Assembly (NCBI RefSeq): GCF_027942865.1
Contig: NC_134524.1
Location: forward strand, 1,360,144 to 1,424,143
DNA from: Odontesthes bonariensis
Taxonomy: Eukaryota > Chordata > Actinopteri > Atheriniformes > Atherinopsidae
Length of the DNA stretch: 64,000 nt
Direction: 5' to 3'
How positions within the stretch are numbered: position 1 is the first letter of the stretch; every line of letters starts with the position of its first letter. Under the pieces are notes generated by a model that saw only the letters and a program-made list of their open reading frames with translations, was not told the origin of the DNA and searched no databases. Shown here one piece after another: positions 1 to 64,000 of this stretch. The position numbers and the translations under genes were made by a program.

Positions 1-18
1 GTGTGTGTGTGTGTGCAG

Positions 19-2486
19 TGTCGGCCATGCTGAAGTATCTCTCACTGGTGGATTCTCTCAGCAGGAGCGTCGCCGCCCTCAAATGTTCTGTGGAACACAT
101 CATTAACAACAGTACGCTCACACTCCTGACCCTGTGACCTCTGACAGAGCCTGACTGGTGGCTTCCTTCTATGTAGCTTATTGTTAGCTTTGATTTTAGC
201 TGTAATGTTATATATTTTAAATTGTTAGTTGCTTTGGATAAAAGCGTCTGCTAAATACATAAACATACATTTTTACCACCTCAGAAACATCAGCAGAATT
301 AAAGGTTTCCAGGAGAAACTCCTCCATGCATTCATCTCCAGCAGACTCCATCACTGTAACTTTTAACTGGACTTCCCACAAAGAGCATTAAACATCTGCA
401 GCTCATCCAGATGCTGCTGCTGGAGCTTTAACCCGGACTAAGAGATCTGAACACATCACAGCAGCTTTAATATCTTTACACTGGCTTCCAGTCAGTCACA
501 GAATAGATTTTAAAAGCCTGCTGATGGTTTACAATCTGTGATCTGTTCAGAGAATATAAAGCCAGCAGAGCTCTTAGATCCAAGGACTCAGGTCAGCTGG
601 TCCAGTCCAGAGTCCAGACTAAACATGGAGAAGCAGCATTTAGCTGTTATGCTGCAAACAAGTGGAACAAACTGCCAGTGGAGATTAAACTTTCACCAAA
701 TGGAGACATTTTTAAATCCAGGTTAAAGACATTTCTGTTCTCATGTGTCTATGCATGAAATCTGCACGCAATCTTTGAACTTATCTGGACTGTTGCTTGT
801 TATTAAATTCATTTAAATTAATTTAATCGTTTCTCTTTATATTCTTTTATGTATTTTTAATGCTTCTTGCACTCCCTGCTGCAATGCTTTTATTTTATGT
901 AAAGCACTTTGAACTGTTTTGTGCATGAAAAGTGCTGTGTAAATAAATTTGATTTGATTTGATAAACATAAACACACACATGCTCACACTGTCTGCGTCC
1001 CAGGCTCAGCGGCCGGCCCCTGTTGTCCGATGGACTGGACCCTGTTGGGTTCCTCCTGTTACCGCTTCAGCCGGTCGTCTCTGTCCTGGAACGAGTCCAG
1101 AAACTGGTGTGAAAGTCAAAATGCTCACCTGGTCATCCTGAACACTGACAAGGAGTGGGTGAGACATCTGTCCGTCCGTCTGTCTTCACGCAGAACTACT
1201 CAGAGCAGGATGTTAAAGTGGGATCCAGTCAGTACGGGTTCCACAGAGCTCTGGTTTGGGTTTCCCTCGGACCTGCTCCAACACGCCTCTTCCTGTCTCT
1301 GCAGGACTTTGTGACCCAGCACTCAGTTCCTGAGTTTTACTGGGTCGGCTTGTCCGATTGGAGGACTGGGAAGTGGGAGTGGGTGAACCAGACGCCGTAC
1401 ACTGTGGAGCGCAGGTAGGTTACCATGGAAACGGGCCCTTTCTGATGCAGGTTTAATCTGCGTCCGTGTTGTGACGTGAGTACGACGCTCAGCGTGTTGC
1501 CGTTACATCGCTCAGGAGTCACATTTTGTTAATTTACAAACGGTGAACAACATAGAACAAGAAGGTACATACAAGAAAAAAAAGCATAGCAATAAATATT
1601 TATAAAAATGAAATTAATAAATGAATAAATGGAAGGAGAAAAAAATATATATATAAATGTGTATACTAATTCTTTTTTTTTTTAAGTATATTTTTTTTAT
1701 TCAAGAAAGCACAAAGTAAGATTCATTTAAATACAATATCGTGATTTGGATTTGTTTTCTTTTTAACAAACATAACTCACCCATATACTGCTGTAAAGGG
1801 AAAAAACACATATAAGCATAGATAGCAAAGTTAAATAAATGAACAATGCAATAAAGTAAATAAATAAATAAATAAATAAAGGGAATAATAATGATAGTAC
1901 TAATGCTAGTAAGAATTAAAGTGTCCACACAGTGATGAGAAAATTGATGAAATAATAATAATAATATAAATGTGTATACTAATTCAGCTCTTCATTCCAG
2001 CCATCTACTTCAATGTCATTTTTTTTCAAGGAAATTACAGAAAACCTTCCAGATTTTCCAAAACTTGTCGAGCTTATTTTTTGTGGTGTAGCTTATCTTT
2101 TCTAAAGCCAGTAAAAAAACTTCCCTGTTAGCCATTGTGAAGCAGTACAAGGTTTATCCCTTTTCCGTAAGCAGGCTATGCTCAGGAGTCATTTTGTGTT
2201 TTTCCTTCCTCAATGAGAACAAATAACAGTTTGGAAATGGCCTTCTAACCCTTCCCTCTCTGAGATGGTTGCTGATGTCTTTCCTCCTTGGCATCGTGTT
2301 AACACACACCTGAATGTGTTGGTTTCCAGGCGGTGGGTCCCCGGGCAGCCCGACAACTGGTCTGGCCATGATCCGGCTTCTGGGAGCGAAGACTGCGCTC
2401 ATCTCCACAGCGACGGGCGCCTCAACGACCTTCACTGCACCGTAAAGATGCGCTTCATCTGTCAGAAGCACAGCGTGCACATCTGA
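19..2486 (+). CDS. C-type lectin A, 3' part (QPD-type, asialoglycoprotein-receptor-like), truncated by window start
   Basis: Four exons are visible: 19-111, 1004-1158, 1305-1414 and 2330-2486 (stop TGA 2484-2486). All are flanked by AG and GT and join in frame; exons before base 19 lie outside the window. The first visible exon is a heptad-like neck segment. The other three encode a long-form C-type lectin domain that begins with a Cys-Cys pair, contains WVGL and ends with the final disulfide cysteines. The sugar-binding motif is QPD (residues QPDNW), which in this family indicates galactose/GalNAc rather than mannose binding. The usual WND is LND here. Potential N-glycosylation sites are NES, NQT and NWS. 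Exon lengths 93/155/110/157 equal those of the gene at 5483-15790, so this is a tandem duplicate. The 93-nt exon's donor is GTACGC, weaker than the GTAAGT of the paralogue. The family call is strong; the exact orthologue is not resolved. Confidence 0.85.
160..280 (+). repeat. Fish retroelement 3' tail fragment
   Basis: Contains the widespread fish tail motif GCTTTGGATAAAAGCGTCTG at about 234-253, followed by CTAAAT. Such tails end many fish SINEs and LINEs. It lies in a lectin A intron and is too short to classify. Confidence 0.45.
285..962 (+). mobile_element. L2-like LINE 3' end fragment
   Basis: A decayed reverse-transcriptase C-terminus (recognisable LHWLPV and W-NKLPV-like remnants) is followed by a non-coding tail with an AAGCACTTTGAACTG motif and a short (TTTGA)n terminus. 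A second copy of the same family lies at 58478-60075, there interrupted by a DNA transposon. The reading frame is broken by stops, so this is a dead copy in a lectin A intron. Confidence 0.7.
1415..2329 (+). other. Lectin A intron, AT-rich, no gene seen
   Basis: Intron between the second and third lectin-domain exons. From about 1520 to 2150 it is AT-rich with a short (AAAT)n run near 1858-1880. It may hold an old LINE remnant, but I cannot name one. Confidence 0.5.
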
Positions 2487-3719
2487 GAACACACACCTGA
2501 ACACACACCTGAACACACACCTGAACACACACCTGAGAATACACCTGAAAACACACCTGAGAAAACACCTGAACACACACCTGAAAACACACACCTGAAA
2601 ACACACCTGAACACACACCTGAACACACACCTGAACACACACCTGAACACACACCTGAACACACACCTGAACACACACCTGAAAACACACCTGAGAAAAC
2701 ACCTGAACACACATCTGAACACACACCTGAAAACACACCTGAGAAAACACCTGAACACACACCTGAAAACACACCTGAGAACACACCTGAGAACACACCT
2801 GAGAACACACCTGAGAACACACCTGAGAACACACCTGAGAACACACCTGAACACACACCTGAGAACACACCTGAGAACACACCTGAGAACACACCTGAGA
2901 ACACACCTGAGAACACACCTGAACACACACCTGAGAACACACCTGAACACACACCTGAACACACACCTGAGAAAACACCTGAGAACACACCTGAGAACAC
3001 ACCTGAACACACACCTGAACACACACCTAAACATACACCTGAGAACACACCTGAACACACACCTGAGAACACACCTGAACAAACACCTGACAACACACCT
3101 GAGAATACACCTGAAAACACACCTGAGAATACACCTAAACACACACCTGAGAACACACCTGAGAACACACCTGAACACACACCTGAGAACACACCTGAGA
3201 ACACACCTGAGAAAACACCTGAGAACACACCTGAGAACACACCTGAGAACACACCTGAGAACACACCTGAACACACACCTGAACACACACCTGAGAAAAC
3301 ACCTGAGAACACACCTGAGAACACACCTGAACACACACCTGAGAACACACCTGAGAACACACCTGAACACACACCTGAGAAAACACCTGAGAACACACCT
3401 GAGAACACACCTGAGAACACACCTGAACACACACCTGAACACACCTGAACACACACCTAAACATACACCTGAAAACACACCTGAGAACACACCTGAACAC
3501 ACACCTGAACACACCTGAACACACACCTAAACATACACCTGAACACACACCTGAACACACACCTAAACATACACCTGAAAACACACCTGAGAACACACCT
3601 GAGAACACACCTGAGAACACACCTGAACACACACCTGAACACACCTTAACACACACCTGAACACACACCTGAGAACACACCTGAACACACACCTGAGAAC
3701 ACACCTGAACATGCACCTG
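2487..3719. repeat. 12-bp minisatellite in lectin A 3' UTR
   Basis: About 100 copies of a 10-12 bp unit (ACACACCTGAGA and ACACACCTGAAC variants) start directly after the lectin A stop codon and end about 75 bp before the polyadenylation signal. If that signal is used, the array is transcribed as most of the 3' UTR. Long open frames on the minus strand (VCSGVFSGV- and RCVFRCVF-like) only reflect a stop-free unit and are not genes. Confidence 0.93.
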
Positions 3720-3792
3720 CCGGAGGCTCCGCCCACAAACTGCTCTCCTGATGTGGACCAAACCAAAACAGTTAAACACAGTTTCAGATGAC

Positions 3793-3798
3793 AATAAA
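3793..3798 (+). terminator. AATAAA polyadenylation signal, lectin A
   Basis: Canonical AATAAA about 1.3 kb after the lectin A stop and just past the 12-bp array. It is the first good signal on this strand after the last exon. Confidence 0.6.
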
Positions 3799-3885
3799 AT
3801 TACAAAAAACATGTCAACAAAATGTTTCTGTGAGCTTTGTTCATGTTTGTTGCTGTCTGGTATGTAACCAAAGAGTCAAAGTCAG

Positions 3886-5318
3886 AACACACAGCAGCTT
3901 CTCTGGTTGGACGTCCGCAGGCTCATCTGTAAACACACAGCAGCTTCTCTGGTTGGACGTCCGCAGGCTCATCTGTAAACACACAGCAGCTTCTCTGGTT
4001 GGACGTCCGCAGGCTCATCTGTAAACACACAGCAGCTTCTCTGGTTGGACGTACGCAGGCTCATCTGTAAACACACAGCAGCTTCTCTGGTTGGACGTAC
4101 GCAGGCTCATCTGTAAACACACAGCAGCTTCTCTGGTTGGACGTCCGCAGGCTCATCTGTAAACACACAGCAGCTTCTCTGGTTGGACGTCTGCAGGCTC
4201 ACCTGTAAACACACAGCAGCTTCTCTGGTTGGACGTACGCAGGCTCATCTGTAAACACACAGCAGCTTCTCTGGTTGGACGTACGCAGGCTCATCTGTAA
4301 ACACACAGCAGCTTCTCTGGTTAGACGTACGCAGGCTCATCTGTAAACACACAGCAGCTTCTCTGGTTAGACATACGCAGGCTCATCTGTAAACACACAG
4401 CAGCTTCTCTGGTTGGATGTACGCAGGGTCATCTGTAAACACACAGCAGCTTCTCTGGTTGGACGTCTGCAGGCTCATCTGTAAACACACAGCAGCTTCT
4501 CTGGTTGGATGTACGCAGGCTCATCTGTAAACACACAGCAGCTTCTCTGGTTGGATGTACGCAGGCTCATCTGTAAACACACAGCAGCTTCTCTGGTTGG
4601 ACGTACGCAGGCTCATCTGTAAACACACAGCAGCTTCTCTGGTTGGACGTCCGCAGGCTCATCTGTAAACACACAGCAGCTTCTCTGGTTGGACGTCTGC
4701 AGGCTCATCTGTAAACACACAGCAGCTTCTCTGGTTGGACGTACGCAGGCTCATCTGTAAACACACAGCAGCTTCTCTGGTTGGACGTACGCAGGCTCAT
4801 CTGTAAACACACAGCAGCTTCTCTGGTTGGACGTCCGCAGGCTCATCTGTAAACACACAGCAGCTTCTCTGGTTGGACGTCTGCAGGCTCATCTGTAAAC
4901 ACACAGCAGCTTCTCTGGTTGGACGTACGCAGGCTCATCTGTAAACACACAGCAGCTTCTCTGGTTGGACGTCCGCAGACTCATCTGTAAACACACAGCA
5001 GCTTCTCTGGTTGGACGTCCGCAGGCTCATCTGTTAACACACAGCAGCTTCTCTGGTTGGACGTACGCAGGCTCATCTGTAAACACACAGCAGCTTCTCT
5101 GGTTGGACGTACGCAGGCTCATCTGTAAACACACAGCAGCTTCTCTGGTTGGACGTCCGCAGACTCATCTGTAAACACACAGCAGCTTCTCTGGTTGGAC
5201 GTACGCAGGCTCATCTGTAAACACACAGCAGCTTCTCTGGTTGGACGTCCGCAGACTCATCTGTAAACACACAGCAGCTTCTCTGGTTGGACGTCCGCAG
5301 ACTCATCTGTAAACACAC
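3886..5318. repeat. 46-bp minisatellite upstream of lectin B
   Basis: About 31 copies of a 46-bp unit containing CAGCAGCTTCTCTGGTTGGA and a variable ACGTCC, ACGTAC or ACGTCTG block. Copies differ at a few sites only. The array fills the space between lectin A's poly(A) signal and the 5' end of lectin B, ending about 165 bp before the lectin B ATG, so it occupies the likely promoter region. Confidence 0.95.
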
Positions 5319-5482
5319 ACTCGGTTTTTCCAGGTCAAAGTGCGTTTTGTGGTCATTGACCCGCAGCTCGGCGTCAGGCTGTTTTTCAGGCTGTTTTTCA
5401 GCCTTCTTCGTTCAAAGTGAAGCAAAGACGAGCGGCGACTCGGCAGCCGAAGGATCCCAGAGACTCGGAGGGAGACGTCGCC

Positions 5483-8400
5483 ATGACGACAGAATACCGC
5501 GAGGAAGCGGAAGACGACAGCTCCTCCTTCTGGAACAAAGGTACGAGTCCGTCTGGGTCGGAGTGGCTGCAGTGTGATGAGATGTAACAAACTTTAGAAA
5601 GCAGCTAAAAACACATCTGTACACCCTCGCCTTCTACTAGTTTTATAAATTCTATTATTATTACTATTTATATATCACATTTATTGCTTTTCTATTTCAT
5701 TGGTAAATTCATTCTTCTATTTTTAGTACTTTATCTTTAATTTATATCTATTTCTTCCTCACTCTTCTTCCTCATTTACTTATTTTTGATCTTATTATTA
5801 AAGCACTTTGAGCTACATTTTGTGTATGAAAAGTGCTATATAAATAAATTATTATATTGTATTATATGTGTTTCTTATGAGCGTTTCTGCCCGGCAGAGC
5901 CTCGGCCCGTCTACTTCTCGGGTCCCTCCAGGTTCAGACGCTGGCTGTTTCCCGGCCTGACGGCGGCCGTTCTCCTGATCCTGATCATAGCAGTGGGAGC
6001 CGTCAGTGAGTAACCCCCCACACCTGAGACCTCCATGTTTACCAGCAGCTAAACTGGGTCAGGGACACAGCACAGCACCGCACATGCATCACTTTGAACA
6101 CTTTCATCTGGTCAAAACTACTTTTTCTTTTCTTTTTCTGACTTTTCTGTCTTCTTGTGTTGCTATCAGTCAGAAAAACTACTTTTTCTTCTCAGAACAG
6201 TGTGAAACCTCAGTAAAACCTCATCAGAACATGTTTCCTGTCCCTGCTGCCAGTTTGTCTGATGAAATCAGTCGCACACATTGAACTGTCGCACAGAACA
6301 AAATGCCGTTATCGGCCTGCACTGCTCACACTGTTAGGTGTGACGCATTAAAGTGCAGCTGTTAGGGTTCATTTCTTATGAAGATGAGGAAGTTTTATTG
6401 ACACTTAAAGGTGTTCTCAGGTGTTTTCAAAGATTCTAAGTTATAAATTCCAACTTTATTTAACTATTAAACTCTTTTAAATAGATTTCTTTGTGTCTTT
6501 AGTCTCCTCGAAAGGTGAGATTTGAGCTTTTCACACAGCTGGAATGATGAGAATTGGTATTTAGACCGGATCTTAATGATCTAAATAGTTTATGCTCACA
6601 TGTGCAGCCAGCCGGCTCCAGCTGGCTTTGTCTGGAACACCACCAGAGGAGCTTATCAGGTGCCTGGCCTCTGAAAAACCTCTGAGCGGGTCCAGGTTTA
6701 ACGGGTTTAACAGGTTTAACGGGTTTAACAGGTTTAACAGGTTTAACAGAGGGTTAAAAACCATCTGCAGCAAAGGCAGATGTCAGGTCTGTAATGGTTT
6801 AAACTCAAAGTGGCTGACACAACCCTCTGCTGTGTGTTCAGATACAAACACTCTGAGCCGACTGCGGTCTGCAGAGAGCAGAGTTTCCAACCTGACGGAG
6901 TCGCTCAGCAGCTCCCAGCAGCTCACCAAAGGTAACACACCTGTCCAGGTGCCTCAGTCTGAGGAACCGCTGCCTTCACTCTCACTCACCTCCTGTCATC
7001 CCGCGCAGACACGGCCAAAGACGTCCAGCGGCTGAAGTTCGCTGTGGAGAGCAACAAGGACGAGCTGACCTCAGGTGAGACGGAGCAGCCATCACTCACT
7101 TCTGCTGCCGTCACCTGAGATGGAAGCAGCTGATCCTGACACAGCGTGTGTGTGTGTGCACGTGTGTCTGCACGTGTGTGTGCACGTGTGTGTTTCGGCA
7201 GTATCGGAGGCGCTGAAGCAGCTCGCCACTCTGGACATCATCAGCAGGACGGTCACTGCGCTCAGATGTTCTTTGGAAAACTTCATCAACAACAGTAAGT
7301 TGTATCTGTCCACGTAGAGGAGTATCTGTGCACGTAGGGGAGTATCTGTGCACGTAGGGGAGTATCTGTGCACGTAGGGGCGTATCTGTGCACGTAGGGG
7401 CGTATCTGTGCACATAGGGGCGTATCTGTGCACGTAGGGGCGTATCTGTGCACGTAGGGGCGTATCTGTGCACGTAGGGGGCGTATCTGTGCACATAGGG
7501 GCGTATCTGTGCACGTAGGGGGCGTATCTGTGCACGTAGGGGCGTATCTGTGCACATAGGGGAGTATCTGTGCACGTAGGGGCGTATCTGTGCACGTAGG
7601 GGCGTATCTGTGCACGTAGGGGGCGTATCTGTGCACGTAGGGGCGTATCTGTGCACATAGGGGCGTATCTGTGCATGTAGGGGCGTATCTGTGCACGTAG
7701 GGGGCGTATCTGTGCACATAGGGGCGTATCTGTGCACGTAGGGGGCGTATCTGTGCACGTAGGGGCGTATCTGTGCACATAGGGGAGTATCTGTGCACGT
7801 AGGGGCGTATCTGTGCACGTAGGGGCGTATCTGTGCACGTAGGGGGCGTATCTGTGCACGTAGGGGCGTATCTGTGCACATAGGGGCGTATCTGTGCATG
7901 TAGGGGCGTATCTGTGCACGTAGGGGGCGTATCTGTGCACATAGGGGCGTATCTGTGCACGTAGAGGAGTATCTGTGCACGTAGGGGAGTATCTGTGCAC
8001 GTAGGGGGCGTATCTGTGCACGTAGGGGGCGTATCTGTGCACGTAGGGGGCGTATCTGTGCACGTAGGGGGCGTATCTGTGCACGTAGGGGGCGTATCTG
8101 TGCACATAGGGGCGTATCTGTGCACGTAGGGGGCGTATCTGTGCACGTAGGGGCGTATCTGTGCACGTAGGGGGCGTATCTGTGCACGTAGGGGCGTATC
8201 TGTGCACATAGGGGCGTATCTGTGCATGTAGGGGCGTATCTGTGCACGTAGGGGGCGTATCTGTGCACATAGGGGCGTATCTGTGCACGTAGAGGAGTAT
8301 CTGTGCACGTAGGGGAGTATCTGTGCACGTAGGGGGCGTATCTGTGCACGTAGGGGGCGTATCTGTGCACGTAGAGGAGTATCTGTGCACGTAGGGGAGT

Positions 8401-11400
8401 ATCTGTGCACGTAGGGGGCGTATCTGTGCACGTAGGGGAGTATCTGTGCACGTAGGGGCGTATCTGTGCACGTAGGGGGCGTATCCTGTACTCGTACATC
8501 TGTACCACCTGAGCTGGAGTCAGGAGAGAGTCCCGTTGCTGTGGATGACGTCACACGTGGTTCCTGTCCCCAAGAAGTCGAGGCCATCCGACCCAGAGGA
8601 CTACAGACCGGTCGCTCTCACATCTCATGTGATGAAGGTCATGGAGAGACTGGTCCTGCCCAGCTGAGGCCTCAGGTGAGGACGTTCCTAGACCCCCTAC
8701 AATGTGCCTACCAGCCCCACTTGGGAGTTGATGATGCTGTCATCTTCCTGCTGCAACGAGCCCACATGCACCTGGATGGTGGAGGAGACACTGTGAGAAT
8801 CACATTCTTTGATTTCTCGAGTGCCTTCAACACCATGCAGCCCCTGCTACTGGGTGAGAAGCTGCGGGGGACGGGTGTCCACAGCTCAGTGATCTCCTGG
8901 GTTACTGACTGCCTGACAGGCCGGCCACAGTCTGATGTGGTGGTCAGTGACGTAGGAGCTCCACAGGGAACCGTGCTTTCTCCTTTTCTCTTCACCTTGT
9001 ACACCACTGATCTCCAGTACAACTCTGAGTCATGTCACCTACAGAAGTTTTCTGATGACTCAGCTGTTGTCGGGTGTATAAGTGATGGAGAGGAGGGGGA
9101 GTACAGGACACTGGTGGACAACTTTGTGGAGTGGTCTGAGCAGAATCACCTGAGGCTGAACGTCAGCAAGACCAGAGAGATGGTGATCGACTTCAGGAGG
9201 AAGAAGAAGACGCCTTCACAGCCGCTGAAGATCAAGGGGGAGGTGGTGGAGGAGGTGGAGGACTACAAATACCTGGGAGTGGTGATCGGCAACAGACTGG
9301 ACTGGGCATCCAACACTGACGCTGTGTGCAAGAAGGGGATGAGCAGACTTTATTTCCTAAGGAAGCTGAGATCCTTCATGTGTGCAGCAAGATGTTGGAG
9401 ACCTTCTACCACAGTGTTGTTGCCGGAGCCATCTTCTTTGCTGCTGTGTGTTGGGGAAGCAGCATCAGAGCCAGCGACTCTAACAGACGGGACAAAATCA
9501 TCAGGAAAGCTGGCTCTGTACTGGGACAAAAATTAGAGTCACTGGAAACCGTGGTGGAGAGGAGGACACGGAAGAAGCTGTTATCTATCATGGATAACAT
9601 ACAGCACCCTCTCCACCACACAGGGGACAGACAGCGGAGCACCTTCTCACACAGACTGCTTCAGCTCCGCTGTCCAAGGGACGGATACAGGAAATCTGTC
9701 CTGCCACATGCCATCACCCTGTACAATAACAGTTAGTGTCATTATGGTATCTCAATACCATAACTGCATAACCGCACAACTGCATTGTTGCACTTTGATG
9801 TACATATATATTTTTATATTATTTATTTTATTTCTATTCTTATTCTTATTTTTATTTTTACTGTCTGTACGCTGCTACTGCAAAACAATTTCCCAGCTGG
9901 GATGAATAAAGTAGTTCTATTCTATTCTGTGCACGTAGGGGGCGTATCTGTGCACGTAGGGGAGTATCTGTGCACGTAGGGGGCGTATCTGTGCACGTAG
10001 GGGGGGTATCTGTGCACGTAGGGGGCGTATCTGTGCACGTAGGGGCGTATCTTTGCACATAGGGGGCGTATCTGTGCACGTAGGGGGGTATCTTTGCACA
10101 TAGGGGGAGTATCTGTGCACGTAGGGGGGGTATCTGTGCACGTAGGGGGCGTATCTGTGCACGTAGGGGCGTATCTTTGCACATAGGGGGAGTATCTGTG
10201 CACGTAGGGGAGTATCTGTGCACATAGGGGGCGTATCTGTGCACGTAGGGGAGTATCTGTGCACGTAGGGGGCGTATCTGTGCACGTAGGGGGCGTATCT
10301 GTGCACGTAGGGGGCGTATCTGTGCACATAGGGGGCGTATCTGTGCACGTAGGGGGCGTATCTGTGCACATAGGGGAGTATCTGTGCACATAGGGGGCGT
10401 ATCTGTGCACGTAGGGGCGTATCTGTGCACGTAGGGGCGTATCTGTGCACCTAGGGGCGTATCTGTGCACCTAGGGGGGGTATCTGTGCACGTAGGGGAG
10501 TATCTGTGCACGTAGGGGGCGTATCTGTGCACCTAGGGGGGGTATCTGTGCACGTAGGGGAGTATCTGTGCACGTAGGGGGCGTATCTGTGCACGTAGGG
10601 GGCGTATCTGTGCACGTAGGGGGCGTATCTGTGCACGTAGGGGCGTATCTGTGCACGTAGGGGGGGTGTTTGGGCTGTTCCCCAAAGAAAGGAGGACGGC
10701 TGGATAGAGGCTGCAGGTAAGAAGATATTTCAGCTCCAGACTCATGTCGTCCATCTGTCCCCGTCTCAGGTTCGGCCTCAGCCGGCTGCTGTCCTCTGGG
10801 TTGGGAGAATTCTGGTTCCAGCTGTTACTTCTTCAGCAAGACCAGTTTGTCCTGGCATGAAGCTCGAGACTGGTGCAACGGACACGAGTCTCACCTGGTC
10901 ATCCTCATAACCGACGAAGAGTGGGTGAGAAGCCCGTCTGACAGTCAGGATGAAAGTGGAGAAAAGATGGTGTCATCAGCACATGAACAGGCGTTTTTAT
11001 CTTAGAAAGAAACTTTTGTCATGTATGAAACAGGAGGTGATCCTTGCTTGTTTGACCTTTGACTTCTTTGTCTCTCTGGACCAGGACTTTGTGACAGGCC
11101 ACTCCTCTGGTCATTTCTACTGGGTGGGTCTGACCGATGAGAAGTCAGAACGGTGGGAGTGGGTCAACCAGACGCCCTACGTCATGGACCGCAGGTGGAG
11201 TATCTTTCTACCCGCAGTCTGAAACGACTCATTAAACCTTCACTCGGGTTTCTGCTGCTGCTGGCAGCACTTGGTTCATATCTGAGTTATCTCAGGCAAA
11301 CCTCAAAGAACAGCTTACGTTATTTACTGATAACAAAAGCCAGCAAATCCATATAGTCCAGTTCAATCCAACTGATATTATAGAACCGTAGTTATAGAGT

Positions 11401-14400
11401 ATATTCATAAAGTTTTTAGCCTGATCTTAAAGGTAGAGAGGGTGTCTGCTTCCTGAAGCCAAACTGGCAGCTGGTTCCACAGAGAGGGGCCTGATAACTG
11501 AAGGCTCTGCCTCCCAAACTGGCAGCTGGTTCCACAGAGAGGGGCCTGATAGCTGAAGGCTCTGCCTCTCAAACTGGCAGCTGGTTCCACAGAGAGGGGC
11601 CTGATAACTGAGGGCTCTGCCTCCCAAACTGGCAGCTGGTCCCACAGAGAGGGGCCTGATAACTGAAGGCTCTGCCTCCCAAACTGGCAGCTGGTCCCAC
11701 AGAGAGGGGCCTGATAACCGAAGGCTCTGCCTGCCAAACTGGCAGCTGGTTCCACAGAGAGGGGCCTGATAACTGAAGGCTCTGCCTCCCAAACTGGCAG
11801 CTGGTTCCACAGAGAGGGGCCTGATAACTGAGGGCTCTGCCTCCCAAACTGGCAGCTGGTCCCACAGAGAGGGGCCTGATAACTGAAGGCTCTGCCTCCC
11901 AAACTGGCAGCTGGTCCCACAGAGAGGGGCCTGATAACTAAGGGCTCTGCCTCCCAAACTGGCAGCTGGTTCCACAGAGAGGGGCCTGATAACTGAAGGC
12001 TCTGCCTCCCAAACTGGCAGCTGGTTCCACAGAGAGGGGCCTGATAACTGAAGGCTCTGCCCCCCCAAACTGGCAGCTGGTTCCACAGAGAGGGGCCTGA
12101 TAACTGAAGGCTCTGCCTCCCAAACTGGCCGCTGGTTCCACAGAGAGGGGCCTGATAACTGAAGGCTCTGCCTCCCAAACTGGCAGCTGGTTCCACAGAG
12201 AGGGGCCTGATAACTGAAGGCTCTGCCTCCCAAACTGGCAGCTTATTCCACAGAGAGGGGCCTGATAACTGAAGGCTCTGCCTCCCAAACTGGCAGCTGG
12301 TTCCACAGAGAGGGGCCTGATAACTGAAGGCTCTGCCTCCCAAACTGGCAGCTGGTTCCACAGAGAGGGGCCTGATAACTGAAGGCTCTGCCTCCCAAAC
12401 TGGTAGCTGGTTCCACAGAGAGGGGCCTGATAACTGAAGGCTCTGCCCCCCAAACTGGCAGCTGGTTCCACAGAGAGGGGCCTGATAACTGAAGGCTCTG
12501 CCTCCCAAACTGGCAGCTGGTTCCACAGAGAGGGGCCTGATAACTGAAGGCTCTTCCTCCCAAACTGGCAACTGGTTCCACAGAGAGGGGCCTGATAACT
12601 GAAGGCTCTGCCTCCCAAACTGGCAGCTGGTTCCACAGAGAGGGGCCTGATAACTGAAGGCTCTGCCTCCCAAACTGGCAGCTGGTTCCACAGAGAGGGG
12701 CCTGATAACTGAAGGCTCTGCCTCCCAAACTGGCAGCTGGTTCCACAGAGAGGGGCCTGATAACTGAAGGCTCTGCCTCCCAAACTGGCAGCTGGTTCCA
12801 CAGAGAGGGGCCTGATAACTGAAGGCTCTGCCTCCCAAACTGGCAGCTGGTCCCACAGAGAGGGGCCTGATAACTGAAGGCTCTGCCTCCCAAACTGGCA
12901 GCTGGTTCCACAGAGAGGGGCCTGATAACTGAAGGCTCTGCCTCCCAAACTGGCAGCTGGTTCCACAGAGAGGGGCCTGATAACTGAAGGCTCTGCCTCC
13001 CAAACTGGCAGCTGGTTCCACAGAGAGGGGCCTGATAACTGAAGGCTCTGCCTCCCAAACTGGCAGCTGGTTCCTCAGAGAGGGGCCTGATAACTGAAGG
13101 CTCTGCCTCCCAAACTGGCAGCTGGTTCCACAGAGAGGGGCCTGATAACTGAAGGCTCTGCCTCCCAAACTGGCAGCTGGTTCCACAGAGAGGGGCCTGA
13201 TAACTGAAGGCTCTGCCTCCCAAACTGGCAGCTGGTTCCTCAGAGAGGGGCCTGATAACTGAAGGCTCTGCCTCCCAAACTGGCAGCTGGTTCCACAGAG
13301 AGGGGCCCGATAACTGAAGGCTCTGCCTCCCAAACTGGCAGCTGGTTCCACAGAGAGGGGCCTGATAACTGAAGGCTCTGCCTCCCAAACTGGCAGCTGG
13401 TTCCACAGAGAGGGGCCTGATAACTGAAGGCTCTGTTAGGAAAATATCTTACAATGAGATCTTTAAGATATGATGGAGCTCGGTCATTAAGAGCTTTATA
13501 TGTAAGGAGAAGAATCTTAAATTCTATTCTGAATTTAACAGGGAGCCAATGAAGAGAAGCTAAAACTGGAGAAATATGATCTCTGCTGTTAGATCTCATC
13601 AGAACTCTGGCTGCAGCATTTTGGATCAGCTGGAGGCTTTTCAGAGAATATGTGGGACAGCCCAATAATAAAGAATTACAGTAGTCCAATCTTGAAGTAA
13701 CAAATGCATGAATTAGTTTTTCTGCATCACTCTGAGACAAGATGTTCCTGATTTTAACAATATTACGAAGATGAAAGAAGGCAGTCCTAGAAACCTGTTT
13801 TATATGCGAGTCAAATGATAAGTTCTGGTCAAAAATAACTCCAAGGTTCCTCACTGTAGAACTAGAAGCCAAGGAAATACCATCTAGAGTAACTATATAG
13901 CTAGACAATTTCTCCCTGAAACGCTCAGGTCCAAAGATAACGACTTCAGTTTGTCTGAATTTAGAAGCAGACAGTTCTGAGTCATCCAGGTCTTTATGTC
14001 TTTAAGACATGCTTGTAGTCTGACCAACCTATTGGGTTCATCTGGTTTTATAGATAAGTACAGCTGAGAATCATCAGCATAGCAATGGAACTTTATGCCA
14101 TGCTGTCTAATAATGTTACCTAATGGAAGCATGGGCGTTGCACCTGTGGGGGATCGGGGTGTTTCCACACCCTCACTTTTACAGCAAGATGATTTCACCC
14201 CCCCCCACATTTTCCAAAGGTAAAAACGTTTGCCCCATGGATGTATTATATTAACGGTTTGCGCACCGTCGTAGTGCACCAACGTACAATGTGTTTTAAA
14301 GACTCTGTGCCCTCTTTAGAATAATTCCATCCAGATTTGAGCAGTCTAACTATTGTAGTTTCCATACAGGACCTAGTTTAGGGTGATGAGAATACAAAAA

Positions 14401-15790
14401 AAGAGCAGTAAAATGGCCCTGTTCTGCATTTTCACAAATCAGAGAAAGGTTTCACAAATCCCAAACAAGGTTTTTAATGAATCTACAGCCTCTTTAGAAT
14501 AATTCCATCCAGATTTGAGCAGAGTAACTATTGTAGTTTCCATACATGACCTAGTTTAGGGCGATCAAAATGCAAAAATGCAGTGAAATGGCCCTTTATG
14601 CCCATGCATTTAATTTGCGAATCGGAGGCCAACTTCAGCATCATGTCTATGGGCTTGATGTGGTGCTCGTGTGCCCCCCCCCCACATTTAAAATCACTGC
14701 TCTACCCCTGAATGGAAGCATGTATAAAGTGAAAAGAATGGGTCCGAGCACAGAACCCTGGGGAACTCCATGACTCACTCTGGTGTGTGAGGAAGATTCT
14801 TCGTATACAAGAACAAACTGAAATCTATCAGATAAATATGACTTAGGCCACATTTACACATAGCCGGGTATTTAGAGAAACTAATATTTCCCCCCCTCCG
14901 TTTTCAATAATAACATCGTGCACACATCGTTTTCAAAAAACTTTACATTTACATCAACCCGCATAAATACGCCGTCAAGCGCCATAATAACTGTGCCAAA
15001 CCTGTTGGCGGCAGTGTAGGGAAAGGAATAAAGCCATGCAAGCCAATCAGAATCCTCAGAATCGAGGACTTTCCTCATGTGAAGGAGGAGATAACGCGAG
15101 CAAATATCACAACAAAACTGAAGGCAATAAGAGGGAAATATAGACAGTCAGTGGATACTGGACGCAGCAGCGGCCAGGGAAGAGTGATGCTCCTCTGTTT
15201 GGAACTGTGCGAGCAGGTTTGGGCTGGCGAATGCAATAAGGCCACAAACGTAAAAATGAGTAGAACTTTAACATCATCCATGATAATCCTGATCAGCAGC
15301 CAAACAAACTGTAAACACAAGGCGCTCGCATGACCTTAAGCATTTTCTGGCGCATAATGTGACGTTTAAGAACCTAAAACGCCGTTTCTCCCAGTTGACA
15401 CGGCAACACATAACCGGCGTTATCAGAAATCTCCCCTTTAGCCGGAGGTTTTAGAAATAATCGTTTTCTGTGATAAAAACGGGGTTTAGGTGTAAATGAG
15501 AGGCCAAACCGCAGGAAAACATCTGCGTCTTCCTGTCGTGTAAACGGGGCCTAAAACCAGCCTGATGCAGTTCCTTTAATCCCAACGACATGTTGAAGTC
15601 TCTGTAACAGAACGCTGTGCTCCTCTTCCCCAGGCGGTGGAAACCCGGGCAGCCCGACAGCTGGACCCGTCACGGTCTCGGTCCTGGAGACGAAGACTGC
15701 GCTCAGCTTCACCACGACGGGCGCCTCAACGACCTGCACTGCTCCAGCAGGCTGCGCTTCATCTGTCAGAAACACAGTCTGCACGCCTGA
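5483..15790 (+). CDS. C-type lectin B, type II membrane protein (QPD-type, asialoglycoprotein-receptor/CLEC4-like)
   Basis: Eight exons: 5483-5540, 5898-6005, 6842-6931, 7009-7074, 7202-7294, 10770-10924, 11085-11194 and 15634-15790. They total 837 nt, giving 278 residues plus TGA, and every junction is GT-AG and in frame. Residues 1-35 are cytoplasmic (acidic start, then RFRRW). A single membrane segment (about 36-55, [16 protein letters not shown]) has no signal peptide, so the protein is type II. Residues 56-138 form a heptad-rich neck split over three short exons, with NLT and NNS glycosylation sites. Residues 140-278 are a long-form lectin domain with WVGL, QPDSW (galactose-type) and LND in place of WND. 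Such proteins bind terminal Gal/GalNAc in a calcium-dependent way at the cell surface. Lectin A lies upstream; radx is tail-to-tail downstream. The introns hold a 20-bp array, a Rex1-like LINE and an L2-like LINE. Function is inferred from the family. Confidence 0.9.
5575..5868 (+). mobile_element. LINE 3' tail fragment in lectin B intron 1
   Basis: Starts in a remnant of the RT C-terminal region and ends in AAGCACTTTGAGCTAC and GTGCTATATAAATAAA, the terminal pattern of L2-like fish LINEs. It follows the first coding exon by about 35 bp. Confidence 0.6.
6006..6841 (+). other. Lectin B intron 2, unique sequence with a short 10-bp repeat
   Basis: No gene seen. A small tandem run of GGTTTAACRG units lies at about 6690-6756. 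Confidence 0.6.
7301..8484. repeat. 20-bp minisatellite, left part, lectin B intron 5
   Basis: About 58 copies of GTATCTGTGCACGTAGGGGC (19-21 bp by G-run length) begin 6 bp after the GTAAGT donor of the exon at 7202-7294. Blocks of several units recur (for example a GTGCATGTA variant near 7672, 7890 and 8224), so multi-unit blocks have duplicated. Frames reading [16 protein letters not shown] on the minus strand are artefacts of the stop-free unit. Confidence 0.95.
8485..9926 (+). mobile_element. Rex1-like LINE (CR1/L2 group), 5'-truncated and frameshifted, splitting the 20-bp array
   Basis: A reverse-transcriptase C-terminal half is readable in one frame to about 9400 and continues in another frame to 9736, so at least one frameshift has occurred. 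Seen in order: [20 protein letters not shown], the catalytic box as FSDD (usually FADD), [12 protein letters not shown], then [18 protein letters not shown] and ending ITLYNNS. The 3' end has CCCAGCTGGGATGAATAAAG followed by TTCTATTCTATTC. These strings match the Rex1/Babar family as I know it. The element sits between two halves of one minisatellite. It is not active. Confidence 0.8.
9927..10664. repeat. 20-bp minisatellite, right part, lectin B intron 5
   Basis: About 36 more copies of the unit at 7301-8484, restarting exactly where the Rex1-like 3' end stops. Some variants are mostly seen on this side: TATCTTTGCACAT and GCACCTAGGGG. Confidence 0.93.
11452..13435. repeat. 55-bp minisatellite derived from the LINE ORF end
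   Basis: About 36 copies of a 55-bp unit containing CAGCTGGTTCCACAGAGAGG and CCTCCCAAACTGG. The sequence is the minus-strand LINE coding region for [17 protein letters not shown]. Because 55 is not a multiple of 3 and all three minus frames are free of stops, translation gives a 55-residue super-repeat over three units. Copies are very similar (scattered single changes, two 1-bp length variants near 12060 and 12445), which suggests recent growth or homogenisation. Confidence 0.96.
14130..14710. mobile_element. Non-autonomous hAT-type element with 8-bp TSD
   Basis: Flanked by AATGGAAG at 14122-14129 and again at 14711-14718, the 8-bp duplication expected for hAT. The ends are imperfect inverted repeats of the form CANGGGYRKWGCA (right end TGCTCTACCCCTG). 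The related LINE at 61180-62640 has the uninterrupted target (GTGGAAGCATGTA near 62481). Inside, a roughly 90-bp segment (about 14310-14400) is repeated at about 14488-14578. No coding sequence. Confidence 0.75.
14838..15553. mobile_element. Probable hAT-like MITE with TTAGGCC termini
   Basis: The left end reads TTAGGCCACATTTACACATA and the right end GTGTAAACGGGGCCTAAA, which are inverted repeats of each other. No transposase is visible; short open frames inside are not convincing. No clean target duplication found. It marks the 5' limit of the L2-like LINE. Confidence 0.55.
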
Positions 15791-15820
15791 TAACATCAGC
15801 CTGATGGCATCAGCCGACTC

Positions 15821-16410
15821 TTAGTGACATCACATCTTAGTGACATCACATCTTAATGACATCACATCTTAGTGACATCACATCTTAGTGTGACATCACA
15901 TCTTAGTGACATCACATCTTAATGACCACATCTTAGTGACATCACATCTTAGTGTGACATCACATCTTAATGACATCACATCTTAGTGACATCACATCTT
16001 AGTGTGACATCACATCTTAATGACATCACATCTTAATGACATCACATCTTAGTGACATCACATCTTAGTGTGACATCACATCTTAGTGACATCACATCTT
16101 AGTGACATCACATCTTAATGACATCACATCTTAATGACATCACATCTTAGTGACATCACATCTTAGTGACATCACATCTTAGTGACATCACATCTTAGTG
16201 TGACATCACATCTTAATGACATCACATCTTAGTGACATCACATCTTAATTACATCACATCTTAGTGACATCACATCTTAGTGTGACATCACATCTTAATG
16301 ACATCACATCTTAGTGACATCACATCTTAATGACATCACATCTTAGTGACATCACATCTTAATGTGACATCACATCTTAATGTGACATCACATCTTAGTG
16401 ACATCACATC
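15821..16410. repeat. 16/18-bp minisatellite in lectin B 3' UTR
   Basis: About 35 copies of TGACATCACATCTTAG (some with an extra TG), starting about 30 bp after the lectin B stop codon and ending about 140 bp before the AATAAA. The unit carries TGACATCA, one base from the CRE/ATF palindrome TGACGTCA. It is unrelated in sequence to the array in lectin A's 3' UTR. Confidence 0.93.
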
Positions 16411-16552
16411 CCGACTCATCACACCGACGCTTGGATAAAAGAATTCTTCCCGTTTGTCCTTTTTCCAATTTCTGTTCATTTTTGCTTTAAACTTGGCAGT
16501 TTGTCGAACATGTGAGTTATTTCTGCTTTAATGATGGAAACGAACCCGATTA

Positions 16553-16558
16553 AATAAA
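16553..16558 (+). terminator. AATAAA polyadenylation signal, lectin B
   Basis: Canonical signal about 760 bp after the lectin B stop, followed within about 20 bp by a GT-rich stretch. Confidence 0.65.
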
Positions 16559-16786
16559 GTGTGGAAAACACATCCGTCTCCCACCTTCCTCCTCCTCTAA
16601 CAGAGGTTATTCACACATTATTTCATCAGGGAAAAGACAGACTTATGTTTGGTTAATGGTTAAAAAGCAGCAGAAAAATCTCCTTCTGGCTGGAAATCGC
16701 TTCCCGTTAACAGGATGTGGAAAACACTGCTGTGTTTGACCCGTTAGTGCGATTTAAAAACATGAAACATTTAGAGAAAATTCTGA

Positions 16787-16792
16787 TTTATT
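16787..16792 (-). terminator. AATAAA polyadenylation signal (minus strand), radx candidate
   Basis: TTTATT on the plus strand, about 600 bp past the radx stop. It puts the radx and lectin B 3' ends tail-to-tail about 230 bp apart. Confidence 0.45.
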
Positions 16793-17385
16793 CACATCTG
16801 GGACTTTGGTGAGTGACTGGGGTGTTTGAAAGGGTTCAGAACATCACAGAGACTCATTAACACTGACAACAGGATCGTTTTTCAGGTAAAAACAGGCTGA
16901 AAGCAGCAGAATTAAAACAGACCAACAAACTTTAGCTCGAAACCACAGAAGAAGAGTGAGGAGCCGCAGAGGATCTGAAACTTTCAGAGAGAAACATGCA
17001 GAGTTTTGCCGTGTCTTCTGGCACTAAAAGAAGATTTAAAGACACTTCTGGTGAGTTCAGATGAACTCAGAGGCTTCTCAGGAGGAAAAACACTCCACAG
17101 AGAGTAAAAACCTCAGTTTCTCTGCTGCGTTACCATCATAAACACAAACATATATATACATATTTATATATCTTTATCTGTCTCAAACACACTGCCTCCC
17201 TGGTTCTGACTCCCTGCAACTATATACTTTGAATATTCACAGTAAACTATGAATTTCCCCGAATTTATCTGGAATAAAAAGGTTTAAAAAGTTGAAATCC
17301 TGCAGTCCAATTACAGGGTGAAAAAACACACACAAACTAAATAAGGTGCATAAGTTTAAATAAATATGAAAACTCCCGACAGGTG

Positions 17386-20316
17386 TCAGTCGCTCAGGTG
17401 GAACGCTCGACTCAGGACCAGCTCAGTTGTGGCTCCGCCCAGGTGACACGCCTCCAGGACACACACCAGCCTCTGATTGGTCAACTGGGCTGCCGTGGCG
17501 ATCAGGTCAACTGAAAGAGAGAAAGAGTCAAATCACCATCAACACAGGTAAAACTCCCTTCCCTCGGTTCCTGGGAGCATATATCAGGGCGTCTGAGGTG
17601 TTTCATTTCTAAAGTACGTCACTCATTACGTCACTCTACTAAGCCCCGCCCCTCACATCCACCCTGCTGGACGGATGAAGCCAACTTCTGGTGGAAATGT
17701 TCTGCTGTCAGCTGCACTGAGGAGCATGCATTTTCCATCCAGCAGCAGCCTCAGAGGATATCAGAGCCCAGTGGATCAACTCTATCTGAGGCTAATGTTC
17801 CAGCAGAGTTAGCTAAACTCTATCTGAGGCTAATGCTCCAGCAGAGTTAGCTAAAGACTGTGGATAAACTCTATCTGAGGCTAATGTTCCAGCAGAGTTA
17901 GCTACAGACTGTGGATGAACTCTATCTGAGGCTAATGTTCCAGCAGAGTTAGCTACAGACTGTGGATGAACTCTATCTGGGGCTAATGTTCCAGCAGAGT
18001 TAGCTAAACTCTATCTGAGGCTAATGCTCCAGCAGAGTTAGCTAAAGACTGTGGATGAACTCTATCTGAGGCTAATGCTCCAGCAGAGTTAGCTACAGAC
18101 TGTGGATAAACTCTATCTGAGGCTAATGTTCCAGCAGAGTTAGCTAAAGACTGTGGATGAACTCTATCTGAGGCTAATGTTCCAGCAGAGTTAGCTAAAG
18201 ACTGTGGATGAACTCTATCTGAGGCTAATGTTCCAGCAGAGTTAGCTAAAGACTGTGGATGAACTCTATCTGAGGCTAATGCTCCAGCAGAGTTAGCTAC
18301 AGACTGTGGATAAACTCTATCTGAGGCTAATGTTCCAGCAGAGTTAGCTAAAGACTGTGGATGAACTCTATCTGAGGCTAATGTTCCAGCAGAGTTAGCT
18401 ACAGACTGTGGATAAGCTCTATCTGAGGCTAATGTTCCAGCAGAGTTAGCTACAGACTGTGGATGAACTCTATCTGAGGCTAATGTTCCAGCAGAGTTAG
18501 CTACAGACTGTGGATGAACTCTATCTGAGGCTAATGTTCCAGCAGAGTTAGCTACAGACTGTGGATAAACTCTATCTGAGGCTAATGTTCCAGCAGAGTT
18601 AGCTAAGGACTGTGGATAAACTCTGAGGCTAATGTTCCAGCAGAGTTAGCTAAGGACTGTGAATAAACTCTATCTGAGGCTAATATTCCAGCAGAGTTAG
18701 CTAAAGACTGTGGATAAGCTCTATCTGAGGCTAATGTTCCAGCAGAGTTAGCTACAGACTGTGGATGAACTCTATCTGAGGCTAATGTTCCAGCAGAGTT
18801 AGCTAAAGACTGTGGATGAACTCTATCTGAGGCTAATGTTCCAGCAGAGTTAGCTACAGACTGTGGATGAACTCTATCTGAGGCTAATGTTCCAGCAGAG
18901 TTAGCTAAAGACTGTGGATGAACTCTATCTGAGGCTAATGTTCCAGCAGAGTTAGCTAAACTCTATCTGAGGCTAATACTCCAGCAGAGTTAGCTAAGGA
19001 CTGTGGATGAACTCTATCTGAGGCTAATGCTCCAGCAGAGTTAGCTACAGACTGTGGATGAACTCTATCTGAGGCTAATGTTCCAGCAGAGTTAGCTACA
19101 GACTGTGGATAAACTCTATCTGAGGCTAATGTTCCAGCAGAGTTAGCTAAACTCTATCTGAGGCTAATACTCCAGCAGAGTTAGCTAAGGACTGTGGATG
19201 AACTCTATCTGAGGCTAATGTTCCAGCAGAGTTAGCTAAACTCTATCTGAGGCTAATACTCCAGCAGAGTTAGCTAAGGACTGTGGATGAACTCTATCTG
19301 AGGCTAATGTTCCAGCAGAGTTAGCTACAGACTGTGGATGAACTCTATCTGAGGCTAATGTTCCAGCAGAGTTAGCTACAGACTGTGGATAAACTCTATC
19401 TGAGGCTAATGCTCCAGCAGAGTTAGCTAAGGACTGTGGATGAACTCTATCTGAGGCTAATGTTCCAGCAGAGTTAGGTACAGACTGTGAGAGTTATTTT
19501 CTGATCTTCAGAAGAAGAGAGACAGGTGTGTGTGTGCAGGTACTGACCTGGTGAAGGTGGAGGTGTGTGTGAGGAGAAGGCTCCGTGTGCTAAGATGGAG
19601 GTCCAGGTGTTGGAATGAGGATCACAGGAAGGACGAGGGGAGGAAGAGGAGGAGTGAGGGAGGAAGACGGCATCAACCAGCACTCCATCTGACAGAGCTG
19701 AAAAAGATCACTCTGGTGTCATTTCAAAAAGCAACATGACATTCACTTCTACCCAGAACCGGGTCTCTTTTTCTCTTCTATGGATGAGGGGAGAGTCGGT
19801 TTGAGACTGTGGTGTAAATGATGCTTCACAGGTTTCACAGCTGCAGTGATTTACTGAAACATGGACTTAGACTAAGGTGAGTCTTGACAACGAAATATCG
19901 TAACTTGGCTTCCGGTCAACAGCGCTAAAATGTTTAATGCTATACAGTCCTATACAATATCAATAGGTTTGGAAGCGCTATGTGCCTTACCTGACTCCCG
20001 CCCTCAGGTATTCGCATACCATCTGGGACGAGCCCACAACCGACATGATTTCAAATGGGGCTATTTTTTCTAAAACTCGTGCATGTGATTGGATGAAGAA
20101 TCTGTCCGTCATCTTGACTGACGCGCCACTTCAGCCACTCCCAATGACTCAACCCGTGACGTAGCTCAGAGCGTACCTGACTCCCGCCCTCAGGAGCATG
20201 AATGGGCGGCCATAACGCCGCCATTCATCCAAAGTCCCACCCAGCGATTAATGATTGGCTCTAATTATTTTCTAATCGGACGAAACACATATGACTCCCA
20301 GGCTCCTCAGATGGCA

Positions 20317-20347
<31 letters not shown>

Positions 20348-23300
20348 CGTGCGCACCTCTTAGTCTCAGTGTGTAGTAGTCCTCGAGGGCGGAGTCAAAC
20401 CCCCCAGGTGTCGCCCTGCCTCCCATCACCACGGCGCCCGTCTGCTCCTCCCTGTGGGTGTGGTTGTAACGTATTGGCAAAGTTTCCATGGCAACAGGTG
20501 GGAAGGTCGGGGGGAGGAGCGCGGTGGTGAAAGACGAGTCGTCCTCATCCTCATCAACATCTTCATCTTCAGTGTTTTCCAGGAACTCCATGGAGGCTTC
20601 AAACAGAATCACTGCAGGCAGAAGGAGGAGGATACACAGCTGGATGTGGCCCCCAGGTGGCTGATGGGAGTTGTAGTCATATGATGGGTTCGCACCAAAG
20701 GGAGTCTCCGGCTGTGTTCAAAACCGCATACTACATACTTCCATACTACATACTACATACTACATACTGCATACTACATATTGCATACTACATACTTATC
20801 GATCAGTCAGTATGCAGAGCGTTTACCCACAATGCATTTCGCTCCTGCCCGAGCCGAAATCAGCCGGCCTGAAGCTGATTTCCCTTAAAGGTAGGGTAGG
20901 AGATCCTGGATTTTGAGTCCAGCAAAGCTGCATTTTGAAAATACACAGGTAAAAAGTCCCAACCCTTTTCTTCACTTTCCCCCCGAAGGCACGCCTCTAG
21001 AGTACATGAACGCGCACGAGCACGAAGGTGCACGAGCGCTGTTCTGACAGCAAGCATCGATCGTTGCCGTATTTAGTATTTAGTATTTAGTTTATGCTAA
21101 CTATACGTTTAATAATGCTAGGTGCTAGCCAAGCTGGCTCTAGTTTAGCTTCTGGACGCGTAATTCGTTCACGGAGCAGGGTACGCGCACGGGGGGGGAG
21201 GAGGGGGAGGGAGGGAGGAGCAGATTGCAGTTTGATAGACGGCATCATAATCCAATCATTGTGAACGGTCCGTTCACAATGATTGGATACTGTTTTTCCT
21301 AGATTGTACGTTCTAGAGGCCACTAAAACTTTTCATATTTGTGTCAAAACTTTTAATTAATTGGTTGCAATGGGGGTGTGAAGAGTATTTCAAGCAATAT
21401 GTAAAAAAATGTTCCAGAAAAAGATCCCCTACCCCGCCTTTAAGCTCTAAGCTCTGTAAACTTTAGCAACATTTGAAACATTTTCAGGTGAGAAAGTAGT
21501 CGTTTAGATCCCCAACGTGTTGAAAACCTGACAAAATACCGGCTGTTTACAATTTTGTTCCCACGAATTCGGCGCTACTAAAGCTAGCCGCAGTGAGCTA
21601 ACGCACTTCCTGTTATTTTCACAAAATAAAATCCCCGTTGCCTTTTATCATAGGGAAAGCCATTACCATACAATTGGTGCTTTTGTTTTGAAAACAGGAA
21701 GTGAACCTACCCTCGTTGCAGCTAGCTTGAAACTGCCGTTTTGACAGGAAATGACGATCGGCGACGTCACGTTACGTTGCATCTTGGGTAGTTTGAGTAT
21801 GAGTAGTAACCTCATGATGCATACCCAACATTTAGGAGGATCTAGTATGCATCCGGGAACTTCTGCTTACTCAAACTCGCTTACTAACTCAGAAAGTTAG
21901 TATGAGTAGTATGAGAAGTATGCGGTTTGGAACGCAGTCTCCTCGTTTGGAGTCCCAGCTCGGACTGGCAGCAAGATGAAAAAGGACACAAACTCACCCG
22001 TCTTGTTGCTGAGCTCCGGCTGTAGCGTGACCAGAGGAAGTCTGCGGAGAGAGAACGCTCTTCAGCAAACGGCGGCAGGACGGCGGAGCGCGTCCCACAC
22101 GGCGTTTGAAACTCACCTCTTCTTGGGCGTGTCGGCCTGCAGCAGCTTCCTCCTCTTGCTCGACCTCCTGCGGAAACAAACGCTGTGATGCGAGTTCAAA
22201 CACAGGCGGCAGCACGAGTTCAGCCTCACCGTGAGCCGGCGTCCGCAGGGCGAGGCGTCGACCGGCCGGCGGCCGAGGACGGGGAGGCGGGAGAGAAGGG
22301 TGAGGAGGGGGGGTGTCTGACGGAGCGAGGAGAGGAGGTGAGGGGGGAGTGAGGGGAGGAGGAGGAGGAGGAAGGGGAGAGAGATGAAGATCTGTCCGTC
22401 CAGAACAGGCAGCGGTCCTCCTAAAAGAGACGAGACAGTTACTGACTGATCACATGACTGAGTTACCTGTAAATATCTGTAATTATGACGTGCTTTTATA
22501 TACAAATACGTGTGTCGAGCAGCATCACCTCTCCTCTGCAGCTGTAGGTAACCATAGTAACTGTTGCCTGGATACAGAAGGTGCGGCGCTCCCGGTAACA
22601 GAGCCTCTCCAGCTCCCTCTGAAGCTCCGCCCCCCGCAGGAAACCCAACTCACCTGCAGAAAAATACACAAATAAACAGCAGGTGTTTCCCTCTGATGTT
22701 TATTATGTCCTGATGAATTTAAACGTTTTCTTTTCACCAGGATAAAAGTCTGTCTGGATACTTGATTTCATCACATGACCCCTGTGGAGTTGGACCGTAG
22801 AAAGCTTCCTCGACCACATTCCTTTGTTTTACTTCTGTATCGTAATTATTAAGCAGCAGTTTTAATTCAATCTGCCTGTTACTTATCGATTAATTTGCCT
22901 CGTCTTCCACCCATCAGATTCAGTTTTCATCTGTAAATGAGCTACAGTTCCATTTATCAGGTGTTTCACCATCTGTTGAAGAGTTATTCATCAACTAATT
23001 GAAAGAACCGACGTTGAAAGTTCCTGATGTTAATGTGTTCCTGGCCCCTGAGGGACCCCTGAGGACCCCTGAGGACCCCTGAGGGACCCCTGAGGGACCC
23101 CTGTGGGACCCCTGAGGACCCCTGAGGGACCCCTGAGGGACCCCTGCAACACAGCACAAGTTGTTTCACAGACACACTGAAAGTCAGCTGACCTCTCCTC
23201 TCCTTCATGAAGGTTTCCAAGGAGACGGGAGGAGGCGGGTAGATGAAGAAGCCTCCAATCAGAGCCCTGCTCAGCACCTGTCCATCATCTTGGCTCCTCA

Positions 23301-26300
23301 GCCACTGGAGGAAGCGTTTCACCTGCCGCAGCTTACGGTAGCTCATCTGTGAGTGGTGGCCCAGCCCTGCCGGTCAGCCAATGAGGGGAGAGGACGGAGG
23401 TCAGGTGGGACAGAGCAGACACAGATCAGAGCTGACGCCAGGCTGGGTGCAGCGCGTTACCTGTGCAGCGTGTTACCTGTGCAGCGCGTTACCTGTGCAG
23501 CGCGTTACCTGTGCAGCGTGTTACCTGTGCAGTACACCTGTGTGTGGGCTGTGTTGGTCAGGTAGCTCCAGCCACGCGTCCCGTCTCTGATCAGCTTCAG
23601 TCGGGTACACACCAGCACGGACACTGCGGACAGAGAAGCCATCATCAGCCGTCTGTGGTTCCACGCTCAGGTGCGAGCCTATCAACGCGGCCGCCTCACG
23701 TGGGTGGAGCTTCAGGTGTGCTTCGGGTTGAGATGTGGAAAAGAGCTTCACCAGGATCGGCTCGTCGCTGCTTCCATCCTCCAATCGAAGCCAGCGGTAC
23801 TCAAGAAGCTCCGCCCCTCTGCCATCTGCCAGCACCCAAAAACCCCAAAACGAGCAGATTTCTGGTGTCAGCGTGATGTTTCACCATCCCAGTGGCACGC
23901 TGTCACCATGGCAACACATACCTTTACCCCGGATTCGCTCCGATCGTCCAGCGAACGTCAGCAGGCCGATGACATCACACACGGAGCCGTGGGGGCGGTC
24001 CAGAAGCTCCTTCCTGACGGAGACAGAATGTGATTTACTGCGGGGACGATGACTGATGGACCAACAGAGCCTTCAGGGCGGGGGGGCTGGTACCTGCTGT
24101 AGAAGGTGTAGGTGGGAGCAGGTGGACGATACTCAGGTGAAACGGAGGATTCTGGGAGCACAGAGAGGCGTGCAGCAGGATTCCTGCTGTTCACACTGAT
24201 CTCTGCACACAGAGCACAGAGAGTAAACACAAGACAAGACAATTTTATTTATAGAGCACAATTCATACACAGGGCAATTCAAAGTGCTTCACAGCTACAT
24301 AAAATCACAAGAAGGCAATAAAATCATTATAAATAAAAATAAAAATAATATAATAAAAAAAAAATAAAATAATCATTAATTAATTAAAAAGTGAAGAGTG
24401 CAGATAAAATACTTTCAGGTGTCATATGCACAGCTAAATAGAACTGTTTTCAGCCTGGATTTAAACATTGTCAGAGTTGAGGCCTGTCTCACATCTTCTG
24501 GAAGAATGTTCCAGATTTTAGGAGCATAAAACTGAAACGCATCCTCACATTGTTTAGTCCTGACTCTGGGCCCCAGCAGGAGACCCCTCCCTGAGGCAGG
24601 AGACCCCTCCCTGAGGCAGGAGACCCCTCCCTGAGGCAGGAGACCCCTCCCTGAGGCAGGAGACCCCTCCCTGAGGTTCTCAGAGCCCGAGTTGGTTCAT
24701 ATGGCTTTAAAATGTCCAATGGCATCGGAGAACAAGAAGGAATTACAGACAGGTTCCCTCCACGGGGCGTGTGCATGTGGGCGTGTGCACATGTGCATGT
24801 GTGTGCACGTGTGCATGTGCATGTACCCATGTCCTCGGCTTCAGCCTGGAAGTGCTTCTTGACTCGATAGTGGCTCAGGCTGACGATGTCACCAGGCTTC
24901 AGACAGCGATACCATCTGACACAAACGCTGTTCCACAGCACGATGCTCACGCTTCCTGTCCGGTCGCTCGCCTCCAGAAGCGCCTGGAGACACAAACACA
25001 GACGGGAAGTGATTTTAGGCTGCTGCTGCCATGTTGCTTTACGGCTGCTGGTGCCACGTGGCTTTACGGCTGCTGATGCCACGTGGCTTTACGGCTGCTG
25101 CCATGTTGCTTTACGGCTGCTGCTGCCATGTTGCTTTACGGCTGCTGCTGCCATGTTGCTTTACGGCTGCTGCTGCCATGTTGCTTTACGGCTGCTGCTG
25201 CCATGTGGCTTTACGGCTGCTGATGCCACGTGGCTTTACGGCTGCTGATGCCATGTTGCTTTACGGCTGCTGCCATGTTGCTTTACGGCTGCTGCTGCCA
25301 TGTTGCTTTACGGCTGCTGCTGCCATGTTGCTTTATGGCTGCTGCCATGTGGCTTTACGGCTGCTGATGCCATGTTGCTTTATGGCTGCTGCCATGTAGC
25401 TTTACGGCTGCTGCTGCCATTTTGCTTTACGGCTGCTGCTGCCATGTTGCTTTACGGCTGCTGCTGCCACGTGGCTTTATGGCTGCTGATGCCACGTGGC
25501 TTTACGGCTGCTGATGCCACGTTGCTTTACGGCTGCTGCTGCCATGTTGCTTTATGGCTGCTGCCATGTGGCTTTACGGCTGCTGATGCCATGTTGCTTT
25601 ATGGCTGCTGCCATGTAGCTTTACGGCTGCTGCTGCCATGTTGCTTTACGGCTGCTGCTGCCATGTTGCTTTACGGCTGCTGCTGCCACGTGGCTTTATG
25701 GCTGCTGATGCCACGTGGCTTTACGGCTGCTGATGCCACGTTGCTTTACGGCTGCTGCTGCCACGTTGCTTTACGGCTGCTGCTGCCATGTTGCTTTACG
25801 GCTGCTGCTGCCATGTTGCTTTACGGCTGCTGCTGCCATGTTGCTTTACGGCTGCTGCTGCCACGTGGCTTTACGGCTGCTGCTGCCACGTGGCTTTACG
25901 GCTGCTGATACCACATTGCTTTACGGCTGCTGCTGCCATGTTGCTTTACGGCTGCTGCTGCCATGTTGCTTTACGGCTGCTGCCATGTGGCTTTACGGCT
26001 GCTGATGCCATGTTGCTTTATGGCTGCTGCCATGTAGCTTTACGGCTGCTGCTGCCATGTTGCTTTACGGCTGCTGCTGCCACGTTGCTTTACGGCTGCT
26101 GCTGCCACGTGGCTTTATGGCTGCTGATGCCACGTGGCTTTACGGCTGCTGATGCCACGTTGCTTTACGGCTGCTGCTGCCACGTTGCTTTACGGCTGCT
26201 GCTGCCACGTTGCTTTACGGCTGCTCCTGCCACGTGGTTTTACGGCTGCTGCTGCCACGTTGCTTTACGGCTGCTGTCACGTGGCTTTATGGCTGCTGCT

Positions 26301-29300
26301 GCCATGTTGCTTTACGGCTGCTGCTGCCATGTTGCTTTACGGCTGCTGCTGCCATGTTGCTTTACGGCTGCTGCTGCCACGTGGCTTTACGGCTGCTGCT
26401 GCCACGTGGCTTTGCGGCTGCTGCCACGTTGCTTTACGGCTGCTGTCACGTGGCTTTTCGGCTGCTGCCACGTTGCTTTACGGCTGCTGCCATGTGGCTT
26501 TACGGCTGCTGCCACGTTGCTGTACGGCTGCTGTCACGTGGCTTTTCGGCTGCTGCCACGTTGCTTTACGGCTGCTGTCACGTGGCTTTACGGCTGCTGC
26601 CACGTGGCTTTACGGCTGCTGTCACGTGGCTTTTCGGCTGCTGCCACGTGGCTTTACGGCTGCTGCCACGTGGCTTTACGGCTGCTGCCATGTGGCTTTT
26701 TGGCTGCTGTCATGTGGCTTTACGGCTGCTGCCACGTTGCTTTACGGCTGCTGCCACGTTGCTTTACGGCTGCTGCCATGTGGCTTTTTGGCTGCTGTCA
26801 TGTGGCTTTACGGCTGCTGCCACGTGGCTTTACGGCTGCTGTCACGTGGCTTTACGGCTGCTGCCACGTTGCTTTACGGCTGCTGCCATGTGGCTTTTTG
26901 GCTGCTGTCATGTGGCTTTACGGCTGCTGCCACGTGGCTTTACGGCTGCTGTCACGTGGCTTTACGGCTGCTGCCACGTGGCTTTACGGCTGCTGCCATG
27001 TTGCTTTACGTAGGATTTTACCTAAAGTTAGACGTGGAAACAGCCTTTCTTCATTTAAAATTCATACCTTCACGGAGGTATCTGCAGCGCTCTCAGCCTC
27101 CAGACGGACACACATGCAGTCCTCTGAAAAGCTAACGACGCACAGACTCCAGAGAGGCTGCGACACGCTGACTGAATGCTGATTGGTTGAAAGATAGCTG
27201 AGGGGGGGCCGACAACTGACTTCACAACAAAGAGGACGAAACATCACGAATCTCAGAGTAATGACCACCACTTCATCACAGAGCAAACACAACCAAGAGC
27301 AGCAGCTCAGACACTTTCAGATCAGCAAAGCATTCTGGGGATAAACAGGCCCGTATATGGTCACACTGGCCCCGCCCACTGACCTTATATGGGCACTCAC
27401 AGTTCCTGTCTGTCCTCCCATAATACATCAGGTGAGACTTGTTGACGATGCGTAGAATCAGCTGGTGGTGGACGGCGCCCCTCAAAACGCCTCGCCGCCC
27501 AGACAGGAAGGAGTCCCGCAGCTCGGACACGGTCACAGCAGGACGCCGACCTGCCAACACACGTGGTCATGTGACACGTTAGCGTCTCAGATGCAGGTAT
27601 CAGGATGTAGAAGCCCTGAGGAACCTGAGGAGATGATCATCAGAACATCTGTCCAACCCTGACAGTCTACCTTCCTCCTCCTCTCCTGCCTCTTCCTGCT
27701 CCGCCTCCTCATCATCAGTGGGCGGGGCTAAGCTCCACGCCTCGCCGCTGTAGTCCACATTGTTCCACAGAGGAAGGAACACGCTCCGGTGGGCCCTCAG
27801 AGGAGCCGACGGACCTGCTGGATCATCATAAATCAGCCAGTTTCCACGCCGTAACGTTACACCTGCGGCTGTGATGTCACCGACGCCGTCTCACCTGCTG
27901 GTTCTGAGGATCCAAACCAGGGCAGAGCGTCCCAGCTCACATCCGTCCCGCTGACTCCAGGGTCCGCAGCTTCGTCTCTCACCTCCAAGCTCGCCAGTCT
28001 GTAGCTGCAGGGGGAGGAGCCACGTTCAGTCCTCTTTCTTACATCACAACACTGTCCTCTCTCACCTGTCCTCTCTCACCTGTCCTCTCACACCTGTCCT
28101 CTCACACCTGTCCTCTCACACCTGTTCTCTCTCACTTGTCATCTCTCACCTGTCCTCTCTCACCTGTCCTCTCTCACCTGTCCTCTCTCACTTGTCATCT
28201 CTCACCTGTCCTCTCTCACCTGTCCTCTCTCACTTGTCCTCTCTCACTTGTCCTCTCTCACCTGTCCTCTCTCACCTGTCCTCTCACACCTGTCCTCTCT
28301 CACCTGTCCTCTCTCACCTGTCCTCTCTCACTTGTCATCTCTCACCTGTCCTCTCACACCTGTCCTCTCACACCTGTCCTCTCACCTGTCCTCTCTCACC
28401 TGTCCTCTCACACCTGTCCTCTCTTACCTGTCCTCTCTCACCTGTCCTCTCTCACCTGTCCTCTCTCACCTGTCCTCTCTCACCTGTCTCTGGCTCCGCA
28501 GGCCCCGGTGCATTCTGGGAGCTGAGCGCTCAGGGCGGGGCTGAAGGTGGCGTTCCAAACCGCCACCCCCGGCTGCAGGATGCGTCTCTCCACCAGCCGG
28601 TTCAGACCAGGATCCAGAGTCACCTGAAGCCTGCAGTCCGCGTCCGTCAGTGTGATGTCATACAGGTCGTCACCTGGAGACTCGAGGCGGGAGAAACCAA
28701 CACAGCCAGTCAGAGCATCAGATTTATGTCCATCTGTGTACAGTTTGCTTTTTCTGGTCTTATTCTTTTTTTAAAATTTATTTTATTTTATTGATCCAAA
28801 TTTTATTTCATTTTATTATTATTTATTTTATTCTTTTTTTAATTTTCCCCATTGGGGGATGAATAAAGTATTTTTCTATTCTATTCTGTCCTGTCCTTTT
28901 GGACCCGTCCAGTTCGCCTGTCCAACACTGTCCTGCCGTGTCTCACCGTTGAGGACGGCCTGTGGAAAGTAAACGGAGGACCCCTGATCCCTGCTGTAAC
29001 GCCGGACCTCCACCACGAACAGGAACTCCCTGCAGACCACGGGAGAGGACGCCTGAAGGACAAACACCCGAGAAAAGAGACCGGATCAGTCTCAGGTCGG
29101 CCCGAGTTACCGGGATGATGAGGAAAAAGCTTCACCACACACATATCAACATTTAGGCTGTGTTCCAAACCGCCTACTACTCCTACTACTCCTACTAACT
29201 TTAACTTTTTTTAAGTTCCCGGATGCATACCAGATTCTCCGAAATGTTGGGTATGCATCATGAGGTTACTACTCATACTCAAACTACCCAAGATGCAATG

Positions 29301-31652
29301 TAACGTGACATCGCCGATCGTCATTTCCTGTCAAAATGGCAGTTTCAAGCTAGCTACAACGAGGGTAGGTTCACTTCCTGTTTTCAAAACAAAAGCACCA
29401 ATTGTATGGTAATGGCTTTCCCTATGATAAAAGGCAACGGGTATTTTATTTTGTGAAAATAACCGGAAGTGCGTTAGCTCACTGCGGCTAGCTTTAGTAG
29501 CGCCGAATTCGTGGGAACAAAACTGTAAACAGCCGGTAATTTGTCAGGTTTTCAACACGTTGGGGATCTAAACGACTACTTTCTCACCTGAAAATGTTTC
29601 AAATGTTGCTAAAGTTTACAGAGTTTAGAGCTTAAGGGAAATCAGCTTCAGGCCGGCTGATTTCGGCTCGGGCAGGAGCGAAATGCATTGTGGGTAAACG
29701 CTCTGCATACTGTCTGATTGAATGAGCATGCCGTTTGCAAGTATGTAGTATGCAGTATGTAGTATGTAGTATGCAGTATGTAGTATGTAGTATGCAGTAT
29801 GCAGTATGTAGTATGTAGTATGCAGTATGTAGTATGTAGTATGCAGTATGTAGTATGTAGTATGCAGTATGTAGTATGTAGTATACAGTATGTAAGTATG
29901 TAGTATGCAGTATGTAGTATGTAGTATGCAGTATGTAGTATGTAGTATGCAGTATGCAGTATGTAGTATGCAGTATGTAGTATGTAGTATACAGTATGTA
30001 GTATGTAAGTATGTAGTATGTAGTATGTAGTATGCAGTATGTAGTATGTAGTATGTAGTATGTAGTATGCAGTATGCAGTATGTAGTATGCAGTATGTAG
30101 TATGTAGTATGCAGTATGTAGTATGTAGTATGTAGTATGCAGTATGCAGTATGCAGTATGTAGTATGTAGTATGCAGTATGCAGTATGTAGTATGTAGTA
30201 TGCAGTATGTAGTATGTAGTATGTAGTATGCAGTATGTAGTATGTAGTATGCAGTATGTAGTATGTAGTATGCAGTATGTAGTATGTGGTAGGCGATTTC
30301 GAACACAGCCTTAGAGTTCAGAAAACTAGGGCTGGGCAAGTTAACTCGTTAATTATTTAACGCCGATAAATATTTTATCGCGCATTAACGCAGGTTTTAT
30401 TCTTCGAGAAGTCTGCTGAATGCATCACATTCACACAGTTACAGCAAACACCACGAAGCATGGAGTGATAAAATAAAGATAAACTAGCAGCTAACATCAC
30501 CGCTACAGGTGTGAAGCTCACGGAGCTAACCGGCGCTACTTCCTGTTTGACTTCTTTCAACATAAAAGCACGTATTTCAAAATAAAAAAAATAAAAAAAA
30601 AAACAGTCTAAAATATCACTTAAAGGCAAAACACACAACTGATCGCAGCAAGTCATTCAAGGAAACAGACAGTGGAGCGAGGCTTCTACATAAAAACTAC
30701 AGAAAGATGCTGATGTTAAAAGTGTGTTTGCACAACAAATGTTATGGCACTTTCATTCATATGGCAGCACATTTAAAATAAAGCTAAATGCTAAAAGCTA
30801 TACGCTACTTTTGGATTCTGCGTACAAATGAGATTAATCGTGATTAATCAGGGAAATCATGTTATTAATTAGATTAAACATTTTATATATCATTTTATAT
30901 TTTATATATAATATATTATATTTTATTTATATGAGCCCTACACAACGTAATTAATGGATCATCCGTTTGTTCAATGAGGACGCTGTAAGCATGTTTCTGC
31001 ACCCGATTCCGAACCTACTTCCAAAATCTGCCCATTTAAAAGAATTGGATTTAACAACGCGAACTTAATACCTCTGATGTACAGGTAAACTCCGTAATAA
31101 TAATAATAATAATGTTTTTATAGTAATTTAGGCTCGATTTTGATTCAGCTAATAATTATAATGTCTAAGAACAAAGCCAATTTTTACACCCTGAACCCAT
31201 CTCTAGCGGTTCACTAGCAGCCGTTCGATATTTCTGTCGTCTTTGGTTTTAAACCGTAAATTTGGGTTAAAAAACAGCGGGTCGGTGAACGTGTTATTAC
31301 CGAAAAAGCCAAACGGACGTCAGGAATGTTCTAAATGATCAAATAAAGTAAACTGCTCCCGGGAGGACACGCACTGGCTCTGGGGAAATGAGCGACGTTA
31401 AACCGGTAGATTTTTGAATAGAGTCTGGTGGAGGTTTCCGCTGGGCAGAGAGCAGATGAAGGCGGGAACACGCCGGAGCTTTTTCCGGCAGAATAATCTC
31501 AGAATAATCTCAGAATAATCCCAGAATGATCCCAGAATAATCAATAAACCTGACCGGGATTATTCCGGCCACACGTGATGAACTCTCACCTTGTTCGGAC
31601 CGGGTCTGGACCGGGACAGGGTTCTGTGGAAGATGCAGCCGTCGGCCGCCAT
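17386..31652 (-). CDS. radx: RADX, RPA-related ssDNA-binding protein
   Basis: Nineteen minus-strand exons: 31652-31590, 29052-28947, 28673-28484, 28004-27895, 27814-27671, 27550-27384, 24983-24827, 24202-24094, 24013-23922, 23825-23700, 23623-23525, 23366-23193, 22653-22529, 22420-22230, 22167-22117, 22041-21998, 20611-20357, 19688-19548, 17510-17386. They join through GT-AG sites into 2469 nt, 822 residues plus TGA; human RADX is about 855. Recognition rests on [18 protein letters not shown] (first OB fold, about 62-79), [37 protein letters not shown] (about 270-290), [24 protein letters not shown] and [14 protein letters not shown]. Residues about 555-617 are Ser/Pro-rich and about 660-672 acidic. 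RADX binds ssDNA at stalled forks and limits RAD51-driven fork remodelling in the nucleus (known for mammals). Introns carry arrays and transposons. The start is the only in-frame ATG in exon 1 (MAADGC); the C-terminal third is least conserved. Confidence 0.92.
17776..19488. repeat. 51-bp minisatellite (with 33-bp short form), radx intron 18
   Basis: About 34 units of 51 bp containing CTATCTGAGGCTAATGTTCC and CAGCAGAGTTAGCTA. A short variant lacks the CTGTGGATGAA part (for example near 17815, 18001, 18955, 19147 and 19237). The array fills most of the intron between the exons at 19548 and 17510. Confidence 0.95.
19740..20290. other. radx intron 17, unidentified repeat-like sequence
   Basis: No gene. 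The 20-bp string TACCTGACTCCCGCCCTCAG occurs twice, at about 19988 and 20174, in unlike flanks, which suggests an old element or local duplication. A (GT)n run with GCGT variants lies at about 20317-20352, next to the exon ending at 20357. Confidence 0.5.
20710..21938 (+). mobile_element. PIF/Harbinger-like non-autonomous element, copy 1 (radx intron 16)
   Basis: Left end GGCTGTGTTCAAAACCGCAT with short CATACTA repeats; right end ATGCGGTTTGGAACGCAG. Related copies are at 29156-30310 (inverted) and 32141-32766. The interior holds GCATTTCGCTCCTGCC and GCTAACGCACTTCC blocks shared by all three. It is interrupted at 20889-21439 by a second element. Copy 2 gives the TTA duplication that supports the superfamily call; no clean duplication is seen here. 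Confidence 0.7.
20889..21439. mobile_element. Kolobok-like TTAA-site element nested in copy 1
   Basis: Starts AGGTAGGGTAGGAGATC and ends GATCCCCTACCCCGCCT (inverted termini), flanked on both sides by TTAA (20885-20888, 21440-21443). The two sister copies of the host element show the empty site with a single TTAA (CTCTTAAGCTC near 32278; CTTAAGGGAA near 29632), so this 551-bp insertion with a 4-bp duplication is directly demonstrated. TTAA plus purine-rich AGG ends fits Kolobok better than piggyBac. It carries a perfect inverted pair, CCAATCATTGTGAACG and CGTTCACAATGATTGG, at about 21250-21287. No transposase. Confidence 0.78.
23041..23150. repeat. 10/11-bp minisatellite, radx intron 12
   Basis: About ten copies of GGGACCCCTGA or GGACCCCTGA, ending about 45 bp past the donor of the exon at 23193-23366. 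Confidence 0.9.
23451..23540 (-). repeat. radx: Five-copy 16-bp repeat of the radx exon 11 5' splice site
   Basis: On the gene strand the exon end and donor GCACAG/GTAACACGCT is repeated as GCTGCACAG/GTAACRC five times, each copy offering the same AG/GTAAC junction. The copy next to the exon (donor at 23524) keeps the frame. Use of a later copy adds 16 nt or more and quickly meets an in-frame TAA. Confidence 0.85.
24232..24760 (-). mobile_element. L2-like LINE 3' end with 20-bp array (radx intron 7)
   Basis: On the minus strand it reads [20 protein letters not shown], then about five or six repeats of a 20-bp unit (24560-24680, GGCAGGAGACCCCTCCCTGA), then the [18 protein letters not shown] region and the untranslated tail that ends in GAGCACAATTCATACACAGG and AAGACAAGACAATTTTATTT. 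Same family as 61180-62640 and 40925-41200. 5'-truncated and in the same orientation as radx. Confidence 0.78.
25018..27010. repeat. 22/25-bp minisatellite, radx intron 6
   Basis: About 85 units of GCTGCTGCCATGTTGCTTTA-CG (22 bp) or with one more CTG (25 bp). The left part is mainly 25-bp units with multi-unit blocks recurring about every 225 bp (compare about 25320 and 25545). The right part, from about 26420, is mainly 22-bp units with TGTCACGTGGC variants. It ends 34 bp before the acceptor of the exon at 24983. Open frames reading [12 protein letters not shown] are artefacts. Confidence 0.95.
27011..27383 (-). other. Start of radx intron 6, unique sequence
   Basis: The first 370 bp of the intron (minus-strand sense), before the 22/25-bp array. 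Nothing recognisable. Confidence 0.5.
28054..28493 (-). repeat. radx: 14-bp minisatellite that includes the radx exon 3 5' splice site
   Basis: About 31 units; on the gene strand the unit is GACAGGTGAGAGAG. The last 10 nt of exon 3 (28493-28484) with its donor (AGACAG/GTGAGAGAGG) are the first unit, so every unit offers the same AG/GTGAG junction. Short (12-bp) and CACACC variants occur. The array covers most of intron 3. Confidence 0.92.
28735..28905 (+). mobile_element. Rex1-like LINE 3' tail (radx intron 2)
   Basis: AT-rich tail followed by CCATTGGGGGATGAATAAAG and TTCTATTCTATTCTG, the same terminus as the Rex1-like element at 8485-9926. No coding part remains. Confidence 0.6.
29156..30310 (-). 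mobile_element. PIF/Harbinger-like element, copy 2, complete with TTA TSD (radx intron 1)
   Basis: Left end GGCTGTGTTCCAAACCGC and right end CGAACACAGCC, flanked by TTA at 29153-29155 and 30311-30313, as expected for PIF/Harbinger (TWA). Orientation is opposite to copies 1 and 3. The interior is closely alike in all three. The right arm is swollen by a 7-bp array (29738-30290). No transposase ORF. Confidence 0.8.
29738..30290. repeat. 7-bp repeat (GTAGTAT/GCAGTAT) inside copy 2
   Basis: About 80 units of 7 bp with two alternating forms, seeded from the GTAGTATGC-type motif next to the element's terminal repeat, which is present only a few times in copies 1 and 3. Confidence 0.92.
30327..30940 (+). 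mobile_element. hAT-type element with BED-finger remnant, short copy
   Basis: Starts TAGGGCTGGGCAAGTTAACT and ends AGCCCTA (inverted ends). Positions 30603-30790 match the 3' part of the BED zinc-finger fragment in 52347-53485 almost base for base (CTAAAATATCACTTAAAGGC onward). The finger itself is truncated here. Lies in radx intron 1; no clean 8-bp duplication found. Confidence 0.65.
30941..31589 (-). other. radx intron 1 next to exon 1, no element recognised
   Basis: Moderate-complexity sequence with a short (AAT)n run near 31097-31112 and tandem AGAATAATCYC words at 31498-31545. The part nearest exon 1 is GC-richer. Confidence 0.5.
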
Positions 31653-31705
31653 GTTTGACAAGCAGCTCTGACAATAACAGTGCGGTGCATTGTGGGAAAC
31701 AGAGG
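31653..31705 (-). promoter_or_regulatory. radx: radx 5' flank with ZNF143/STAF-like site
   Basis: Upstream of the ATG the gene strand has TTTCCCACAATGCACC (plus-strand 31685-31699), resembling the CCCANNATGC core of ZNF143/STAF sites common in vertebrate housekeeping promoters. No TATA box. A similar word occurs inside the Harbinger-like repeats, so the match alone is weak. Confidence 0.4.
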
Positions 31706-31719
31706 CCCCATTGTCCATC

Positions 31720-31860
31720 CTGTTATTTGTGGTTTTATGTTTTTATTTTATTCTTTCTCTCAATGTTGTATTTGTGTTTTTAATGTTGTAAAGTGTCCTT
31801 GGGTGTTTTGAAAGGCGCTGTCAAATTAAATAATAATTATTATTATTTAATACTTCAGGT
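31720..31860 (+). mobile_element. LINE 3' tail between radx and ift46
   Basis: AAGTGTCCTTGGGTGTTTTG, then GAAAGGCGCTGTCAAATTAA and a (TAAT/ATT)n end, the pattern of a fish LINE terminus. No coding part. Confidence 0.5.
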
Positions 31861-32140
31861 TAATGAAGACTTTGATGACTTGATAAGCTTCTTACCTTCT
31901 GATTTACCTTCTGGTTGATAAAAATAACCCGAGTTCAGACAAGGAATTTCAGCTCTTGTTGGTATTTTCTTTCATTTTATTTATCTATTTCTGCATCAAA
32001 CACAGCAGAATCTAACCTTTGAGCCTTTAAACACGGAGGAAGGGGGCAGCGGGCCTCATGGGGGCATCACACCACGCTGCTGCAGTGGCTGATGGGAGTT
32101 TTCCTCGGCCGTTCAGACCTGGCTGATCCAGCACACATCA

Positions 32141-32766
32141 GCTGTGTTCGAAACCATATACTGCATACTATATACTACATACTACATACTCATCGATCAG
32201 ACAGTATGCAGAGCGTTTACCCACAATGCATTTCGCTCCTGCCCGAGCCGAAATCAGCCGGCCTGAAGCTGATTTCTCTTAAGCTCTAAACTCTGTAAAC
32301 TTTAGCAACATTTGAAACATTTTCAGGAGAGAAAGTAGTCGTTTAGATCCCTAACGTGTTGAAAACCTGACAAAATACCGGCTGTTTACAATTTTGTTCC
32401 CACGAATTCGGCGCTACTAAAGCTAGCCGCAGTGAGCTAACGCACTTCCGGTTATTTTCACAAAATAAAATCCCCGTTGCCTTTTATCATAGGGAAAGCC
32501 ATTACCATACAATTGGTGCTTTTGTTTTGAAAACAGGAAGTGAACCTACCCTCGTTGTAGCTAGCTTGAAACTGCCGTTTTGACAGGAAATGACGATCGG
32601 CGACGTCACGTTGCGTTGCATCTTGGGTAGTTTGAGTATGAGTAGTAACCTCATGATGCATACCCAACATTTCAGAGAATCTAGTATGCATCCGGGAACT
32701 TCTGCTTACTCAAACTCGCATACTAACTAAAGTTAGTAGGAGTAGTATGCGGTTTGGAACACAGCC
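32141..32766 (+). mobile_element. PIF/Harbinger-like element, copy 3, shortest form
   Basis: GCTGTGTTCGAAACC at the left and GGTTTGGAACACAGCC at the right, with the same interior blocks as copies 1 and 2 but without the nested element or the 7-bp expansion. It therefore serves as the empty-site reference for both. Lies between radx and the 3' end of ift46. Confidence 0.75.
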
Positions 32767-32848
32767 CTGTTGTCTTTGAAGCCTGAAATTCACTGGTCAG
32801 TGAGCCGCTGCACAGGAACTCACCTGCAGTCTCCTGCGTTTTCAACAC

Positions 32849-32854
32849 TTTATT
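32849..32854 (-). terminator. ift46: AATAAA polyadenylation signal (minus strand), ift46
   Basis: TTTATT on the plus strand, 140 bp past the ift46 stop codon. Confidence 0.65.
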
Positions 32855-32993
32855 TCACAGTTTGATCACAAAGAAGACAACGATGTGAACACTTTGAACA
32901 TTGTTGTCAGATAGGAACAGCGAGTTAAACTGAGTTCAGTCAGGAACGGCTGCTTCTCAGTTTGGAAGGTTCTGGACCAGCGGAGTTTCTGCT

Positions 32994-35900
32994 CTACACC
33001 CGGCGGGTGAAGTGCTGCGAGTCTCTGAACTCCAGGTAGAGGCTGAACAGCAGGTGCAGGGCCTGGATCCGGCTGCCGTACACGGGGATGTCCAGCAGGG
33101 CGCAGACGATGTCCACGTACTGCGACAGGCCGCAGCCCAGGCGAGCCGGCGGCAGCTGCAGGCGGCCCAGCTGCTCCTCCAGCTCGGCCGGCCACTCCTG
33201 CATCAGGCTGTCGATGTCGGGCATGGGCCGGCCGTACTGCACGCTGGCCGGCGGCTTGGAGCGGTGCAGGGCGCCGATGCTCTCCACCCAGCTGTCCACC
33301 GCCCGCGGGTTGGCCTGAGGGCTGGCCACGCTGGTCACCTTCTTCAGCTGCGGGGGACAGAGGCTGGGTCAGGTGCTGGGTCAGGTGCTGGGTCAGGTGC
33401 TGGGTCAGGTTTTGGGTCAGATTCTGGGTCAGGTGCTGGGTCAGGTGCTGGGTCAGGTGCTGGGTCAGGTGCTGGGTCAGATTCTGGGTCAGATTCTGGG
33501 TCAGATTCTGGGTCAGACTCTGGGTCAGGTGCTGGGTCAGGTGCTGGGTCAGGTGCTGGGTCAGGTGCTGGGTCAGGTTCTGGGTCAGGTTTTGGGTCAG
33601 ATTCTGGGTCAGGTGCTGGGTCAGGTGCTGGGTCAGATTCTGGGTCAGATTCTGGGTCAGGTTCTGGGTCAGATGCTGGGTCAGATGCTGGGTCAGGTGC
33701 TGGGTCAGGTTTTGGGTCAGGTGCTGGGTCAGGTGCTGGGTCAGGTGCTGGGTCAGATTCTGGGTCAGGTGCTGGGTCAGGTGCTGGGTCAGGTGCTGGG
33801 TCAGGTGCTGGGCCAGATTCTGGGTCAGGTGCTGGGCCAGGTTCTGGGTCAGGTCCTGGGTCAGGTGCTGGGTCAGATTCTGGGTCAGATTCTGGGTCAG
33901 GTGCTGGGTCAGGTGCTGGGTCAGGTGCTGGGTCAGATTCTGGGTCAGATTCTGGGTCAGGTGCTGGGTCAGGTGCTGGGTCAGGTGCTGGGTCAGGTGC
34001 TGGGTCAGATTCTGGGTCAGGTGCTGGGCCAGGTGCTGGGTCAGGTGCTGGGTCAGACTCTGGGTCAGACTCTGGGTCAGACTCTGGGTCAGGTGCTGGG
34101 TCAGATTCTGGGTCAGATTCTGGGTCAGGTGCTGGGTCAGGTGCTGGGTCAGGTGCTGGGTCAGGTTCTGGGTCAGGTCCTGGGTTAGGTGCTGGGTCAG
34201 GTGCTGGGTCAGATTCTGGGTCAGGTGCTGGGTCAGGTGCTGGGTCAGGTGCTGGGTCAGATTCTGGGTCAGATTCTGGGTCAGGTCCTGGGTCAGGTGC
34301 TGGGTCAGATTCTGGGTCAGATTCTGGGTCAGGTGCTGGGTCAGGTGCTGGGTCAGGTGCTGGGTCAGGTGCTGGGTCAGGTGCTGGGTCAGGTGCTGGG
34401 TCAGGTGCTGGGTCAGATTCTGGGTCAGGTGCTGGGTCAGATTCTGGGTCAGGTGCTGGGTCAGGTGCTGGGTCAGGTGCTGGGTCAGGTGCTGGGTCAG
34501 ATTCTGGGTCAGGTGCTGGGTCAGGTGCTGGGTCAGGTGCTGGGTCAGATTCTGGGTCAGATTCTGGGTCAGGTGCTGGGTCAGGTGCTGGGTCAGGTGC
34601 TGGGTCAGGTGCTGGGTCAGGTGCTGGGACAGACTCTGGGTCAGGTGCTGGGTCAGGTGCTGGGTCAGGTGCTGGGTCAGGTGCTGGGTCAGATTCTGGG
34701 TCAGGTGCTGGGTCAGGTGCTGGGTCAGGTGCTGGGTCAGATTCTGGGTCAGGTGCTGGGTCAGGTGCTGGGTCAGGTGCTGGGTCAGGTTTTGGGTCAG
34801 GTGCTGGGTCAGGTGCTGGGTCAGGTCCTGGGTCAGGTGCTGGGTCAGGTGCTGGGTCAGGTGCTGGGTCAGGTGCTGGGACAGGTGCTGGGTCAGGTGC
34901 TGGGTCAGGTGCTGGGTCAGGTGCTGGGTCAGGTGCTGGGTCAGATTCTGGGTCAGATTCTGGGTCAGGTGCTGGGTCAGGTGCTGGGTCAGGTGCTGGG
35001 TCAGGTGCTGGGTCAGATTCTGGGTCAGGTGCTGGGTCAGGTGCTGGGTCAGGTGCTGGGTCAGGTGCTGGGACAGACTCTGGGTCAGGTGCTGGGTCAG
35101 GTGCTGGGTCAGACTCTGGGTCAGGTGCTGGGTCAGGTGCTGGGTCAGGTGCTGGGTCAGGTGCTGGGTCAGATTCTGGGTCAGGTGCTGGGTCAGGTGC
35201 TGGGTCAGGTTTTGGGTCAGGTGCTGGGTCAGGTGCTGGGTCAGGTGCTGGGTCAGATTCTGGGTCAGATTCTGGGTCAGGTGCTGGGTCAGGTGCTGGG
35301 TCAGGTGCTGGGTCATGTGCTGGGTCAGGTGCTGGGTCAGATTCTGGGTCAGGTGCTGGGTCAGGTGCTGGGTCAGATTCTGGGTCAGGTGCTGGGTCAG
35401 GTGCTGGGTCAGGTGCTGGGTCAGGTGCTGGGTCAGATTCTGGGTCAGGTGCTGGGTCAGGTGCTGGGTCAGGTGCTGGGTCAGGTGCTGGGTCAGGTCT
35501 CTGGGTCAGGTCCTGGGTCAGGTGCTGGGTCAGGTGCTGGGTCAGGTGCTGGGTCAGGTGCTGGGTCAGGTGCTGGGTCAGGTGCTGGGTCAGATTCTGG
35601 GTCAGATTCTGGGTCAGGTGCTGGGTCAGGTGCTGGGTCAGGTGCTGGGTCAGGTTCTGGGTCAGGTGCTGGGTCAGGTGCTGGGTCAGGTGCTGGGACA
35701 GACTCTGGGTCAGGTGCTGGGTCAGGTGCTGGGTCAGATTCTGGGTCAGGTGCTGGGTCAGGTGCTGGGTCAGGTGCTGGGTCAGATTCTGGGTCAGATT
35801 CTGGGTCAGGTGCTGGGTCAGGTGCTGGGTCAGGTGCTGGGTCAGATTCTGGGTCAGGTGCTGGGTCAGGTGCTGGGTCAGGTGCTGGGTCAGGTGCTGG

Positions 35901-38900
35901 GTCAGGTGCTGGGTCAGATTCTGGGTCAGGTGCTGGGTCAGGTGCTGGGTCAGATTCTGGGTCAGGTGCTGGGTCAGGTGCTGGGTCAGGTGCTGGGTCA
36001 GATTCTGGGTCAGGTGCTGGGTCAGGTCTCTGGGTCAGGTCCTGGGTCAGGTGCTGGGTCAGGTGCTGGGTCAGGTGCTGGGTCAGGTTCTGGGTCAGGT
36101 GCTGGGTCAGGTTCTGGGTCAGGTGCTGGGTCAGGTGCTGGGTCAGGTGCTGGGTCAGGTTCTGGGTCAGGTGCTGGGTCAGATTCTGGGTCAGGTGCTG
36201 GGTCAGGTTCTGGGTCAGGTTCTGGGTCAGGTGCTGGGTCAGGTGCTGGGTCAGGTGCTGGGTCAGGTGCTGGGTCAGGTTCTGGGTCAGGTGCTGGGTC
36301 AGGTTCTGGGTCAGGTTCTGGGTCAGGTGCTGGTGTGGGTCAGACTCTGGGTCAGATTCTGGGTCAGGTGCTGGGTCAGATTCTGGGTCAGGTGCTGGGT
36401 CAGGTGCTGGGTCAGGTGCTGGGTCAGGTGCTGGGTCAGGTGCTGGGTCAGATTCTGGGTCAGGTGCTGGGTCAGGTGCTGGGTCAGATTCTGGGTCAGG
36501 TGCTGGGTCAGGTGCTGGGTCAGGTTTTGGGTCAGGTGCTGGGTCAGGTGCTGGGTCAGGTGCTGGGTCAGGTGCTGGGTCAGATTCTGGGTCAGGTGCT
36601 GGGTCAGGTGCTGGGTCAGGTGCTGGGTCAGGTGCTGGGTCAGATTCTGGGTCAGGTGCTGGGTCAGGTGCTGGGTCAGATTCTGGGTCAGGTGCTGGGT
36701 CAGGTGCTGGGTCAGGTGCTGGGTCAGGTGCTGGGTCAGATTCTGGGTCAGGTGCTGGGTCAGGTGCTGGGTCAGGTGCTGGGTCAGATTCTGGGTCAGG
36801 TGCTGGGTCAGGTGCTGGGTCAGGTGCTGGGTCAGGTTCTGGGTCAGGTGCTGGGTCAGGTGCTGGGTCAGGTGCTGGGTCAGGTGCTGGGACAGACTCT
36901 GGGTCAGGTGCTGGGTCAGGTGCTGGGTCAGATTCTGGGTCAGGTGCTGGGTCAGGTGCTGGGTCAGGTGCTGGGTCAGATTCTGGGTCAGATTCTGGGT
37001 CAGGTGCTGGGTCAGGTGCTGGGTCAGGTGCTGGGTCAGATTCTGGGTCAGGTGCTGGGTCAGGTGCTGGGTCAGGTGCTGGGTCAGGTGCTGGGACAGA
37101 CTCTGGGTCAGGTGCTGGGTCAGGTGCTGGGTCAGATTCTGGGTCAGGTGCTGGGTCAGGTGCTGGGTCAGGTGCTGGGTCAGATTCTGGGTCAGATTCT
37201 GGGTCAGGTGCTGGGTCAGGTGCTGGGTCAGGTGCTGGGTCAGATTCTGGGTCAGGTCCTGGGTCAGGTGCTGGGTCAGGTGCTGGGTCAGGTCCTGGGT
37301 CAGGTGCTGGGTCAGGTGCTGGGTCAGGTGCTGGGTCAGGTGCTGGGTCAGATTCTGGGTCAGGTGCTGGGTCAGGTGCTGGGTCAGATTCTGGGTCAGG
37401 TGCTGGGTCAGGTGCTGGGTCAGATTCTGGGTCAGGTGCTGGGTCAGATTCTGGGTCAGGTGCTGGGTCAGGTCTCTGGGTCAGGTCCTGGGTCAGGTGC
37501 TGGGTCAGGTGCTGGGTCAGGTGCTGGGTCAGGTGCTGGGTCAGGTTCTGGGTCAGGTGCTGGGTCAGGTGCTGGGTCAGGTGCTGGGTCAGGTGCTGGG
37601 TCAGATTCTGGGTCAGGTTCTGGGTCAGGTGCTGGGTCAGGTGCTGGGTCAGGTGCTGGGTCAGGTTCTGGGTCAGGTGCTGGGTCAGGTTCTGGGTCAG
37701 GTTCTGGGTCAGGTGCTGGTGTGGGTCAGACTCTGGGTCAGGTGCTGGGTCAGGTGCTGGGTCAGGTTCTGGGTCAGGTGCTGGGTCAGGTGCTGGGTCA
37801 GGTGCTGGGTCAGGTGCTGGGTCAGATTCTGGGTCAGGTGCTGGGTCAGGTGCTGGGTCAGATTCTGGGTCAGATTCTGGGTCAGATTCTGGGTCAGGTG
37901 CTGGGTCAGGTGCTGGGTCAGGTGCTGGGTCAGGTGCTGGGTCAGGTTCTGGGTCAGGTGCTGGGTCAGATTCTGGGTCAGGTGCTGGGTCAGGTCTCTG
38001 GGTCAGGTCCTGGGTCAGGTGCTGGGTCAGGTGCTGGGTCAGGTGCTGGGTCAGGTTCTGGGTCAGGTGCTGGGTCAGGTGCTGGGTCAGGTGCTGGGTC
38101 AGGTGCTGGGTCAGGTGCTGGGTCAGATTCTGGGTCAGGTGCTGGGTCAGATTCTGGGTCAGGTGCTGGGTCAGGTTCTGGGTCAGGTGCTGGGTCAGGT
38201 GCTGGGTCAGGTGCTGGGTCAGGTGCTGGGTCAGGTTCTGGGTCAGGTGCTGGGTCAGGTTCTGGGTCAGGTTCTGGGTCAGGTGCTGGTGTGGGTCAGA
38301 CTCTGGGTCAGATTCTGGGTCAGGTGCTGGGTCAGATTCTGGGTCAGGTGCTGGGTCAGGTGCTGGGTCAGGTGCTGGGTCAGGTGCTGGGTCAGATTCT
38401 GGGTCAGGTGCTGGGTCAGGTGCTGGGTCAGATTCTGGGTCAGGTGCTGGGTCAGGTGCTGGGTCAGGTTTTGGGTCAGGTGCTGGGTCAGGTGCTGGGT
38501 CAGGTGCTGGGTCAGGTGCTGGGTCAGGTGCTGGGTCAGATTCTGGGTCAGATTCTGGGTCAGGTGCTGGGTCAGGTGCTGGGTCAGGTGCTGGGTCAGG
38601 TGCTGGGTCAGGTGCTGGGTCAGATTCTGGGTCAGGTGCTGGGTCAGGTGCTGGGTCAGGTGCTGGGTCAGGTGCTGGGTCAGGTGCTGGGTCAGGTGCT
38701 GGGTCAGATTCTGGGTCAGGTGCTGGGTCAGGTGCTGGGTCAGGTGCTGGGTCAGATTCTGGGTCAGGTGCTGGGTCAGGTGCTGGGTCAGGTGCTGGGT
38801 CAGGTTCTGGGTCAGGTGCTGGGTCAGGTGCTGGGTCAGGTGCTGGGTCAGGTGCTGGGACAGACTCTGGGTCAGGTGCTGGGTCAGGTGCTGGGTCAGA

Positions 38901-41900
38901 TTCTGGGTCAGGTGCTGGGTCAGGTGCTGGGTCAGGTGCTGGGTCAGATTCTGGGTCAGATTCTGGGTCAGGTGCTGGGTCAGGTGCTGGGTCAGGTGCT
39001 GGGTCAGATTCTGGGTCAGGTGCTGGGTCAGGTGCTGGGTCAGGTGCTGGGTCAGGTGCTGGGACAGACTCTGGGTCAGGTGCTGGGTCAGGTGCTGGGT
39101 CAGATTCTGGGTCAGGTGCTGGGTCAGGTGCTGGGTCAGGTGCTGGGTCAGATTCTGGGTCAGATTCTGGGTCAGGTGCTGGGTCAGGTGCTGGGTCAGG
39201 TGCTGGGTCAGATTCTGGGTCAGGTCCTGGGTCAGGTGCTGGGTCAGGTGCTGGGTCAGGTGCTGGGTCAGGTGCTGGGTCAGGTGCTGGGTCAGATTCT
39301 GGGTCAGGTGCTGGGTCAGGTGCTGGGTCAGATTCTGGGTCAGGTGCTGGGTCAGGTGCTGGGTCAGATTCTGGGTCAGGTGCTGGGTCAGATTCTGGGT
39401 CAGGTGCTGGGTCAGATTCTGGGTCAGGTGCTGGGTCAGGTCTCTGGGTCAGGTCCTGGGTCAGGTGCTGGGTCAGGTGCTGGGTCAGGTGCTGGGTCAG
39501 GTGCTGGGTCAGGTTCTGGGTCAGGTGCTGGGTCAGGTGCTGGGTCAGGTGCTGGGTCAGGTGCTGGGTCAGGTGCTGGGTCAGATTCTGGGTCAGGTTC
39601 TGGGTCAGGTGCTGGGTCAGGTGCTGGGTCAGGTGCTGGGTCAGGTTCTGGGTCAGGTGCTGGGTCAGGTTCTGGGTCAGGTTCTGGGTCAGGTGCTGGT
39701 GTGGGTCAGACTCTGGGTCAGGTGCTGGGTCAGGTGCTGGGTCAGGTTCTGGGTCAGGTGCTGGGTCAGGTGCTGGGTCAGGTGCTGGGTCAGGTGCTGG
39801 GTCAGATTCTGGGTCAGGTGCTGGGTCAGGTGCTGGGTCAGATTCTGGGTCAGATTCTGGGTCAGATTCTGGGTCAGATTCTGGGTCAGGTGCTGGGTCA
39901 GGTGCTGGGTCAGGTGCTGGGTCAGGTGCTGGGTCAGATTCTGGGTCAGGTGCTGGGTCAGGTGCTGGGTCAGGTGCTGGGTCAGATTCTGGGTCAGGTG
40001 CTGGGTCAGGTGCTGGGTCAGGTGCTGGGTCAGACTCTGGGTCAGACTCTGGGTCAGGTGCTGGGTCAGGTGCTGGGTCAGTTGCTGGGTCAGGTGCTGG
40101 GTCAGGTGCTGGGTCAGGTGCTGGGTCAGGTTTTGGGTCAGATTCTGGGTCAGATTCTGGGTCAGGTGCTGGGTCAGGTGCTGGGTCAGACTCTGGGTCA
40201 GACTCTGGGTCAGGTGCTGGGTCAGGTGCTGGGTCAGGTGCTGGGTCAGGTGCTGGGTCAGGTGCTGGGTCAGGTCCTGGGTCAGGTGCTGGGTCAGGTG
40301 CTGGGTCAGGTGCTGGGTCAGGTTTTGGGTCAGATTCTGGGTCAGATTCTGGGTCAGGTGCTGGGTCAGGTCCTGGTCAGGTGCTGGGTCAGGTGCTGGG
40401 TCAGGTGCTGGGTCAGGTTTTGGGTCAGGTGCTGGGTCAGGTGCTGGGTCAGGTGCTGGGTCAGGTGCTGGGTCAGGTGCTGGGTCAGAGGCGGGTTCTG
40501 GTGCTGTATATGTGAGTCAGGTGCTGGTGTGGGTCAGGTTCTGGGTTCTGGTGCTGGTGTGGGTACCTCTGTGGCGCCGTGCTGCTTGGTCTCCTCAGAC
40601 AGCCACAGTGACAGCACCGTGGGGTCCGACTGCTTCACGCTGGGCTCATCCAGAACCAGCAGGCCCAGATTGTCCGTTTTCCCGTCTGCTCTCGGCACCT
40701 GAAACCCAAACACACACGTCAGTAAGACTTTAAAACGAGTCTGAACCAGGAAAAAAGCCCAGTTGGGTCGGCTCAGTCGGTCCCTTAATGACTGCGGTGG
40801 CTCTGGTTCTTTCGCTTTTCGTAAAAACTCAGTGTTATTGTTAATGGATACAGATACTCCTGATATAAAAGCCAACAAACCGTTTGCACTATTGTATCAT
40901 ATAAGAACAAATCTGTAGGATCGAGATTCAACCTGACCGGCCTCAACTCTGACAATGTTTAAATCCAGGCTGAAAACAGTTCTATTTAGACACCTGAAAG
41001 TATTTTATCTGCACTCTTCACTTTTAAATTAATTAATTAATTAATTAATTTTTTTTAAATTTGTATTATTATTATTTTTTTTAATTTATTTTTAATGATT
41101 TTATGGCCTTCTTGTGATTTTATGTGCTGTGAAGCACTTTGAATATCCTTGTGTACAAATTGTGCTCTATAAATGAAATTGCCTTGCCTTAATCATTACG
41201 GTACTGAACAAAGATGCAAACATAATTAAATGGCTCCATGTTGGAAAACAAAGTGGTTCTAAGATGAGTCTGAAGTTGGACCCGCTCTGAGCAGGAAGCA
41301 GAACCTGGGGCTGCCCATATAAGGAGCTCAGAGCAGCATCTAAGGAGGTCTGCTTGGGACCGCTCTGAGCAGGAAGCAGAACCTGGGGCCGCCCATATAA
41401 GGAGCTCAGAGCAGCATCTAAGGAGGTCTGCTTGGGACCGCTCTGAGCAGGAAGCAGAACCTGGGGCTGCCCATATAAGGAGCTCAGAGCATCTAAGGAG
41501 GTCTGCTTGGGACCGCTCTGAGCAGGAAGCAGAACCTGGGGCTGCCCATATAAGGAGCTCAGAGCATCTAAGGAGGTCTGCTTGGGACCGCTCTGAGCAG
41601 GAAGCAGAACCCCGGGCTGCCCATATAAGGAGCTCAGAGCAGCATCTAAGGAGGTCTGCTTGGGACCGCTCTGAGCAGGAAGCAGAACCTGGGGCTACCC
41701 ATATAAGGAGCTCAGAGCATCTAAGGAGGTCTGCTTGGGACCGCTCTGAGCAGGAAGCAGAACCTGGGGCTGCTCATATAAGGAGCTCAGAGCATCTAAG
41801 GAGGTCTGCTTGGGACCGCTCTGAGCAGGAAGCAGAACCTGGGGCTGCCCATATAAGGAGCTCAGAGCATCTAAGGAGGTCTGCTTGGGACCGCTCTGAG

Positions 41901-44900
41901 CAGGAAGCAGAACCTGGGGCTGCCCATATAAGGAGCTCAGAGCATCTAAGGAGGTCTGCTTGGGACCGCTCTAACCCTAACCCTCAGCTGGGAGGACTTC
42001 ACTTCTCTCACCTTCAGGAAGGCGTCGATGTCTCCCACAGCCGGGATGAAGTCGGGGATGAACGGCTTCAGGTGGTGCTCCAGCTCGATGGTCTGAGGGG
42101 TGTAGCTGCAAGGAGAGGGTGGAGAAAACAGGTGGAGAGGATGGAGAGAACAGAGAGGAGTCAGAGGTGTGGGACACAGCTGGGTGTTAACAGCTTTGTT
42201 TACGGGTCACCTTCAGGATCAGGTGAGACTTAGAGAGACTGTGTTACAGCTCAGACTGAACAAACACTGAACCTTTGCTTTGCTGTTGTAGAGAGAATGT
42301 GTTGGGTTTGGGGTCTCTGTTGGGTTTGGGGTCTCTGAGGAAGGGAATGTGTTGGGTTTGGGGTCTCTGTTGGGTTTGGGGTCTCTGAGGAAGAGAATGC
42401 GTTGGGTTTGGGTCTCTGAGGAAGAGAATGTGTTGGGTTTGGGGTCTCTGAGGAAGGGAATGTGTTGGGTTTGGGGTCTCTGAGGAAGGGAATGCGTTGG
42501 GTTTGGGGTCTCTGAGGAAGGGAATGTGTTGGGTTTGGGGTCTCTGAGGAAGGGAATGTGTTGGGTTTGGGTCTCTGAGGAAGAGAATGTGTTGGGTTTG
42601 GGGTCTCTGAGGAAGGGAATGTGTTGGGTTTGGGGTCTCTGAGGAAGGGAATGCGTTGGGTTTGGGGTCTCTGAGGAAGCGAATGTGTTGGGTTTGGGGT
42701 CTCTGAGGAAGCGAATGTGTTGGGTTTGGGGTCTCTGAGGAAGCGAATGTGTTGGGTTTGGGGTCTCTGAGGAAGTGAATGCGTTGGGTTTGGGGTCTCT
42801 GTTGGGTTTGGGGTCTCTGAGGAAGGGAATGTGTTGGGTTTGGGGTCTCTGAGGAAGGGAATGTGTTGGGTTTGGGGTCGCTGAGGAAGGGAATGCGTTG
42901 GGTTTGGGGTCGCTGAGGAAGGGAATGTGTTGGGTTTGGGGTCTCTGAGGAAGTGAATGTGTTGGGTTTGGGGTCTCTGAGGAAGGGAATGCGTTGGGTT
43001 TGGGGTCTCTGTTGGGTTTGGGGTCTCTGAGGAAGGGAATGTGTTGGGTTTGGGGTCTCTGTTGGGTTTGGGGTCTCTGAGGAAGGGAATGTGTTGGGTT
43101 TGGGGTCTCTGAGGAAGTGAATGTGTTGGGTTTGGGGTCTCTGAGGAAGGGAATGCGTTGGGTTTGGGGTCTCTGAGGAAGGGAATGTGTTGGGTTTGGG
43201 GTCTCTGAGGAAGAGAATGTGTTGGGTTTGGGGTCTCTGTTGGGTTTGAGGTCTCTGAGGAAGAGAATGTGTTGGGTTTGGGGTCTCTGAGGAAGAGAAT
43301 GTGTTGGGTTTGGGGTCTCTGTTGGGTTTGAGGTCTCTGAGGAAGAGAATGTGTTGGGTTTGGGGTCTCTGAGGAAGGGAATGTGTTGGGTTTGGGTCTC
43401 TGAGGAAGGGAATGTGTTGGGTTTGGGGTCTCTGAGGAAGGGAATGCGTTGGGTTTGGGGTCTCTGAGGAAGCGAATGTGTTGGGTTTGGGGTCTCTGAG
43501 GAAGCGAATGTGTTGGGTTTGGGGTCTCTGAGGAAGGGAATGTGTTGGGTTTGGGTCTCTGAGGAAGGGAATGTGTTGGGTTTGGGGTCTCTGAGGAAGG
43601 GAATGCGTTGGGTTTGGGGTCTCTGAGGAAGCGAATGTGTTGGGTTTGGGGTCTCTGAGGAAGCGAATGTGTTGGGTTTGGGGTCTCTGAGGAAGCGAAT
43701 GTGTTGGGTTTGGGGTCTCTGAGGAAGTGAATGCGTTGGGTTTGGGGTCTCTGTTGGGTTTGGGGTCTCTGAGGAAGGGAATGTGTTGGGTTTGGGGTCT
43801 CTGAGGAAGAGAATGTGTTGGGTTTGGGGTCGCTGAGGAAGGGAATGCGTTGGGTTTGGGGTCGCTGAGGAAGGGAATGTGTTGGGTTTGGGGTCTCTGA
43901 GGAAGTGAATGTGTTGGGTTTGGGGTCTCTGAGGAAGGGAATGCGTTGGGTTTGGGGTCTCTGTTGGGTTTGGGGTCTCTGAGGAAGGGAATGTGTTGGG
44001 TTTGGGGTCTCTGTTGGGTTTGGGGTCTCTGAGGAAGGGAATGTGTTGGGTTTGGGGTCTCTGAGGAAGTGAATGTGTTGGGTTTGGGGTCTCTGAGGAA
44101 GGGAATGCGTTGGGTTTGGGGTCTCTGAGGAAGGGAATGTGTTGGGTTTGGGGTCTCTGAGGAAGAGAATGTGTTGGGTTTGGGGTCTCTGTTGGGTTTG
44201 AGGTCTCTGAGGAAGAGAATGTGTTGGGTTTGGGGTCTCTGAGGAAGAGAATGTGTTGGGTTTGGGGTCTCTGAGGAAGGGAATGCGTTGGGTTTGGGGT
44301 CTCTGTTGGGTTTGAGGTCTCTGAGGAAGAGAATGTGTTGGGTTTGGGTCTCTGTTGGGTTTGAGGTCTCTGAGGAAGAGAATGTGTTGGGTTTGGGGTC
44401 TCTGTTGGGTTTGAGGTCTCTGAGGAAGAGAATGTGTTGGGTTTGGGGTCTCTGTTGGGTTTGAGGTCTCTGAGGAAGAGAATGTGTTGGGTTTGGGGTC
44501 TCTGTTGGGTTTGAGGTCTCTGAGGAAGAGAATGTGTTGGGTTTGGGGTCTCTGAGGAAGAGAATGTGTTGGGTTTGAGGTCTCTGAGGAAGGGAATGTG
44601 TTGGGTTTGGGGTCTCTGAGGAAGGGAATGTGTTGGGTTTGGGGTCTCTGAGGAAGGGAATGTGTTGGGTTTGGGGTCTCTGTTGGGTTTGGGGTCTCTG
44701 AGGAAGAGAATGTGTTGGGTTTGGGGTCTCTGAGGAAGAGAATGTGTTGGGTTTGGGGTCTCTGAGGAAGAGAATGTGTTGGGTTTGGGGTCTCTGAGGA
44801 AGGGAATGTGTTGGGTTTGGGGTCTCTGTTGGGTTTGGGGTCTCTGAGGAAGAGAATGTGTTGGGTTTGGGGTCTCTGAGGAAGAGAATGTGTTGGGTTT

Positions 44901-47900
44901 GGGGTCTCTGAGGAAGGGAATGTGTTGGGTTTGGGGTCTCTGAGGAAGGGAATGTGTTGGGTTTGGGGTCTCTGAGGAAGCGAATGTGTTGGGTTTGGGG
45001 TCTCTGAGGAAGAGAATGTGTTGGGTTTGGGGTCTCTGAGGAAGAGAATGCGTTGGGTTTGGGGTCTCTGAGGAAGAGAATGTGTTGGGTTTGGGGTCTC
45101 TGTTGGGTTTGGGGTCTCTGAGGAAGCGAATGTGTTGGGTTTGGGGTCTCTGAGGAAGGGAATGTGTTGGGTTTGGGGTCTCTGTTGGGTTTGGGGTCTC
45201 TGAGGAAGAGAATGTGTTGGGTTTCGGGTCTCTGAGGAAGAGAATGTGCTGGGTTTGGGGTCTCTGAGGAAGCGAATGTGTTGGGTTTCGGGTCTCTGAG
45301 GAAGGGAATGTGTTGGGTTTGGGGTCTCTGAGGAAGAGAATGTGTTGGGTTTGGGGTCTCTGAGGAAGAGAATGTGTTGGGTTTGGGGTCTCTGAGGAAG
45401 AGAATGTGTTGGGTTTTGGGTCTCTGAGGAAGAGAATGCGTTGGGTTTGGGGTCTCTGAGGAAGGGAATGTGTTGGGTTTGGGGTCTCTGAGGAAGGGAA
45501 TGTGTTGGGTTTGGGGTCTCTGAGGAAGAGAATGCGTTGGGTTTGGGGTCTCTGTTGGGTTTGGGGTCTCTGAGGAAGGGAATGTGTTGGGTTTGGGGTC
45601 TCTGAGGAAGAGAATGCGTTGGGTTTGGGGTCTCTGAGGAAGAGAATGTGTTGGGTTTGGGGTCTCTGAGGAAGAGAATGTGTTGGGTTTGGGGTCTCTG
45701 AGGAAGAGAATGTGTTGGGTTTGGGGTCTCTGAGGAAGAGAATGTGTTGGGTTTGGGGTCTCTGAGGAGGAGAATGTGTTGGGTTTGGGGTCTCTGAGGA
45801 AGAGAATGTGTTGGGTTTGGGGTCTCTGAGGAAGAGAATGTGTTGGGTTAGGGGTCTCTGTTGGGTTTGGGGTCTCTGAGGAAGAGAATGTGTTGGGTTA
45901 GGGGTCTCTGAGGAAGAGAATGCGTTGGGTTTGGGGTCTCTGTTGGGTTTGGGGTCTCTGTTGGGTTTGGGGTCTCTGAGGAAGAGAATGTGTTGGGTTA
46001 GGGGTCTCTGTTGGGTTTGGGGTCTCTGAGGAAGAGAATGTGTTGGGTTTGGGGTCTCTGTTGGGTTTGGGGTCTCTGTTGGGTTTGGGGTCTCTGAGGA
46101 AGAGAATGTGTTGGGTTTGGGGTCTCTGTTGGGTTTGGGGTCTCTGAGGAAGAGAATGCGTTGGGTTTGGGGTCTCTGAGGAAGAGAATGTGTTGGGTTT
46201 GGGGTCTCTGTTGGGTTTGGGGTCTCTGAGGAAGAGAATGTGTTGGGTTTGGGGTCTCTGAGGAAGGGAATGTGTTGGGTTTGGGGTCTCTGAGGAAGAG
46301 AATGTGTTGGGTTTGGGGTCTCTGAGGAAGAGAATGTGTTGGGTTTGGGGTCTCTGAGGAAGGGAATGTGTTGGGTTTGGGGTCTCTGAGGAAGAGAATG
46401 TGTTGGGTTTGGGGTCTCTGTTGGGTTTGGGGTCTCTGAGGAAGAGAATGTGTTGGGTTTGGGTCTCTGTTGGGTTTGGGGTCTCTGAGGAAGAGAATGT
46501 GTTGGGTTTGGGGTCTCTGTTGGGTTTGGGGTCTCTGAGGAAGAGAATGCGTTGGGTTTGGGGTCTCTGTTGGGTTTGGGGTCTCTGAGGAAGAGAATGT
46601 GTTGGGTTAGGGGTCTCTGTTGGGTTTGGGGTCTCTGAGGAAGAGAATGTGTTGGGTTTGGGGTCTCTGTTGGGTTTGGGGTCTCTGAGGAAGAGAATGT
46701 GTTGGGTTAGGGGTCTCTGAGGAAGAGAATGCGTTGGGTTTGGGGTCTCTGTTGGGTTTGGGGTCTCTGAGGAGGAGAATATGTTGGGTTTGGGGTCTCT
46801 GTTGGGTGCATTTAATACCCACCGGGTGATGTACTGGAACAGCTCTCTGACCTCAGTGCTGACCGGCAGGTTGGCGTAGTCTGCGGGGTCGTACGCTCCC
46901 TCCGGAGCCTCGGTGGGCTCGTCGTCGTCGTCGTCGTCGTCTGTATCGTCCTCATCAGAGTCTTCCTCCTCCTCTTCCTCTTCCTCCTCCTCATTGGGAC
47001 TGCCCCCCGGCTGCGCCCCCGCCGGTTCTTTAGGCCTCTGAGGCTTCGGGTCCTCGTCCAGTTCGTCGCTGCTGCTGTCGGCCGACATGAGGCTGCGAAC
47101 TCTCCTATTCCTGCTCGACTCTGGCTGACAGGACGAAAAGATGGAGAGAGGGACCCGTCAAACATCTGAAACATGGCAAGCAGAGCTCCATCATGGGTCC
47201 AGTTACCCGTCAAACATCTGAAACATGGCGGGCAGAGCTCCATCATGGGTCCAGTGACCCATCAAACATCTGAAACATGGCAAGCAGAGCTCCATCATGG
47301 GTCCAGTGACCCGTCAAACATCTGAAACACGGCGAGCAGAGCTCCATGGTGGGTCCAGTGACCCTTCAAACATCTGAAACATGGCGAGCAGAGCTCCATC
47401 ATGGGTCCAGTGACCCGTCAAACATCTGAAACATGGCAAGCAGAGCTCCATCGTGGGTCCAGTGACCCGTCAAACATCTGAAACATGGCGAGCAGAGCTC
47501 CATCATGGGTCCAGTGACCCATCAAACATCTGAAACATGGCGAGCAGAGCTCCATCATGGGTCCAGTGACCCGTCAAACATCTGAAACATGGCGGGCAGA
47601 GCTCAATCGTGGGTCCAGTGACCCGTCAAACATCTGAAACATGGCGAGCAGAGCTCCATCATGGGTCCAGTGACCCATCAAACATCTGAAACATGGCGAG
47701 CAGAGCTCCATCATGGTACCAGTGACCCTTCAAACATCTGAAACATGGCGTGCAGAGCTCCATCATGGGTCCAGTGACCCTTCAAACATCTGAAACGTGG
47801 CGCGCAGAGCTCCATCGTGGGTCCAGTGACCCGTCAAACATCTGAAACATGGCGAGCAGAGCTCCATCGTGGGTCCAGTGACCCTTCAAACATCTGAAAC

Positions 47901-48354
47901 ACGGCGCGCAGAGCTCCATCGTGGGTCCAGTGACCCGTCAAACATCTGAAACATGGCGAGCAGAGCTCCATCGTGGGTCCAGTGACCCTTTAAACATCTT
48001 AAACATGGCGGGCAGAGCTACATCGTGGGTCCAGTGACCCTTCAAACATCTGAAACATGGCGAGCAGAGCTCCATCATGGGTCCAGTGACCCGTCAAACA
48101 TCTGAAACATGGCGAGCAGAGCTACATCGTGGGTCCAGTGACCCGTCAAACATCTGAAACATGGCGAGCAGAGCTCCATCGTGGGTCCAGCGTCTTTAAG
48201 TGACTTTAAGTCTTTAAGAAGTTACCTGATGAAGGCCGCGGGGAGTCGGGCTGTAGACGCTGGCCACCTCCTCACCGTCCACCACCTCCAGGCTCTCGTC
48301 GTACGGCTGGTTCTTCAGCAGTCGGGGCCCTTTCACCCGGTCAGCCCGCTCCAT
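32994..48354 (-). CDS. ift46: IFT46, intraflagellar transport complex B subunit
   Basis: Five minus-strand exons: 48354-48226, 47124-46823, 42105-42012, 40698-40567, 33347-32994 (stop TAG). They join in frame to 1011 nt, 336 residues; human IFT46 is about 304, the difference being N-terminal. IFT46 is an IFT-B core protein needed to build cilia. Diagnostic segments are EGAYDPADYANLPVSTEV (about 112-129), HLKPFIPDFIPAVGDIDAFL, NLGLLVLDEPSVKQSDPTVL, HRSKPPASVQYGRPMPDIDS and DIPVYGSRIQALHLLFSLYL. Exon 2 has a long Glu/Asp run (about 87-108). I start at the ATG at 48354 because exon 1 (NQPYDESLEV) is open and in frame with exon 2; a shorter product from the ATG at 47088 is possible. The protein ends shortly after DSQHF, lacking the longer tail of mammals. 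Every intron is filled by a different minisatellite. Confidence 0.93.
33360..40489. repeat. 7.1-kb array of a 12-bp unit filling ift46 intron 4
   Basis: About 590 copies of GGTGCTGGGTCA with variants GATTCTGGGTCA, GGTTCTGGGTCA, GGTCCTGGGTCA, GACTCTGGGTCA and GGTTTTGGGTCA. On the gene strand the unit is TGACCCAGCACC. It starts 13 bp from the last exon's acceptor and ends about 80 bp from the exon 4 donor. A rare 13-bp unit (GGTCTCTGGGTCA) lies near 35497, 36026, 37472, 37994 and 39438. A rare GGTGCTGGTGTGGGTCA lies near 36328, 37713, 38281 and 39695. Giant open frames (GAGS, CWVR, LGQV or LTQH peptides) are by-products of a stop-free 12-bp unit. Confidence 0.97.
40925..41200 (+). mobile_element. 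L2-like LINE 3' end (ift46 intron 3)
   Basis: CTCAACTCTGACAATGTTTA, then AATCCAGGCTGAAAACAGTT and the tail with TGTGCTCTATAAATGAAATT and GCCTTGCCTT. Same family as 24232-24760 and 61180-62640 but without their 20-bp array, since it is truncated just downstream of that position. Antisense to ift46. Confidence 0.7.
41281..41973. repeat. 75/78-bp minisatellite, ift46 intron 3
   Basis: Nine full units and one partial unit with GACCGCTCTGAGCAGGAAGC and CCATATAAGGAGCTCAGAGC. The length difference is one AGC codon-like insertion (AGCAGCATC versus AGCATC). Confidence 0.93.
41971..41984. other. Two-unit telomere-like motif CTAACCCTAACCCT
   Basis: Sits at the join between the last 75-bp unit and the 27-bp spacer before the ift46 exon 3 donor. 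Too short to be more than an interstitial trace or chance. Confidence 0.4.
42296..46808. repeat. 4.5-kb array of 32-bp and 18-bp units, ift46 intron 2
   Basis: The 32-bp unit holds GGGTTTGGGGTCTCTGAGGA and AGRGAATGTGTT. The 18-bp form (GGGTTTGGGGTCTCTGTT) lacks the GAGGAAG part. Variants GCGAATG, GTGAATG and ATGCGTT recur in order: the block near 42645-43240 reappears about 960 bp later near 43603-44180. The array starts 15 bp inside the intron from the exon 2 donor. Minus-strand frames rich in PNPTHSLPQRP are read-through of the array, partly continuous with exon 2, and are not coding. Confidence 0.96.
47150..48192. repeat. 52-bp minisatellite, ift46 intron 1
   Basis: About 20 copies of a 52-bp unit with CATCTGAAACATGGCGAGCA, GAGCTCCATC and GGGTCCAGTGACCC. 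It fills nearly all of the intron between 47125 and 48225, stopping about 33 bp from the exon 1 donor. Confidence 0.95.
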
Positions 48355-48777
48355 AGGACACCGGCGGACTGCCCGGTGAAAACACAGCCTTGGCCCCCAC
48401 TTAACGGTTTATCTGGCCGCTCAAAAGCAGTCTGACAGGAGCTGAAGATCTCCTGAGGATATAACAGTTTTTAAACCATTTAACCGCTTTTTTCTACCCG
48501 TTTAAATCTTACCTGAACACGGATTAACGGTACAAAAGCAACCTGAGCTAGCATTAGCCACCTAGCAACTGTTAGCAGCAAGTCGGAAAATGGTCGTTGA
48601 AACCAGCAGAAACCGGAACTTTCCGGTACTGGGAAACAAAAAGCGTTAAGCGGCAGGTCGCTGTCTTTTTTATTTAATGTCTAACGCCAGTTCTGTCAGA
48701 CACAAACGCGTTTTTTCTTCGTCAAAATGGTGTTTGTTGTTCTCAGAGCAGCGACCCGAACGACCGAGGAATGCACA

Positions 48778-48821
48778 GTAACGTAGCAACGGCGCGCGCA
48801 CAGCATCATGGGTAATGTAGT
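48778..48821 (-). promoter_or_regulatory. ift46: ift46 promoter candidate: X-box and ZNF143-like site
   Basis: GTAACGTAGCAAC at 48778-48790 fits an RFX X-box (GTNRCC, 0-3 spacer, RGYAAC) with one mismatch; RFX factors control many ciliary genes. Thirteen bp further out, 48803-48821 reads on the minus strand ACTACATTACCCATGATGC, close to the ZNF143/STAF consensus ACTACAATTCCCAGCATGC. Both lie about 430-470 bp from the ATG in a GC-rich, TATA-less stretch. Position and gene identity make the X-box plausible. Confidence 0.6.
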
Positions 48822-48899
48822 CACACCAGAGAAGCCCCGGAAACCGCTTTTTAAAGAGATCATAGCAGAGCGGATTGTTGTAATGGATTAGTTACACAG

Positions 48900-49250
48900 A
48901 CAGAATCAGACACACGCATTTTAATATAAACTTAATCAAATAAAAATAAAGGAAATAAAAGTGAATAAAATTTGATTTTTGTTAAATATTTTTAACAATA
49001 TTTAACAAACAAAAAAATGTTTTCATATTTTTATAAAATATTTTATAAAAATAAAATAAAATATTAATTATTTATGATATAAACATAATCAAATAAAAAT
49101 GTAAATAAAAGTGAATAGAATTTGATTTTTGTTAAATATTTTTAACAATATTTATACAAAAAAATATATAAAAATATATTTTTATAAAATATTCTATAAA
49201 AAATATATAATAAAATATTTTAGAAAATAAAATTTTTATAGTTTTTATTT
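48900..49250. other. AT-rich low-complexity sequence
   Basis: Runs of AAATATTTT- and TATAAAA-like words with a local duplication (TTTGATTTTTGTTAAATATT at about 48970 and 49120). No gene. Confidence 0.7.
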
Positions 49251-51300
49251 TTGCTTACAAGAATGTTGAGTTTGTACAGAGGAATTATTGCAGAGTGTCA
49301 GAGGGAGGAGTTGCACAGCCTGACGGCCACAGACATGGTGGGCTGATAGCGGTGAGAAACCAGAAACCAGCCTGTTATAGAGAGGGTGTGAGGTAATGTT
49401 CCCACTGACTCAGAGCCAGAACCCAACCGAGGACCCAAAGTCCTCTCCTCTGCTCACATACTGGGTGAGAATGTCCAGTTGTGAGAGCTTCTTGGTCCTC
49501 ACAGTGCCTCTTAATTCAGAACAGGTGGACAGATACTGAGATCATGTGACACTGCACACAGGTGGACCAGCTGTAACCAATTATGTGATTTCTGAAGGTA
49601 ATTGGTAGCACCAGATCTTAATCAAGGGATGAAAATACATGCACACCCCACTTTTTTTATTGGAAAATATCTTTGTTTTATTTCACCTCACCAATTTGCA
49701 CTATTTTTGTAAGTCTGTTACCTGAACTGAAAAAGATAATCAAGTTAAATCATAGGTTGTACTGTAGGAAAATAAGAAAAATGGCATTTAAACTGATACT
49801 TTCACATGCAAACAGAAAGGCTCAAGTCAGGATTGGAACCAGGAACCCTCTGCTGTGAGGTGACGGTGCTGACCACACCACCGTGCAGCCCATTAATACA
49901 AATTAAATTAAAAATAATTGTTCAAAGTTTCTGCACTGGACGATTTTCTGTATGCGAGACATTTTACTTTGTCATAAAGGGACCAACAGCAGCAGCAACA
50001 CAACCAAGAGCAGCCCACAGCGCAGGTTGTTCCCCACATTTATGAGATGTTGACAGAGCTGTGTTCAGACCACCCGACCGGAAACAGCTCAGGAACGTAC
50101 GACTTCTCACAAAAAATGTTTTGGAATTCATTTTTTTTTCTTTATTATTTTGTAAAACAACAATTTAATCAAAAATGACAAAAAACAACAACAAAAACCC
50201 CAACATGTACCAGCTGAACATTTTTTATACGCTTTTTTTTAATGAACACTTTTATGCCTTTAATGGACAGGACAGTTCTGAAGCCTTTTATAAGCCTTTC
50301 AGTTCAGGCTCTTCTTCAAGCAAACCAAACTACACCGACTCAAAACGGAAAATGACCTTCGACCTCCCTGGAACCGATTCATCCAAACTCCACACACCCA
50401 AAGACCCAGCTGGGATTGGGATTTATCTATTTTCTAGCATTTGTTTTTGTTTGAACTCTTTACTCCCAAAATAAATGTTGAGTTATCTTCAATATTTGTC
50501 TCAGGCTCTCTGTTATCCCTGCCGAACCACAGTCTTTTGAAATGAAGAGGTCTGTATCCACAGTTGTATTATATGAGATCGCTGCTTGTGCTTTTTTGTT
50601 TGTTTGTTTGTGTGTTTGTTCTCTGCTTGTCTGCTTCCTGGTGCTTCTAAGGTTGGATTCCCCACAAAAGCCGTGAATCGTCTTCAGTTTTGTTTTTACA
50701 GGTGTAGCAGCTGGTTGTCGGATTTTTCATTGTTTTTTTATGTCTGTCTCTTTATGTTTCTGTTCCTTTTTTTTTCTCTTCTTCGCTCTCCCTCTCTCTC
50801 TGTCCCCCGGTCCGTTCGGCACTATCACACTATGATATCATATTAAGTATTGTAACAAAAATAAATAAATAAAAATGAAGAGTTGGTGGGCATCAAGGGG
50901 AGCTTTACATTCATAAAGCTTCCCTTGGCATAGCAAATGTGTTTGGCAGAAAACGGTGTTCAGATTACAATTCTGCTGCCATAATGCTGGACAGGACAAG
51001 GGAAAAAAAAAAAAAAAGTCTGATTGTAATTTAGGCAATAATCCGATCCGATTCTTAGTCAGATTAAGGTTCAATAACTCAGTCTGATTGTAGTCTGATT
51101 AAAAAGTCTGATGAAAAAAAAAAAAAAAGAAATGAAGAGGTCAAAATTGAATGTTGTAGGGGAAAACACTAGTCAAAGCAAAACTAATACGGCTCCAAAA
51201 TTTATATAAATGTACTTGTTCGCCTCAGTGAGAAATAACGTGCCTGTGAGCACTGGGGGCTGGGCCCCCCTGAAGACCAGATCCTAAACTCGCCCCTGCT
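49251..51300. other. Intergenic stretch, no supported gene
   Basis: About 49260-49500 resembles a LINE interior fragment that I cannot assign. 50500-50850 is pyrimidine-rich. 51030-51120 holds a TTTAGGCAATAATCCGATCC block related to the palindromic MITE at 53484-53668. Open frames of 60-100 codons here have no recognisable domain. Confidence 0.5.
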
Positions 51301-51317
51301 CATATCTGCGTTTCCTG

Positions 51318-52040
51318 TCATTCTGCTGACGGTTCCAGCTTGACCCCACTGCTCCCCTCAGCCGGTCGTTCCGCCTGCTGCTGGTAAACATCCGGCGACT
51401 CCACCTTCACACCCATCCACTTCCGGAGCTTATCCCTCCATTTGTGACCGCGTCTGTGATCTGCCATCTCAAGCCCAGTGGAGAGGACCGCTTCACATCT
51501 CTCACATTTGTATCCGGCGTGAACTCGCTGGTGGAGTTTTAAACCGCCTTCGTTCCTGAAAGCTTTCCCACACTGACCGCAGATCCTCGGTTTCTCTCCG
51601 GCGTGAATCAATATGTGGTAATCCAGACCTCCTTTCATGGAAAAACCTTTCCCACATATATCACAGCTGAACGGTTTCTCTCCAGTGTGCGTGCGTCTGT
51701 GGGCCTGTAATGAACCTGATGAGACACACCGTTTCCCACAGTCGTCACACTTGTACGGCCTCTCTCCGGTGTGATATCTCTGATGCAGCACCAGGCTGCT
51801 CAATAGTGAGAAGGCTTTCCCGCACTCGCTGCAGCTGTACGGCTTTTCTCCGGTGTGAATGCGTTCGTGGGTCTTCAGTACACTTCGCACTTTGAACGTG
51901 GCCCCGCACTCGGTGCAGCTGTACGGTCGCGCTTCACTGTGAACTATCTGATGAGCTTTTAAACTGCTCGACGACTTAAAGCTCTTATCGCAGTGCTGAC
52001 AGCTGTGATGCTGCAATCCACTCTTTTCTTTCTTCCGTTT
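51318..52040 (-). CDS. C2H2 zinc-finger protein, terminal exon with seven fingers
   Basis: An open exon of 723 nt ending in TGA. Its 5' limit is set by the acceptor TTTTACAG/AAACGG (exon begins at 52040, phase 0). It encodes a basic KRKKEK start and seven Cys2His2 fingers with HTGEKPY-type linkers (HTGEKPYSC, HTGERPYKC, HTGEKPFSC, HAGEKPRIC), then RGHKWRDKLRKWMGVKVESP and a C-terminus with a VKLEP motif (a possible SUMO site). Finger 6 joins finger 7 through a degenerate HAGYKC linker. It is probably a nuclear DNA-binding regulator; the target is unknown. The upstream exons are uncertain: candidates on the same strand lie at 54834-54936 and 60233-60397. An ATG further upstream in the same frame (52127) lies beyond the acceptor and is unlikely to be the start. 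Confidence 0.8.
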   Translation of the reverse strand, partial: KRKKEKSGLQHHSCQHCDKSFKSSSSLKAHQIVHSEARPYSCTECGATFKVRSVLKTHERIHTGEKPYSCSECGKAFSLLSSLVLHQRYHTGERPYKCDDCGKRCVSSGSLQAHRRTHTGEKPFSCDICGKGFSMKGGLDYHILIHAGEKPRICGQCGKAFRNEGGLKLHQRVHAGYKCERCEAVLSTGLEMADHRRGHKWRDKLRKWMGVKVESPDVYQQQAERPAEGSSGVKLEPSAE

Positions 52041-52519
52041 CTGTAAAACACAAAGAGAGACGATTACCCACAGCATCTGGCTCAATAAAGGGGCAAATAG
52101 TTCATCCACATGTTTCAGTTCTGACAAACAAAAACGCCACCGAACTTTAAAATCAGTGCAGATGCAGCTGTTTGTGGAAGCTAACCCTGATGATGTTGTT
52201 CTTTTATAAAAAGTGTTAATATAGACTCATAATATATCAGCTTAAAGTGCTGAAAGGACGACGAAAAGCTATTTCACAGTCGATTTATTATAGAGCATGG
52301 ATGGTTACCATTGGCCGGCACCATCCCATAAACTAAGACTTTTTATTAGGGCTGGGCGAGTCAACTTGTTAATTATTTAAATATATAAATAAATCAATAT
52401 TTTATATCGCATATTTTATAATATTATATAATATTTATATAATGATATAATATTTTATCGAAATAAAATATTTTATATCGCACATTACCGCAGGTTTTAA
52501 TATTTTTTTATTACTGTAA

Positions 52520-53012
52520 AACGCTGTCGCTCACAGGCTTTTATTTTTTTAAAGTCTGTTGCTCAGAGGCTTTTATTTTGTAAAAGTCTGTTGCTCACAG
52601 GCTTTTATTTTGTAAAAGCACGTTGCTCACAGGCTTTTATTTTGTAAAAGTCTGTTGCTCAGAGGCTTTTATTTTTTTAAAGTCTGTTGCTCACAGGCTT
52701 TTATTTTGTAAAAGTCTGTTGCTCAGAGGCTTTTATTTTTTTAAAGTCTGTTGCTCACAGGCTTTTATTATTGTAAAAGTCTGCTGCTCACAGGCTTTTA
52801 TTTTGTAAAAGTCTGTTGCTCACAGGCTTTTATTCTGTAAAAGTCTGTTTCTCACAGACTTTTATTTTGTAAAAGTCTGCTGCTCACAGGCTTTTATTTT
52901 GTAAAAGTCTGCTGCTCACAGGCTTTTATTTTGTAAAAGTCTGTCGCTCACAGGCTTTTATTTTGTAGAAGTCTGTTTCTCACAGGCTTTTATTTTGTAA
53001 AAGTCTGCTGCT
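52520..53012. repeat. 32-bp minisatellite inside the hAT-type element
   Basis: About 15 copies of a 32-bp unit with GCTCACAGGCTTTTATTTTG and TAAAAGTCTG, directly upstream of the BED-finger start. The short copy at 30.3 kb lacks the expansion. Confidence 0.92.
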
Positions 53013-53059
53013 GTCTGCTGTGGAACAGGAAAAGAAAGTAATCGGTGGATCCACCAAAC

Positions 53060-53365
53060 ATGGAGAAGGGTACGGAACTTTTACTCGGCCATTTTCATTT
53101 TAAAGTTCTTCCAGACGGCGGAGTCGACAGAACCAAAGTCATCTGTAAACACTGCCAAGTTGAATTGTCTTCTCAGCGTAGTAGTTCCAGTCTAAAATAT
53201 CACTTAAAGGCAAAACACACAACTGATAGCAGCAAGTCATTCAAGGAAACAGACAGTGGAGCGAGGCTTCTACATAAAAACTACAGAAAGATGCTGATGT
53301 TAAAAGTGTGTTTGCACAACAAATGTTATGGCACTTTCATTCATATGGCAGCACATTTAAAATAA
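53060..53365 (+). pseudogene. BED-type zinc-finger fragment of a hAT transposase
   Basis: From an ATG near 53060 the frame reads VICKHCQVELSSQRSSSSLK then YHLKAKH, the C-x2-C...H-x4-H pattern of a BED finger as found at the N-terminus of hAT transposases and ZBED genes. It stops at 53363-53365 with no catalytic or dimerisation domain, so it is a relic. The same 3' part is present at 30.6 kb. Confidence 0.7.
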
Positions 53366-53483
53366 AGCTAAATGCTAAAAGCTATACGCTACTTTTGGAT
53401 TCATTTTTGGATTCTGCGTACAAATGCGATTAATCAGGGAAATCATGTGATTAATTAGATGAAACACTTTAATCGTTGCCCAT

Positions 53484-53668
53484 AATAAACTGAAAGGATC
53501 GGATTATTGGCTAAATTACTATCAGACTGAGTTATTAAGTGCATGTAGACACGCTTTGTGCCTCTGATCCCATTCATTCACCGCCAGATATCCAAGGAAA
53601 ATTACCCTGGCTCAGCTCAGTCTGATTTTAATTTAGCCAATAATCCGATCCTTTCAGCTTATCATGCT
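53484..53668. mobile_element. Palindromic MITE
   Basis: The left arm CTGAAAGGATCGGATTATTG-GCTAAATTA is matched by the right arm TAATTTAGCCAATAATCCGA-TCCTTTCAG as an inverted repeat of about 30 bp around a 110-bp centre. A diverged relative is at 51030-51110. Confidence 0.7.
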
Positions 53669-54086
53669 AACCTCAGGCAAAAATATCACGGTTTCACAGT
53701 ATTATGATTAAAGCTCTGAAATGTGTATTCAGAATGTCTGCATTTAAAAACAAGAAAAATAAAAAACTTTTCCATTGAACAGTCTTTTATTTTTAAACAA
53801 TAGAACATGCTGGTCATTAGTAAATATGTATTTAAACTAAATAATTAAAAGAATGACTGAATTCTTAAATAAAAAATAAATAAATGCAGTCTGTCCTTTA
53901 ACTAAAGCTAAACCTGCAACTCAAGTCACAAGTTTATGAATTATTTTTAGTGGGAAAAATTAAATGCAGACTTAACCTGCGGCTCAAGATCAGAACAAAA
54001 ATAACTGAAAAAAGTAAAAAGACTTCAGCTAACTGTCAGGAAACAATTACCCCTTTAAGAGCAGCATCATGTCCTCATTTCTCTTT

Positions 54087-54804
54087 AGCCCCTTTCACAC
54101 TGCGACCCGCTACCTTAGTGGGTCCAAATTGCACCTTCGACCCGCGTCGAGCAATGTGAACGCTTGGCGTGTTGGTGACCCGTGTCGCCTGAAGCCGAGT
54201 TCAGGGGGCGTGGCCTAGTGGCAGAGCGTCAAACGAAACACATAAAATGCTGGGCGTGTACAATGACGTAGGCACAAGCCATGCGTCGGAGGTAGGGTTA
54301 AATACACCTCGAGGACTCGTTTTTGCAATTGTATATGCAGTTCATGGAGATGTTATTTTACGGGGTGTGGATGGTTACAACGTGGGATGCCGCCGAAGAA
54401 CATATGCGGAGAATACAAGAGCACTATAGTCCCCGACATGTGGCGGTAAATAACGTCCTCTGCTCGGAGGCTGAGGAGCTCGCGGACCTCCTTGTCTCCC
54501 CAGTTGGCCATATTAAAAAATGTCTCGAACTTGTAGTAAAACAGAGTGAAAGTTGTCCTCAGCTGTCGCTGTTGTTCTGAATCAGGTGTCCATTCTGTCT
54601 TTTAAACTCCTCACACCACGCCCACGTCCGACCCGCGTCGATTGCGTTCACACCAAACTCGGCTCGGCAAAAAGACTAGGGTCCGACGCGGGTCGAAAGG
54701 CGAGTCGAGTTGACGCAGCAGCCCGGGTCGGCAGTGTGAACACAACAGCGGACACGCTAAATTCATGGATTAAACGCGGGTTATTCGGCAGTGTGAAAGG
54801 GGCT
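54087..54804. mobile_element. MITE with AGCCCCTTTCACACTGC ends
   Basis: The left end AGCCCCTTTCACACTGC and right end GCAGTGTGAAAGGGGCT are perfect 17-bp inverted repeats flanked by TTT on both sides. Sub-terminal GACCCGCGTCGA words are also inverted. Open frames inside (54323-54580) show no known domain. A PIF/Harbinger-type origin is possible but unproven. Confidence 0.75.
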
Positions 54805-54833
54805 TTTTGTTTACTGAGTCTCTTTGAGCCCAC

Positions 54834-54936
54834 CTGACTGCAGCTCCCCCATCTGTCCAGCAGGGGGAGCAGCCTCCTCAAAGCCACTTCCACTGAATGA
54901 AACAGCAGCAAATTCCCCAAAGTTCTGCGTCTCCAT
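54834..54936 (-). CDS. Candidate first coding exon of the zinc-finger gene
   Basis: From the ATG at 54936 the frame reads METQNFGEFAAVSFSGSGFE and on to GQMGELQSG, ending at a TCAG/GTGGGC donor (phase 1). Just upstream on the gene strand lies ACGACAACTCCCAGAA, a ZNF143-like promoter word. The phase does not fit the finger exon directly (phase 0), so an intermediate exon would be needed. Tentative. Confidence 0.3.
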
Positions 54937-54982
54937 CAGTGAGTTCTGGGAGTTGTCGTGGTAACCGTGCTGTTTGAGTCTA

Positions 54983-55645
54983 GAGATGGGATTGATGGCT
55001 CTTTATGGCTCGTTCCTTTCAAAGAGCCGTTCAAAAAACTGGCTCGTTTGGCTCTTCTTTTTTTTTAAAGTATTTTAGGCTTATAATCAATTTCCGCCAT
55101 GTCCGCTCGTACCCATGGTTACTCCAAAGATTTTCTTAGTCCTATTTGACCGTCTCTGGTTATTCCACAAACGCAAAGTCCTGCACACATTTGGGAATGC
55201 GGCAGAAATCATACATATTAGAAGAACTGTCATTTTAACACGCCATCTCCATTTGAAATCAAATGTAGCATGCTTGAAAACACAGTATGTAGAATCTTGG
55301 ATGTTAAGTTGCAGTATTTGATACAATGAATATGGTTCGTTTGTTATTGCCATTTTATAGAATTCTGAGAAAGCCAAGTTTCCCTTGACTTCCACTGGGA
55401 GGCGCCAGTAGCCAGTAAATGGTGATGCACGCATTGTAAATAACCACTGCTCACTCAGACACTCACTGCTCATGTGAAGGGCACGTGCAAGCTGCCTGCG
55501 CCCCCCCCCCACAGTCGTAGTTGTCCTATGTGGGGGGAATTCGCATGACAAAAAAAAAAAAGAACGAGAAATAGAACGGCTCCCGCGGCTCTGGATTCTA
55601 ATTGGTCCGTCCTGTTTGTAGTTTTCTGGCAAAGTTTGACTACGT
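54983..55645. mobile_element. Probable hAT-like MITE with GAGCCGTTC motifs
   Basis: The left side has ATGGCTCTTTATGGCTCGTT and AAAGAGCCGTTCAAAAAACT; the right side has GAACGGCTCCCGCGGCTCTG in inverse orientation. Such GAGCCGTTC ends occur in animal hAT MITEs. Borders are unclear. Confidence 0.4.
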
Positions 55646-55786
55646 GGCAAAAAAATAAATAAATAAATAAATAATTTTTTTTTTTAAACAGACGGGGGGG
55701 GGGGGGGGGGGCTACTTTCTCTGACAAGACGCGATATGAAAGATAATAAAATTTAAAAAACGCACGGCCTTCTACAGTGTAAAGTT

Positions 55787-56585
55787 GTGCACAAAGTTCA
55801 TTACACTAATTTGAGGCCTTCTCGGATTTACCCCCATATAACCGATTCCTGTAACAGGTGCAAACAATCCCCAGCCGGCCGTTCCCATATGTTTTGGTTT
55901 TGTCCCAGGCTCGCCACATTTTGCTCTGAAATCTTTAAAACTCTTAGCACGGCTTACAACACTACTGTTCCTCCGGATCCCCTCCTGGCCCCGTTGGGTT
56001 CCCCCCTGCAGCCTGAAGTTAATCTAAAGTTATGCAAACTGTTCTTGCATTTGCCACTTTGCTGGCCGGGCGACTCGTACTTCTCAATCGGAAACACCCT
56101 CAGCCTCCGTCTCACAGCAGGTGGCTGAAAGAGGGGCTGCTGTCCATTAAAAGAAAGCTCAGATGTTCCCTCAAAGGTTCCTCAGGTCCCTTTGAAAAGA
56201 CTTGGAGACCTCTCTTAAACGATAGTGAATCTTTGACATCTCTGCCTGACTGCGACGACTGAGCCCCCCATATATTTATTTATTTATATTTTATTTAATC
56301 TATATTCTTTTTTCATTGTTTTTTTTTTATTATTATTTTTTTTTATGTTTTTATTTAAATTTACTAGTTTACTTTGTCATTTTCCATATTCATGTGTTTG
56401 TATGCGTTTTGTACTGCTTATATGTTGATATTGAATTCGTAGAACTGTTCTGTTGCGTGGGGTGGGATTGTGGGAGGGATAAAAATATAAAAAAACTGGG
56501 AAAAATGATAGAATGGAAGGCTTCTCTGCTACATTTCTACCTGTGAAATTGCTTCCAATAAAGAAAGTCTATAAAAAAATAAAAA
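55787..56585 (+). mobile_element. L1-type LINE 3' fragment
   Basis: KVHYTNLRPSRIYPHITDSC then RCKQSPAGRSHMFWFCPRL resembles the ORF2 C-terminal zinc-knuckle region of fish L1 elements. A frameshift at about 56040-56110 moves the frame to WLKEGLLSIKRKL. It ends with an AATAAAG signal and an A-rich tail (AAAAAAATAAAAA). 5'-truncated and inactive. Confidence 0.75.
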
Positions 56586-56656
56586 CGCTCATACCGCAGG
56601 GACGATATGAGAGAAAAGTTTTGTGGTTTTGAAACCGGTAACCATGGATACCTTCA

Positions 56657-56941
56657 GTGCCATGTAAAGCTGGATTTATAGGCCCAGTTTCAGGCGTCGT
56701 CGTGCACCGGTCGAACAAACCAATCAGAGACCGGCTCAGTCAGGAGGTGCATCTGTACAGCAGCTGCAGGAAACTGCAGGGAAACAGCACAGGGAGCAAC
56801 GTAAACTCCCAGAACTGGTGCACAGAGATGGGCAGAACTTTGGGGAAAGAGGGAGAGTTCTGTAAGAATGTGTGGAAGAAGCTACGGGACAGATACGTGA
56901 AGGCAAAGAAGAGGGCAGAGACTCCCAGTGGGGATGCCTGA
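56657..56941 (+). pseudogene. MADF-like fragment, possibly transposon-derived
   Basis: The end of the frame, NVWKKLRDRYVKAKKR preceded by a W, resembles the C-terminal half of a MADF (Myb/SANT-like) domain, often found in PIF/Harbinger accessory proteins. The first half is missing or degenerate. The frame runs straight into the 41-bp repeat that follows. Confidence 0.4.
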
Positions 56942-57103
56942 AGGCAAAGAAGAGGGCAGAGACTCCCAGTGGGGACGCCTGAAGGCAAAGAAGAGGGCAG
57001 AGACTCCCAGTGGGGATGCCTGAAGGCAAAGAAGAGGGCAGAGACTCCCAGTAGGGATGCCTGAAGGCAAAGAAGAGGGCAGAGACTCCCAGTGGGGATG
57101 CTG
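56899..57103. repeat. 41-bp tandem repeat, five copies
   Basis: Unit GAAGGCAAAGAAGAGGGCAG plus AGACTCCCAGTGGGGATGCCT. The first copy is the KAKKRAETPSGDA coding end of the MADF-like fragment, so the array grew from the coding sequence. Confidence 0.92.
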
Positions 57104-57349
57104 GGGGGCTTCAGACCTTCACCTCTTTTAACTGCTCACAACACAATGGGACAGTTCACACCTTTAGAGGAACACAATGGGGGGGGGCAGAAGTGAGAAT
57201 CTCTGCGTCTGCACAGTGAACTCCACCTTTGTTTGCTGATGCAGATTCAGGCAGATCAAAGACAGACGTGGGGGGGGGGGGGCAGATGAAAGACAGACGG
57301 CTCCTTCCTGCAGCGTCACACTTTACAGCCAGCAGACCTCACAGAGATG

Positions 57350-58141
57350 TACAAACCCCCAATTCCATTGAAGTTGGGACGGTGTTTAAAACAGCAGACA
57401 ACGATTTGCAAATCTTTTTTGGCCTACATTCAGTTGAATACATTAAAAGACAAGATATTTAATGCTCAAACTGATAAACTTTGTTGTTTCCTTGCAAATA
57501 TTCACTCACGTTGGATTTTGATGGCTGCAACACGTTCCAAAAGAGTTGGGACAGGGGCAACAAAAAGACTTGGAAAGTAGAGAAATGCTCCAAAAACACC
57601 TATTTGGAGCGTTGCATTGATGAACAGGTTACTTGGAAACAGGTTCGTGTCATGATTGGGTATAAAAAGGACATCCCAAAAGGCTCAGTCGTTCACAAGC
57701 AAGGATGGGGCGAGGTTCACCACTTTGTGAGCAAATAGTCCATCAGTTCCAGAACAACGTGCCTCAACGTGAAATTGCAAAGAATTTGGGGATATCATCA
57801 TCTACAGTCCATAACATCGTCAACAGATTCAGAGAATCTGGGGACATCTCTGTACGTAAAACCCACATCTAATGTTCCCAAACGCCTATTGGTTGTTGTG
57901 AAAGGAAAGCTGATGTCACACAGTGGTAAAAATGCTCCTGTCCCAACTCTTTTGGAACGTGTTGCAGCCATAAAAACGTGTGAATATCTCTAAAGAAATA
58001 ATAAAGTTTATCACTTTCAACATTAAGTATCTTGTCTTTTATTGTATTCATTTGACTTTAGTCAGAAAGGATTTGCAGATCAATGTCTGCTGTTTGTACA
58101 TGCTACACACCGTCCCACCTGCGATGGAACTGGGCTTTGTA
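57350..58141 (+). mobile_element. Non-autonomous Tc1/mariner-type element with long inverted repeats
   Basis: Begins TACAAACCCCCAATTCCATT and ends GGAACTGGGCTTTGTA, with roughly 200-bp inverted arms (GGCTGCAACACGTTCCAAAA near 57522 is matched in inverse near 57950) and TA at both edges. Between the arms a relic frame reads QFQNNVPQREIAKNLGISSS then TVHNIVNRFRESG, a helix-turn-helix of Tc1/IS630-type transposases. It breaks soon after; no DDE domain is left. Confidence 0.8.
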
Positions 58142-58326
58142 TAGAATTTATTTATCCCACAACGGGGAAATTCACTGTGGATCTGTTTATAGCTGAACTT
58201 TATTCTCTATTTTTATTCTGTTTGCTTGTTTTTCCTTTAATTGTTTACATATATTTGATCTTTTATTCTGTACGCTGCTGCAACACAATAACTTCCCAAA
58301 CTGGGATGAATAAAGTATTTATCTAA
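58142..58326 (+). mobile_element. Rex1-like LINE 3' tail
   Basis: Ends CTTCCCAAACTGGGATGAAT then AAAGTATTTATCT, like 8485-9926. It abuts the Tc1-type element, which apparently inserted in or beside it. Confidence 0.5.
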
Positions 58327-58784
58327 ACACGGTTTATGTTGCAGAATGTTTACACTTTTATTCCTTTCCTGCTGCCCCTGTGGGCTGAATAAAGGATTCA
58401 TATTCATGAGGACCGGAAGCATCAATGGAACCAGAGGGGGGGGGGGGGGGCAGACAGACCCCCACTGAGCTGCCCCCCCCCAGGCCAGCTGGTCCAGTCC
58501 AGAGTCCAGACTAAACATGGAGAAGCAGCATTTAGCTGTTATGCTGCAAACAAGTGGAACAAACTGCCAGTGGAGATTAAACTTTCACCAAATGGAGACA
58601 TTTTTAAATCCAGGTTAAAGACATTTCTGTTCTCATGTGTCTATGCAGGAAATCTGCACGCTATCTTTGAACTTATCTGGACTGTTGCTGGTTTTAAATT
58701 CATTTAAATGATTTTATTTGTTTCTCTTTATATTCTTTTATGTATTTTTAATGCTTCTTGCACTCCCTGCTGCAATGCTTTTAT

Positions 58785-59998
58785 AGGGCTCGGGCACACG
58801 CGTTGCATTCTGGGATATGGTCGCCATATTGGAGGCACAATCTCGTAAACAAACCCTGAGGCAAGACGGAGATTAAGGAAAAAAGAGTGAGAGAAAAGTG
58901 AGAGAAAAGCATGTTAAAATGGAAGAAAGGGTGTGGGATATACCAGGATACATTACAGAAGGAAGCCAGAGATCGGTACATACAGAAGATTGGCGTTATA
59001 AACGGACTGGACCCTTATGAAATACCGAGCAAGGAACGGAGTGTCGACGAAGATTTACTGCCTAAGTTCACCCTTTTGGACATAATTGCGTATATAGTAT
59101 GTGGTGTCAGTGCTTATACTTTGCAACAGTTTCAATTCTAATGACACTTTACACTTTTGTCATGTTACTCTACTTGTAAATAAATAATGAAACACACACA
59201 CTTGGCTGTATCTCAAAGCATATTTATTTCAGACGACTTCAACTGTGCACAACACTCCTGCTCATGGTGGTCAGAGTACAACATACAGACACAATCTTGT
59301 CAAAGAATGTTTTGTCTTCACCTTCGCATGGCAAAACTATGTTGATAGGTACTTTTGCTGACAAAAAGGTGTTTCTGACAGTTCCAATCGCCCTTTCCAT
59401 GTGAATTTGGAGATGGATTTTCCTTGTATTTTCCACATTAAATTAAGATTAAGATCAGATATATTGTCATGTATACATGCATACACACGAAATGTGTCCT
59501 CCGCTTTTAACCCATTGAGACATCCCTTGCTTCCCACTGACAGTGTCCTGTTGTGAAGGCGGGGATCTTTACCTCAGCACACAAAAGTCTGTAACTTACC
59601 AGAATGAAAATGCAGAGAACACACTCTCATCCACACCGGGATTGAGTGGAAAGTTATGCTTGGTCGTCTTACAGCAGCGATCCATGCTAGTCGACGACGC
59701 TTTGTTATCTCGGACACTTGGTCTCCGTGGGTGCGCCTCCAAGCAGGAAACCGGTAAAAAGATAAACCATTTACGATCCCCCCCCCATTCCTGTCACGGC
59801 TTACGCTATTGCACCCCACGACACAGCAACGTGCGACCATAGTGGCAAAGACAATAAGTAAAATAGATAAACCAACGAAGAAAGTTCCGAGAGCAGGCGG
59901 GAGTACGTCTGCGCGCAGTGGAAAACAATGTAAACAAAACAGTTCTGAGCCTCCAGTATGGCCGCCGCTCACGTAGTGACGTCACGTGCCCGAGCCCT
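58785..59998. mobile_element. ISL2EU-like DNA transposon remnant (THAP-containing), AT TSD
   Basis: AGGGCTCGGGCAC at the left and GTGCCCGAGCCCT at the right are inverted ends; AT is duplicated (58783-58784, 59999-60000). Inside are a plus-strand fragment (58911-59141) reading KEARDRYIQKIGVINGLDPY and ending FGVSAYTL-like (here CGVSAYTLQQF), and a THAP exon on the minus strand. THAP plus a 2-bp AT duplication fits ISL2EU as I recall it; a P-like element would give 8 bp. It is internally deleted: no nuclease or full transposase is present. Confidence 0.72.
59600..59840 (-). pseudogene. THAP-domain exon of the ISL2EU-like element
   Basis: From the ATG at 59840: MVARCCVVGCNSVSRDR, GLSFYRFPAWRR, RRLAWIAAVRR, VCSLHFHS, ending at a GTAAGT donor. 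This is the C2CH THAP zinc finger (CxxxxC...W...CxxH) complete with the FP and W residues. Domain appears intact as far as the donor; the downstream exons are gone. Confidence 0.72.
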
Positions 59999-60232
59999 AT
60001 TTTATGTAAAGCACTTTGAACTGTTTACAGTTTATAAACACTGTTTATAAATAAATTTGATTTGATTTGAGCACATCTGGATCTGCAGCTCACAGAGGAG
60101 ACGGAACCAGGAAACACTTTGCTGTTTCTAACCAGGAAAAACACAAAAACTTTGATACTTTCTCCCACATTTAACGGAAAAGCAGAAGCAGCCTCCGCTG
60201 CTCCTCGTGTCTTCAGCCCGCTGCACACTGAC

Positions 60233-60397
60233 CTTTTTCCCGGTGGAACCGGAGGAGGAGCCGGCTCCGCTCCTGGTGGAGGGGTCCCGCTCCTGGTCCC
60301 GCTCCTGGTCCCGGTCCCGCTCCTGGTCCTGCTGCTGCTCCTGGTCCCGGTCCCGGTCCCGCTGCTCCATCCCGGTCCTGCTCTGGTCCTGCTCCAT
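60233..60397 (-). CDS. Candidate first coding exon, Arg/Asp/Gln-Glu-rich, of an unidentified or the zinc-finger gene
   Basis: ATG at 60397, 55 codons, ending GGG AAA AAG/GTCAGTG (phase 0), which matches the phase of the finger exon at 52040 on the same strand. The protein is low-complexity (MEQDQSRTGMEQRDRDRDQE then repeats of DQERDRDQER), followed by TRSGAGSSSGSTGKK. Overlapping frames are also open because of the repeat. It could be the first exon of the finger gene 8 kb downstream, or unrelated. Confidence 0.3.
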
Positions 60398-60673
60398 GCA
60401 GCCCAGCAGCTCTGACTGATGAGCCGCAGCAACAAAATTTCACCTTAAACTTCCAGCTGAGCTCTGCTGCGCATGCGTGAGCGCAAAACCACACGCTGCA
60501 TTCACAGTACCTCGGAAATAATTATACATTTTCTTTAAAAGCGCTTTTCTAAACACTCAAAGATACTTTACATAAAAACAACAACACAATATAAAATATT
60601 CCTCTAAAAGCACATCAGACTGAGGTTAAACATTAAAAACTATTTTAAAAAGTTGTGTTTCTGTCAGAGATTT

Positions 60674-60790
60674 GAAGGTGGAGTCAGTTCAGTCCTGATG
60701 TGTTCAGTTCAGTCCTGATGTGTTCAGTTCAGTCCTGATGTGTTCAGTTCAGTCCTGATGTGTTCAGTTCAGTCCTGATGTGTTCGGGGA
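60674..60790. repeat. 20-bp tandem repeat, about six copies
   Basis: Unit TGTGTTCAGTTCAGTCCTGA. Just upstream, about 60520-60670, is a LINE-like tail in minus orientation (GCGCTTTTCTAAACACTCAA), where the repeat probably lies. Confidence 0.85.
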
Positions 60791-61179
60791 GAGAGTTCCA
60801 GAGGGGGGGGGGGGGTGGGAGTGGGGGGGCAGAGGTGATGCTTCATGTGTTGATTCATTCAAGAAAAAATAAACATACAGCACAGAGAGTTTGTGTTTAA
60901 TTTGTGTGTTTCTGATTTGGAAAGCAGGAGTTCCGTATTTCCGGTACTCCTTGAACGCAGCAGATGTGTGACCTGGAAACAGTTAAAGAGAGATTACTTC
61001 CTGCTGGTGGGAACACGTGACATCTTTTTACTCTGAAAGGCTGGATAAATAATGACTTCCTGCTGGCTGAAGTTATGGGAGGAAGAAAAGGACGTTGGAT
61101 GTATAAAATAAAAAGGAAAACAGGGAAAATGAGAAGATCAGAAAGAAGAAGGAGAGAAGAGACAATTATGACAAGACTT

Positions 61180-62640
61180 AGAAGTGGCAAGGCAAGGCAA
61201 TTTTATTTATAGAGCACAGTTCATACACAGGGCAATTCAAAGTGCTTTACAGCTACAAAAAATCACAAGAAGGCAATAAAACCATTAAAAAGGAATAAAA
61301 AATAAAATAAAGAAATTAAAAACCCATTAAAATAATCATTAATTAATTAATTAAAAAGTGTGGAGTGCAGATAAAATACTTTCAGGTGTCATATGCACAG
61401 CTAAACAGAACTGTTTCCAGCCTGGATTTAAACATTGTCAGAGTTGAGGCCTGTCTCACATCTTCTGGAAGACTGTTCCAGATTTTAGGGGCATAAAACT
61501 GAAACACAGCCTCACCTTGTTTAGTCCTGACTCTGGGCACCAGCAGGAGACCCCTCCCTGGGGCAGGAGACCCCTCCCTGAGGCAGCAGACCCCCTCCCT
61601 GGGGCAGGAGACCCCTCCCTGGGGCAGGAGACCCCTCCCTGAGGCAGCAGACCCCCTCCCTGGGGCAGGAGACCCCTCCCTGGGGCAGGAGACCCCTCCC
61701 TGAGGCAGGAGACCCCTCCCTGGGGCAGGAGACCCCTCCCTGGGGCAGGAGACCCCTCCCTGAGGCAGGAGACCCCTCCCTGAGGTTCTCAGAGCCCGAG
61801 TTGGTTCATATGGCTCTAACATGTCAGAGATGTACTTTGGCGCTTGACCGTGAAGAGACTTGTACACAAGCAGAGCTGTTTTAAAGTCTATTCTCTGAGC
61901 GACAGGAAGCCAGTGCAGAGACCTGAGCACTGGACTAATATGGTGGTATTTCCTGGTTCTAGTCAGGACTCGAGCAGCAGCGTTCTGGATGTACTGCAGC
62001 TGTCTTACAGCCCGTTTAGAGAGCCCAGTGAGCAGGCCGTTACAGTAGTCTAACCTGCTGGAGACAAACGCATGGATCAGTCTCTCTAAGTCTGCTTTAG
62101 ACACTATTCCTTTGATTCTGGCAATGTTTTTTAGATGGTAAAAAGCTGCTGATGTTACAAATTTAATGTGGCTGTTAAAGTTCAGGTCTGAGTCCAATAT
62201 TACCCCGAGATTTCTAACCTGATAGTTAGGTTTTAGAGAGAGAGTCTCAAGGTGACTGATAACACTTTCTCTTTGTTTCTGTGGGCCACAGACAATGATT
62301 TCAGTTTTGTCTGAGTTTAGCTGGAGGAAATTGTTTTGCATCCACACACTGATCTGTTCCATGCAGCGACACAGTGTATCTACAGGCCCGTGTTCTCCTG
62401 CCGTCAGTGACACGTAGATCTGAGTGTCATCTGCATAGTTGTGGTAGGACACATTATAGCTGCGTATTAGCTGGCCTAGTGGAAGCATGTACAGATTGAA
62501 CAATACGGGTCCCAGGATTGACCCCTGGGGAACCCCACAGGTCATAGCCATTTGGTCTGAGACACAGTTACCAATTTCAACAAAATATTTCCTGTCCTCC
62601 AGTTGTCTCCAGTTGTCCAATCTCCAATTGTTTATTTATT
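61180..62640 (-). mobile_element. L2-like LINE, RT C-terminal half open, with 20-bp array in the ORF
   Basis: On the minus strand a frame of 412 codons (62620-61382) runs through VPQGSILGPVLFNLYMLPLG, YADDTQIYVS (catalytic YADD), NSDKTEI, NLGVILDSDLNFNSHIK, RLDYCNGLLTG, NAAARVLTRTRKYHHISPVL and LHWLPV, to PKIWNSLPEDVR at the end. Within it, 61545-61790 is a 20-bp array read as [20 protein letters not shown]. The 3' UTR ends with GAGCACAGTTCATACACAGG and CAAGGCAAGGCAATTTTATT. The N-terminal part (endonuclease and first RT motifs) is missing. Cleanest LINE copy in the window. Confidence 0.82.
61545..61790. repeat. 20-bp array inside the L2-like RT ORF
   Basis: About 12 copies of GGGGCAGGAGACCCCTCCCT, with GAGGCAGCAGACCCCCTCCC variants of 21 bp. 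Despite the variants the LINE frame remains open through the array. Confidence 0.93.
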
Positions 62641-63110
62641 TATTTGTTTATTTAGCAGGGACAATGCACAGCTCATTATCAGTACCAGAGTTAGCTATAA
62701 GCTAATTTTCATCTGTAGTCCCTGGGCAGGAAACAGAGGATCTCTGTCAAAAGGAAAACCTAACAAAAACAGTAACACACAATTCTACAACAATAAAACA
62801 CAGCAGCATAATACAAACAGTAAAATCACAACATTAGGACACAACAACAACAACAACAACAACAGTAGGACACCATAACAACAGGACATCACAACATTAA
62901 GACAACAGTCTATGCATGATGGGTACATGCTTGGGTTGATTTCAGCCATGACTTCATCTTACATTTAAAAACAGCAAAGGTGTTCCACTGTCTTATCTGG
63001 CTCGGTACTGAGTTCCAAGACTTTGTGGCTCTAACTGAAAATACGGATGTGCCAAACTCAGTGGATCTGTGCTGTACTACACAGTCCCCTCTGTTGGACG
63101 TTCCAGAGTG
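62625..63110 (-). mobile_element. LINE 3' fragment of another family
   Basis: On the minus strand a short frame reads WNSVPSQIRQWNTFAVFKCK then MKSWLKSTQ and a stop, the typical C-terminus of fish LINE RT proteins, followed by an untranslated part with (GTT)n and a GTCCCTGCTAAATAAACAAA end near 62640-62660. It abuts the L2-like copy. Confidence 0.6.
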
Positions 63111-63920
63111 GTGTAAAAAGAGAGTGGCGACACTCCCACAGACTTCTATAGAAAGAAAGGAATGCGGAAGTCACGTGGGTCACGGAGACGCCACAGTTCC
63201 AAACAACGGACGCAGCTCCGTTAACCTCAATTGCTCGTCAAGAACAATTACTGGTAAGTTAATAAAATAACAGCATTTTAAACGTTTTTTTACATTTTTA
63301 AGCATTATCTATCAGAAGTATACTCTTAGACATCGTTATTTTTACATTTGGTTATCATGAAATGTCGATGTTGATGTTAAAAATGGAATGGATTTAGGGA
63401 CCTAGCTTAAAGCTTGGTAACGGAGGCTAACGTGAGGTAATTAACGTGATCATTTCACTAAAGTCCGTTAACTTTTTATTGTCAGGTGACATTGTGTAAA
63501 GTTGTTTTGATTGTTAGGTTTTAAAACATTACCAAAATACTATATATTTAATACATTTTTGGTATTTCTGACGTATTTTCTCCGGTAAATTGATTAAATT
63601 ACAACATTTTTGGCATAGTGAGGCATTAGCTGACTGGTCTTTAATTAAGTAAGTTTTTTTCAGCATGACTTTGCAGCTGTGATAATAAATTTATTAATTT
63701 CTCTGTTGTTGTCAGGGAGGTCAGCAGATGTGGTGCTCGCTGCTGCCATGGATCAACCCTTAGGACTTCAGAACTTTTCTACAATGTCCAAACCCTTGAA
63801 TTTGATCAAATACAGTTCATTGTTGCAGATTAATCTACCCAACAGTAGAGATAGCAGTAAAATAACTTCTTTATTAAGGCTTGTTTTACATGTTCTATGA
63901 TGACATTTTATAATAAAATG
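63111..63920 (+). other. Possible small two-exon transcript, function unknown
   Basis: A donor ACTG/GTAAGTTAA at 63252-63253, an acceptor TTGTTGTCAG near 63708-63717, a 50-codon frame from the ATG at 63748 to 63900 (MDQPLGLQNFSTMSKPLNLI...), and AATAAA at 63913-63918 give a transcript-like layout. No domain is recognised. The left part (GAGAGTGGCGACACTCCCAC) may be the end of another transposon. Weak. Confidence 0.2.
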
Positions 63921-64000
63921 TTAAATCTGTTTTGTTTATTTTTTTCACAACTGACACATTTATTTTGTCATTAATATGGTTTTAACCAGAAAAAAAGTTA

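Follow-up and report, generated by a model that had tools for sequence, protein, structure and literature searches.

The ift46 gene of Odontesthes bonariensis lies in a domain of approximately 2 Mb at a putative chromosome end, in which, with a probability of about 0.7, local tandem duplication is frequent and the four unrelated minisatellites of the gene represent a typical number. The window, by which we mean the whole 64,000-nucleotide stretch of DNA that was analysed, is situated 1.36-1.42 Mb from that end on contig C24 (35.38 Mb, in an assembly of 945 Mb). Within ift46, arrays account for 13,382 of 15,361 bp (87.1%) and for 93.3% of the intron sequence.

We reconstructed the coding structure of ift46 from the DNA itself: its five coding exons, separated by introns with GT-AG borders, form one open frame of 1,011 bases that encodes 336 amino acids (Table 1). 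The protein matched the Pfam family IFT46_B_C across the whole 211-position profile (E=3.3e-94), and also solved IFT46 chains such as PDB 8bd7_D, annotated as intraflagellar transport protein 46 (E=1.4e-66). The gene is present in a single copy, with 5 of 5 genome matches at E<=0.001 falling inside the window. Third-position GC was 0.87 in ift46, versus 0.70 in RADX, 0.66-0.78 in lectin exons and 0.59 in a zinc-finger frame; the high value of ift46 is possibly a trace of biased gene conversion. According to an excerpt of PMC10285392, exons 7-9 of the zebrafish ift46 were targeted in that study. Set against these exon numbers, the five coding exons found here may reflect intron loss in this lineage. 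In the open-access literature, we found no paper on the intron/exon structure of ift46 in teleosts, and none on ift46 together with a minisatellite.

Table 1. Positions of ift46 and of the features within its introns, in window coordinates
Feature	Position	Strand	Evidence and distance to splice sites
ift46 coding region	48354-32994	minus	GT-AG borders, open frame, Pfam, PDB, genome search
ift46 exons	48226-48354, 46823-47124, 42012-42105, 40567-40698, 32994-33347	minus	GT-AG borders, open frame
52-bp array, 20 copies, ift46 intron 1	47152..48190		TRF; 35 bp from donor, 27 bp from acceptor
32/18-bp array, ift46 intron 2	42300..46807		TRF; 15 bp from donor, 194 bp from acceptor
75/78-bp array, ~9 copies, ift46 intron 3	41282..41972		TRF, intron borders
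12-bp array, ~593 copies, ift46 intron 4	33363..40506		TRF; 15 bp from acceptor, 60 bp from donor
Two successive ~160-unit blocks in intron 4 array	36190..40110 (approximate limits)		Unit alignment
Sole non-array stretch ahead of intron 4 acceptor	33348..33362 (15 bases)	minus	

An earlier note on this DNA had described each ift46 intron as a different minisatellite, with units of 52, 32/18, 75/78 and 12 bp and about 87% of the gene in arrays, and these figures hold. The array covers 1,039 of 1,101 bp in intron 1 (94%), 4,508 of 4,717 bp in intron 2 (96%), 691 of 1,313 bp in intron 3 (53%) and 7,144 of 7,219 bp in intron 4 (99%), leaving 62, 209, 622 and 75 bp, respectively. Intron 3 is just half array, and part of its remainder matched, at 83-85%, repeat copies found elsewhere in the window. 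Of the 155 spacings in the intron 2 array, 32 bp accounts for 114 and 18 bp for 34. The motif CTGAC was counted 579 times on the transcript strand of the intron 4 array. In the one assembly analysed by TRF, the units are arranged head-to-tail and fall within the range of ~6-100 bp of hypervariable minisatellites (VNTRs). When doubled consensus units were compared by BLAST, those of ift46 matched neither one another nor 12 other units of the window (16 units). Relatedness among the arrays was thus ruled out, and since the four units of ift46 are unrelated, four separate expansions took place, as the earlier note had held. The unrelated units also indicate that the seeds were probably local. An interstitial telomere repeat was rejected, with neither TTAGGGTTAGGG nor CCCTAACCCTAA found in the window.

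Repeat contents along C24 were surveyed with twenty 10-kb samples. Tandem repeats made up a mean of 43.8% in nine samples at 0.1-2.0 Mb versus 0.4% in six samples at 2.5-18 Mb, in which the individual values were 0-2%. Five samples stand outside these means: the first 10 kb (7,500 N, 2% repeats) and those at 3.0 Mb (4,965 N, 2%), 1.30 Mb (2,643 N, 19%), 1.35 Mb (4,857 N, 32%) and just beyond the window (13%). When the last three are added, all twelve samples at 0.1-2.0 Mb give 38%. At the far end of the contig, a 2.5-kb sample at 0.98 Mb contained 58% repeats, and 1% was found at 2.4 Mb from the end. Among the samples at 0.1-2.5 Mb, that at 2.0 Mb still contained 16% repeats and that at 2.5 Mb none, a drop that points to a fairly abrupt inner boundary of the domain between these positions. 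GC contents were 0.42-0.52 at 0.1-2.0 Mb and 0.38-0.42 at 2.5-18 Mb, except for the N-rich sample at 3 Mb (0.46).

Arrays of at least 300 bp numbered 30 in the 112.5 kb of the twelve domain samples (2.7 per 10 kb) and 4 in the 15.4 kb of ift46 (2.6 per 10 kb), and there were none in the 60 kb of the six interior samples. The array share of ift46 (87%) exceeded the highest domain sample (69%) owing to the length of two of its arrays, although domain samples likewise included individual arrays of 6.5 and 3.9 kb. The earlier note had suggested that a local process rather than chance lay behind the arrays. On the scale of the chromosome end a local process is borne out (44% versus 0.4%), and an equally high density throughout the chromosome did not appear in the six interior samples; on the scale of the gene, with 2.6 versus 2.7 arrays per 10 kb, it is not. 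Likewise, the arrays are plainly no chance sequence, but their number in the gene is ordinary for its location and their packing, as described below, is within that of random scatter.

Samples were also taken on six other contigs, C1, C2, C3, C4, C6 and C7; C5, C8 and C9, which are short contigs without such positions, were left out. In this order, repeats accounted for 0, 44, 87, 88, 16 and 0% at 1.0 Mb from the start, 55, 0, 2, 0, 100 and 0% at 1.0 Mb from the other end, and 3, 0, 0, 0, 0 and 0% at 12 Mb. Half of the 12 end samples contained 16-100% repeats and the other half at most 2%, C7 having none in the sample from either end, and 0 of 6 interior samples were above 3%. With C24 included, end and interior samples (13 versus 7) differed at P=0.03. 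Six C1 loci at 3-16 Mb, obtained from a separate search, contained 0-5%. On these six contigs, the trend of arrays toward the contig ends is uneven. The 6 of 12 end samples with at most 2% count against the chromosome-end interpretation, as does the share in ift46 above all domain samples; the intronic arrays in other genes of the window support it.

The intron 4 array contains a large block copy. Between its two successive blocks, 147 of 152 aligned units were identical, and with the preceding block 119 of 141. The pair would fit unequal exchange, or two haplotypes joined in the assembly, and the copy number of the array is consequently not a count of independent steps. We considered the possibility that a large part of the array length arose through faulty assembly, such as a tandem joining of haplotypes in intron 4. 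The near-identity of the blocks, with small indels, is compatible with a fault, as are 952-bp offset copies in the intron 2 array and the runs of N in nearby C24 samples, although N may instead stand for withheld sequence. However, intron 4 minus one block would still hold ~5 kb of array, and arrays were found throughout the domain and on other contigs. We regard a fault of this extent as unlikely.

When the window was examined by TRF with settings taken from a published fish survey (PMC2688266, in part), tandem repeats made up 43% of the sequence, 88% within ift46 and 29% outside. Excerpts of the same survey give 1.7-5.0% for medaka, stickleback, tetraodon and zebrafish and ~21% for Nothobranchius furzeri. 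Against these genomes, repeats are high even outside ift46, and the surroundings of the gene are thus extreme as well. The other genes in the window are RADX and two C-type lectin genes (A and B). An array of at least 80 bp was present in 4 of 4 introns of ift46, 4 of 10 in RADX, 2 of 7 in lectin B and 0 of 2 in lectin A, where lectin exon borders were set by eye, some being off by a base or two, and the RADX count leaves out its first and last exons. A fifth RADX intron holds 78 bp of array, below the cut-off. Arrays were commoner in introns than in other non-coding sequence of the window (12 of 21, P=0.005; without ift46, 8 of 17, P=0.05), one lectin array that is split by an insertion being entered twice in this test.

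A process specific to ift46, through germline transcription, R-loops or replication stress, might also have driven the four expansions. Array-bearing introns are more frequent in ift46 than in the other three genes (4/4 versus 6/19, P=0.024), although this comparison was chosen post hoc. In addition, ift46 holds the two arrays that rank first and second in length in the window, its arrays were longer than the others (rank test, P=0.03; P=0.14 when restricted to arrays of at least 300 bp), its share lies above all domain samples, and its third-position GC is the highest among the window genes examined. On the other hand, array number in ift46 equals that of the domain, and clustering of this degree is expected by chance: when 21 arrays were scattered at random over non-repeat sequence, four were packed as tightly as in ift46 in 49% of runs, and in 17% with just the 15 arrays of at least 300 bp. 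Taken with the density, the scatter test led us to reject gene-specific clustering. Introns 2 and 4 are C-rich on the transcript strand, whereas loops of G-rich RNA would require the opposite sense. None of the four arrays contained a quadruplex match with loops of 1-7, and a quadruplex or R-loop cause was rejected. Loose matches with loops of 1-12 were confined to introns 2 (55 in the array) and 4 (145). A gene-specific process is thus quite unlikely.

Several arrays of the window are associated with mobile elements or other genes. In an intron of lectin B (7302-10664), a 20-bp array begins ~8 bases past the donor and is present in two halves (7302-8485 and 9926-10664). The halves flank a reverse-transcriptase frame matching Pfam RVT_1, an arrangement that a retrotransposon insertion into the array could have produced. 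Arrays at 61543-61782 and 11459-13435 lie in or continue frames that by eye resemble retrotransposon reverse transcriptase; Pfam confirmation of such frames applies to 8436-9533 only. Similar 20-bp arrays of 5 and 12 copies, at 24576-24676 and 61543-61782, respectively, occur in two copies of a retrotransposon-like sequence, and this element may carry its own minisatellite. One C-type lectin gene is followed, directly past its stop codon, by a 12-bp array (2487-3709). That the arrays of ift46 are kept for a function, as an intronic enhancer or in splicing control or the timing of expression, is highly improbable: intronic VNTRs can act on genes, and the gene and its splice borders are intact, but four unrelated units suggest no common role, similar arrays occur in unrelated neighbour genes and between genes, and some lie inside retrotransposon-like frames.

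The arrays also bear on splice signals. Fifteen bases before an acceptor are too few for a usual branch point. With only this length of non-array sequence ahead of its acceptor, the branch point of intron 4 is to be sought among the CTGAC copies of the array, each of the 579 being followed by AG. All four matches to yTnAy in the last 70 bases of the intron are inside the array, which probably contains the branch point. In intron 1, a single yTnAy match is located within the terminal unit, and in introns 2 and 3 matches are found in unique sequence. Two RADX arrays start at a donor, which lies within the unit in both cases; they reach 5 and 8 bases into the exon. A 14-bp array (28052-28488) starts at the 5' splice site, 5 bases into the exon, and carries 31 donor-like GTRAG sites on the transcript strand; the other (23447-23532) consists of 5 copies of 16-bp units, each with CAGGTAAC. 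GTRAG was absent from the transcript strand of the arrays of ift46 introns 1-4, and a rule that transcript strands avoid donor sites was ruled out by the 31 sites in RADX. In 11 intronic arrays, the edges lay closer to splice sites than expected at random (Fisher P=0.007; P=0.26 for ift46 by itself), which is no more than a hint. We raise the tentative idea, to which we give less than even odds, that minisatellites fill introns at chromosome ends so fully that splicing uses signals borne by the repeats, such introns being driven by recombination, variable in length and pinned at their splice sites. If this holds, they would be a natural experiment on how the spliceosome selects one of hundreds of equivalent sites.

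Taken as a whole, expansion in the chromosome-end domain would have occurred mainly by recombination-linked repair, that is unequal exchange or conversion, plus slippage. Introns would tolerate the arrays because splicing removes them, and splice signals would bound the arrays because changes there are presumably selected against. In intron 4, a repeat unit would supply the branch point.

The units share short words with arrays of another vertebrate. Excerpts of PMC10794172 describe frog subtelomeric tandem repeats that are enriched in TGGG, AGGG and ACAG and accompany high recombination. In 19 unit types of the window, the three words occurred 27 times, whereas shuffles gave 15.1 (P=0.0008) and unique segments 14.4 (P=0.002); among 136 words, AGGG ranked 4th, TGGG 7th and ACAG 41st. 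In the four ift46 units alone, the enrichment was not significant (8 versus 4.4, P=0.08; shuffles, P=0.18). Since the window units were known before the word test, units from other loci provide a fairer test. In 41 such units, the words occurred 66 times versus 35 expected, a count reached in 0 of 3,000 shuffles, and 29 of the units hold at least one of them; here single-base shuffles only were used, and neighbouring units were kept without de-duplication. Their recurrence in arrays at chromosome ends of both fish and frogs is a hint of a common vertebrate process.

The observation on ift46 is thus confirmed and is explained mostly by chromosomal location, the domain being of a type already described in other vertebrates. 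The near-complete conversion of small introns into arrays remains unusual. The question shifts from one ciliary gene to chromosome ends: in such a domain, the introns of a conserved gene can become arrays while the protein stays intact, and ift46 and RADX are sites at which array length, recombination and splicing could be measured jointly.

Known systems can be compared to the extent of the excerpts cited. The sequence resembles that of Nothobranchius furzeri (PMC2688266) in its abundant GC-rich minisatellites; there, shared families are found at centromeres, whereas here many unrelated local units lie near contig ends. The growth hormone gene of Sparus aurata, with minisatellites in introns 1 and 3 (PMC3045353), is likewise a teleost gene affected in more than one intron, but in ift46 all four introns are affected, with arrays of up to 7.1 kb. 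In human subtelomeres (PMC7608644), as in the fish, GC-rich VNTRs are concentrated in the terminal megabases and also occupy introns of genes located there; the fish domain is far denser (~40% of sequence), with an inner edge on C24 at 2.0-2.5 Mb. The frog subtelomeric domains (PMC10794172) share the megabase scale of array-rich chromosome-end regions, an elevated GC content, enrichment in TGGG, AGGG and ACAG, and a minisatellite that arose from a mobile-element tail. The frog domains come with recombination data, whereas the domain described here belongs to a fish, is known from sequence alone, and can be followed down to the introns of single genes.
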